Shown here: piece after piece, positions 1-64,000 of the stretch
Layout of the letters: every line of letters starts with the position of its first letter
Position numbering within the stretch: position 1 is the stretch's first letter
NCBI GenBank assembly: GCA_034509925.1
Contig: CM067531.1
Span: 1,584,501-1,648,500, forward strand
DNA length: 64,000 nucleotides
Reading direction: 5' to 3'
Source: Hirudinaria manillensis
Taxonomy: Eukaryota; Annelida; Clitellata; Hirudinida; Hirudinidae
Program-made: the position numbers and the translations under genes
Notes under the pieces: model-generated
Seen by the model: only the letters and a program-made list of their open reading frames with translations
Databases searched by the model: none
Told to the model about the DNA's origin: nothing

Positions 1-1471
1 CTCTTGTTCATCAATTGACTTGGCGAACACCAAGAAATGGCATGGCTGTTGGACTCATGGGTATCCATATGATGCATCAAAGATGGATTCAGCAACTGAC
101 GTATCTCATCATGTTATTAATAGAACAACAAAATCAGTTGACAGGTGCATTGGTGAAGGTAAATTAATTGCAAGCAAAATGTATTTTGTAATTGTTTATT
201 AAAAATATCTGCTAAAAAATTTTTTTTTAATATTTCAATTAGATCTCGCAATAAGAATAAATCGGTTTGAATCCGTTTCTGAATCTATTTTCACAGGTGA
301 GAAAGTTTCCCTCATTTTATGATAAAGATCATGAATAAATTATGATAAACAAACGAAGACTGACCAATAAATACATTGATATTTGAATATTTGCATATTC
401 AGAATTAATGACTCAAAAATACTCGACAATTATTTAATATTACTCCCTCGATATCCCGAACAGCGGCCTCAACGTACTTCTTTTTATGAAATAAAAATAA
501 ATAAATTAATTAATTAACTAATTAATTAAGGCTTCCTTAAGGCTGGTCCTTTGAGTTTACCTGAATATTTATCATGCTTTGTGTATAATCGTTCGTGTTT
601 ATTTAATTGTTTTTTTTTTGTGTAACTTCTAACACTAAATCTGTGGAGGATTGATTTTGTTCTGAATAAACTCAAAAAAAATTAAATAATTAAATAAAGT
701 TAAATAATGGTTACATAAAATTTACAGACTGGAAGATTATTCCAATTTTGGTGGCAATAATAATCGTCCTGATTGTGTTAACATTCGTGGCCGCTGTAAT
801 CCTTTGCCTGAAGTTAGTCGTTGTAACTCGGATTCTAGGAAATTAGTTAATTAGTTAAAATATAATTAAAATAAATTTAATTAATTAAAATATTGCCTCT
901 GCATTATTCGGTGAATTGTCATTAATTAAGTTTAGCCTGGTTATTTAAGATCGTCCGTGGGTCCCATGCTAAAGCAATTGTTAGAAAATAGAAACTACAA
1001 TTATTAAAATTAAGTGACCAATTTCATTTTTGCGACAGGAAGCCAAGTGGTTTCCACTTAAAAAAAGGTAAAAAAAAGTCTCGAGATACTGGGAGTTACG
1101 ATATCGCTAGAGTTCTAAATTCACAGGAACCAGAAAGATATTTGGGTCCAAACGGGGATATATACACCAATCCCATCCCTGATGTCTTAAATCCTACAGG
1201 AATTTATTCTGATTTAAATGAAGACCAGTATTATAAGGCCAGACAAGTCGAATTAGATATAGAACCAGTAAGACATTTGGGCCCAACAGATGTTCAGTAC
1301 AGCGAGGTTAATCTTAAAGGATTCCATGTAAGAAAATCAAAGAAATATGTGAGTCAAATTGGAGACCAGATATATTCCGAGATCAAACTTGACAACTTAA
1401 GTACAAATTATTCAAGCCGATGTTTGGACCTGGAAGAACAACATTCAAAAGTCGGACTTGATATGATTTAA
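1..1471 (+). CDS. Receptor A: PAN/apple-like single-pass membrane receptor with ITIM-like tyrosine-rich tail (5' partial)
   Basis: The gene enters from the left edge. Exons by splice sites and phase: 1-158, 243-296, 728-812, 1039-1471 (stop TAA); 242 residues are visible. The first exon is the end of a PAN/apple-like domain and matches receptor B (GCWTHGYPYDASK, then SHHV.NRTTKSVDRCI). The 54-base exon is a stalk. The third exon encodes one hydrophobic helix (DWKIIPILVAII...AAVILCLK). The last exon is a cytoplasmic tail of about 143 residues rich in tyrosine: GSYDIA, RYLGP, DIYTNP (a YxN Grb2-type site), GIYSDL, VQYSEV (a canonical ITIM), KKYVSQ and QIYSEI. The motif LGP(N/T)xD.xY occurs twice in the tail, and once in receptor B as LGPGGDTYT. 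The lectin-like half expected from B and C lies outside the window. A surface receptor signalling through SH2 proteins is inferred, not shown. Confidence 0.72.
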
Positions 1472-1555
1472 GTGCACGGCATCCAAATGATATTTGGATC
1501 TGATAGGAGATCAGTTTACCAAGATTTAGAATGAATTTTCGCCTGATAAAACTTT

Positions 1556-1561
1556 AATAAA
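1556..1561 (+). terminator. Poly(A) signal of receptor A
   Basis: An AATAAA hexamer lies 85 bases after the receptor A stop codon, inside an AT-rich 3' UTR. Confidence 0.6.
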
Positions 1562-2945
1562 GTATAAATTCTGAAAATACGCTTTTAAATTCTAAACCAA
1601 GAAGTTACTCGTCATTGTTTCCTTTACCACCACCGTCATGGATAATCAGGAGATAATTTTTGTTAAGGAAGTTGTAAATCATTTTACGGGATCCTTTCTC
1701 TCGAATTCTATAATTCATGTCGTTATCAGATTTGTTACTTAATAACTGTTACATTTCTCTGTGCCGAATGTTATTGCTGATTTCTAATTCCATTTGATCC
1801 AAGGGCTCGTTGTTTGCTTGTTTGTTTGTTTGTTTCATTCATTCCAACAACTAGTAAAATCGTTATTTTCTTTTATTAACCATTTTAATCGTTGCTTTGA
1901 AATCAAACATTGCAATATAAACGAGAAACATGTGATTAGATTAATTTTAAAATATCCAGAGAATTCATAATTTTTAAAAATTAATATTAATAATATTAAA
2001 TGAGGTTAATATTATTTTATATTTTTATGGATTAATAAAAAAAACGTCTTGTTACCAAATAAAATATTTCGCTGTCCAATAAAGAAGTACATTATACTGT
2101 TAAAAAATATTTAACATCACCTTAAAAGTTATTACGAGGTGGATTTTTAATTTAATATTATTGTTTGAGCTAGTCAATTTTATTATTAATGTAAATAAAT
2201 TATGTTTCTATTAAATAACCATGTCAAATAAGTGCCATAATTAATATGTTAGTAATTGTCCCATGATTGCCTAACTTGTGAATGACTGTTATTGCGATGT
2301 TATAAGTCATGATTGATTATGAAGCATAATTATATCACATTACCATTATTATTATGTCGCCTATTCATTCATTTTGATTGCCCTGCCCCAATTCTTAAAT
2401 TAAACAGTCTAATTAGACAGGCAAGCAAGTAAAGTTCTGTTAGGGATATGTATTTTGTTTGAATTGATTTGATTTAGTATAATATTGTTGTTGTCGCTGT
2501 TGTTGCTCATTAAAGGATTACGGTTACTTGCAAGCCAAATAACCAGATTGAGGCCTGAAGTAATTTTGACTGAAAATTAATGACCTCACCCTTCATAGTC
2601 ATCATTGCATGACATAATGAAGTACATAATTTTAGCGCTTCCTCATTCTGATAGAGCTCCTTAGATAGTTCCGCAACTGAGCTCAACTCGATGCAGAGAT
2701 ACAGAAGGGAATATTTTTAATATTTAATTTTTAATTAAAAGTTTCAAAATCTATTGAATAAAAACAGATTTTCGGAAGATTAATCGAGGTTACTCACCTT
2801 TTGGACAATATATTTTTATAATAAACTTAGCGAAATGTGGAACAACAATATACTTAGTGACTTTTTTTTATAAATTTGCAATTTATAATGTAATTTTAAA
2901 ATCAAATTTCAGGAAAAAGTAACGCCATTAGCTTCATATTGTAGA
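1562..2945. other. Intergenic, receptor A to receptor B
   Basis: AT-rich DNA with no convincing coding segment. A possible acceptor (ttcag) at about 2908-2912 sits 33 bases before the receptor B start codon, so B may have a 5' untranslated exon upstream. I see no transposon or RNA gene here. Confidence 0.5.
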
Positions 2946-4694
2946 ATGAGACATGGAAAAGGGAAAAATATATCTATTGTAATTATATTAATAAACCATA
3001 TACTATATGCTATACTAATGGTACAATCGTCTTGCCAAGTGACGAAGAAAAATGCTTGGTGCGATCCTTACGACACATTCTGCATGTTTTCTGAAGGAAA
3101 TGACATTAGAGTTTCCAGTTTATCAGAAGCTCAATTGAAATGCAGTGAAATTAAAAACGACAGTTGGCCTGTTGAATTAGGAGACGAAAGAGTTAAAGAG
3201 GTTTTTATTGAATTCATTAACAACCATTCCATCTCCAATGTCATTCTCAACGCTTTCAATCGAAATGGACACTGGTATTGGAAGACAAGCAATATAAGTG
3301 AGCTTAAAATTAGTTGAAAATGATTGTTGTATTTATTTTACCAATTATTTAAAATACTACAATATTCATGCTACAAAAGGCGTTGCTGGAAGTGAAATCG
3401 AGGATGAGAAAGGCATCGTTTTATATTATAATATCTCTGCTTATTTCTCAAATTATTCAGTTGTCTGTATGACAAGTGAGTACACGTGATTTTTGAAGCT
3501 TTTGATTATCCCAACAATGTGCAATCAAAAGTATTATAAATTATAACTCAGAAATTATAATCCAAACGAAATATCAGTTATTATCCCTCATGTGGATCCA
3601 GAAAACCTCCCTCATGTTAAAATAGATTTTCTAAAACGAACGCCAATTAAATATGAGAAAAATTCCTTGTTAATTAAAATTTTGTGAAAAAAATTGGTTT
3701 AGATTAGCCAATATCAACTTTGCAGATTGCAAGGCTAGTTGGTCTATCTTCAATCAGACAAAGTTAAATCTCCCCGAGCAGACGGCCAAACACGAAGTTC
3801 AAATAAATTCATTAGAAAAATGTAAAGAATTCTGTGAGAAACATGCCAACTGTTCTTCAATTGACTGGACTTATGTTTCTCAATTTCATGGATGTTGGAT
3901 CCACACGTATCCGTACAATAGTTCAAAGCGAGATTCAACGAACGACACGTCTCATCATGTTGTTGACCGAACTGTCAAATCGGTCGAGAGGTGCATCGAA
4001 CGTGAGTTTTTTTAACGGTCATATCTAGTCTAGCTGAGAAAAATATGTCGTCTGTGGATAGCTGTTTACAGCTCCAACTTTTTCTCTTATTATCTTAAAT
4101 AAACTGGGAAAATAATTGTTATTAACTTCTAAGAACTTCCTCTCTGATTTTATAAATAATTACTTCTCACAGAAACAACATCTCAGAAAAATGACTCAGA
4201 AACACAAAATCAAACAAGTAAATTCTCCTAAACTAAGACTGATCTGAATTAAAAAGAAACCCAGCTACTATTGAATATATTCGTTTATAATAATCGATCT
4301 CAAAATAAATGTAATTTTATTTCGAATCATTTATAATAAAATAATTGCAGTGAACCTCATTTTAGTTCTTGTTTCAATTCTCACCATCGTCCTTATTTCA
4401 GCAGTCTTCATTCCAATATTCATCTGGCTCAAAAGGTATGCCCTGAAAAATTAAATGGTAAATTAAATGCTAGAGAACATTATTTTCAAAAGATATTTAA
4501 ACTATTTTCTCAGAAGAAAGTATCCAGTTTCTCAGCCATCGCAACAAAGTGGTGATCGAAACACAAATAATTGTGAAAGGGGGAAAGATGTGAATGTGGC
4601 TCTCCAACGATTTTTGGGACCGGGTGGGGACACTTATACACACGTTAACCACGTCAATTTAAAATCTAATCTCGATCGTAGAAATGCCACATGA
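2946..4694 (+). CDS. Receptor B: C-type-lectin-like plus PAN/apple-like single-pass receptor with short tyrosine tail
   Basis: Complete, 344 aa. Exons: 2946-3297, 3380-3475, 3726-4001, 4173-4217, 4351-4435, 4514-4694; all phases agree. Residues 1 to about 30 are a signal peptide. Residues 35-149 look like a C-type lectin fold: a helix with EAQLKCSEI, then the NVILNAFNRNGHWYWK strand with its W.W, and a final SVVC cysteine. No EPN/QPD or WND calcium motif is seen and the usual C2-C3 pair is not evident, so the fold call is moderate. Residues 150-241 form a six-cysteine PAN/apple-like domain (DC, EKC, FC, NC, GC, RC). Residues 257-283 are the membrane helix. The tail of about 60 residues keeps RFLGPGGDTYTHV, matching the repeated motif of receptor A. 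An in-frame stop lies just before the ATG, supporting this start. The ligand is unknown. Confidence 0.75.
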
Positions 4695-5344
4695 ATATTT
4701 ATAAGGCAATTACGATGCGACTATAATTACTACTTCTGCGAAAGCTGGCTCTAAAATACTGTTCTGGCTGAAAAATGAATTGTTTAACATCTAATTTTAG
4801 TGTTGTTTTCCATGACATTTTAACCTACCTATTATGTTTTTTTTATTAGGAAATATATTTTCATTCATTTTGGAAGTTTCAATATTGTCCCGCTACTATA
4901 ATCAAATCATATTTCCTGAATGCCTGACTCCATGGATACGATCTGAAAGTGTTTTTGCTCCATGGTTAATCTCCTAATCTGTCATGGGCGTCTAATTAAT
5001 CTGAAATATTAAATTAAGACAACTGTTTCAATGCTTGGAAGTAAATGAAAAAAATACATTGTTCATTTGTTCAATTAAGCCGTTATTATTTTAACAAATC
5101 CAGATTTATTATGTTATAATATACTAGACGAAGATGAAATAGAATAGAATATAATTGGTTCATTTTAGTTCCACGAATCCACAAAAACATGCGATTGTCA
5201 TCGTCAGTTGATCGAAGGTTTACCTGTGTCGAACTACGGACTTCGTATTTTAAGACTTGACATCCGTATTGGGATAAACAATCGATTAGATAATAATAAT
5301 AATAAGTAGTAGCTATATTAGTTGAATGCTGTTGAAATCGAGAA
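4695..5344. other. Intergenic, receptor B 3' UTR and oxidoreductase upstream region
   Basis: No coding segment is seen. It should contain the receptor B 3' UTR and the promoter of the downstream + strand oxidoreductase. No clear AATAAA or TATA box was identified. Confidence 0.45.
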
Positions 5345-8300
5345 ATGGCTGAGAGACAAGTTACCGCCATAGTAATAGGCGCTGGAAATCGAGGGTTCGC
5401 TTATTCCAAATATGCGTTGGATTGCAAAAGCAAGTTTAAGGTGGCTTATTTTTGATTAAAACATTTCTTAGACTGAGTTTAGAATCTCAGTTTTCTGTAT
5501 TCATATTGGTCGAATCTTTTAAAGATTGTGAGTGTTGCGGATCCAAACAAACGCAGGAGGGAGAAAATGACACAACTTCACGATATTCCACCCGAAGCAA
5601 CATTTGAAAGTACGTGTCAGAAGTAAATTCATTTACTTAGCTAATGTCAGTAGTTAGTTTCAATACTTGCAATTGTTTATTACTAGTTACTTATTTTGAA
5701 GAAGACATAAACATTTATTCAATTAGCCTGGCAAGAAGTTGTGGCAAAGCCAAAATTTGCAGATGCTGTCCTAGTTACAACAATGGATCGAATGCATAAG
5801 GTCTCGAATATGATAAATTATTAACCTATTTGTTTATTTAATTATTTGATTATTTTATTAACATTTAGGAGCCAGCTGTTGCCTGTGCTAAGCTTGGTTA
5901 CCATATTTTATTGGAAAAGCCAATGGCAGTAAGTAATCAAGTGATAGCTTGTTTGTATCTATTTGTTGATAGATTTTTTTTCTACTTAGTAGCTTTAGTC
6001 AGTCTTTATAGTGTCTTATATTTTGAAATGAGACATGAAAGATGTATTGTAATTATGCAATGAGACTTGAAAGCACTTCTTAGTTGGTCTTAGAACTTGA
6101 GGAAATTGCAGGCTGGGTATTGAACATGAACTGATACAACAACAACTGATACCATTATTGCCACGTGAAGGAATACTGCCCAATTTGTCCAATCTTCACA
6201 AATACATTTATTTATTTATGTGGCCAAAAAATACACTGAAATTAATAATAATAATTGTTTTTTTCTTTTTCAATCTCCAAGACAACTCCAGAAGAATGCA
6301 AGGAGATTGTTGACGTGTGTCGCAAGCAGAAAGTCATGCTGGCCGTCGGACACGTGCTGAGATACGACGCTCATGCCATCATGATTAGGGACATAATCAG
6401 GTCAGGAGAATTGGGTCAAGTCGTTAATATTCAACACCTCGAACCGGTTAGTTTTTCAATTCAGAATATTCAGACTATATATTTAGATTTTTAATAAAAC
6501 AAATTAACTCAAAAAACATTTAATTAATATAACATTAAATTTACAAAAATAAATGAATAAAATTCAAAAACGAGTATAGAAATTATTCTTTGCACCGATT
6601 AGTCGAGACTTTAACAAGGCTTACTTAACTTATTACTTTACTAACTTCTTATTACCAGATTGGTTACTGGCATTATTGCCACTCATTCGTCAGAGGAAAT
6701 TGGGGGAAGGAGGACTCAACGACCTTTCTGTTCATGGCCAAGTGTTGCCATGACGCTGACCTCGTTCAGATGTGGCTCGGACCTGAGAATAGGTGCAAGT
6801 CGGTGTCGTCTTTTGGTTCTCTCGTTCACTTCAAGAAGGAGAACAAGGTGAGTTGTGAGGGTTTTTGAATTGTTTTTTTTTTGAGCTGTCGGAGAATATT
6901 TCTCTCTCTTTTCATCGTTTTTAAAGTTTAATTTTAATGTTTTTTATTTATTTTGATTTTTTTTTGTAGTTTAGATTTTAGTAATTTTCTGCTAGGTTCA
7001 TGACAGATTTTAATTATATTATATATGTGTTGTATTTTAATAACAATAAGTTATTAATAATAATAATAATAACAATAAATGTTTAATCAGTAAATCATAT
7101 TTTAATGAATTTAAACCACTTCATTCAGCATTTATATTTTAAAATTTTTATTTTCAAAATGAGATTTCAAATCTTCACATTACAAATTATTTCTTGGAAT
7201 TAAAATCTCTTAAAAAATAAATTAAAAAATATGATTTAAAATCATTTGAAAACATTTCCAGCCTCCTGGAGCTGCAGACAGGTGCCTCAATTGTTCAGTG
7301 GAGCAGAACTGTGCCTTCTCAGCCAAAAGACTTTACCTTGGACTTGCCAGCAAGGTCTGTGATTGCTTGTAATTTATAAGTTATTGTTAATTATGGAATA
7401 TATATTACTGGAAATATTATATATATATTATATACATCGGCCCTTGTTAATGTAGCACCTGATCCCTAAATATCATCTTAATATGAAAATATTTTATTTA
7501 AAATTACTTCAACATGGCCATTTATTACTTAATTATTTTAATAAGAATTTAATTAATTAATATTTATCCATGTTTAATCAAATATGTTGTTGCATCTTTT
7601 TATCGCTTGTTTGTTGTTTGTTTCAATTTTCAGTTTTTGTTTTTTTTTAAAGTTATTTGGAATTAATTTAATAATATATATATTGAAATTATCGGATTTT
7701 TAATCAAACATTGAGCCAGATTTTGTCAAATTTTTGAATATTTCCACATCTTTTTTTATACCAATATTTATTATTATTATTATTATTACTAAGTCTTGTG
7801 GTTATATTATGATTATTTATTATAATGATAATATATTATATTTATATTTATATTTATATTTACATTCTGCTTCAAAGGGATGCAAAGGTTGGCCCTTGAA
7901 TATTCTGACAGACGAGGTACCCGACCTGGAAAACATAACGGAAAGTTTGAGGTCGGGTCCTTACGGGAGGTGTGTCTACAATGGTGATAATGATGTCGTT
8001 GATAATCAGGTTTGATTGTTATTAACATAATTTATTATAATTTATGTGTTCTAATTAGCAGCATAATTAATAACATTATAGTTGATATATGTTGTAGAGA
8101 TTAGCATAAGAAATGATGGATTCATATTCTTTAAACCAGAAGATGATCTTTTTTTGTAGTTTTACATTTTAGGCCCCAGAATTAACATGAACATTTAAAG
8201 AATTAATTTATAAATTATCATATATTATATATATATATATATATTATTATTTGAAAATTACATTTTCTTTATACTTAGGTATTAATGAACATTTACAAGT

Positions 8301-9917
8301 TATAACAACAACATGATGATAACATAATTAATCATCGATTTGATAACCATCTGATAACTATTTCGTAACCAGGTGGTGATAATGAACTATGAAAGTGGAG
8401 CAACGGTGAACCTCACAACGGTGGCCTTCACGAAAGAAGTTTGTGAAAGAAACACGAGGATTTGTGGAACGAAAGTCAGAACTTAGAATTTGTTTTCATA
8501 AAAAAATTAAATTATTAATTAAGATTATTATTATATAAATTATTAATTAAGATTATTATTATATAAATTATTAATTAAGATTACTATTATATAAATTATT
8601 AATTAAGATTACTATTATATAAATTATTAATTAAGATTGTTATTATATAAATTATTAATTAAGATTATCATTATTAATTAGGACTATTATTATATAAATT
8701 ATTAATTATGACTCTTTTGTCTTGAAAACAGTTTCTTTAGTTTGATTGTTTTCATGAATGACGTCAATTGAAAAGTGAGACATCGCTCGGTGATTAGTAT
8801 TCATTTTTAATTTAATATAAAAAAATAATATAATATAATAACATAAAAATTAATAAAAACTTTTTATAAAAATGTGTTTAAATAATTTTCACAGGGAGAA
8901 TTAACCTGTCATTTTTCGGAGGCAAACTTGTACGTGTTTGACTTCCTGACTGAGACAAAAAGTGGGATATTGGTTGTGAATTGATCAAAGTTATTGCTTA
9001 ATAATCAGTTAGCTGATAAATAATAATAAATAAAGTTAAATAATGTTAATAATAAATATGTTTATTATTATTTATTATTAATTAATTAATAATAATTGAT
9101 TAATTAGGAGCATGATTCTAAGATACTTTATGTCATCCACTGCAATGATTTGTTGTGAGGATGAAACATTGTAATGTAGTACAATTTAGTACAGAGTATT
9201 TAGTAGTACTTATACTATGAATCTTTTAAAGATTAAAGTTTAATGTAATGTAGTACAATTTAGTACAGAGTATTTAGCAGTACTTATACAATACAGTATT
9301 TGTTTGATGGTACATTTTATAAATAAAGGTCATATCTTGGATATACTAAGTTAACCTGACCCTGGAGAAACATATTTTATTTACAGTTGGTTTAATTACA
9401 TTTTTTTATTCTTTAGAATTTAATTTGCTTTTATTTCTCAGAAACGTACAACGTTCACGAGGAGGGGAAAGTGAAGGTTGGACATTCGGACTCTGACTTG
9501 GAAACGATCAAATGTTTTGTTGAAGCTGTTCAGGTAAACAAAGATAGTTTTTTAAAGGTTTTTATAATATAAATATAAATATTATTATAGATATAAATAT
9601 TGTTTTAAATATTATTATAAATATAAATATTGTTTTAAATATTATTATAAATATAAATATTGTTTTAAATATTATTATAAACATTATTTTTGGAAAAGTT
9701 GTTTCTATGACTAATAAATTTAGTGAATTCATTAATGTCTCATTGTTGTTAAAAGTTGAAAAAAATAATAATTTATTTTTAATTTTAGAAAAATGATGAA
9801 AATCTGATTCTGACTGGTCCAGAGGAGAGTCTCAAGAGTCACATCCTTTGTTTTGCTGCCGAGAAAGCGAGATTGGAGAACAGAGTCGTAAACTTGGATG
9901 AATTTTCGAAATTTTGA
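5345..9917 (+). CDS. GFO/IDH/MocA-family NAD(P)-dependent oxidoreductase (StrI-like)
   Basis: Complete, 427 aa, 12 exons: 5345-5440, 5525-5609, 5727-5800, 5869-5928, 6282-6446, 6659-6847, 7262-7354, 7878-8009, 8373-8474, 8895-8961, 9442-9533, 9789-9917 (TGA). The N-terminus is a Rossmann fold with GAGNRG; the family's EKP motif (Lys102) is present in [16 protein letters not shown] and the helix [13 protein letters not shown] match the second half of the family active site. By family knowledge it oxidises or reduces a sugar, inositol or similar polyol using NAD(P); the substrate cannot be read from the sequence. StrI-like is my recognition of the [11 protein letters not shown] and [10 protein letters not shown] blocks and has not been confirmed by search. 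No signal peptide, so probably cytosolic. It sits between two receptor paralogues but shows no functional link to them. Confidence 0.88.
8513..8705. repeat. 28-bp tandem repeat in oxidoreductase intron 9
   Basis: About six and a half imperfect copies of a 28-base AT-only unit built on attaattaagattatta. It lies wholly within the intron between exons 8373-8474 and 8895-8961. Minisatellite; no coding or CRISPR character. Confidence 0.75.
9171..9288. repeat. 44-bp direct duplication in oxidoreductase intron 10
   Basis: The segment 9171-9214 (gtaatgtagtacaatttag...) recurs almost unchanged at 9245-9288, with a 30-base spacer. It contains repeated GTAC sites. Confidence 0.7.
9575..9685. repeat. 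30-bp tandem repeat in oxidoreductase intron 11
   Basis: About three and a half copies of a 30-base unit containing tataaatattgttttaaat. It is confined to the intron between exons 9442-9533 and 9789-9917. Confidence 0.7.
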
Positions 9918-10284
9918 GTCTCAAATGGTCTTTCATACTCAAAATACCTCGGTCCAATGATCGTGTTTGGAATTATTGGGTGATTATTGCCTTATTAACA
10001 AAATATTTCTTCTTAAACCTTTTAATTTCTTGTTCTTGTTCTGCCATCTTGTTTATTTTCTGAAGAAAACTTTGATCTTCTACAATCGCCACATTCAAAG
10101 CACATTACAAGAACTATCTACTAAACAAGTACAGCTTGGTGGCCCTTTAAATGGGAGGTGACTCCCTTGAGGTTACCAGATTTGAAGAAAATGAATTCAG
10201 AAAAAATAAAATTTTTCTTTGACAATCGTGTTTGAGGTTGAGGCACTATTATTGCCTTTTTAAGCGAATAATTTTTTAAATTAC

Positions 10285-10362
10285 TTAAAAAGGTAGTTTA
10301 GCCTCCGACGCTACGCATACGGCGCTATATAAATTAACTATTATTATTATTATATCCTGTTT
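10285..10362 (+). mobile_element. Possible 3' tail of an L2-like LINE/SINE
   Basis: The string ggcgctatataaatta followed by a TTA/ATT microsatellite has the look of the 3' terminus of many L2-clade elements and derived SINEs in animals. Only the tail is visible; no reverse transcriptase is present. Recognised from memory of the motif, so confidence is low. Confidence 0.35.
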
Positions 10363-10514
10363 ATATATTTTTTTTTGTGTTTCTATGTATTTTAAACCGG
10401 CGCTTATTACTCAAAATTATTTTCACATTTCTCAGATCAGCTTTTAGCATCATGGCATAATGTTGGAACGCTGCAAAACTGATATTTATTCTGCATTAGT
10501 TATTGATGTGACAA

Positions 10515-10605
10515 TACAATAAAACCTGTCTTTAGGGACAGGTCTAACTTGCACAAAAAAGTGTCCCTGTGGGGAGGTTGTCCATTTTCTCAGCTGCCTA
10601 TGTTA
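10515..10605. mobile_element. Possible pogo/Tigger-type DNA-transposon terminal remnant
   Basis: Contains a perfect 7-bp inverted repeat, ACCTGTC and GACAGGT (10524-10530 and 10537-10543), followed by a gtgtccctgtggggaggt segment. This resembles the GTCC-rich ends of Tigger/pogo-like elements. No transposase is seen and the other end was not located. Confidence 0.3.
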
Positions 10606-11512
10606 AACTATAGCAGCAACTGATTAATCATCCAAGCTTCAATGATGTGAAATAGCTGTCATTTCTCTATAGTCAGTTTCAATGGAGATTTCTTCCTCAT
10701 CACAATTATTATTATTTTTATTATTATTATTATCATTATCGTTATCATTATTATTATTATTATGTATGACATCCTTCATCCAGTGGCATGAATTCCTGAA
10801 AAGTCACATCTGAAGTAAAAGAACAGAGACAAATTCAGTTTGTGATGCCTCATCCTCAACTTCGATCTCCACCATGTCATCATCAACTTATTATCCAAAA
10901 ACCACAATTTCCAAAACATTTAAAAATTGTTAATGGTCTCAATAAGCCCCAAGAAATTTTTACCCAATTCATCAAATAATGTAACACTCTTTGAAATGTC
11001 TGAAGCCTGAATACCTCATTATACCTCAATATACCTCAATTCTATTAAATTATACATTTAATAAAAATAAAATATTAAATTGACATTTGATGCATTCTAA
11101 ATCTGAAGTCTTTGGAGAGTTCTGAGACTAAAGTGCACTTTTAAAAAGAGCGCACCTGTCAAACTTGGGTGATTGACAGGTGCGATTTAAAGGTGTTATT
11201 CTGTAACGTTCAAGTCACATATTCAGATGTCAGAGAATCATATATTTTACGATTTTAAATTTTAAATTTTTTTTGGGTTTTACAAAATTTAGTTTTACAA
11301 AAAACTGCAATTAACTAATCTAGTTTTAATAATTTATTTTTACCTTTTGTTTAGAAAGCTACAAAAGGCTAAACCACACAAAACATTGCAGGGTTGGAGA
11401 TACGTATATATACGAAGGATTTCAGGTTAGAATCACATTGCGTGAAAAATTTGTTTTAAGAGGTTGAGGTTACCGATTGTTACCGATTAAGTGAACATTA
11501 GTGGCGGAAGAC

Positions 11513-13007
11513 ATGAGGCTAATGAAGATGTGCCTTCTCTTATTCATAATGTTTGCAAGCTCCTCAGCAAACGAATTGTTTATGTTGTGTAGTCATTACG
11601 AGACATTCTGTTTGTTTTCTGAAGGAAATGATGTTAGAGTTTCCAGTTTATCAGAAGCTCAATTGAAATGCAGTGAAATTAAAAGCGACAGTTGGCCTGT
11701 TGAATTAGGAGATGAGAGAGTTAAAGAGGTTTTTATTGAATTCATTAATAACCATGCCATCTCCAATGTCATTCTCAACGCTTTCAATCGAAACGGAAAC
11801 TGGTATTGGAAGAAAAGCAATATAAGTGAGTTGATTCTGATGAACATCATTTTGTTATATTTACATTATTTTAAATGTGATTGAAGTTAATTTTTGATTT
11901 GTATTCCGACAGCTGTTCAAAATGTTATGAACTATTCAGTCCATGGCAGCAATTTATTTTTGCCATATAATTCAGGAAAACAACCTGCCAATAAACATTC
12001 CCTAGTTTGCACAACTGGTTAGTTTTTTTAAATAGACTGGGATGAAAAATAAAAAGATTTGATCAAAGGAATTATAATATTGATATTGAAATCAACAGAC
12101 TGCAGAGCTGGATGGATCCAAGTGAACCAAGGTTCTAACAGAACTGATGAACCCAAAATCAATGGCTTAAGTAAATGCAAAGAAATTTGTGAGGATGACC
12201 AGGAATGTTTGTCTGTTGTCTGGAAGCGCAAATATGGCTTTAATGATTGGGAATGCCAGAAGTTGAACTCATCAGACTATGCTCCAGGATCATCTGAGGA
12301 AGAGTTTTACCACTATGTAATTGATCGAACAGTGAAATCTTTTGATAGGTGCATCACTAAAGGTGAGTGCATACATTATGTTGTCCATCTTTATGCTTAT
12401 GAGACCATTTTGATTGACAACTTAGGACTTTTTAAAGGCAGCAGATCCTTACTTTGGAGGATATTCTCAATTCTAGGATCAAGTAATCTAAAACAAATTA
12501 TTTACTAAGTTTTAAGCAAATAGTTGCAATTCATGATAACATTAAGCCTTGCCTGGCTCTTCAAATGTCAATATTTAAGAAGACCTTAGTTTTTCTAACT
12601 TTAGAGATGATGCATAAATGTGGTTTCCAGCTAATTTCATGAAAATGCATTTGGAAATTTGAGTAGGCAAACTTTCCAACTTGTGCATAGTCAAAGCTGC
12701 ATCTTTGAATTACTTTAAGTTTGTTTTTGAATAAATATATTACATATTTATTTTGAGACAATGTTTTAGTCGTATTACTTTTTGGATCATCGGTACTTAT
12801 TCCATCTGGACTCGTCCTATTGGGACTTTCCATCGCTATGATCTACGCACTCTGGTCTGCATTATTTGTGATGACACAACTTTTCATGATTTTAATTACT
12901 TTTAATATTCTTCAAGCAAATCGAAAAAAACAACTGATGATGATAAGACGGAACTGACACCACAACCAGAAAAATGGGAAGTGAAGACTCAAGTTTCAGG
13001 CTTCTAA
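11513..13007 (+). CDS. Receptor C: C-type-lectin-like plus PAN/apple-like single-pass receptor, tyrosine-free tail
   Basis: Complete, 289 aa. Exons: 11513-11825, 11913-12017, 12099-12362, 12758-12854, 12917-13007 (TAA); phases agree. Residues 1-20 are a signal peptide (CLLLFIMFASSSA). The first lectin-like exon is almost identical to receptor B (SEGNDVRVSSLSEAQLKC, then NAFNRNGNWYWKK). The second lectin exon, ending HSLVCTT, and the PAN-like exon (residues 140-227, including a VIDRTVKSFDRC motif shared with A and B) are strongly diverged. Residues 228-259 are a hydrophobic helix. The tail of 30 residues (KKTTDDDKTELTPQ...) has no tyrosine. The donor of the membrane exon (TG/gtctgc) is weak, so that boundary is the least certain. 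It could be a decoy or adaptor-dependent partner of A and B. Confidence 0.72.
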
Positions 13008-15722
13008 TAATTTTTAGTAATTGCCTTCGTTGTTTCTGTTGAAATAATTTATTTATTTTATTCGTTTATTTTTCTAAACAAAATGAAAGGTCACTTGATA
13101 ATGCTTATGCAATTTTGTATAACATTTGTCAACAAGATTAACTAATAAGGATGCAACAGCTTAATTAATTAATTATTTTCTATTATTTATTTATTTGGCA
13201 ATTTTGTCTCGAGTAAATCGAAGCAATACTAATTTGAACTCATTTGACCTTTCCACAGGTAAGAAAGAGTAAAAACAAGACCATATATTCTCAGAAACTG
13301 TTTCTACGATTTTAAGGAATAAAATTGAAAAAATCAAACCAAGACACGACTCAATAATTCCGACTGCAAACCCAGCAAAAATGAATTTAATTAATAAGAA
13401 TTAATAATAAGATTAATTAATTAATAATAACTTTTAACAAAAAAAGACAGCTCCAGTAGATGAATTGAAAATTTCTTGGCAAATAGAGTCCTGCAATTTA
13501 ATTTCAAAAGGGCACTTGCATCAAAGAAGTTGCAGGGGGGGGGGTGGTTAGCCAGACACAGAAAGTCTCGCAGGAGAAAATTATAAAAATTTGAATCAAT
13601 TTCATGTCCACCAGATAACTAAATTTTAACCACAGATAGCACCTCGTTAGCTGATTTTTGTCATAGTAGCTAGAACGGAAACCAATACTCGAGAGAACGT
13701 ACAAGATAATCGTGTGACGACGAGTCCATGAGTGCATAGGTATATTTTGAACATGTTATCTGTGGATGGAATATCTCAATTTTTATTTTGAAAATGGATT
13801 CCATAAAACACATACACACCTCAACATCATCACCATCAGTTGAAACATTCAGAGAGATAGAGAAGACATCATTCATTATCACCAACCATTATCATGTTTT
13901 TATGCTATCTGATATATAGATATATTTACAGCAGATAAAGTGCAAACTAAAACTATTAAAATGCTGACACAAACTTTCTGTACTAAATAAGCTTTGTCTA
14001 CTTAACCTAGGAATATCATTTAAAGATATTTTTGAGAAATAAATCTAAATATTGAATAAAAAGTATATTAAATAAAGAGTATATTGAATAAAGAGTATAT
14101 ATTGTCTTTTCACTGAACCTAAAACGTGGGATTAAAATTGAACTGACAACAGGGAAGCAATGAAAAGTGAACAAGTTCTTAAAATATTCAGGATTGAAGT
14201 GCTTTTTATATGCAAAAGAAAAGTGGATTGAAAACTGATTGAAAGGATGCAATTCTACTGATTGATGTGAAGGTTGGAACAAAAAAAATGTCTCACAGAT
14301 TTCCTCACAACCTGTGGGGATTAAATGTTGTTGCAGATCAAATATTCTCGTAGATTTACCTCTATTCGAATTACAAAACTTCACCAAAGTTCCAATAAAC
14401 GTGCAACGCAATCGAGCCAACAAAACTGAAGAAAAAAAAAAACTAATAAACCAAAAACCAAATAAATGTAATTGCTTCATAATTATTGCGCAATATGTAT
14501 AATTATTAATTATGATTATTAATTATAGAAGAACTGACATTAAAATTAATTATACTCTCCAACTATTTTGACCACCACAATTTGCCACGATGGGTCTGTC
14601 ATATCCCAGTGATGCCCATCATGATCAAAACAAATCAACTATGATTATAATAATATTAATAATAATTATAATAGTAATTATAATAATATTAATAATAATT
14701 ATAATAATATTAATAATAATGATTAACTTGAGAAAATGTTAATAATAAGACTATTATCATAAGACCTCGGGAATCCCCTGTCAAAATATAAGGTTATGAT
14801 TATGATGATGACATCACAAAGAGGGTCAACATTGAAATGCATTTTTTACTACTGAGATTTTCAGCTGCTGAGTACTGGACTGATGCTGATAATGATCGTC
14901 ATCGCGTCGTCGTCATCTTCAAAAAAGTAACACGCTCTTCAAAAGATGAAGAAGGTGATGATGATGACGACGACGATGAAGACACGTCGTCATGGAGACG
15001 ATGAGATCCCGTCAGACGGACGGAAAGATTGTGGAAGGAAATATTGCAATCGAGTTTGCAGTTTGCACGAATTACAAGTGGATGTGGATGATGAACTGTT
15101 GCACCACAATTATGATGATAGTGCCAATAATTATGATAATAGTCATAATAATAATAATAGTTATAATAATAATAATCAACACAATTATTTCAACACGAGC
15201 AGTCACATGATATCACATACACATGTATCATTTTGTGGTCAAGAAAGCAATGCGGCCCAAAATGTAAACATTAACATGTGATAAGATCATCATCATCATC
15301 GTCGTCGTCATCATAGACAAAGCCACACAAAGCACATCACAATTAAAAGTTCCATCACCCCAAACGACAAGTGCAAATAAATGACCCGATATTCAGAAAT
15401 AATGCCAGAAAGTGTCACAAAATATAATTCTGTAAATTAAAAACAAAAAAAAAAAAACAAATCATAATTTTTTTGTAATTAATTAATCATCATAATTGTC
15501 AATTTATAATTTTGTTTTGATTCATCAAAAAACACTAATGTTTGAAGCCCACTACAACTACACAATCACACACCAAACGCAACGACGATGACAACAACAA
15601 CAACGTCCCAAAGAAGAAAAAAAAGAAGCACTGAATGGTTCGTCACAGTCAAGAACAGATCCACAGGGTGGGATTGAGGGGAGAGGGGAAGCGACTGGGT
15701 GGGTAGGTGGTAGGGGACTCCA
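13008..15722. other. Intergenic, receptor C to minus-strand gene
   Basis: An AATAAA at 13318-13323 could end receptor C. The stretch contains AT-rich DNA, a TAATAA-type array near 14640-14720 and GAT/ATC-rich tracts near 14940-15000 and 15280-15315. A low-complexity ORF here was rejected. The part next to 15723 probably includes the 3' UTR of the minus-strand gene. Confidence 0.45.
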
Positions 15723-17554
15723 TCAGGTGATCAGTCCGTCCGACAGCCCGTCAAGACCGACGTCGCCAGAGGCATACGGTTGGTTGGCCCTGATGATCCT
15801 GGGCCTCGGCTTGAGGATGCCCGCCAGTCCGCGACAACTCTCGTCTTCGTCCTCCTCTGCAATCGTCTGCCTGTTAGGGGAGTTGCATCTCGGTGTGGTC
15901 CCTCTGGACAGGAATCTGGAAAAGTGAGGAGAAGGGTTGAATGTCTGGAAATGGGTCTTTTTGTGATAAGGAGTGGATGTGGTGGTGGGTGGAGTTTGTT
16001 TGTTTGACGGTTGTTTGAATGCAGTGAAGGAATGGTGATAGAGTGGTGATTTGTTTAATGTTTATTTGTTAAAAAAGACAAATTTCATTTTTTTAAGTCT
16101 AAAAAACTTGAAAGAAATAATATCTTAGACATGATTTCATAATGATGAGGTCATTGAGTGCTGGAATCAAAATTTAAAAAAAAAGTAAATAATTACTGAC
16201 TGAAAAGCCATATCAGAAATTATCAATAATATACACATCAACAAAATTATAACAATACCAGTATAATAATAATAATAGTAATAATAATAACATTTTCACA
16301 ATTTGCACTCTTAGAGGAATCCAAGAAGAATTCCACCGATCCTCTGACAGCATCGAATCCAACGGTGGTGAATGAAACCCGATAAGTTGACTTTGGAAAT
16401 AAATATCTGCGCATGTGCTCGTCTGCTTGCATTCCCTCCCTCCTCCAAAACCCATCCAAGGAGACTCGAAAAATATTATTTTCCATGATTTGTTGGAAAA
16501 TAGGAAAATGTAGAAAATCACATCTGATGGTTCAAGGCTGGATGCCAACAGAAAAGATATATTCTAGGAAAAGGAGAAAGATTGAAGCTGATATCAGATT
16601 TGGGGATTAATAGGTTATATTCCTTTTTTGTCGGGAAAATGGGGTTTCCATGAATTTGTGCATTTTGAAAGCTATTTTATATATAATTATTTATCAATAA
16701 TAATAATAATAAAAACCCACTTTGATAACTTCAAGAATATACGAGCCGAGATAAGAAATAATTGAATAAACATTTACATCGTCACAAAATTTAAAACTGA
16801 AAAAAAAATCCACATTAAAAAAAAAAGATCACAACAATCTTTAAGTTCATCTCAAAATGCAAACAACAAAATTCTCTTTGAACCATCTTCATCTTCAAGG
16901 CAATTCCATTGACTATTATCAGATTTTGAAAATAAACGAAACAAACAAACGAAACCGAACGAATAAATAAATCAACAGACCTGAAAGAAAGCTTCCTAGT
17001 CGGACTGTGACTGGGAGTAGGACCGATGCTATGCATGGGTGTGGGAGGAAGGGACTGGTAGTATCGGGGCTGCCAGCCCCCAGACCCGTCCTGGTTGGCG
17101 TCGGACCACGTCCTGCTGCCAGGCACCCTCGAACGACCGTGTCGTCTGCTCGGTCCCTCCACGTCTTTGTAAAGTGACTGCCTCATGACCTCAGAGGATA
17201 TTTTGTGTGTTCTGGCATCTTCCTGCATTGACATCATCTTGGCTGGATCCAACAGGTTTTGCATGGAACCTTATTAGGAAGACACCATCTTAGAACCAAT
17301 GAACAGTGGGAAGAACAATTTGAATTCAATAAAACTTCTTCAAAACCACTTCATTAAAAGCAAAATTTTTTAAATATTAATTTTTTTTTAAATCTAAAAC
17401 CTGTGACTGCAGCGATGCTGGCATTCGACCCTGCCCATTCTCTGACTGTGCTGAGAGTTGAGAACATCTTGAAACGGCTCTGTCTCATCAGAGGCCTCAC
17501 ATAACTCGACCAACCACCAGACTCTTGACTCGCCATCATCTCTTGTCTCACGAC
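15723..17554 (-). CDS. Unrecognised Ser/Pro-rich protein (three exons, 5' end uncertain)
   Basis: Three exons on the minus strand join in phase: 17554-17401, 17269-16981, 15915-15723 (TGA). If translation starts at the ATG at 17539 the product is 206 aa; further upstream exons are possible because the frame stays open to a potential acceptor at 17555. The coding signal comes from phase agreement and from GC-richer, non-repetitive exons in AT-rich DNA. The protein has no membrane helix. It has a Ser/Pro/Thr-rich middle with proline-directed sites (SLPPTPMHSIGPTPSHSP), a basic phosphorylation-type site (TRKLSF), an acidic stretch (AEEDEDES) and a basic GILKPRPRIIR segment near the C-terminus. 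I do not recognise the family. It is arranged head to head with MET. Confidence 0.55.
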
Positions 17555-19412
17555 CTTCAAAACTACGAGTTATTTGGTTGTCGCTCGATATTTCCCTCAA
17601 TTACCGATTGTTTTGACGTCTCTATCGACCAAGAGAACTTAGGAATCTTCAGTGAAACCGGGTATTTCGCCTTATGCGCAATTCCTCAATCAACCATCCG
17701 GGTGAATAAATTTTCCTTATTTAGCGGAGTAAACGGATACAATTCTGACGCAGTATAATATTTCAATTAAATAACGGATTTTAGCGCAATAAAAATACGT
17801 TTATCTCCACAAAATAGAGGAGAAATAATGGCAGCTCATAATAGACGAGAAAATTGTAAACAACTGACGGCCCAGAAAATTACAGCGCTTTGCTGCCCAA
17901 TCACGCCAGCTTCACATACATCAGCTAACGTACTGTGGACTTGTTTATTTTAGCAACTGATTCACAATCTAATAATTCTCTTGTTTTTATATATGTATAT
18001 AATTTTAATAAATTGAATAAATTTTAGTCGCATTATTTCTCAGAAAATGAAATCGACACGAAAGTTTGCCGTCCTAAACCCGCACAAACTCATCGTTCGA
18101 TTAAATATTGAGGTTTTAAGCAGCTTAAAAATACCAATTTATTTCCTACATCCAGAAAGTGATAAAACAGATTCGAGGCAACGTGAATGAAAAATGCCCA
18201 CTTCGGAGGAAGCAGAGAAATATAACGCATGATCAGATCATAAGGGGAGTGCCATGCATCATTACAAGATCGAAGTGAAAGGTTTTTGATAAGGAAAATG
18301 TTGAGCAGTGGCAGAATTCTGGTCTGATATATTTGTAAATAAATTGTTTTAATTAACAACAAATTCTCCAGCCATCTTTTTAACCTTCATAAATAAAGAT
18401 ATCGTTTTAAACACTTAAAAGTAAGAAATGGTAATAATTACGATTGCTTTGTAAAAGTGCCAAATATACGATATTTTAAAGTTTTCTCGCACAATACAAA
18501 TTATTTTACATATACTTAACAATTTAACAGAACACTTGGCAATTATTGGCGTCCATTTTTCCTTTAAGACGTGACTGACAGTCAGCCATTTTTTGTCGCT
18601 TCAACCACTTAATTCAAGGACGCTTCATCTGTGAGAAAAAGACACCAGTCTTCTACCTTCTATCCTTCCTGTCTGCCAGACAATGAAAGGAGAAACAAAA
18701 GACCATCCAGCAGTATGGCCTTCATCGTCTGCTCTGTTTCCATGGAGATAAGAATTAGAGATTTCTTTTTATAAAGATGCACTTTTTAATTTAATTATAT
18801 CTATTTTTACTCAGAAAATCTATATCTTTTATTTCACGTTTACAATTTGTAATGCGACTTCTTAGGAACTTCTGAAATAAATCACAAGTTTTTTGTTAGG
18901 CTAAGTTTGCTTTTAAAAAATTAAAGCTTTGATATTTTTTAAGGATCCAATCTCACAGCCCCTTCTGGCAACGTGGTAGGTAATCATATTATTAGCAATA
19001 ACAACAACATTATCATAATTAATGCAATAATAATGATGAGATTAACAGTATAATAATCATCAATATTCCTGCTATCCCATTCGACAACTCGTCATCATAA
19101 TTTCTAATAATTACATTTAAAAATGAAACATTTCCAGAGATTTCTAAAATATCTTAGAAATTTCAAAAAATTTTAAAAAGAAACTTTAGAAGAACTGAAA
19201 CAACAATATTTCTAGAATCTTCAATAATTTATTTTAAACAGTTGGCAATTGCAACGTAAAGGTGTTAACCAATCAATTAATCTTTTTGCATTTTTTTTGT
19301 CGAAATCCTTTCCAATTGTTGGAAGCAATCAACATTTTCCGGTACTGGAGCACGGATAGACGGGCGGAAACAAAAAGGAGCGAGATGCTGGTCGTGGAGA
19401 GTACGTTCGCCT
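17555..19412. other. Intergenic between divergent unknown gene and MET
   Basis: No coding exon is convincing on either strand. It must hold the promoter of MET (TATA box at its right end) and probably the 5' region of the minus-strand gene. AT-rich, with several short ATT tracts. Confidence 0.45.
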
Positions 19413-19420
19413 TATAAAAG
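19413..19420 (+). promoter_or_regulatory. TATA box of the MET-like gene
   Basis: TATAAAAG lies in a locally GC-richer stretch. A start site about 30 bases downstream (near 19443) would give a 5' leader of about 190 bases before the proposed ATG at 19635. Confidence 0.6.
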
Positions 19421-19453
19421 CCATACCTCCGCCAGTCCTCTGTCTAATAGCGC

Positions 19454-19555
19454 ATGATTGTTGCCCGTGTCTGCTCTTACTGTTGTCGTCGTTGTCGTCG
19501 TCGTCGCGTCTCGGGCGTCGTTGTTGGATTTAATAGTAGCACTTCTAGATGGTGA
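19454..19555 (+). promoter_or_regulatory. Upstream ORF in the MET-like leader
   Basis: An ATG at 19454 opens a 33-codon, cysteine/arginine-rich reading frame ending TGA at 19553-19555. It is in a different frame from the receptor and ends 79 bases before its start codon. It would lie within the mRNA if transcription starts about 30 bases after the TATA box. Confidence 0.4.
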
Positions 19556-19634
19556 ATTGAAATCCAAATTCAGCAAATTCATTTTCTTTCTTTATTGCTG
19601 TTCATATGCTTCTTTTCTTCACTGGAAGTCGGTG

Positions 19635-22600
19635 ATGATGATGATGACAAAATTCGCGGTCTTCTTGGCGATGCTGGGAAGCGTCTGCTCTTCTGTATTG
19701 CATCACGACGAACCAAACTCCGAACTGTTCGCACTGGTCTACGACCAGACGACTAATCGGATCATAGTGGCGGGAACGAATGCCGTATTCATGTTCGACG
19801 GACTTCTGCAAAGACTGCAAACCTTTGAAGTCGAGCCCGTGGTTGACAGTTCCATCTGCGAGGATCAACCCTGCCAGGCAGACCTGGACAACAGGCCGAG
19901 AGTTCTACTCCTGTCTCCGAACGGTAGATTTCTCATCTACTTTGCCGGTCTCTCGGGCGACCGATGCTTTATCCACGATTCTCAGAACCTAAACATCTTC
20001 AGAGAGCTTCGAGCTAAAGATACGAGCTTCATCGGACGCTCGACGGATAGCGCGGCCGTGACGTTTGCCGGCGACTGGTCGCTCTTTGTCGCCAGGTCGT
20101 TTGACGGTGTCGATTCTTACGCCCTGGCTAGCTTCTATCTAAAGGAGGAGCTGAAAGAATCCTCCGATTCTGTGGAAGTCTATAGTCGTGGAAACGTGGA
20201 CCTCGACAGAGGAATCAGGTTCAGCGAATCTCTCAGGGCATCCTTTATCGTCAGCTACGTCGACTCCTTTGAATACGAAGGCTTCGTCTACTTCCTCAGC
20301 GTCCAGAGAGAGACCGAATCGGAAGAGACCTATCACACGAAACTGGTCCGAGTCTGTGCAGAAGATCGCCAGTTCGACTCCTACTCCGAGCTGGAGTTGT
20401 CATGCACCAGGAAAGAATTCCTGACCCAATCCCACGTCTCCTTCAATATCGCCAAAGCATCCCATCTTTCCAGAGCAGGGCGCGATCTTGCACGCAGATT
20501 TGACCTTGACCCTGAAGACCCCGTCCTATACGTGGTCATGGGGAGGGGCACGCCCCAGACCCTAGACACAGGGGAGACCGTGGTCTGCATGTACCCCATG
20601 AGGTCGGTCCAGAGAGAGTTTGTGAAACTCCAGAGGGACTGCTATTCTGGTACAGGAACGATTCTGCCTTGGATTGATGACAGTAGACGGCGATGCAAGA
20701 TGGACGTAAGGGGTTTGATTTGTTTTGATTTTTATGGTTTATTAAATTTTCACGATTTTTATTTTAATTCCACGATATCGTAATTGAATAATAATTTTTT
20801 AAATGATAATAATATTAATATTAACAAGTATTAATGATAAGGGTTTATCATCGTTGTTATCATAATCATCGTCGTCATCATCATCATCGTCATCAAAACG
20901 TAAATACATCCGTACTAATCTGAAACACGTTGTGCAGTGGATAATGGCCGTTCGTATTAAAAATCTTTTTTGTTTCAACTCTCGCGTGCTGCTGCTGCTG
21001 TTGTTGTTGTTGTTATTGTTGTTGATGTTGTGCGCAGTTGTTGTGCAGTTGTGCCGTTGTGTCGTTGTGCCATTGTAGCGCCTGGAGCTACAGTCTTTGT
21101 TATCTTGGAAAGGATTTTTCTCCACCTGGCATCTTTTCTAGCGAACATCTGCCAAGGAATTTTCAGTGCATCGTATTTATTTTTGCAGCATCCACAGAGA
21201 GACTTTACATATGTATTTTATATCCCATTAATGTCTCCGTCGAATACTTGTAATTGCACGAATGCCTCTAATGGGATTGTAAATTATGAACATTTTATGA
21301 TTTTATTAATACATATTAATATTAGATTTTAGAGTAATTAAATTTTAAATTATTATTTATGAATTTAAATTGTGAAATTTTTTAATTTTAATTGATATTT
21401 TATTTCTCGGACCTGATTTGTTTCTGAGTTTCAATGCCATTTTATAATCTTTGCAAATGGCCTCAACAGGTCAACATGAACGAAACAAACAAAAAACAAC
21501 ACAAACTTAGAATATAAATATTTGATAAATATGACGCACCAACAAAAAATACAGAATAATAAAAAATATAGATTTATGAATAATAAAATTAAAAACATTA
21601 AAAATTAGATGGACAAGTCATAACAACAGTTTCTGATAACAACAGAAATAAAAATCTTTACTTTTTCCCCCAATTCCTTTCAAGATCGACGTTGCCAAAA
21701 CCATAGACTCAAAATTCTGCGGCCACCCACTCAACGCGGGCATGGGTAGCAGGTACCCGCTGCACTCAGACCCCCTGTTCAAGGGCCACCCAGCAGACCC
21801 TATGACCGCCATCAGAGTACTCGTCATCAACAACAAGACCGTGGCAGCATTGGGTACGGAAAGGGGTGTCCTTATGAAGGTGGGTTTTTTGTTATCTTTG
21901 ATTATTTGAAGGTCGTGCGATTGAGTAGCAGTGAGTGGCCCATATGATATAATATAAATATAATTCAATATAAAATATATTTACGGGGATAAGCTTTTTT
22001 TTTTAAATTATATATTTTAAATGTTTTATCTATTTATTTTTTAAATATTTTTATGTCGAAAAATCGAGATTAAATATTAAAAATAAAAATGAAAATGAAA
22101 TAATCCCAATCATTTATTTAAAAGATTAATCTCGTGTTATCGTTTTAATTATTTAATATTAATTTAATAATAATTATTTAATAATTATTTAAATAAAATT
22201 CTATTGAAGGCTTTTTTCATTCAAATCTTTTATCGAAATCTTTTTTATATGTGAACCTCCTTGGCGCTTCCAAAACCGTGTCTAAGAGCAGCTCCCATTT
22301 CAGTATAAATCATCCGAGTTTATCCGGAATTTGCAGTCTTTTTTCCTGTTCCAATTCCATCGAAAATCTGCCCCAGATCCGGGTTGCCTCATTTTTTCCA
22401 GGCTTTCCAGGTGGTCCGCCTACCACCCGCCTCGTACCTTCGCTTACCTGGATTGCATGATTGGTCTCAATCAACCTCAGCTTTCGTTCGTTCGACTATT
22501 TGAATTAACTATCGAATTTGTTTGGATTCATAGAATGAATTAATGAATTATGTTAATGAATGATAAATATTCATGGGGTGATTCTGGCTTATTGCAGCCC

Positions 22601-24898
22601 TTATACCTCCTTTCTTCCATCCCTTACACCCTTTGCATCATTCCACATTTTTAATGCTCTGAGGGAAGTCAAAGTTTGAAGCTTTGGATTGAGTGAGATT
22701 CTTTCTTTTCAAAACATCTTTGAAATGTAAAATTAATGAGCGACAGAAAAAAAATATGAAGGAAAATTCAAATTATTGGAGATTTACGGTTTAAATAGTA
22801 AATAAATTATACTATTTTAGTAAGTAACTATTTATTAATTGATAATTTTTTAAAATATGTTGGCTAAATCTTAAAAAAAAACATATATAGAATTCGTTTT
22901 AATCCCAAACTGACCTTATTAACCTGTAACCACCGGAAGGAATCTTGTATAAAAACAAATCCGTTGCCATTAAAAATTAAATAAACATTTATAAAATAAA
23001 ACAAACATTTATAATAATTAATTAAACATATGTAATTGCATGGAGACATAAATTGGTAAATAAACAAGTTGGTAGGTAAATAAATACAAATACTATTGCA
23101 TGTATTTGTATATAATTGTATGTATTTGTAAAGCAATGTTTTCATGGAATTGTTTAACAAAAAACACATGAAAAAAATAATAAAAATCAAACAAAAACAC
23201 CAAAAAAAACCATGGCAACCCATTTTTTCAGTTCACACGATTTTGAAGACTCCACCCAATTAAATCCATCTCGGCGTCCTTGAACGAGGGTGTTGGATCG
23301 GCAGGATCAGCCAGTCCCTCCTTCCCTTCCTCCATCCATCTGTCCATCCATCCGTCTATCCATCCGTCTATCCATCAATCCATCCGTCCGTCCGTCCGTC
23401 CATCCATCCATCCATCCATCCATCCATCCATCCATCCATCCATCCGTCCGTCCGTCCGTCCATCCATCCATCCATCCATCCAATCACCCATGTACTGTTC
23501 TCTCCTTCTTTTCCATGCCGTAACTGTTTCTCCAGCTGCTCTCTTTTCCACGTGTGAATGACGAAACTCGTGCTGCAATTGAAAAGTGTTCTTTGTTCTA
23601 TGGCGTCAGAAGACCTTTCTAGTCCTGAACGTGGATTCTGTTCTTTCTTGCTGTTGTTGTTGTTGATGTCATCGTTGTTCTGTTGTTGTTGATGTCATCG
23701 TTGTTCTGTTGTTGTTGATGTTTTTGTTGATGTTGTGATTTTAATTGATTTTTTTAATTGTAAAATATTTGGATAAAGTTTTTAATCGTTAATATTTTCG
23801 ATTTCGTAATTTGGAAACAAATTCTAATGAATCGCCTTTACATTAAATTCATATTTCTTACTATACAACAACAACAACAACAAAAACAACAACAACAATA
23901 ACAACAATAAGTCTTTTGTTGTCGACTTCACTTTAACACCTCGAACCAGGAAGTTACGGATCTTTGTTCAAAGTTTCTCCACTTTTCCATCGTCACGCGG
24001 AAAATTCTGTCATCAACTTCCTCCAATAACCTCCATCGTTACTACCGATGAGGGAGGCAGACGTTTTTCACGCTTTCCGCTTTTACGCGGGAAACTGCTG
24101 GAGTCATTGTTGAGAAGGAACCTAATGGGAAACACAGGATCACCTCTCCAGCCTTTAAGGCATCGCGTTCGTCATCACTATCATCACTATCATCATTGCA
24201 TTCATTATCATCATCATCATCACAACCTGATTATATGGATGTTGTTTTCTCCACCTTCCCACTAAAGTATTCTAGATTTTCTGATCTGCCCATAGATGGA
24301 TGACCCTCGTGTCTCTCGACGTTCCATATTGAAAGGTCTTTCCAGGGACTTCTGGAAAGAGATGGAAAATAATTATCGCCTCGTGGCCACCTGTGATTCG
24401 TTAAATCCCGAGTTGGAAAAGAATTCCTGGTTGAATAAATGAGCATGAATGAGGTTACACAATTAGGTCAGTAAGTTCCAAGTAACCAATAGCAGTGTGA
24501 GGTCACAAACTTTGAATAATTAAGCAGGCCTATCATTGAAAAAAGAAGAATAATGAATGAATAAATAAATAAATAAATTATAATAACTTGTTTGACTTCT
24601 GTTCAGCAACAGGCGGTTTTGCAGGTTAGAACAAAAAGTGTTTTCAATGCAGGTGCCACGTTTTGAAAAGCAGAACTCAGAAATGTGGGAATGTTTTTCG
24701 ACAAAATAAATGCGAAAAAATAAAGAAAATAGAAAATTGAAGTGCAAAATATGGAAAGAAAATATATGGAAAAACCCCAAAAATTGTTGCATCAGAAAAG
24801 TATAAAAAAAAAACATATTCCACGCTTTCAAGTGGAACGCGAGTAAGTTGCCATATCTCGCGCAAGTTGCTGGAAAAAAAGTCTTAAAATATAATAAC

Positions 24899-24952
<54 letters not shown>

Positions 24953-25812
24953 GACAGCGATAATAACAAAAGGCATAGATCTCTGTTTACCAGGGTACCT
25001 TGCAAGTACTGCACTAATGAAGTTCATTAGTGGAATCCAGCTGGAGAGAGAGAGAGAGAGAGATGGACGGAGTGGAGGAGAATGAATGAGAAAGAGTGAC
25101 AGAATGACGGAAAGAGGGAGTTCAGTGCGTTTCGATCCAGTATAAATATTGCCTGCAATCAGCGGTCACTTCTGAGGCATTTTCATCGTCTGCTCTTTGA
25201 AGCGCCAAAAAAAAAAATTGACGAACGTGATTTGCACGTGCAGATCGTCGGCGGTGGAAATCCCCGGAGATGGAAACCGAAAGGAATTTCTAAGAACACT
25301 CCAGGCACTGAAACCGATCTGGATGGAATGACCGTCCCTCTCTCTTTTCTTTTGTTCCCTCTAAATGGAAACACGACATCTGGCGCCAGATAAATTCTCT
25401 CGCTCATCTGGCAACCATGATGACGATGATAATGATTATGATGATGATGGTGAGGATGTTGATGATGATGATGATATCATAGTCGTTTGTGGTGATGTTG
25501 ACTGTGTGGGCTATGATATCCTTTAGTAAAATAGAATGAAATAAGATATATTTAAACACATATTTCTTTACATCGCTATCATCATGTTCGTCATCGTTAT
25601 CACCACCACTAACAGAAACTATCATCATCATCATCATCATCGTCATCGTCATCGTCATCATCATCATCTTAATAAGGTAAATGTTATCATAATAACATTC
25701 GCAAGTTTCACTTCGGTCCATCAAACTTTGTTTACGATCGTCAACATCACGTGGGAACCTCAAATTCTGCATCTCATCCGTCTCTTGTTATTATTCATAT
25801 TATTTTAGTTCC

Positions 25813-25890
<78 letters not shown>

Positions 25891-27603
25891 CATCATCGTT
25901 ATTATTATTATTATGCTTTTGTTAATGTTTTTGATGATAAAGTTCGTGAATGTCCGTTCGACTGCCTAAGGTTCGACTCTAACACTCATCCATCCCCAAC
26001 TCTCCTCACGTCAACTCACGTCAACTCAACTCACCCCAATTCAACCCAACTCAACCCCACCCGCCACCCTTCCACCCACTCAGCGACTCCTCGCCCATTC
26101 AAGTGACAATCGCGTTGAACTTCTAAGGACTGGAATCGTAACTGCTGTCGCTAGACGTTCACACGATGATGATGATGATGATGATAATGATGATGATGAA
26201 GATAACGAAGATGGCGATGATGACGATGGGGATGATGATGAAGGTGACGATGACGACGACGATGATGATGGCGACTGTGGGTATCACCGATAAGATAACA
26301 TTTGCATCATCGCGTTTCTAATTAAACATTTTAGTAGTGCTGTAATTATGACCCGTGATAAGGAATTGTTTTTTTTAAATTTTAATTATTTCAAGAATTA
26401 AATTACATATTTTTAAATAATCTCCATATTAAGTTATTAAGCAACCATCAAAAAACATAACAAAGATTATTTATTAGTATTTAAAGTTTTATAACAATAA
26501 TAATAATTAATATAGTTAATATAATTAATATTTAGTAATATTATTATAATAATTCTTATTATAACAAATTATTATATCTATTATTTTAATTATTATTATT
26601 ATTATCGTTAATCATTGTTTTATAATTTTGTATGCATCCTGATATCCATGCTAATGAGGTCGACGTGAAATGATTTACAATCCACTCCGAGGTGTCTTTG
26701 TGTCAGGCCTCCTTTATCCGCTCCATGTGACTTCCTCATCATCTTCGTCCTCATCATCTTTTCCAGCTGCTCTTCTGAGAAGCAATGCAACAATAATAAC
26801 CACAACAGCCACAACAACCACAACAACAACAACAGCCACAACAACCACAACAACAACAACAGCCACAACAACAGAAATCGATGACGAAAACGTTAAATTC
26901 AATAGTGTAATAAATATAACAGCAATAATAAGATAATCGATGTTGAGTTCTGCTTTTCCAGTTAATGATGATGATGATGATGGTGATGGTAATGACGACG
27001 AGGATGATGATGACGATATCCGATGAGACGAATTGCACGAGGGCATAATTCACTTTCCAATCGGTGAGGATAATTATGCCGGAGAGAATTCTGCTTAAAT
27101 TTTATGCGCTTTCGAACTTGCTCACTCACTCATCCATCCTTCCGTCTATCCATCCCTCCATCCTTCCATCCATCCATCCAACCACCCCCCTCTTCTACTC
27201 TCATCCACTCCAAACATCCCTCGTAAAGATTCAAGCGCCGGTGACGTGCCCATCGCTAAAATTGATTTATGGCTTACAACGAGCGGTTTTTGATGTCTTT
27301 ATCTCGTTGGAAACGACTTGTACAACTCGGCTCGAGCCCAGGGCTCGGAATCGAGGCCCTACGAGATCCCCCTGGGATGAACCACCCATCTACCCCCCCC
27401 CTGCCTTCCCATCCATGGCAGAATGTTTAGGAATTTGGTCTCAACTTGTTTATTATTATTAATTAAATTATTAATTAACACCAACGCCAGATTAAGACAG
27501 GCTTCACAAGATTCTGCCATTGCTTTTTGATTTTCATCATCATCACCATCCTCATTATTACTATTATTATTATTATTGTTACTGTTATTATTATTATTAT
27601 TTA

Positions 27604-27664
<61 letters not shown>

Positions 27665-30600
27665 ATTTATTCATTTATTTTCGTTGTGGCTATTAGTATT
27701 TTAAAATACCAATTAAAACCAATTTATAATCCATCAGTCACAATCCTTTACCTGTGACACGTGATTAGTGACGTCACCGTCGGTATGACACGTGACATGT
27801 TAGAACTGATAAGCATTAAGTTGATTCGAGGTCGGTGATGAAAATAGATCGTGACCTTTGAACTATTGAACCCTAACTTAGGTTCACTAATTTCAGGTTT
27901 TGAACTAATAAAACATGATCGATATAAAACAAATTATAATTAAAATGCAATTATGATATAATTATATTTGATGGTGACGACGACGACGATGATGCTATAG
28001 AATGACATTAACTTTATAATAACAAAAGATAAAGAATTGAACAGCATTAGCCATAATAATAGAGAGAAAGATATAAAAGGATATATAAAAAGTTTTTTTA
28101 AATATAATATAATATAAATATAATAATAATTATTACATTAAGGTTCCATTTTTGTTTTATTTCATGTCGCGCCGTAACTAATGATTTCCAAACAAAGCGA
28201 CAAATTGGCACTAGAGGGCGTGATTGGATGGTTGTAGTGCTGTGCAAAGAGAGGGAAGCTACGACAAGATGAGGTTTGAGCAGTGATGACGACGACGGCG
28301 ATGACAACGATGATGATGATGACGACGACGACGATGATGGTGGTGATGATGATGACGATGACGATGACGATGATGATGACGCACAGTGATAGAGTAGTTT
28401 CCTCTTGCTTGGTTTTGTCTTTCACAAATTGATGGAGTGATGGAGTGACGAAAGAATGTTTATATTTTTCATAATTTCTTTTTTTTTTTATATCTTCTTT
28501 TCTTCTTATCCCATTTCCGCCCCGCGTTTCTATTATCAATCCACAGTTATAAGTTTACACAATGTAGATTCTCTTTTGGCAATATTTTCTAAATAAATTA
28601 GTTTTTTTTTTCCGGTGAAATGGAAAAATATAAATGCTGATTCTATAAACAACACCGCAACATACAGCGATGATGACGACGTCGACGACGACGAAGATGA
28701 TGATGACGACGACGACGACGATTAGATAGGCCGCCACTATGATAAATAATATTAGCAATAAATATTTCATAAATTTACGACTAATTTATTTATAATTTCT
28801 GAATTTCTTTTACCACCTTATTCAATTGTTCTTATCATGTATATGAGGATGGAATTTGCATCGTTGCAAAGCTGATATCGATTTGAAGAACACCTCTTTT
28901 CTATTTATAAACGCGCATGGTTTTCCACTTTCCAGGTGGTCCTGGATGATCACGGATCGCTTCCCTATTCCAGCATCAACCTCAACGGAGGACCGAACAC
29001 CTTTCCAATTCTAAAGAGTATGGTGCTCGATTCAGCGGAGCGGAACCTCTTTGCACTCGCTGGAAACAGGGTTTGTTGAATGTCCTTGGTTATAAGGATG
29101 GATGAATGGACAGACGGATGGATGGAGGGACGGATGGATAGATCGATGGATGGATGAATGGAATGATGGATGGATGAAAGTTCAAATCGATGGGCAGACT
29201 TGTTGATATAATATTACGACGTCAACATCATTTCAACAATTTTTCAATTTAAATTAAACGCAATAAAACTTGTAATCGTTCAAAAAATCTTAAAAAAAAA
29301 AACAAAAACAAAAAACACGAAGGCGCCCCTAAGAAAAAGTAAACAAAACAAAACAAAATGAAAAGAAAAAATGGACGCGTTTTTAAACTCTCCGAACGAC
29401 TTGACCTTTGAACTTTTCGGTCGATCCATCCTTGCCATTGTTCCTTTGTGTCCTTGATGTCTTGGGAAAGTCTCGTGTGCCTTGCACATCCGAGTGGCCT
29501 AGATGTTGATTGTGGTCATGATGATGATGACGATGATGGTGGTGGTGGTGGTGATGATGATGATGGCGGTGATGATGATCCTGTTTTAAATCATCATCAT
29601 CATCATCATCAACAACGTGAAAGAGTTTCACAGGACGCCTGGATCGTCAGAAGGCGAGTTCCATTGATTGCTGGAGATAACTACGACATCTAATGATGTT
29701 AGCACGTCGATGATGATGATGATGATGGTGATGATAGTGATGATGACGATGATGGTGATGATGATGACGATGAGGATGGAAACATTTTTATTTAAATTTA
29801 TAAACGAAAGATAAAAAGAAGAAACTTTGGAAGGTTGGTGACCTTGAATTACCTTCAAATTTTAATCAACGCACTCGTTGAACGAACGAACGTGAGAAAG
29901 TAACGAGTTGGGGAGAGATAATGAGGAGCATTGAGGTGAGTGGGTTGGGAGTGGGCTGGGAGTGGGTGGGGAGTGGGCGGACTGATTGGGTTGACTTGAG
30001 TCGTTGGGTTGTGGAGTTCAATCACTCCTTAGAGAGTAATATATAAAAAAAAAATGATTGAGTTGAAAACTTCTGTTATAATAATCATCGTTACCATCAC
30101 CATCATCATCATTGTCGTCGTGTTCACCATCTTCATAGCTCACTTACAACCACTGGGCGCTTTCCATTTATGTAGCGCTCCTATCCCACCAACATCGTCG
30201 TCGTCGAGGTCAATGCTTTCTTCGAGCGTCATTACAACCACCACCACCATCATCGTCATCAGCATCATCAGCACCTTACCTCCATTGTCTAACGACTTCC
30301 GATTCCAATGGTCCGTGGAGTTGCTGGTACTAACGACGGTTGAAATCTTCTGATCAACGAATCAACTACAACCGAGTGTGATTGTTTGATTGATTGTTTG
30401 ATTGATTGATTGGATGGTTGGCTGGTTGAATCCTTGAATTATTATAATTGCGTTCTTCAGGAGACCCGTGTGCGCGTGTTTTTATTCTTTGTTTCAGGTT
30501 TTTCGAATTTTTAAAACCCTTTGTTCGTACCAAGTAAAAGCTGTGCCGCCAGGTGGCTTTTCTGAGGGCCTTTTTTGTGCTGAACCCCAAAAACCCCTCA

Positions 30601-33600
30601 ACCCTCTCCTCACAACACCCCAACCCCAGCCACATCCCCTCTGAGCCTTCTTCCAGACCAAGGATCTGACGAAACAATAAACAAATCAAAACCAAACAAT
30701 GCACGATGCATGGTTACAGGCATGGTTACAGAAGTACGATTCAACACTTTGTAATTCACTCATTCGTACATTTATCGTCTCCTGAATGATGAAGTCGAGT
30801 ACGAAGATGACAGTGTCGATGGTGATGATGATGATGATGATGATGACGATGATGGAGGAGATGCTAATGATGTCTTTGTCTTCGAGATAAGAAAGGTTGA
30901 CTTTCTGTTCGTACTATGTCACTCCTGAGTACTCATTGTTCAGTAGTAGAGTAGGTGGATATTAGTCTCTATAGAATCTATGGACAGTCAGAAGGAAGGA
31001 CGGATGGATTTGGATCCATCCAAAATACCTCTTTGATTGACAACTAATATTCTCCTAAATGACAGTAAAAAAACAGATTTAATTATTAATAAAAATTAAT
31101 TTTAAAAAAATAAAAATGCAAGAGGAATTGACAAAAAGGAGACGTTCACCAGCAGAATCTTGATTTGACTTTTCCCGGGCATGGTACTTGCCCTGACCTA
31201 TTCTGACCCTGGAACCACCACTCGAGCCCTGCTTGCTTGAAGCCCCTTGACATTGTTTATCAAAACTTTCCTGCCTCAGAGAAAGACTGAAAGTGGATTT
31301 GTAAACAGCTTTCAGGTAAAGAGCTGTTCAGCTTACGAACTCTTCCACCCCGCCTTTTTCCATCTCCATGGCAACCGCGCATCCTCCGGGCTACCGGAGC
31401 AGCAGGTGTTTTGCACTCCTGGAAATGAAGAGAAAAGTAGAGGAATGGGATGGTGGAGGAGTCATTAATTTGTTATTGTTGCTTTAACTTTTTTGTTGTG
31501 AAATCATTATTCGAACAAGGATGCCTTTAGTATCGAGTGAATTTGAGGAGAACATTCTGCAATCTATCTATTTATCCATCCATCCATCCACCCATCTTCC
31601 CGTCCATCCATCCATTCAGATTGTAGTCCGTCCGTCAGTCCTTCCATATTCATCGTGGCTAGTCCTACCTCGATTGTTTACATTCAATCCACTCCAAAAA
31701 CTGAGAAACGTGTTGCAAACGATAACAATTTCCATTCTTTCCAGGCCTCCAGGGTGTACAATGACTTCGAATGAGCAAACAAAGACAACCTATCAGAAAG
31801 CATTCAACCAATTTTTTTCCGATCATTCGTCAATTCATCGTAGCACGTTACAATTACTCCATCAATCCATCTACCGATTCACTCATGCATCACTCTTTCC
31901 ATCCATCCATCCGTCCGTCCATCCATCCACCCATTTATCCAATCAGTCCGCTTTTGTCAATCCATCAATCATCAACCACTAGCCCCAACCTCGACTTTCG
32001 TCATATGCGTTAAACTAATCAACCGAGCTGTTCATTTAGTCCAGGAAATAAATAAATGATTAATTAAAGTTTAATCGTGTTTAATTGAGCAAATAAAAGT
32101 AAAAATTGATAATAAAGAGGTTTCTCGTTGAAATGAGAATCATCTTTGCCTCTGGCGATGACAGAAGTCACTGTTCGTTGTCTGTTCGCGACCAGATTTG
32201 GGTGGCCAAAAGAAAGATTTACAGGGAGAGACGGAGTTGAATGCTTGAATGAATGGGTGGATGAAAGAATGGATGAATGAATGAATGGTTGAATGATTGA
32301 TTGAAGGTTATACGAGATGAACAATAGTTTATGCAGGGAGATAGATGGATTGCTGGGTAGCTGGATGGATGGACGAATGCATGAATAAATGGTTCGATGA
32401 ATGGATCGATTGATTGATTGATTGAGTGAGTGATTGAGTGGTTGATTGATTGACGGAAAATGGACTGATAGATGAAGGACGAAACTCCTGGGCCCACATT
32501 CGAATGCCCACATTCAAGAGCCGTTAAAAGCTTGAGGTCAGTTCGAAATTAACAGTTGTAAATCTGTAAACGATGCTGTTTACAGCAACTGCTAACGAGA
32601 TCTCTTCATACCATGGTGATGATGATAATGATGATGATGAGGAGGAGGAGGAGGAGGAGGAGGAGTAGGAAGACGATAGTAATTATGGTGGTCGTGATTA
32701 TGATGCCGGTGTTTGAAGTGCCATAAAAATAAGTATAACCATTGTCTAACAAAACTTAGCTACAACCACAGAACAAGCAGAAGTCCTTTCTTGAAGGATT
32801 ATCATTATTGTCATTATTGTTATTGTTATTATTGTTATTATTATCAGCATCATCTTCGTAATCTTCATCACGATCACAATAGTTCGATCAGGTTCCAGTT
32901 GTTGTTGTTGTTGTGCATTGTAGTTGCTGGAGATTTTCAGTTTCTTTGTTAGTTGATTTATCGGGTCAAAAATATTTCGATGGCCTTACTTTATTCTTTT
33001 CTTTATTTATGCCATTGTCATCGTCATCACCACCACCACCATCAGTATCGTCGTCATCACCACCACCGCCATCATCGTCATCATCATCATCATCATCGCC
33101 ATCCATCATCTGCGTGGTAGTCGCGGTAAAATTATATTTCAGTCTGTGATGGGCCGGTGATTGATGCTGGATATTGATATAAATGACTTGTGCATTGATG
33201 ACGACATATTTATGCTGCCTGATGTTCATGATGACGACGACGACGATGATATGATGATTAAGTCTAGGATGATGATGATGACGATGATGATGATGACGAT
33301 GATGACAATGACGATAATGGTAGCGGCGAAGATGATAGTAACGTTTCTGTACTTAGCCTTTTTATTTTATTGCAATAAACGCTTCCACCTCCGCTCGTGG
33401 AAATGTCCAACTCACCTGTCCACTTTTCCATTTAAGCGGAACGAAGGAAAATAAAACTTAAAGACTTCCTTGGAAGACTTCATTGTCTGGAAGTTTGTGG
33501 ATTGACGATGAAAGCAGTGATTGAAAGATGGACGGACGGATGGACATAGAGACCGATTGATGGACGGACGGACATATAGACCGATTGATGGAAGGATGGA

Positions 33601-36600
33601 CGGATAGATTAAATGCATATGAATTAAACATTCTGATATATACGTATGTGGAACATTGTCAAAACAAATACCGCATTCATTCAACTCGGTGCAAAAAACC
33701 TTCATCTCAACCTTCCATCTTTCAGGTGTCAAAGGTCACATTAAGGTCGTGCGACGATTATCATGACTGCATGACCTGCATCGGAGTTCACGACCCCAAC
33801 TTGTGCGGCTGGTGTGGCGACCATTGCTCGACCTTTGACCAGTGTTCTGGCAGCAAGTGGCAGAACAATTCCTGTTCTCCCACCATATACTCTGTGAGGA
33901 AATTAATAATTTATAACAAGATAATAATTAATAATCATGTGATAATTATTTATGTGATAAACTTCATTAATTACACGAGATACCGTTGAAATTTTTATAA
34001 TAACAAATATTTTGCTTGCTGGGGAAATTTTAAAGAATGATTTATTCATTCAATCAACCAAATCATCTGCCCCTCATCCATCCTTCCTCTCTCCCTCCCT
34101 CCCTCTCTCCCTCCCTCCATCCATCCATTCATCCATCCATCCATCCATCCATCCATCCATCCATCCATCCATTCATCCATCCATCCATCCATCCATCCAC
34201 AGTTCAGTCCCAAGAAGGGACCCTCTTATGGTAACACCCTGATTGAAATCCACGGCGACAACTTCGGTCACAGCCTGCCGAACGTCAAGGCTTCCGTCAG
34301 CATCGGAAATGCAACCTGCTCCATCAAGTTCAGGAACAATTCTTTGTGAGCATCTTTTTATTCTTTTATTAATTTTATTATTATTTTTATTATAATAATT
34401 GTAATTATAATAATAATTATTATTGCTGATAATTCAAATACTTATAATAATTATAATTATAATTATATATTACTAAATCGTTATTATTATTATTATTATT
34501 ATTCGAAAACATCATAATTTCTTCCGTCACCATATTATGTCAGCATCCTTTGCAAGACCAGCTCCTATGCCTCCAACTATGAGCGCGAATTGAACGTGTC
34601 AATAGCAGACGACTTGAGAGTAATCCTACCCTATCAGATCGAGGGCTATGACGTCACAGAGGGCGAGTACTTTGCATTTAAGGTCAGTTCCATAATCCCA
34701 AAGTGGGTCGGGGTTAATTATAGTTATATAATAATTATTAATTAATTATTATAAGTGGATTTATTTCACATAATTTCCATTTTAGTAAATTTAACTAATG
34801 GTTTCCATTTTGAATTTCAATAAATACAATTTATTTTATTGACTATGTTGACAAACTAACCTACCTTCATTCCTTCAGCAACCGACGGTCTCTTCCATCC
34901 ATCCGTCCGTAGGTCCATTCGCTGGTGGAACGAATGTGACTATCACTGGAAAGGACCTCAACATTGGTTCATCACTCCAAGTTGATATTGGAGGGGAGTG
35001 CAGCATCATTAAGTGGGTTATCATCATCATCATCATCACCGCCGCAACCATCGTCATCATCATCTCCAAAAGATATATCTGTTGTAATTTGTAAATAATA
35101 ATTTAAATATAATTTGGTGAATAATTTCATTCAAAGTGAACAAAAATAGTTATTTATTTTGTCAAATCCATGTTTTTCCAAGACTTGTACAAACAAGTAC
35201 CTTGCCTGGTTTTCCGTTTGATCTTCCATGAACCTTCTTTGTTCCATCCATCCATCCGTCCATCCACCCACCCATGGATCAATATTATTATTATTAATAT
35301 TCATAATCATGATTTCATTATTAATAATACAATGAGATAGTAATTATTTTTATTATTATAATTTATTATAAAAATATAATATAATACATCATCATTATTT
35401 TCTCCAGCTTATCATCTGACAAGATCGTCTGCACGACTCCCGCCTTCACTCCAGCCCTTCCGACCAACGAGTCCAGTGTTCAACTCCGGCTGCTAATCGA
35501 CGGAACTGACATCAGTCATCTCGACTTCCTCTTCATCAGGGATCCCGTGGTCTTCCAGGTCCAACCAAGGCAGAGTATCTTTAGGTAATTTTTTAATAAT
35601 AAAATTAATTTTTAATAAAAAATCATTTAATTAATTTATTTATTAAACTTTATTTATGTATTTATTGAATATTGACCTAAAATCGGTTTATTTAACTGTC
35701 ACGTAAATAGAATTGTTTAGGAAATTAGGATCACATATGGAATTATATATATTTTAAAAATACATAGGAATTGAAACTGTTCAAAGAAATTATTATTTTA
35801 TTTATTTATTTTTATAAATATTTGTATAAATTTTCATTATTAAACATTTTTTTATGATAGCGGCGGTCAGATGCTCCTGGTCCAGGGCAACAACCTCGAA
35901 ATCATTGAAAGTCCACGAATGTGCGTCAGTTTCTTGAAGTTCAGGTCGTGTTCTGAACCGTGCCGATTGAACAAAACCAACCCTGGATTGATGGCCTGTT
36001 CCTCTCCCTCGGTCACCTCTACCCTCGACCTACTTGGTGGGTTATTGCGATGCATGGGGAGATTTATATTTTCTCCAGGAGATTTTTCATACTTTTCCCC
36101 AATTTTTCCTTTTTAAACTGCGAACTGCAATATTACTAAATTTTGAAACCACAACGAATTGATGATGATGTTAATAATAGAGTTAATGCATGTTGTAAGT
36201 TTTAACCAATTTACAATGTTAAGTTAATAAATAAATCGATAATAAATAAATAAATAAATAAATAATAATTTTATTATAATTTTCAATTAATCCTAAAGAT
36301 TCCTTTGGCGACGACATGGAAATAGCCGGCGACATCAGCTTCATCATGGATGGAGTGAAGGATGCCTGGAAAAAGAAGAAAAGCACTCCATCTTTTCCAA
36401 AGGAAAGGATTCTCAGGTACTTTCCTGACCCAAGATTTGAACCTGTTACCTTGGATTCCTTTCTGGACAACAACGTATTGAAACTGGAGGTTAGTTTGTA
36501 TGTTGTTGCTTGGCAACCATTTTAATTTATTTTAATTTATGCTAATCAATCAGTTAATCTTTTTAATTCTGGCTATGGCTATCAACGTAATAATTTCGCA

Positions 36601-39600
36601 TTAAAATAATAATTAACTACATGATTATTATTTCAAAATCCAATTCATATCCATAAATTTTTAACCAATCATATTTCTTCCCTTGGAATTAAATCCATGC
36701 CTTTCATCGTCTTCATCATCGTCGCCATAGTTATCATATTCACCCCGCCACCATGTCCTCCACCACCACCACAATCTGACCTATGAACCTTTAAGGGGGC
36801 GCACCTCAATTGGTCCGCCAGGGCAGAGGACTACGGGGTCAAAGTTGACGACTGCCCCTGCAACGTCACGGAGTTGACGAACGTCGTGTTGTTGTGCAAA
36901 CTTCCGAGGAGATTCGTCGTCTCCAACAACTGCATCGTTACTGTGAGTAGAGTGTGTGTGCTTGTGCTTGTGCATGTGTGCGTGCGCGTGTGCGTGCGTG
37001 TGTGTCTTTTGCTTGTGATTGAAAATGTAATCACAAAAAACCCCGCATAAAAATATCACATATATTAAATGTTCTTATAATGTTATTATTGTTATTATCA
37101 TCATTATTATTATTTCTTATAAAATAATTTTCTTTCTAAACTACAATTCCAATCAGATCCAGTTGGGAAACTTCAATCTGGAAATCAAGTCAAATCCGTC
37201 GAAATCCGAGCACCTGTTGACCTCGAGCTCGTTCTCCTACCCTCACCTGTTCTGGATCTTTCTGGCGGCCATCGTCGTCGTCCTCCTCTTCTCGCTGACC
37301 GTGTACAGCGCCTGGATGAGGGGACTTTCCAAGACCAAAGAGGAGAAAAGGTCAAGGACGATGCCCAACGTGTTCTACGAACGCGCCCCGAGGGGACGCA
37401 GGGAGCCCCAGATGGAGATCTTCAACGTGGAGGAAGGATACAACATCGTGTCCGGCGCAGGTGGCAACAACCTCAACAACAACAACAACGGAACTCAGCA
37501 ACGACATCTCTCGAACAGTGAGTCGTTGGTTGCATTTGAATTTGTTGTTTTGAAAATGAAAAATGGCTATCAATGATGTCTCTTGTTTTTTGTTATGTGC
37601 AAATTTAGCGTCGTTGAATTTTTATAGACAGATTTTTTTTTCATAAAATTTAAAATAGAAGATTAAATATTATATAAAAAGGAATTTTATTTGTCAGTTG
37701 ATAAGGATTTTATAACATTATTAATAATTAATTTAATTAATTTCAACCAGTAATTGTAACATTAATAATAATAATTACCATTATTAAAACATTACAACGT
37801 TATGGCATAGGCAACTTACCATAAGTAATACTGTCTTTCCAAACAGCTTATTGGCCTCAGACGTCCAATGGCCACCCTCCACGCATGACCGCATCCCTCA
37901 CCTCATCCGGGGCATCTCCACTCATTGACGAGAGAACCAAACAACTGCTCACAGATCTCAACCTCATAATACCCAGGAGGAGGATAACATTGCTGGAATC
38001 GATTGGACAAGGTGGAGTGGATGGATGGACAGACGGATGGATTGGCAAACGAATTAATGAATTTTTGGATTGAATTATATGAAGAATTGTTACAATAACA
38101 ATTAATGTTAATAATAATAATAATAATATTAAGTTATAATAATAATAATAATTATATGTTATAATAATTGGCTCAGGACATTTCGGGTGCGTGTATCGGG
38201 GTTGTTTGGAAGACGAGCAAAAGTCCTGCATCAGCGAAGTTGCCGTGAAGACCTTGAAAACGCCCCCTGGTGATTTAAATTTGTTCCAACATAAATATTG
38301 ATAATTATTTATCACTAATTAATAATAATTATCCATGATATTATTAACAATATTGGTAATTATGAAATAATGCTTCATTGATCTAAAAAAAAAAGCAGCA
38401 TGGATGGTGTGATATACATATCAAGCCTTTCCACTTCCTTCAGATGCAACGTTCCACATGAGTGACTGCAGGAAATTCATCGAGGAAGCCATGACCATGC
38501 AAGAATTCAACCACGCCCACGTGCTCAGTCTCATAGGCATTGTGATGGATGGGGGAGAAAATGCTTCCAATCCGGGAGAGGGTGGTTCTAGGGTGTCTGG
38601 GTTCCCGATGGTGGTGCTACCCTTCATGAAACATGGGGATCTCCTGTCGTACATAAGGAATGAGAAGAATGTAAGCATTTCAATGTTGTTTATGTTGCTT
38701 CTGTTGTTCTATTATACAAATTAAAAATGTAATTTATAAATTACTAATTTATATGATATTGTTCTATTTATATATTTACAATAATAATAATAGTTTAAAA
38801 ATTCACTGCCCGCTTCAAATGATCGCCAGATGCCGACAGTGAAGAACCTGATGACCTTTGGCATCCAAATTGGAAGAGGAATGTCCTACCTCTCCAGTCT
38901 CAAGTTCGTTCACAGGGACCTTGCTGCGAGGAACTGCATGTGAGGAGGATGTTTGCCCACCCAATCAATAATTAATTCATTCATTCACTCACTCATTCAC
39001 CCACCCACCCATTCACCAACCCACTCCAATCGTCAGGCTGGATGATGACATGCTGGTGAAGGTGGCAGACTTTGGCCTATCAAGGGACATTTACGAGAGG
39101 GAGTACTACAGCAGTGAGGACAGAAAGGCAGCCTTGCCCATCAAATGGATGGCCATTGAGTCGCTTGAAAAGGGCATCTACAGTACCAAGTCCGACGTGG
39201 TATGGTGATGTTATTATTATTATTATTAATATTAGTAGTATTTTCAAATAAATAATTAATATTTTCAATAATTAAAATTGACCGGAATATAAATAATAAT
39301 AACAATAGAATATATCACATATCACCAATTAGATAAATACATAATAATAACAATCTTCATCATCTTCATCATCATCATCACACGCCACATACTTATAATC
39401 CCAGTGGTCATTTGGCGTCGTGCTGTGGGAATTGCTGACCAGGGGCGTCAGTCCCTACGTTGAGGTTGACAGTTGGGACGTCCTCAAGTTTCTGAAGCAG
39501 GGCAGGAGGTTGGTCCAACCGGTCTACTGTCCCCCAACTTTGTGAGTCGAGTTGGAATTTAATTACATCAATCGTGATTGCAGTTGACATGGAATGAATT

Positions 39601-40079
39601 ATATTTATTGTATAATATTATATTCATAATATAGTTGTAGTAAATTTGAGATAATTACCAATAAAGGTACTTTGGTATTAAATAATTTTATTTCTAAACA
39701 AGACATTTACAAAAGTAATGATCACTTTTAATACCATAATCTTTCCTTCTTCAGATACCGTCTGATGAAAAAGTGCTGGTACAATGATCCATCCCTCAGG
39801 CCTTCCTTTGACGAACTGGTGACCTCCATAGAGAATATCATCATCAAGATGGAAAAGAAGGGTTCCGCAGGGCAGACCAAGGTCAAGCACAATTACGACA
39901 ACGTCATCAACGCCGACAGCTCAGCCCCCTCTGGCGACCCGACGGCCAGTCAAAATGAGGGCTCGCCCAGCGAGGAAGAGGACGACGAAGATGGCTACCT
40001 TCGCCCTCTTGATAGCATTGACTGCTCCTCCCTCAGTACGGAGCACTTGCAACTGGTGGCGGACTCCGGCTCCAGGTGA
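19635..40079 (+). CDS. MET-like: MET/RON-family (hepatocyte growth factor receptor-like) receptor tyrosine kinase
   Basis: Complete, 1418 aa, 19 exons: 19635-20705, 21685-21879, 28936-29070, 33726-33893, 34203-34345, 34544-34682, 34879-35012, 35408-35584, 35861-36036, 36299-36489, 36796-36942, 37157-37517, 37847-38011, 38177-38269, 38444-38670, 38830-38939, 39037-39199, 39405-39541, 39755-40079. All phases close. Signal peptide; Sema domain to about residue 467; PSI domain 468-523 ([16 protein letters not shown]); IPT repeats 524 to about 890; membrane helix about 922-944; kinase about 1060-1340 with [15 protein letters not shown] (Lys1092), HRDLAARN (Asp1204), DFG (Asp1222) and the twin activation tyrosines EREYYS (1234/1235). 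NYDNV near 1358 resembles the YVNV Grb2 docking site of vertebrate MET. A glycine-rich insertion ([12 protein letters not shown]) follows the hinge-side strand. No clear furin site is seen. The first in-frame ATG after the TATA box is 19635. Role by family: cell-surface growth/motility receptor. Whether the ligand is HGF-like is not knowable here. Confidence 0.95.
23330..23484. repeat. CATC/CGTC tetranucleotide array
   Basis: Alternating blocks of (CATC)n and (CGTC)n in MET intron 2, giving spurious Pro/Ser/Ile-rich reading frames. Confidence 0.9.
24889..24951. repeat. AAT trinucleotide microsatellite
   Basis: About twenty near-perfect AAT units in MET intron 2. Confidence 0.9.
25813..25917. 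repeat. ATT/TTA trinucleotide microsatellite
   Basis: More than 25 nearly uninterrupted ATT units in MET intron 2, ending in an ATC/ATT mixture. Confidence 0.9.
26164..26280. repeat. GAT/GAC trinucleotide array
   Basis: Imperfect (GAT)n interrupted by GAC, GAA and GGC triplets, in MET intron 2. The same array type recurs at 28284-28382, 29519-29605, 29708-29776, 30820-30865 and 33225-33320. Confidence 0.85.
26790..26875. repeat. ACAACC/ACAACA array
   Basis: Repeated CACAACAACCACAACAAC-type hexamers and larger units in MET intron 2, reading as Thr-rich or Val-rich shadow frames. Confidence 0.85.
27556..27668. repeat. ATT/TTA microsatellite
   Basis: Long ATT array with scattered GTT units in MET intron 2. 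Confidence 0.9.
29071..33725. other. Large intron 3 of the MET-like gene
   Basis: About 4.7 kb between the last Sema exon and the PSI exon. Holds GAT/GAC arrays, ATCC/GGAT tetranucleotide tracts (for example 31573-31612, 31898-31940, 32235-32460 and 33520-33606) and a GAG run near 32640-32665. No supported nested gene. Confidence 0.7.
34085..34200. repeat. CTCC/CATC tetranucleotide tract forming the pyrimidine tract of MET exon 5
   Basis: A CTCC-rich stretch passes into about 15 CATC units that run directly into the acceptor CCACAG of exon 34203-34345. The array therefore supplies the polypyrimidine tract for the first IPT exon. Confidence 0.85.
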
Positions 40080-41472
40080 CTGTCATGCAATCTCCAGCCT
40101 TACGTTCTGAATATATCTTTTGAGTAGACTGCTCAAAGGTGCCGGATCGAGTTGGAACCAATCCTACCATCTACATAGAAATGCACTTTAGTGGCCTCCA
40201 TGGCTTCAACCAACGGAATTTCTGCAATCTAGGTCATGCCAAGTCGATTTGGGTTCAGTCACTTGAATTCTTGATTTTTACTTTGCAGCAGCGTCGTCTG
40301 TAAATTTACAAAATTACGTGGGGTTTTTGTCAGTGAACTATTTGGTTGTCTTTGTTTCTCGAGCGTTCTTTCATTCCTCAGATTGTAAAGCTTGTTGTCA
40401 GAGCACGTAAGCAAGTTTTTGGTTCTCTTTTACTTTACTTGTTATTAGTTAATTTTTTTTCTAACATTTTACGGTTTGGCCGAATGTGCAGCCGTGCCAA
40501 GATGGTCGCGGTTTTGTACAATTTCGCTGTAAATGATTTTTTTAAAGACTTTTATCCGCTTTTTTGTGGTCAAATTTGCATTTCTTTTTCCTAAAAGCGC
40601 AGTTGTTTGTAGTCGCTCCAAACGCTTTCAAAGTAGCTTTTGATACTAACCTATCGTCTGCAAGAAATAGTCCTTTTTTAATAGTATTTTTCTAATAGTT
40701 TTAATCTATTTTTTTGTGAGTTTTAAATTTCTAATAATTTTCAGACACTTTAGTGCCTTATTCTATCGAGTGCAGCTCATAAACGGGACGGGCCTCCACC
40801 CAGCAAGCATGGGTACAGTACTCGCCCCCGACCAATGTCATGCATCTGTTATATCACCCCAACCCAAAACCCTTTGTGTGTGTGTGTGAGAGCAAACATT
40901 CTTTCCTATAGATGCTATGTACGATACTATTAAATTAAACAAAATTATTCTACGAGTTCTTTGCCCTTTTTAGATCATTAAACTGGCTTTACTGACCGCA
41001 CAGAATGATTTGTACGTAATAAAACTAATAAACATCTCCAGAAAAATGTGTCCAACATTCCAACCTTGAGACATGACATCAGAAGGCATCCATACAAAAA
41101 ACATGCAAGAGGGCATAGATTAAAGAATTCAAACAAAACAAAGATTGTAGCTCAAACGTTGAATAATTGTGACGATACACCTGGGACACTGTCTGTCGCA
41201 CCTCAGATGCACAAACAAACCTCATACCGTCAAATTTGACACCAGTAAAAATCTTTACAACGTTTAACTAGACTTTTGTCAGAGAATCACAGAAAAGATA
41301 CGAATTTTCAAAATAAGTCCAAGAAAATCAAGAGGTCAAAGTGAGAGAATTTTATTTGTTCCAAGCAACACACACATAGAGAGAGAGAGAATGGATGATA
41401 TTGGTAAAAAAAATCTCCTCTAAATGGTCAACAATTGAAAATTATTTCCTATTCGAACCCCGGCCAGACCAA
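40080..41472. other. MET 3' UTR and convergent UBA1 3' UTR
   Basis: AATAAA at 41018-41023 on the + strand fits the end of the MET transcript (3' UTR of about 0.95 kb). TTTATT at 41351-41356 is AATAAA on the minus strand, about 120 bases after the UBA1 stop. The two transcripts converge with roughly 300 bases between the signals. Confidence 0.6.
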
Positions 41473-44400
41473 TCAGTGTCCGATCTCCATCTGGTTCCCT
41501 GCCCCGTTGACGGCCTCGTCAGCCACTTGTCCGAGGTTGTACTTGATGTACGGAGTCTCGACGTCCGCTCCGTCTTCGTCGTCACAGCACATCTCGAAGA
41601 CCAGGCACCTGACGTGAGGTGGGATCCTCTTCTTGGACACCTTCTTGACCAGTTCGCACATCCTTATTGGGGAGGTAATAAAAAGTAATCGTCAGTTGTG
41701 GTTGCAATTGAAGGATTACAATATTATTAATAAACAATAATTAACAAATTGCACTCACTTCATGTTAAGTCTTTCCTTCTTCTTTTCTTCCTGCTGGAAG
41801 GAGGAGTACAGCATGCACACTCCATGCGAAAGCATGCTGATGGTCAACTTGTGGTTTTTCTGTGGAATTCAAATGAATCAAAGTTTTAAGCAAAAGAAAG
41901 GATAAACTGTCATTGAAAACTAATAAATGATTCTATTGATTAATATTATTAATGTAATATTTTAATATTGGTAATATATTATTATCATCATCATCATCAT
42001 CATACCTCAAAGTACTGAAGGAGCTCTTGGAGTGTCATCTCTCCATTCAATTCAAACCTGTCCCACTGAGTGAAGGTGACATCGTAGTACTGAACAATCA
42101 ACAAAGAATTATTAGAATATGTCAACCTTTTTGTTCAAAAAAACATAAAAATATCATTTAAAAAAGTATAAACAACAAGAAGACATAATGTCTCAACGAG
42201 TCGAGTCAATCGGTGCAAGCGTCTTACCTTGTGCTTGGTGGCCGGCACTGGCTCAGAAAACCCGAAGAAGGGCAAGGCAAGGTTGATGAAGCCGTTCTTG
42301 AATCTCTCTGCGTTCGTGTGTCCTTGGATGAGCTACAAAAATTTAAGAAAAGTTGTTGTTAATAATTAGTTCATAATTAATTTATTACAATTATTATGAT
42401 CCTGAAGCAATTGATTCAATGAAAAAAGAAGTTTCACGAACCTTGTACATCTCTAGGCAGACGAGTCCGACGACAGCAGACGTGGTGGTGGCAATGGCGG
42501 GAATGATCTTGCCGGCGATCAGTTTGCTCTGTAAACAAAAGTAAAACAAATTTAGTTATCCATAGTCACGTCTAGCAACAGTTAATAGCAAACAAATATG
42601 GTTAGCAGAGTTTACAAAACGAATTAACTGGTATCTCACCTTGTGCCTGTCGGCAGGAGCGATGTCGTAATTTTCTGCTCTGAGGTTAGAGGATGCCACG
42701 ATGAAGTCCATGTGATGGTTGGTATCGTCATCCTTCTCAAATTCGATCGGCCTGAGCTTCAGTTTCAGCGTCTTCTGATCGGGCAGACAGGCCTGGATGT
42801 TGGACAGGGCATCTGAATCGGAGTGCATGTCATTCCTGGAGGAGTTGGCTTCCTCGTCGTTGACGGAAATCTTGACGCCAGACTTCGGCACGAACTCCGG
42901 GACCTTCATCTCGGCCAGGAAGTCGGCGATCCTCCTCCTGTCGTATGCCTCCGTCGGTTCGACACTGTAGACGTAAGCTTTCAGTCTGGCAGCTGCCTCG
43001 ACGTAATCCAGGTGTGTGGACTGCAACAGTTGGAGAAAAATTGAATTATTATAATGATTAATCAATAGGAGATCAATTAACAGAGATCTTTCTGTCTTGT
43101 CAGTCTAACTCTTAATTATAAATATGATTCTAAAGAGATCGAAACATTCAACTCACGTTGTGAGGATCGAAGTCGAGATGGTGGGGACACCTCTTGGGTC
43201 CGGACCAGAAGGGCGCACCGCTGGAGGTGATCTGATCCTTGGGGAAGTTGAAGAGCAGCTGTTTGATCTGATTGTGGTAGTTTGCCTGCCACAAGTTGCG
43301 AGCCCAAATGATGCAATCTTCGAATGTCGACGGTCGTTCATCCACGAGGACTTTCTTGACTGCCTCGAAAGTTTCCATCTACAGGGCACGGTTAATTAAT
43401 AAATTAATAATCATAATCAATAAATCGAGATTAATCGTCTTCATAAATTGATTAATTAAAAAGTTGTTAACAAAACGAGTCAATCACTGACCGGCTGATT
43501 GCCCTGCAACTTGAGAGTGCGATCGACAAACTTTGGATCGGAAAGGTACTGGGCTGCAGTCTCCACGGGCTGCCTGAAGAGACCCTCGAACATGTCCCTG
43601 GCCCACTGGAGCGTGTGCTCGATGGCATTGGGGAAGTTCTTGAGGGTGCAGATCGGGATGGACTTCTCCGGGGGATCCTGAGAGGCAGAGTAGGATTCGG
43701 TCACGTCCGGGATGACCACCTGGATGCTGCCCTTCGTCCCCAGGGTTCCGGATTCCAGGAGAGACTTCTTGTAGAAGACGCAACGTCTGTCAACGTAGGT
43801 TCCTAGAGAAAAAAACATGAACCATGTTCAATATAAGTATTGAAATTGAAATCCATTGTCTCATAAATTATTAATTAATCCAAAAATATGAAAAAAAATT
43901 GTAATAAAATTCCTCAGTTCCACTCACTTGCTTCAATGTTGTCGAGAGCGTTGGCAACTCCAGTCAGGTTCTCGAAGAACGCATCGTCATAAACGGCCTC
44001 CGTGTCCTCACCGACCCTGTTCGTGTGCGCCACGATGTTCAGTCCAGGATTCATTTTCAACACTGCGTCTGCTGCCGTTGAGGACTTTGGTTTCTGTTTT
44101 TTTTAACGAATTAAAAACGATTTTAGTTATTTTTATCAGCTAATTATTTATTTATTAGTTATTTTTTCCAGTAGTTAGTATTTGAAAGATGACTAATTAT
44201 TATTGCCCATTAGCATTTTATAACTACTCATAAAAGATCACAGTCATAACTATTATCATCATCATTATCAAAACTTACATTGACATCCCAAGCCCTGAAG
44301 AGGAACTGCCTGTTGAGGTTTGACTTCTCAATGATGTCCATGTCGGTGACGAAGATCTTTCCCTTGTCCCCTGTTCCTACTCCCATCATGGCCCAGTTCT

Positions 44401-47128
44401 TCAACAGTTCGCATCCGATGGCTCCGGCTCCGACCAAGAAATAGCGGACGTTGGCCAACTTCTCCTGGAAATCCGATCCGAAGACGGCGAGCTGACCGTC
44501 GTATCTGCTTCCGACGGGCTTGCAAAGGTCCTCCGTCAGAACCGACAGGGGGTTCTCTGGCAGACACTCGAGCGCGTCAAAGTACAACCACTGGTAAACT
44601 GGACTGAACTTTCCACTGCATGCCTGGAGAACATGAGAAAAGTATTCATTAGTGAATGTCATCACAACTGCCAATCATATCTTTACCAATGAAGATGAAT
44701 CATTTCAACCATTTAATAATTATTGTAATGAATATATTATTATAAATAATTTATATTATAATGAAATTAATAGCCATGGCACTCAAACTAATTAATGACC
44801 ATGTATTGTTGATTATTAACACATTGTCACATAACTAATTGCAGGGGGCTGACTAACCTTGAGTACTTCCTGGGCAGCAATGCCTCCAATGACAGCCTGC
44901 ATGGGACTGAGACTTCCAGAAGCTCCGGAGGCAAAGAGGCGAATGACCTCCTCGTTCAACTCCACGTCTTCGGTCTTCAAGGCGGAGGTGGATTCCAGGA
45001 TCTCATCTGCATCGGCCTTGTTGCAGGGGGCAGGGTTCCTGCCGTGCTTCGTGACGAACTGGTGGAGCGCCTGGAAGGCCAGGTGGATCTGGGCTGGCCT
45101 ATCGAACTTTCCAAAGTCGGTCATCACAAACTCGGGCTCCTTGAGTGACTCTTCAAAAGATTTCTGACAATAACAACACAATATTATTATATTAATTACA
45201 ATATAACATTATATTATAATGAATTGCAACATGTATCATAGTTATTCAGTTATTACTACTACTATAACAAATCAAAGACGGGATGCTAACGAATTTCAGA
45301 GTCATGGGCATCTTGACTTGGGTGACGACACCCCCCCTGACGTACTCCCCAAACTTGGTTGTGTCACCGATGCTGAATGTGTAAGGTCCTGCGTGGGTCA
45401 AAACACGGATTGTTAAACCATTGTCAGAAATTGGCTATTAGTATTATTGCTATCATCATCATAATTAAAAATGGTCATCATTATCATAACTAACCGAGAA
45501 CTGTGACTTTGCGTGGGGTGCATCCGTTCAGCTCGGTCATGCCCTGGACTTCAGAGAAGGTGACGTAGTCTCCCGTCTCGTAGTTGTGTCTCGTCTCATC
45601 CACACAAGTAACGATTCCTTCTTCCTCCTGCAAATGCAAGTTTAATGCTAGATTAATTACCATATAAAAGCTAAGGAAATCTACATACTTTCAAAGCAAA
45701 AGACTTCTGTAATTTATGTAGTTATGCAAGCAGAACAAACAATTGAACGCATGATTGGCCTTCGAATGAATGAACGAATGCAGAGACAATGCAAGAAAAA
45801 CATGCAAGAGCAAATCTAACTATATGAAATGACAAGAAGGAAGGTACAAACCTTGGTGATGGAAGCCACCATGTTGCTGACCGGTTGCTCACCATTGGTG
45901 TCATTCACCACAAACTCCTCACCAAAGTCGCAGAAGAGTTGCCTGAAATGGAATTATATTATTTAGACAAATATTCACCATAATTAGAAATATTAACAAT
46001 AATAATAAATATGATGCATTTCAAAAGTGCCATAGTGCACTGCGCTTTTATATAAATACTCACCCAAACAGGCCCTTTGTGTCTGCTACTACAAAACAGA
46101 TTCCATTCTCGTGACAAAAACTTCCAAGTGTCTTCTGCTCATCCAACGTGGAGTCGGTCAGAACCACGACCTGGAAGCACTTGACTTTGTCCAAGGTGAG
46201 TTCTCCAACAATGGCCTGAACAGGCACGTAGGAGTTAAGATCTGCCAGTTTGGCGAGGGTGGCCTGAGCCCTGTTCAGACCCAAGGTCTTCTCGGTCAGG
46301 TAGAACTGAAATAGAAATGAAAAATGTTCGAGACGATCGACAAGGCAAAAAAGCATTAGTCATTCCAAGCCATATTATGGAAAATAACTACAAAAATATG
46401 CAGATAAAAAAATACTTTGATTCAACCAACCTGCGAAGAAAGATCAGCCTGTGTGACAGTCTTCTCGTCATGGATGGCCACGGACTTGACCCCGGCCAGG
46501 ATGACGTTCTTGGCGATTTCCACTCCGAGTCCACCCATGCCCGAGATGAGGACATTGGAGTTGGCCATCCTCTTCATGGCAGCATGGCCCAAAACATACC
46601 TAAAGTGAAATTATTTTATTGTCAACCAGACTATTTTTCAATCACACTTCATTTACAAAGTTACTTGAGTGCTATTATAGAAGGATATTGTAAGTTTACT
46701 AAAATAAAATCAAAGTATAGAAGCTGATACTCACAATTGTCTGGAATACAGTCCCTCGTCAATTCCATCATTTTCCTTCACTATCCTGTTTGTTTCCATA
46801 TTCTGAAAGTAGAGAATATGTTAAGAAGATGGAATTTTGTCATAAACAAATCAGAAACATGTTAGTTCAGAAATTTGTGTAAGGCAAAAACAAGTTTAAG
46901 TTCTTATAGCCAAGCAATTTTAAAACTCAATTTGGCATGTTAGGAAGACATATCTTGCTCATTGATCTCACATTCAGACCACATTCTATGCATTATTTTT
47001 CCACAGAGAAAACAAATCACATCCACAAATATCTCAAGATATTGAAACAGATCACATACTGAATGACCGTTTTCGGAATCTTGAGGAATTTCTAATCTGG
47101 GTTTCTTGGCCGGTAGCGGGCTAGACAT
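41473..47128 (-). CDS. UBA1: Ubiquitin-like modifier-activating enzyme 1 (ubiquitin E1)
   Basis: Complete, 1055 aa, 18 minus-strand exons: 47128-47060, 46802-46735, 46599-46431, 46305-46064, 45942-45852, 45627-45495, 45388-45291, 45163-44858, 44623-44279, 44093-43928, 43802-43492, 43378-43157, 43020-42640, 42528-42442, 42332-42228, 42089-42006, 41859-41759, 41662-41473. All phases close and the length matches human UBA1 (about 1058). It activates ubiquitin with ATP and passes it to E2 enzymes, in cytosol and nucleus. Visible: a basic N-terminus (AKKPRLE, possible nuclear signal), the inactive adenylation repeat ([13 protein letters not shown]), the active one ([29 protein letters not shown]), the catalytic cysteine near residue 614 in [17 protein letters not shown], the FDPHN linker region and a C-terminal ubiquitin-fold domain. 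No defect seen. Confidence 0.97.
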
Positions 47129-50100
47129 CTTGAAAGATACATGAAGCAGATTGAGACAAAATACAAGCAACAATTAGCTAAAACACCACAAAACTAAAAG
47201 CGCCACACTGAAGCGAGCATATTTTACGCCGAGATTTGAACTCGGTGGTCAGCGAAAATCGATAGCAATTGCACTAACGTGATCCAAAGCGACTCAAATA
47301 AAGAAACGCTCACAGCAGAATATTAGCAAATTATTTTAAAAGCTCCACGAATCCTTAAAATCTTCTCGAGAATATAGAATAGCCAAAAATCGGGACGGAG
47401 TCTCCTATTGTCTCGCGTGGCCAGCTTACTCACCGTTATTGAAAATGGCGGATGACTGGCGAAAAATATTAATGTAAGAAAAACAGCAAAAGCGACTTAG
47501 CAACTTAATTCGGAAAGACTGAAAGTGAAATAAAATGTGCAGACAGAATTAGTTGAAAGTCGTAACGAGAACTCGAATGAACTAAAGAATGGATTCCCGC
47601 TAAATCCTTCGGCCACCGGCATCCGGCATAAGAAAACATTCACAATGTCGATGTTTGACCAGATAAGTTGACGATCCTATTTCTACATCGGAGTGATCCA
47701 AACTCACCCAAATTTAAAAATCGAGGCAAAGCGATCGAAGTTTTTCACGTCGATGGCTCCGAAAATTAAATCTTAAAAAGATTCGTTTTGTGAATTAATT
47801 TTAGCGCTTAAAATGGGCCGATAACTTTCTATAGTTTAAAAACGATAATTTGTCCTATATTTACGTTCTTGAGGCTGCTCTAAGCGAAACAATATAGCTG
47901 CGTCAAGCCTTAGTCAGACCCTGTGCCTGATACAATCTCCATTATCATAATGCCCCATCAGCATATCGAACGCTGGGATCACCTGTATGCCATCCTTGGG
48001 ATAGATTTATGTCTAACTAGGTTGGTTCTTAATATGTCGGCCATTTAATAATTAATTAGTTAGTGTCAGGTCAAGGACATGTTTTCTGAAATTCCTTCAG
48101 TAAAAGGATCAGATGCGAACGGCTTCTATTGGCTGCCGGTGAATGTCTAAATTTAACACCTAAGCTTTGATATTATTTTAATTTGTGCGCATTTAATTAC
48201 AGAGAAAGATATTATATTTTCAGCCGATTTAGTACAATTAAATTAACCTCAAAAATGTGATTAAAAAATAAAATATAATTTTTTTGGCTAAAACCAAATG
48301 CACACGGGAAACTACATGTCGTTCTAGAATTTTAGTTTGGCGACAGCATTTCTGAAACATCACTTGGTAATAATATAATCCCGATACTAATTATCTTAAT
48401 TAACCAAACTCGAGCACATCATATGATATTTAACGAACAAGACATTCTTCAGAGAATTCCACAGCAACTAGACTTGCTTTCGCACAACACAAATCTGAAC
48501 TAAAAGCGAAATTGAAAACAAAAGCTACTTACGGATTCTTTTCTAAATCTTTTTATAAACTCTTTTGTACAACTCTTTGCGAATACTCTGCGAAAGTTTG
48601 AAACATAATTCTCAATAGGTCAGAAACCAAAGATTAGAGGAACTTTTATAACCTTACGTTTTAAAATTACCAAAGAGCTAATTTTTAAGTTTTTAAATAA
48701 ATAGTCTCTTAATAAATCATATTTGGGAGGAGGAGCAATCGCTCTCATAGAATCAGAGTTGGAAGATAACGAAAACTTATCAAAAATCAACATTTTGTCA
48801 ACAGTTCATTCACAAGGTGTCAACAGAGTCAAAACTAGTCGAAGACAAATTATTGAGATATGAAATGTTGTGGTTAGAAAAGGCATGATGGAAAAGCAGC
48901 TTTTCTTGCAGATTATTGATAATTCAAAGTCGAAACGCTTGAAAGAAAATACATAAAAAATTAAGCCAATAAACTTTTTCAGATAAATTTGGAAAAAAAG
49001 CGGTTCCCTAGAGTTAATAGCTTTTGTGACACTATGTCTAAATCCAATATTGGGACTTATTTCTTTCCTGCGACATGAACAATAATGTTATTTGCTACCA
49101 TATTTATGTAATAAAGTAAATAATCGAAGAAATAAAGTGATTCTAAGTCTGTCTGGTTTCAGCCACTGGAATACGTAACGAACGAAAATTATTTCAGTTG
49201 AGTAGCCTAAATATTTTCAGCTATTAATAGAAAAATGTTCAAAATAGAATTCTCATAATTTAAGCTAAAGAAATTAAGTTATTTTTAACAGCTTCTCCCG
49301 CCAGTCCCGGCATTTTCAGTAAAACAACAGCTGTAAGGCTTCAGGCTCGGGTGTGCTTCGACTGGAGAACTTCTGGTATTTTATGGCTTGGAATGTTTTG
49401 TCGCAAGAAACTTGAATTGTTGAATTTATTACCTGGGCACGAATAAGTAGCTCGTTATGTTGCTTACAAAGTTTGAGAAGTTGCTTTCTGAAGTTTTACA
49501 GTCATGGAACCTGCTTTAATTGTTTAATAATTGCTTTTATTTGTAGCTCAACTGTCACGCACAACAAAATTTTTCATTTTGAATTAATTATTGTAGAACT
49601 GCTAGAGGATATTAGAAGAATGCAGAGGTCAGTGCATAACAATACATTGCTCTATTGCTAGTAGTTTTTGGCTTGAACTGATTATTTCTGTTTCCAACAA
49701 GCGAGAATATGTTGTTCTGTAATTCTAGGATAATTTTTTGCATAAAGTCTGCTCCACGTTGTGGGCATTAATAAACCAATTTAATCTTGGCAAGCCACAT
49801 ATTTCTAGTGGCATGCACATTACCTGATAATCTATGATTTGGCACTAAATTTGAAAGCACAATTGATGCCACAAATTGCCATGTTATTTTATCATGAACG
49901 AATAATTTCTCTGCAGTGCCCCATCCACAAGGAGGCGAATATCTTTCAACTCCCCAGAGTCGCACAGGAGGGATGGGGAAGAAAACAATAGCATATTAAA
50001 TGTAGGCTTCTCAGAACATGAAATGATATACAGAGAGATCAGTTCCCAAGAAGCGGAGTATTTTGGCAGGGACACGGCATTCGTTGGTTCGAGCAGTTTC

Positions 50101-50444
50101 TTTAAATGATAATAAATCATAATTTATATAATTATACGTCATAATTTATATAATTATTTGTTATAATTATGAGTAAGTTTCGATGTAATGAATAAAATAT
50201 AGCCGTGGATTTGTGTCGTCCTTTTTCAAGAGAACCCTTCGTCGACTTTTCGTTTGACGTCTGCTCTTTTTTTAATTTTAGAATTTAATTTTTAAACTTT
50301 TGCAGAATTTTTTTTTTATTCTCGTTCTGCGATTAATTGCGAATAAGATTATTATAAATCTAATAATTAAATAATTAGTAATTAATTATAAATCTAATAA
50401 TTAATTAAAGCGTAGTATTATAAATCGTTAACTGGTCTGTGCAG
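47129..50444. other. Intergenic, UBA1 promoter side to C1-RhoGAP gene
   Basis: Divergent upstream region of UBA1 (minus) and the RhoGAP gene (plus). No supported complete exon. It should contain the UBA1 promoter and possibly the missing N-terminal exons of the RhoGAP gene. A 31-base candidate exon at 49597-49627 has good splice sites and coiled-coil-like coding (LLEDIRRMQ), but its phase does not join the next exon directly, so it is not annotated. Confidence 0.4.
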
Positions 50445-53400
50445 AGCTGGCTTTGAGCGGCAGAACCCACGGCCACGACTTCGTGCCTGTGCACGTCGTC
50501 AGACTCTGCCACGGGTGTTTCAAGACCAACAGATTCAGGGGTTTTCGATGCCTCAAGGTTGATTCTATTGTGATTATGATAATGATTGTGGCTGGAGTGA
50601 TGAAGATGATGATGATGATATGTAGATAGCTGCTTGTGTTAATGAATGGGACGTCATATTTTATGTTAATGATTATGTTAATGAGTAGGACACCGTATTT
50701 TTATGTTAATGTTTATGTTAATGAACGGGATACCATATTTTATGTTAATGTTTATGTTAGTGAATGGTTTTCGTCGTCTCCTTGCAGTGCTACAGGTGCT
50801 TCGACAAAGATTGCGGCTCAAATCCACTTCCGTGTCCCAACAGGATCCCTTCTTTGAAGGTCGTTCCTCCAGCCAGGTCCAGGCTGCCTGAGAGGAATTT
50901 GACCAACTTGCCAAAGAGCAGACTGGACCAGCTCCGAAAAGCCTTGTGCATAGAAGTCTGCTTGCAGAGGATCTATGAGAAGGGAGCCGAAAAGAAGGTG
51001 GTATTAGCTGGTATTGGTGGTGTTGCTGGTGGTGGTGGTGATGGTAATGAAAGTGGTGAATGCGATGATGATGATGATGATGATGGTGGTTGCAGTGGCA
51101 GTGGTAGTGGTAGTGGTAGTGGTAGTCTACGAGGCAAATTATTCTGGAAGAAAGAAGTTCCAGTGGTGGCAAAGATGTCGCTTTCTTTTCCATTTTGATT
51201 TTCATGATTTCTAATAAAAAACACAAAAAATAAAATAATAAGCACGAAATAAAATGTTTGATTGCAAATTTAAACTCAAGCTAAATGCGTGACTGTATCG
51301 ATGTAGGCATTGATGCCGACGACGACGATGATGAGGATGATGACGAGGATGATGATGACGTTGTTCTGTTTTACCAGGGCATCTACAGATTGTCAGGAAA
51401 CTCTGCTACGATCAAACTGCTCTTTGCCGAGACCATGCGGGGCGCTGACCTCGAAGACCTTTTGGAGGGCGTGGCCTGCCCCCACAGTGTCACCGGTCTT
51501 TTCAAGAAACTCCTCGCCGAGGTTTTAAAATAAAAAATAATTAATTATTATTCACGTCTTTAGTTTGTAGATTAATTTTATTTATTTATTTATTTAATTA
51601 ATAATTTATAATTTATCTCGGCTAATATACGTCGTGAGGGCACGTCTCGGTTGCACAGACACTACTCGAGGGTAATAGATCGGCTAATTAATAAAAATAA
51701 ATAATAAAAATAAATTTATAAAAATAAATAATAAAAATAAATTTATAAAAATAAATAATGAAAATAAATTTATAAAAATAAATAATAAAAATAAATTTAT
51801 AAAAATAAATAATAAAAATAAATTTATAAAAATAAATAATAAAAATAAATTTATAAAGATAAATAATAAAAATAAATTTATAAAAATAAATAATAAAAAT
51901 AAATTTATAAAAATAAATAATAAAAATAAATTAATAAAAATAAATAATAAAAATAAATTTATAAAAATAAATAACAAAAATAAATTTATAAAAATAAATA
52001 ATAAAAAAAAAATAATAAAAATAAATAATAAAAATAAATTTATAAAAATAAATTTTATAAAGATAAATAATAAAAATAAATTTATAAAAATAAATAATAA
52101 AAATAAATTTATAAAGATAAATAATAAAAATAAATTTATAAAAATAAATAATAAAAATAAATTTATAAAAATAAATAATAAAAATAAATTTATAAAAATA
52201 AATAATAAAAATAAATTTATAAAAATAAATAATAAAAATAAATTTATAAAAATAAATAATAAAAATAAATTTATAAAGATAAATAATAAAAATAAATTTA
52301 TAAAGATAAATAATAAAAATAAATTTATAAAGATAAATAATAAAAATAAATTTATAAATAAAACATGAATTTATTATTCTAAAAAAACGATATTTGTTTG
52401 TTTCAGTCTCAGGAGCTGTTTTTCTCCCACTTTGCGATCGGAAGATTGTTGACCGTCATCGGGGTATATTAATAGATTATTTATATTAATTAATTATGTG
52501 ATTATCAATTATTATAATTATTAATTAATTATATTAATTTTCTATTGTGTTTGTATTGTTGTGCTGGAAATTGCTTCCTTAAAGCCTTTGGATCTCAAAT
52601 AAATAACTAAGTAACTAACTAATTAATTAATTAAATAAATAAATAAATTAAGTAATGACAAACCACCGAACCAAAATCCACCCACGACCTCACCCCCATT
52701 TCCCCCTCGTACTACAGTACTACAGAATGCTCCTGGCCAGAGTACCCCCCGAGGAGGTAGGTAACCCGGAGATGAGTGTGGTGGTCGTCCCTGACAGCCT
52801 GCCCAGGCCGGTCTTGGAGGACATTATCTATGCCCTTCGGGAACTGCCGGACATCAACCTGTACGTGCTCAGGATGTTCTTTGAGCACCTGAGTCGGTCA
52901 GTAGGGGAGACTTTTTATTTTTGTTGTTGTTGATGTCGTTGTTGTTGCTGTTGTTGTTGTTGCTGTTGTTGTTGTGGTTTCTTGAATTCATAATTTATCA
53001 CATTGCATGAAATATTTATGAAAATATATTTATAAAAATATCTTATTTAGCTGTAGTACTTGTAGGATAAATATGTTCAAGTTTGTTTGGTTATTATTCG
53101 GTAATAAACATTTTAATTTTAATTAGTGTATTATTTTTATCACCATAAAATGACCTGTGCAGTCATGAGCTTTTGCCAGGCCAGCAATCACTCTACAATT
53201 ATAATCTGCATAATATAACGAAATGAATGAATAAATAAATAAATAAATAAATTGATTGATCAATAAATTCTACAAATCAATAATGCTCTCGGTAACAAAC
53301 TCACAGAATCGCCGAAAAATCATGGGAGAACGGAATGACTTCTTGGAATCTGTCCCTCATCTTCTCGGCAGTCCTCTTCCAGAAGTACTCGTTGATCTTG

Positions 53401-54612
53401 TTTTGATGGCCATTGCTTCATTTAGTAGCATTTGCTTACATTAAACATCCTGCCCGAAGTGCCAATGGCTTTGCCTTAAGTAATCCGCTTGGCTGGATCA
53501 TGAATAATTTACGAAATTATTCTATAAACTGCTTCCACAATCTGTTTATCATAATATATTCATCATCGCCATGAATATTCAAATAAGCACTTCGTGCTTG
53601 ACCCTTTGACCAGGACCTCTGATCCCATGACCTCTGACCCCATGACCTCATGAGATTAATGTTCACAATTAAATTATAAATTCCAAAATTTCTCGAGAAA
53701 GTCCCGACCTCGTTGATGTCTCGTTTCAGTTACGTGGCTTGTGACAACAATAGGTTCTTCCACTCCTACAAGATTTGGTGCACGGCCATCAGCCTCTTTA
53801 TAGAGCACTATGAGGTCAGATTTAGATTTGAATTTCATGATTTAAAATATTAATTTAATTAATTTAGTGATTTTAGCATTATTTTTGTTATTGTTATTTT
53901 AATAATAATTTTTTACAAATATTTCTTGTTAGATAATAATGGTGACGGTGATGATGATAATAATAATAATATTAATAATAATAATAGTTAATTTTTTCTG
54001 ATTTTAAATTGTTGTCATGCCTCAAAAAAAAAACAACACTCAAGTTTCAATCTTCAAAGGTCGCGTTCGCCAAAAAGATAAAAAGGTCGTCGTTGTTTCC
54101 AGCCGACATCGAAGCCACTTTCCCCACCGTGGAAGAGGAATACGCCATCTTTGTTGAGAAGTTTAGGGTCCATGGTAATGGTGTGGCATTCTGATTGGCT
54201 CTTGTTGTTCTGAATGTGTGTTGTTGCGAATATAGGCTTTTTATTGTTGTTGTTGTGGTTGTGGTTGTTAGTTTTAGTATTATTATGGTTTTAGGTTTGT
54301 ATTTATTTTAAAGAGTATTTTAAAGACTTAGATTTTTTTTTGTAATAATCTTTTTCTTCTAACCTTTGTTGAAAAATTAGAATTATTATTGTCACTCTGT
54401 CGTTAATATTAGTCACATTAATGATTATGACAATCACATGATTATTTAAATTACTAATCGAAGTTACTCGTTTGCAATTCAAGCACCGACCGAACCCGCG
54501 GCTCACGGAGGAGGTCAAGCACCCGGTTGACCTGCGGGGGCAGAAGGTCGGGACGGAGTTGATGGAAGTCAAAGCAGATAACTTTAAACCGATCCCTCAA
54601 CTCGACTTTTGA
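50445..54612 (+). CDS. RACGAP1-like: C1-RhoGAP protein of the MgcRacGAP/RACGAP1 type (5' end not found)
   Basis: Exons 50445-50557, 50788-50997, 51378-51521, 52407-52463, 52718-52896, 53730-53814, 54060-54174, 54464-54612 (TGA); 349 residues, all phases agree. A C1-type zinc module spans the first two exons (HGHDFVPVHVV, CHGC, CLKC, NPLPC). The RhoGAP domain follows, with the arginine finger in GIYRLSGN. The order C1 then GAP and the PLPC-IPSLK link match RACGAP1, the centralspindlin GAP of cytokinesis; chimaerin is the main alternative. Two oddities: one C1 zinc ligand, normally His, appears to be Asp (CYRCFDKDC), and the N-terminal coiled coil of RACGAP1 is not seen upstream. The donor after 51521 (gttttaa) is weak. 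AATAAA at 54919 and 54962 could end the transcript. Confidence 0.8.
51690..52365. repeat. 27-bp minisatellite in the RhoGAP intron
   Basis: About 25 copies of a 27-base A/T unit combining aataataaaaataaattta and taaaaat, filling most of the intron between exons 51378-51521 and 52407-52463. Variant copies carry G at one position (taaagat). Because 27 is a multiple of three, one antisense frame stays open as a repeated LFIFINLFL peptide; I regard that as spurious. Confidence 0.9.
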
Positions 54613-55841
54613 CATTTCATCACTTGATGACTTCGGAGATTGTTTTGCGTGAACAACCGAGATTTTTTTTTCTTTCACGGTGTTGGCCTCACGTCTAGTC
54701 CAAGCCCCGCTGTTTCTGTTTGGCATTGGGATTCTTTTCAGGATTTTTTTTGGTATGATTTGCAAGTCTTTCTATTTGCTTTTTTTTTTTTAATTGTGAA
54801 AACTTGTTTTGTTGAGCCTGTTATCTGGAAGATGCAATTAGGCCTTGATTGATTGATTGCTTGTGTTGGTTGACTTTCTCTTCCTGGATTTGTGATATTT
54901 TTTTTGCTTGGAGTTCTGAATAAATTGTTTTTGTTATTGCTTTGTTTTGCCAGCATTTAGTAATAAAATGGCTTTAATCACCTATCACTTCTTATCCGAT
55001 AATCTCTTCACAGCTTGAAATTGGTCTTAGCAACACTAGCAATTCAAGTTAGGCAATTCAAAAACCTTGATGAAAGATTAGAACGATATGGAAGTCTTTC
55101 TTTCTATTCCTGTGCTTGTGGGAAGCAGTACCACATCATGACCCTTGTCCATAAGAGCTTTTCCAAGCTTCATGGTGCAGAGAAAGTGGGAATTGATAGA
55201 AATGTCAATATTTTAGCACTCTATTGTTGCTGTGTGTGAAAACACAAGCCAAAACTGTATAAAAAACTTAGCAGCTATCAGAAAAGAAGCAAAACCTTTT
55301 CGCAGCACTTTCGAATCTAAGCTCTTTTTGAGTCAAGAACGATTTTTAGACCGACATTTTTAAGATTATTTCATATTTCCTGATCATTATTGAAGACAGC
55401 TTGCACTGCTCTGACTTTGGCAGTTTTAAAAAAATAAGATATATCTGCTTCTATTAGACAAGTATTCTTCTATTCATGCTTACCATTTGTTAGGCACTGT
55501 CCTGCTTAACAGGAAATGATGTAGCTGATTTTTCTCATAAAGAAAAAAAGACAATTGGCATGCTTGAAGATTTTAATCAAATCATGAAACAGTAAAATGA
55601 AAAGTTGAAGACTTATTTTATCACACCTTCAGTAAAAACATATGTTTATCAAAAAGCAATGCTAACTGCCACAAAAGTCAAGTAAAAAATTATTAAAAAT
55701 TATTAACTAACATTGGGTAAAGGAACACATTCAATTCAAACTCTGATTCATAACACGAATTAAATTTAAAAAAACGATCAAAAAACAATCAAAAACAAGA
55801 TAATTTAGGATCAAGTGTCTGAATTGATACTTCAAAAATGA
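54613..55841. other. Intergenic, RhoGAP to UGT genes (convergent 3' ends)
   Basis: Contains the RhoGAP 3' UTR. A + strand open stretch at about 55012-55239 (containing LDERLERYGSLSFYSCACGK) follows a possible acceptor but has no homology I recognise; it could be a relic. Otherwise AT-rich and empty. Confidence 0.4.
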
Positions 55842-57449
55842 TTACTGCACTTTCTTTGCTGACTTTGTTGGCATAGCTTTGTTTTTATTTCTGATCAAAC
55901 CAAGCAAGAACCTGGCCAGGATGTAAAATACATAAACGAAAATGGCCACGAAAATAATCAAGACGATCGTCAGGAAAGCTATGACGTCGACCATGATGAA
56001 TTGGAGAGGCGTCAATTTATAGGCAGACGTCCGAAGGTGTTCGTCTCCGTACTTGAGCAGGTGCTCAATCAGTCTGGACGCCCTTTTTCCCGGAGTCTCG
56101 GGTTTATCTTTCATGATTTGCGAGTAAAACTGCACCTTCTTTTTGTAGGTCGGGTCGTGCAAGACGCTGCCGATGCCCTCCACCAATTCCTCCACCGAGA
56201 ACGAAGGCAGAGACATGGGTATGGCGTAGCCCTTCGACTTGGCCACGGCCGCGTTGTGAGGTTGATCGAGTGCGACCGGCATGATTATCATTGGCTTCTC
56301 GTGGTTGACGGACTCGATGATGCTGTTCAAACCGCCGTGGGTTATGAAGAATCTCACGTTAGGATGAGCAAGCAAGTCGTTCTGGGGAAGCCATTTCAAA
56401 ATCAATACGTTATCTGCTCCGGGACATGATTCTTCGAGGGGTTTATTCAGTTTCCATATGAACTTTACCTTGCCAGTGTAATGTTTGAATGAATCACAGA
56501 AACGTTTTATGATAAAATCTGGAATGTGATCAAAATAGCTACCAAAAGACACAATTCCAGCATCCTGTCCTCCAATGAATTCTTCTACATTTTTGGGTAG
56601 GGGCTTGATATCATTGTTGATCATAATATCTCCAACACTGACCGTATTTGGCATGTTAGCATTTGGGTAGTTGACTGACAAATCTTCAAGAAAAAACCAA
56701 ATGTTGGCTTTTTCTATGAGTTTCACGGCAGACATTTTTTCGCTACCTGGCGGCAAAAATTCTTGAGAAAAGTCCTGCAGAGAATCTATGAAATGCATGA
56801 ATATGATTTCACGGAGAAGAGTCGAAAGTCTCTGATAGAAACTCATTTCGTTAGAGTTAATGTCCGACATATAAGGCGTGAAAGACTGGAGACGAGGAAC
56901 GCGATACAACCAGGCAAACCACGGAATGTTGTAAGTGCCGTAAGGAATGCCGAGATAGAAAGGCAAAACGTACCTGCATTCTGCAGAAACAAAATCAACG
57001 ATGGCGAATTGGAACCCAGATTTTTTAAGCTGGTTTAATAATTCTTTGTTCCTCATCAAGTCAAGACAGTCGGCTTCAAACATTTCTGTCGTGTCGCTCT
57101 CCATCTTGACACCTTTCCAAAATTTGTGCCATGGTGACTCTTCCATGGCCACATCAACAAATGCTCTGGACATCTCTTCGCTATTGGCAAAAGCATTATC
57201 CACGCTAGCCTTATAAATTATATAATCGAAAGATCCAGAAGAAACATTGGAGTGATAAGGAACTGCCTGCATATGGATGCTCGTAGAAAGGAGGAGGTGT
57301 ACATCATGGCCTTCATCTGCAAGTCCTTTTCCCAGTCTCGAGTAGTAAATTATGTGCGAGTTGAGACTTGATGGAAACATCAAAATTTTAGCACTCTTCA
57401 CTATCGGGAATATGACAACCATGAATATCAGTGCAGTTTTTGGATACAT
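55842..57449 (-). CDS. UDP-glycosyltransferase (UDP-glucuronosyltransferase-like), intronless
   Basis: Single-exon gene of 535 aa with a true ATG at 57449. Signal peptide (IFMVVIFPIVKSAK), then the acceptor-binding half with the conserved NSH histidine in MFPSSLNSHIIYYS, and the nucleotide-sugar-binding half with the UGT signature (WLPQNDLLAHPNVRFFITH, then GGLNSIIESVNHEKP and PVALDQPHNA). A C-terminal hydrophobic helix (about 490-515) is followed by a basic tail ending KKVQ, a KKxx ER-retrieval signal. By family it transfers a sugar from UDP-sugar to small lipophilic molecules in the ER lumen; the sugar and acceptor are not predictable. Tandem paralogue of the next minus-strand gene, roughly 780 bases away. 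Confidence 0.95.
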   Translation of the reverse strand: MYPKTALIFMVVIFPIVKSAKILMFPSSLNSHIIYYSRLGKGLADEGHDVHLLLSTSIHMQAVPYHSNVSSGSFDYIIYKASVDNAFANSEEMSRAFVDVAMEESPWHKFWKGVKMESDTTEMFEADCLDLMRNKELLNQLKKSGFQFAIVDFVSAECRYVLPFYLGIPYGTYNIPWFAWLYRVPRLQSFTPYMSDINSNEMSFYQRLSTLLREIIFMHFIDSLQDFSQEFLPPGSEKMSAVKLIEKANIWFFLEDLSVNYPNANMPNTVSVGDIMINNDIKPLPKNVEEFIGGQDAGIVSFGSYFDHIPDFIIKRFCDSFKHYTGKVKFIWKLNKPLEESCPGADNVLILKWLPQNDLLAHPNVRFFITHGGLNSIIESVNHEKPMIIMPVALDQPHNAAVAKSKGYAIPMSLPSFSVEELVEGIGSVLHDPTYKKKVQFYSQIMKDKPETPGKRASRLIEHLLKYGDEHLRTSAYKLTPLQFIMVDVIAFLTIVLIIFVAIFVYVFYILARFLLGLIRNKNKAMPTKSAKKVQ

Positions 57450-58229
57450 CCTGCCACAATAGTCAGACTAAAATCTATTAAAATCTATGCGCTCTACGAG
57501 CGCAGAGTCTCGAGCTCCAGTCGTCGACCTTATTTTGAACGATTTAGAGAAGGTAAACAAGCTCTTTCAGGCGTACTTAATATGCATGAAGCAGAAGCCA
57601 TAGAGACGAGAACAGCTATTCTGAGTGCTGTTTATCGTGCATAAATTGGTCCCCTTAAATATAAAATTTAAAACAAACTAAATGGTCAGCCACCCTCCAT
57701 CCCGCACAACGCCCTTCTCTATGTTACCTTCGCAACAAATTACAACAGTGTCGTACCAATACAATTCATTGCTTATTTTAAAAAATTGTGTTAAAGTAAG
57801 TTTTTTATTGAGAGGAAAAATATTTTAGAAATAATAGGAAAAAAATTTCATACATGAATTTCTAGGTTCACTTCTTCCATGAGTTTAGGTCAGTTTTGGG
57901 TTGATCCATAGCAGTCTTTCATCTTATGTTTACTTGACAATGATTTGATGCATCTCTGATTGGAGGGGAGTTGAAATAAATTTCCGACTATCCGGTTGAT
58001 CCAACTTAGTTAAGTAGCTATTCTTCTACCCGGTCATGATTGACTTAACGTGACCCCTTGACCACAGGAAATGATCTACTTATTAGGGCCTATTATGCCT
58101 ATCAGTCTCTATTTTAGTAAACAAAAATCAAAGAAATTAAGTGTTTAGGACTCGCTGAAGTCGTTAGTGCGACAATGAGATTAAAAATCTGAAAGAATTA
58201 TAAATTGCAACAAGTTATAAATTGTCAAT
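57450..58229. other. Spacer between the two UGT genes
   Basis: Contains the promoter of the 55842-57449 gene and the 3' region of the 58230-59840 gene. No coding segment or clear TATA box. Confidence 0.45.
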
Positions 58230-59840
58230 TTATTGCTTCTTTTTTGTTCCATCCATTGGAATATGTTTCACATTCTTTCTGAACAACCGGGTCAGGCATC
58301 GATAAAAGATCAACACAAAATAAAGGAAGAGGAAAATGAAGAGTAATAAAATAAACGTCAAGAATGCTATCAGATCGGCCATGATGAATTGCAGAGGCGT
58401 CAATTTGTAAGCTGACGTTCTGAGATGTTCATCCCCATACTTGAGAACATGCTCTATCAGTTTCGACACCCTTTGTTCTGGCTTGTCTGGCTTGTCTTTT
58501 AGGATTTTTGAGTACAACTTTACTTTCTCAGTATAGGTTGCGTCATTCAAGATGTTACTTATGCAATTCACCAATTCATTCACTGTGAAAGACGCTAGAG
58601 ACATGGTTATGGCATAGCCCTTCGATTTTGCCACGATCGCATTGTGAGGTTGATCCAGGGCAACGGGAGTAATTATCATTGGTTTTTTGTGATTGACGGA
58701 CTCAATGATGCTGTTCAAACCGCCGTGGGTAATGAAGAATCTCACCTTAGGATGAGCCAACAAATCATTCTGAGGAAGCCAATTCAAAAGCAATATGTTA
58801 TCTGCTCCGGGACATGCTTCTTTAAGGGGTTTGTTCAATTTCCAAATAAACTTCACCTTGCCAGAAAAATGTTTGAACGATTCACAAAAGCGTTTGATCA
58901 CAAAATCTGGGACGTGGTCGAAAAAGCTGCCAAAGGATGCAATCGCAGCATTTTGTCCTCCAATAAATTCTTCTACATCTTTTGGCAGGGGTTTGATATC
59001 ATTGCTGATCATGATATCTCCAATGCTGACAGTGTTTGGCATGTTGGCATTCGGATAGCTGACCGTCAGATCTTCGAGAAAAAGCCAGAGGTTGGATCCT
59101 TCGATGGGTTTAAGGGAAGGCATTTGTCGACTACCTGAAGCCAAAAGCTCCTGAGAAAAATCGTTGCCAGATTGAAAATAATACATAAACATAAATTCGC
59201 GCAGGAGAGTTGAAAGTCTCTCGTAGAAGTTCATTTCATTCGAATTGCTGTCTCCAAAGTGAGGTGAGAACGACTGGAGACGAGGGACACGGTAAATCCA
59301 AGCTAAGCATGGGATGCTGTAAGTAGCATAAGGAATACCGAGGTAAAGCGGTAGGATATAACTGCATTCTATAGCGAGGAAATCAACAATAGCAAATTGG
59401 AAGCCGGATTTTGAAAGTTTCTCCATCAATTCCGTGTTCCTCAGCAAATCCAAGCAATCGGCTTCATATAATACTTTCGTATTCACATTCATCCTGATAG
59501 CTTTCCAAAACTTTTTCCAGGGCGATTCTTCCATGGCCACATCCATTACAGCTCTGGACATCTCTTCGCTGTTTGAAAACGGTTTTTCTACACTGGCATT
59601 GTAAACGATGTAGCCGAAAGATCCTGGAGATGAGCTGGAAAGGTAGGGAAGCATCTGGATCTTGATGCTGGAGGAAATGAGGAGTTGAACCTCGTGCCCT
59701 TCATCTGCTAGTCCCTTTCCAAGCTTTGCGAAGTAAATGATGTGAGAGTTGACGCTTGACGGAAACATCAAAAGCTTAGCACTTTCTGTTGCCGTCACAA
59801 ATAATGTGTAAATGAAAATTACAAATTTAATCGAATGCAT
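58230..59840 (-). CDS. UDP-glycosyltransferase (UDP-glucuronosyltransferase-like), intronless paralogue
   Basis: Single-exon gene of 536 aa. I start it at the ATG at 59840 (MHSIKFVIFIYTLFV, a good signal peptide); the frame is open another 14 codons upstream but without ATG. It shares the NSH histidine, the WLPQNDLLAHPKVRFFITH signature and PVALDQPHNA with its neighbour, to which it is similar along its whole length. The C-terminal membrane helix is followed by a basic tail ending KKKQ, again a KKxx ER-retrieval motif. Expected role: conjugation of small lipophilic compounds in the ER lumen. Same orientation as its neighbour, so the pair arose by tandem duplication. Confidence 0.95.
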   Translation of the reverse strand: MHSIKFVIFIYTLFVTATESAKLLMFPSSVNSHIIYFAKLGKGLADEGHEVQLLISSSIKIQMLPYLSSSSPGSFGYIVYNASVEKPFSNSEEMSRAVMDVAMEESPWKKFWKAIRMNVNTKVLYEADCLDLLRNTELMEKLSKSGFQFAIVDFLAIECSYILPLYLGIPYATYSIPCLAWIYRVPRLQSFSPHFGDSNSNEMNFYERLSTLLREFMFMYYFQSGNDFSQELLASGSRQMPSLKPIEGSNLWLFLEDLTVSYPNANMPNTVSIGDIMISNDIKPLPKDVEEFIGGQNAAIASFGSFFDHVPDFVIKRFCESFKHFSGKVKFIWKLNKPLKEACPGADNILLLNWLPQNDLLAHPKVRFFITHGGLNSIIESVNHKKPMIITPVALDQPHNAIVAKSKGYAITMSLASFTVNELVNCISNILNDATYTEKVKLYSKILKDKPDKPEQRVSKLIEHVLKYGDEHLRTSAYKLTPLQFIMADLIAFLTFILLLFIFLFLYFVLIFYRCLTRLFRKNVKHIPMDGTKKKQ

Positions 59841-60599
59841 TTCTTTTGATTTTATTTTTATAAAATCGAAACAATGAGCCAATCCAAATTTATTCAGAAC
59901 TTAAATCAAGCCCCGTATCAATAGCAATTTGCATCTCATCGATGAAAAAGCACGTCGAAATAACTCGTTCTCTATCAGATTCTCTCCAAATAGGTCGAAC
60001 AGTTTTGCAAGCAAGGGATTTCCCCGGACTTTGCTTAAAGTCCCATTATTTTTTTTAAACATCTGCTCTAATTGTCCATTTAGGGAGCATTTTTCATCGA
60101 CGCAGAAGAATTTTCGTTAGAGTAAATAAATATTCTTTATTCAAGTATTCAGAAATAAGTGTCGGCTTTATTTCCTAAAATTCCAGCTAGCCTAGTCTGA
60201 TAATAGGGCCTAATGATGCCATTTTCCAACAGATATTTTCCACAGGTTTTGAGAAATTTTCTCCAGGATGTAATCGTCGCTATTTTTTTGTCTGTCGCCA
60301 GATCTGCTAGAAAAGATTGGTACAAGGGTCATACCTTGAAAATAAGACTCAATAAAACGTTGACATTTGGTACATGTTTATTAAAGACAATTTAAGTTAT
60401 GTTCCACATTGGTCGGTTAATTTTTTTTTTATGTTTATCTATATTAATAGTTATGAATAAAATAGAAATGTTCAACGGACACTCAACGCATTTTTATAAT
60501 ATTCCATTTTTATTAAATTTTAATAAATAGTTAAGAAATTGATAAAGCATTCAAGCCAATCTTGAACAGACGAGAGTCCTAAACATGACGAATCAACGT
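59841..60599. other. Intergenic, UGT promoter side and RPB10 3' side
   Basis: No gene. From about 60300 the sequence is the left part of the tandem duplication described separately. TTTATT near 60507-60513 is a minus-strand AATAAA suited to the first RPB10 copy. Confidence 0.45.
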
Positions 60600-60833
60600 T
60601 CATCTGTTTCCGCTACCACTACTGCCAGCGGTTGATTCAACCGGTAAATAGTTGAGGAGCTTTTCAATCAGATCAACGTGGCTCAGCACCATCCTTCGGC
60701 AGCAATAGCGGACCAGACCGAGACAGTCCAAGGCGTCTGCCTCAGAGTATCCGGAACTAAGAAGGACCAGGTAATTGTTCCATTTGTCCGCAATGACCTT
60801 GTTGCAACTGAAACATCTCACTGGGATTATCAT
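60600..60833 (-). CDS. POLR2L: DNA-directed RNA polymerases I, II and III subunit RPABC5 (RPB10), copy 1
   Basis: 77 aa, intronless, ATG at 60833, stop at 60600. RPB10 is a small zinc-binding subunit shared by all three nuclear RNA polymerases and needed for their assembly. The start [10 protein letters not shown], the paired cysteines of the atypical zinc site (Cys7, Cys10, Cys44, Cys45 in RYCCRRM) and the end [12 protein letters not shown] are all present. It is about ten residues longer than the human 67-aa protein, with a Ser/Gly-rich tail ([11 protein letters not shown]). A second copy 973 bases away encodes the same protein. Confidence 0.95.
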
Positions 60834-61572
60834 CTTTGATGGTTTCTGTTTTGTTCTTTAACTGATTTCAAATAAACTTGTTTTTAAAGGATAACTGGTT
60901 AGAGTCAACTGTTGATGTTTTAGGAGTTTTGTCGTGGCTCGTCGTGGAAGAAAATATCTGAGAAAAGATTATGAATAAAAGATGAACAATATAATTAAAT
61001 TAATAGATATTTTAATTAATTTTTAAACATTTTTTTGTTTAACCTCACGAAAATAGTGAAATTTAATTAAGAAGTAAGAGAATAAATATATGCCAAATAT
61101 TCTTAAAAATTTCAAACCTTTTATGGAATTATTTTTATTCAAACCTATAATTCATGATAATAACATATATTTTAAAAAATGATATACCGTTGTCATAATT
61201 TCGATGCTTATTATATCATAAAATACAAATATTATAATATATCGATCGATTTTCTCAGATAATATTCGAATATGTTTAGACAATTCTTGCAAGTTTGATC
61301 TGTTAGTACAAAGTTTAGTACAATGGTCAAGCCTTGAAAATGAGACTAAATAAAATATTGTCATTTGGTACTTATAAGTTATGTTCTATATTATCTTTAT
61401 TAAATATATTTATGAATAAAATACAAATATTCAATAGACACTCAATTCATTTTTACAATATTTCATTTTATTATGATTTTAATAAATTCAAAGCCATAAA
61501 TAGTTAAGAAATTGATAAAGCATTCAAGCCAATCTTGAACAGACGAGAGTCCTAAACATGACGAATCAACGT

Positions 61573-61806
61573 TCACCTGTTTCCGCTACCACTACTGCCA
61601 GCGGTTGATTCAACCGGTAAATAGTTGAGAAGCTTTTCAATCAGATCAACGTGGCTCAGCACCATCCTTCGGCAGCAATAGCGGACCAGACCGAGACAGT
61701 CCAAGGCGTCTGCCTCAGAGTATCCGGAACTAAGAAGGACCAGGTAATTGTTCCATTTGTCCGCAATGACCTTGTTGCAACTGAAACATCTCACTGGGAT
61801 TATCAT
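61573..61806 (-). CDS. POLR2L: DNA-directed RNA polymerases I, II and III subunit RPABC5 (RPB10), copy 2
   Basis: 77 aa, ATG at 61806. The protein is identical to copy 1. I count two nucleotide differences in the coding region, both synonymous (AGA/AGG in the last codon and CTC/CTT in a leucine codon). All four zinc-binding cysteines are intact, so both copies should be functional. The upstream 90-100 bases are also nearly identical, so the promoter was copied too. Confidence 0.95.
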
Positions 61807-63197
61807 CTTTGATGGTTTCTGTTTTGTTCTTTAACTGATTTCAAATAAACTTGTTTTTAAAGGATAACTGGTTAGAGTCAGCTGTTGATGTTTTAGGAGT
61901 TTTGTCGTGGCTCGTCGTGGAAAAAAAGATCTGAGAAAAGATTATAAATAAAATAATAAAAGAAGAAAAAAATAATTAAATTAATAAATGTTTTTAATTA
62001 ATTTTTTTTTATTTTAATAAATATTTTAATTATTCTTCAATCGTATTTTGTTTAAAATCACTCATAAATAACGAAATTTAGTTAAGAATTAAAAGGACAA
62101 ATATTTGCAAAATATTCTTAAAAAAATTTAAACCTTTTATGGATTTATTCTTATATAAAGCTATAAGCGATAATAAAATAAATTAAAAAATATAATCTCG
62201 ATGTCGTAATAATTTAATATATTAAAAAAATAGAAATATTATAATATGTTGATTGATTTTATCAGGTAATATTCGAATTTGTTTATGAAATTCTTACACG
62301 TTCGGCGTATTATCGAAATGAATATAAATATATGTCCTTTCGATGAAAGCTGACCCCAATCAAAATAGTCCCAATGAACTGCATGAACTTTAACTTCATT
62401 TTGCAATACCTCATAATAAATTAAATAATTAATGACCGAACGTGTCCCTATTTGCTGAGTTCCACTTTCAATCAATTTGACTTTCAATCACAGTGGTGCA
62501 ATCGTCGAGTAGGTGTGAAGAGTCAATCGCTTTGATGATTCGTGGTTTCACCGACTGATCAATCAGAAGACCAGTTGCTGGTTACTGTTCGAGATAAAGC
62601 GACAATTGGATGGGTCCATAAGGACTCGTATTGAACGAGGCTCTTTGGTTACGTAGCTTTAAAAGAATTGATTAAATAATTGCAAAGAGCAATAATACAA
62701 AATGCAAAGAAAAGACCAATCAAAGTGCATTCTAAATCTTTGGAAGAGTTTTCTGATTTGCTATGTTTTACCACAAGAAGCTGAATTTGGACGAAGCTGT
62801 CCTCAGCTGTCCTTTCGACTTTAAACGTTTAGGTTTAGTAAATGTACGATAGTCAGCTGTCACTTTTTTTCAACCCGAGGTAGCAAACTTTGTCACCAAG
62901 TCGCCAAAGACTTTCTAGCAGGATGATTCTTTGTGATCTCGTGCTCCGTCACATGTCGACCGATGATCGATCTTGAAGCGATTGAGAAAATTATGAAATT
63001 ATTTTTAGCGTAATTTGCAGCGTGTCTCGATAATTGAATCGAACAAAGTAAATTTACAGAGATCATGGATGGTAATCGGGAAATGAAAGGAGATTTAATA
63101 AATATTTTAAAAAGTCATTGTTAATTTGAAATCGTCATGATAATCGTCATCAATATCAGCATAAATCATCGTCGTCGTCGTCGTCATCATCGGCCTT
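61807..63197. other. Intergenic, RPB10 copy 2 to homeobox gene
   Basis: The first 500 bases belong to the duplicated unit. The rest (62310-63197) shows no coding exon; a GTC/ATC-rich run lies at about 63168-63192, just after the homeobox stop codon on the minus strand. Confidence 0.5.
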
Positions 63198-64000
63198 TCA
63201 AAGATCTTTTCCTCCTTGTTTGATCTGTTGCTGAGTTCGCTCGTAGAAGGGATAAACTCGTTCACTGTTCTTCAGTTGTTCCATGAATTCTTGATTCTGA
63301 CGGCTTTTTATTTCGTAGGCTTTGTCCGTGGGTCCTCTCTTTTTCAATCTGCTTCTGCATAATTTATTGGCCATAATTTTATTTCGTTATGCTAACTTAT
63401 TATATTATTATAGGATATTTTTATTAGTAGGTAATTTTGAGTATTAGAATTCTTGGAGTCTTAGATTCAAGTGCGGTTTAAAAGAATTGATTTAAATGTT
63501 TGAAAGTAATTTTTACGAGGTTAGAATGTCAATCCTTAAATTTAAAATAAATTTTAAAATGTGATTAAAAAGATTTTTATAACTCAATTATAATTTAAAA
63601 AAAATTCAGAACCAACCTTCGATTTTGAAACCAAATCATGACTTGTCGCTCCGTCAGTCCAATTTCCAAGGAGAATTCAATCCTCTCCTCTTTGCTCAGG
63701 AAAGACTGGTTTAGGAATCTTTCCTCCAACTTCTGGAGTTGGATTTTCGTGAAGCTCGTTCTCCTCTGTGACGATTCAAGGTCATCGCTAGTGGAATGAG
63801 GCGATGAAAAGCCTTCGTGGCACGTCAAGACATCTTTGGGCTGGCGACGAATGTCGAAGCTGGCCCCGCAGGCCGGATATGACATGGTGTCAAAGTTTGG
63901 TCCAGAAATCGGAACTGGCGTATTGCTGCCGTAGTATATTGCTCCAAAGTTCTGGCTGTGTCCATCCCAGAGACTGGCTTCAGAGAAGCCAGTTGGTAAC
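63198..64000 (-). CDS. Homeodomain transcription factor, divergent ANTP-like (5' partial)
   Basis: Two minus-strand exons: 64000-63617 (open to the window edge) and 63354-63198 (TGA), joined within a codon at homeodomain position 53. A full 60-residue homeodomain is present: Arg5, Leu16, Phe20, then LTERQVMIWFQNRRSRLKK with Trp48, Phe49, Gln50, Asn51 and Arg53. Gln50 and the TERQ..IWFQNRR helix suggest the ANTP class, but Met46, Ser54 and Leu56 are unusual and I cannot name the family. Upstream of the homeodomain is a Ser/Asp-rich linker (SSPHSTSDDLESS) and a region rich in Gly/Tyr/Pro. The tail after it is short (about 45 residues) and basic. A DNA-binding developmental regulator is expected. 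The ATG is probably outside the window, because the frame continues to the edge. Confidence 0.88.

Follow-up and report, generated by a model that had tools for sequence, protein, structure and literature searches.

A clustered leech family of lectin-like/PAN membrane receptors with a locally homogenised first exon, candidate members of a paired-receptor-like system

Our reconstruction of a 64,000-nucleotide stretch of the Hirudinaria manillensis genome (C6:1584501-1648500, in the following called the window) yielded three related membrane receptor genes, A, B and C, within positions 1..13007. The original prediction of three such lectin-like/PAN receptors proved real: their exons could be rebuilt, and an 80-residue piece of B exon 1 found 49 matches at E <= 0.001 in the genome searched (148.4 Mb, 23 contigs), 48 on C6 and 1 on C13. 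The proposed tandem arrangement holds in so far as the three genes are clustered, but B and C are separated by an unrelated oxidoreductase gene. Exons and coordinates of A, B and C were rebuilt by hand, and their splice models were inferred from the sequence as follows.

1..158, + strand: receptor A, 3' part of the PAN exon, which begins left of the window (family-profile match C6:1584388-1584651; donor GTAAAT after 158)
243..296, + strand: receptor A, possible short linker exon (open reading only; weak)
728..812, + strand: receptor A, membrane-helix exon (mean hydropathy 3.54, phase 1-2)
1039..1471, + strand: receptor A, tail exon with 10 tyrosines (VQYSEV as strict ITIM)
2946..3297, + strand: receptor B, exon 1, signal peptide and lectin-like half 1 (homology search, hand model)
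3380..3475, + strand: receptor B, exon 2, variable lectin-like half 2 (hand model)
3726..4001, + strand: receptor B, exon 3, PAN domain with six cysteines (PAN_1 23.0 bits, cut-off 21.4; model)
4173..4217, + strand: receptor B, polar linker exon (hand model)
4351..4435, + strand: receptor B, membrane-helix exon (helix scan, hand model)
4514..4694, + strand: receptor B, tail exon with the motif FLGPGGDTYTHV (tail scan, hand model)
about 5345..9917, + strand: unrelated Gfo/Idh/MocA-type oxidoreductase gene between B and C (ends by eye; GFO_IDH_MocA_C 28.2 bits, cut-off 22.9, on two hand-joined exons)
11513..11825, + strand: receptor C, exon 1, signal peptide and lectin-like half 1 (family match, hand model)
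11913..12017, + strand: receptor C, exon 2, variable lectin-like half 2 (hand model)
12099..12362, + strand: receptor C, exon 3, PAN domain (family profile E 2.2e-16; Pfam PAN below cut-off)
12770..12854, + strand: receptor C, membrane-helix exon with weak donor GTCTGC (hand-placed; the helix-exon scan did not pick it)
12917..13007, + strand: receptor C, tail exon of about 30 residues without tyrosine (hand model)

All three genes read as type I membrane proteins, A being truncated at the window edge. Their domain order is directly visible: exon 1 encodes the signal peptide and the first half of the lectin-like domain, exon 2 the second half, and exon 3 the PAN domain, followed by the membrane helix and the tail. 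The model of receptor B comprises 344 aa in six exons; that of receptor C comprises 285 aa in five exons and ends at 13007, as originally predicted. A search for further paralogues to the left of the window had been proposed with the original prediction, and such paralogues were found there, with an exon-1 match of receptor A at C6:1583419-1583646 and clusters from 1.04 Mb on. Iterated profiles over 257.5 kb gave 51 exon-1 and 55 exon-3 matches, fragments included, and four clusters were located on C6 (1.04-1.13, 1.34-1.35, 1.55-1.60 and 2.36-2.39 Mb). The likeness among these predicted genes is far above chance, and by sequence similarity A, B and C belong to a putative lineage-expanded family of about 50 genes, nearly all clustered on one annelid chromosome.

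Completeness differed among the 51 genes. An ATG in the exon-1 frame was present in 46, a signal-peptide-like start (hydropathy rule) in 36, an exon-2 model in 47 and an exon-3 match in 50; in 33 the PAN exon was followed by a helix exon with the expected phase. A tail was accepted in 23 genes, leaving 28 without. In members other than A, B and C, phase 1 was imposed by script on the exon-1 and exon-2 borders. For 46 of 50 genes the exon-3 acceptor fell exactly on the phase-1 position; in a scan that favoured phase 2, the donor of the best helix exon was phase 2 in 33 of 37 genes. Since the helix-exon scan found no believable helix in the R4 genes, and the R2 genes had no accepted tail, some members may be secreted or tail-less.

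Exon 3 encodes a PAN/apple domain. Its six cysteines were invariant in 43 out of 43 aligned family sequences, of which 35 were matched by the PAN_1 profile at E <= 0.1. The profile check of B and C proposed with the original prediction recovered PAN in B, whose exon alone passed the cut-off, but not in C, whose exon alone remained under it (8.9 bits), and Lectin_C in neither. Genome-wide, with 150 of 206 candidates scored, PAN_1 matched at least 142 places at E <= 0.05, some of which fall inside the receptor clusters. The AlphaFold model of the B PAN exon showed a PAN fold at a pLDDT of 91; its top Foldseek match, at E 2.1e-3 and TM 0.66, was leech anti-platelet protein, with the HGF N domain also among the first matches. 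Leech anti-platelet protein and Saratin share the PAN fold with the family, although the Saratin match in the PDB profile search was weak (E 0.37); both are secreted single-domain proteins. These matches could suggest feeding-related products, a leech family akin to secreted salivary PAN proteins, which the R4 genes without a believable helix could still fit. Salivary anticoagulants are secreted, however, whereas a helix exon with the expected phase was identified in 33 of the 51 genes and a tail was accepted in 23, and we consider this origin highly improbable.

Exons 1 and 2 together appear to form a degenerate CTLD, which goes undetected by Pfam in B and C and is supported by family profiles, a half-domain model and a common intron. 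Pfam found no lectin domain in either receptor, and the Lectin_C profile matched 5 out of 40 family members with a best E of 0.014, below the stringency of the curated cut-off. A profile of the 40 members gave 10 matches in the PDB at E <= 10, all of them CTLD proteins (best E 3.7e-4), an observed homology that concerns exon 1. True lectins are encoded about 27 kb beyond the largest receptor cluster, two of which scored 36.5 and 34.5 bits with Lectin_C (cut-off 22.6). In hhalign the family reached 88-91% against these neighbours (20 column shuffles <= 2.2%) and less than 1% against four other Lectin_C proteins of the same genome. The neighbouring lectins are split by an intron at the same place and phase as the lectin-like domain of the family. 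Besides this intron, the CTLD membrane genes at C6:1.008-1.015 Mb share a stalk, a helix and tyrosine-bearing tail pieces with the family; they differ in that Lectin_C is above the cut-off and no PAN exon was seen on reading. For the exon-1 half of B alone, the AlphaFold model was of modest confidence (pLDDT 74). Its best Foldseek match had an E of 0.94, and a second structural comparison gave 16 entries, all CTLDs among the matches listed, with Z 5.8 and less. The expected lectin and PAN folds therefore withstood structure prediction, with high confidence for the B PAN domain and modest confidence for the exon-1 half.

Several known types of lectin-related proteins were considered and rejected. 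Sugar-binding C-type lectins are marked by EPN/QPD and WND calcium motifs, which occurred in none of 47 models. FREP/CREP-type snail lectins join an Ig domain to a fibrinogen or lectin domain, and there was no Ig family among the Pfam matches of B and C. The Ly49, NKR-P1 and Clec receptors of the NK complex are likewise clustered and combine a lectin-like domain lacking sugar-binding motifs with ITIM-type tails. These are type II proteins with an N-terminal tail; in contrast, the annelid family has a signal peptide, a C-terminal tail and an extra PAN domain. A type II topology does not fit the signal-peptide-like start seen in 36 of the 51 genes, nor the helix that follows the PAN exon in 33.

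Tails were analysed in the 23 genes accepted by hand, 28 of the 51 being dropped. Strict ITIMs were defined as [ILVS]xYxx[ILV] and YxxPhi motifs as Y-x-x-[ILV]. In the window a strict ITIM occurs in A only (VQYSEV, accompanied by GIYSDL and QIYSEI). The ITIM-type tails of the original prediction thus apply to A and to 8 of the 23 accepted tails, but not to B, with its single weaker motif GDTYTHV, nor to C, whose short tail has zero tyrosines. The predicted combination of lectin-like domain, PAN domain, one membrane helix and tyrosine-motif tails was upheld for the family as a whole. YxxPhi motifs were enriched in the 23 tails (47 observed, 16.7 expected; 0 of 2000 shuffles reached 47), as were ITAM-like pairs (4 genes, 0.42 expected; 0 of 2000 shuffles). 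Strict ITIMs were mildly enriched, with 9 in 8 genes versus 4.6 expected (78 of 2000 shuffles). The same picture emerged from 33 tails picked without a motif term. Recurrent forms were L-x-Y-A-D-L and GP-x-G-x-x-Y (GP.G..Y..V).

YxxPhi doubles as an endocytosis signal. The family might accordingly comprise endocytic or scavenger receptors that take up glycoproteins or microbes through clathrin-adaptor signals, with no ITIM/ITAM signalling. The excess of plain YxxPhi over strict ITIMs (47 versus 9) points in this direction, and scavenger proteins use lectin-like and PAN domains for ligand binding. However, the recurrent GP.G..Y..V and L.YADL forms and the ITAM-like pairs look more like SH2-type motifs, and a homogenised exon 1 combined with diverse tails would not be expected of a housekeeping uptake receptor; we therefore regard an uptake function as rather unlikely. 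At two loci, C13:7993157-7990233 and C8:5849018-5852767, a pair of SH2 stretches precedes a phosphatase stretch on the same strand. Each locus may represent one SHP gene, and a partner pathway for the tails thus seems to be encoded in the genome.

Homogenisation of exon 1 was observed directly. In the window it affects the following tracts.

3111..3277, + strand: homogenised tract in receptor B exon 1 (14 matches in the genome DNA search, including itself)
11639..11805, + strand: homogenised tract in receptor C exon 1 (96% identical to the B tract)

Besides itself, the B tract matched 11 places at 92-98% and two at 78 and 73%, all within family exon-1 matches. Ungapped identity was 0.92-1.0 over about 165 bp of exon 1 and dropped to about 0.3 in the flanks on both sides. 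We compared dS in 11 W-type genes from two clusters, which were picked because their exon 1 looked alike. In the 52-codon exon-1 core the median dS was 0.145 within and 0.105 between clusters, and alike cores were also found across clusters 450 kb apart. In exon 3 of the same genes dS was 2.2-2.8, near saturation (saturated pairs counted as infinite), and each of the 55 pairs had the lower value in the exon-1 core. Among 12 C-type genes the alike part was formed by the first 36 codons (pS 0.13), as opposed to the rest of exon 1 (0.44) and exon 3 (0.67). In the R4 pair 2360/2372 the whole of exon 1 was alike, with 1 of 48 synonymous differences versus 39 of 48 for exon 3 (Fisher p 9e-17). Not all pairs follow this pattern: for the R3 pairs formed by 1547, 1554 and 1563, exon 1 is, if at all different, the more diverged exon, and certain further close pairs show likeness across all three exons, as young duplicates would.

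Repeated gene conversion or exon copying, resulting in exon-restricted concerted evolution, is the best reading of these sequence comparisons, because purifying selection on the protein leaves dS unlowered. Six close pairs gave no sign of positive selection, with pN/pS of 0.45 in exon 1, 0.60 in exon 2 and 0.96 in exon 3. The tract borders fit conversion, which would stop where the flanking DNA differs; the alike part is the core in the W group, the first 36 codons in the C group and the whole exon in one R4 pair. The shortness of the tract, about 165 bp inside one exon, might also suggest selection at the nucleotide level, e.g. on a regulatory or RNA element, or an assembly artefact. With borders that differ between the W, C and R4 groups, copies that are 92-98% and not 100% identical to B, and no Rfam family at gathering score within the window, such a cause is very unlikely.

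A near-identical membrane-distal exon, a divergent remainder and tails of differing type, the hallmarks by which paired receptors are recognised, are all found in the family. In the dog, gene conversion of the leader and N exon joins the ITIM receptor and the ITAM receptor of the CEACAM1/CEACAM28 pair (PMC2110893), and Siglec-11/16 is reported as a second paired-receptor case with gene conversion (PMC5701461). The annelid genes resemble both in being clustered type I receptors whose membrane-distal region is homogenised by conversion, the mammalian pairs having opposing signalling (PMC2110893, PMC5701461). They are unlike them in that CEACAM and Siglec receptors have Ig-like domains, whereas the annelid candidate receptors have lectin-like and PAN domains. 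The CEACAM tract spans 2.3 kb in two genes (PMC2110893), compared with 110-241 bp in at least 12 annelid genes plus other groups.

Among invertebrates, Botryllus FcoR are described as type I receptors whose tails bear an ITIM, a hemITAM or a core Y-x-x-[ILV] motif, and ITIM/ITAM motifs are reported for Hydractinia Alr candidates (PMC12065747). Both are similar to the annelid family as clustered receptors with such tyrosine motifs. FcoR differs in its Ig and sushi ectodomains and in its established allorecognition genetics, the annelid family being described from sequence. The use of clustered type I receptors with such tails in Botryllus allorecognition (PMC12065747) also argues for an alternative in which the receptors would mediate cell adhesion or self/non-self recognition on tissue or gametes instead of immune cells, exon 1 providing a homophilic interface. 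A uniform exon-1 surface would fit such a common self interface. Solitary annelids are not known to show a fusion reaction, which counts against this function, and we judge it unlikely.

With little more than even confidence, we read the family as a paired-receptor-like system of type I surface receptors with a CTLD and PAN ectodomain, a homogenised exon 1 and, in many members, SH2-type tails. Gene conversion would keep the membrane-distal surface encoded by exon 1 uniform among members, and this surface may bind a self-ligand or partner shared by them. Each receptor would owe its own specificity to the divergent exon 2 and PAN domain. Upon binding, ITIM-like or YxxPhi tails would be phosphorylated and recruit SH2 proteins, e.g. 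SHP-type phosphatases. ITAM-like tails would activate, and tyrosine-free tails as in C may belong to decoys or adaptor users. The clustered expansion, the exon-limited homogenisation, the differing tails and the SHP-like loci lend indirect support to a putative innate immune or allorecognition role, for which expression in immune cells would be expected.

According to the original prediction, this domain order with ITIM-type motifs was not known from a described invertebrate family. In keeping with this, clustered receptors joining a CTLD-PAN ectodomain to ITIM/ITAM-like tails were not met in the literature searched or among the matches listed, eukaryotic sequence databases lying outside this scope. 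The family is set apart from the known ITIM/ITAM-like clustered receptors by the CTLD-PAN ectodomain and the strikingly local concerted evolution. A more far-reaching idea, possible but doubtful, is an annelid paired-receptor complex independent of that of vertebrates. In such a complex, repeated copying of part of the lectin exon would link at least 12 genes, across clusters 450 kb apart, so that all these receptors read one self or partner surface in common; behind this shared part the variable half-exon, the PAN domain and inhibitory, activating or silent tails would diversify. How diversified self/non-self receptors arise in protostomes, which have no antibodies, is poorly known. The family described here is concrete and clonable and has an ITIM/ITAM-like signalling end, and because exon-limited concerted evolution is a clear evolutionary signature, the paired-receptor idea becomes testable in an annelid.

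The five additional features of the window were obtained from the list of open reading frames, in the case of the simple repeat, or by eye:

19458-20783: open frame resembling a sema/plexin ectodomain (read by eye)
42556-45208, minus strand: open frame resembling a ubiquitin-activating enzyme (read by eye)
51684-52370: simple repeat of ~690 bases with frames open on both strands (open reading frame list)
55842-59900, minus strand: a pair of long open frames resembling UDP-glycosyltransferases (read by eye)
63595-63999, minus strand: open frame resembling a homeobox (read by eye)

Further groups of PAN_1 matches, distant from the receptor clusters, were located on other contigs of the same genome (C7:1.78-2.06 Mb, C3:8.85-8.94 Mb, C12:7.08-7.10 Mb, and C4:12.67-12.73 Mb). 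Five Lectin_C matches of equal score, spaced by ~6.4 kb, probably represent a young tandem array at C10:6552689-6578678. The nuclear genome also carries a copy of mitochondrial cox1 (C9:3026446-3027786). Its identity to the mitochondrial contig C23 is complete over the initial 584 bases of that contig and does not extend to the whole gene, which suggests that the copy either was inserted recently or reflects a join made in the assembly.

Within the receptor family, two truncated members (C6:1561443-1561643 and C6:1069486-1069635) are probably pseudogenes or incomplete models. Near the largest receptor cluster, CTLD membrane genes are arranged in tandem at C6:1006001-1015000. Their parts comprise a stalk, a helix, and tail pieces with tyrosines, including YENV, YISL, and YYEV as read by eye, and no PAN exon was seen in the genes of this stretch. 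It is possible that the receptor family was derived from these tandem CTLD membrane genes.
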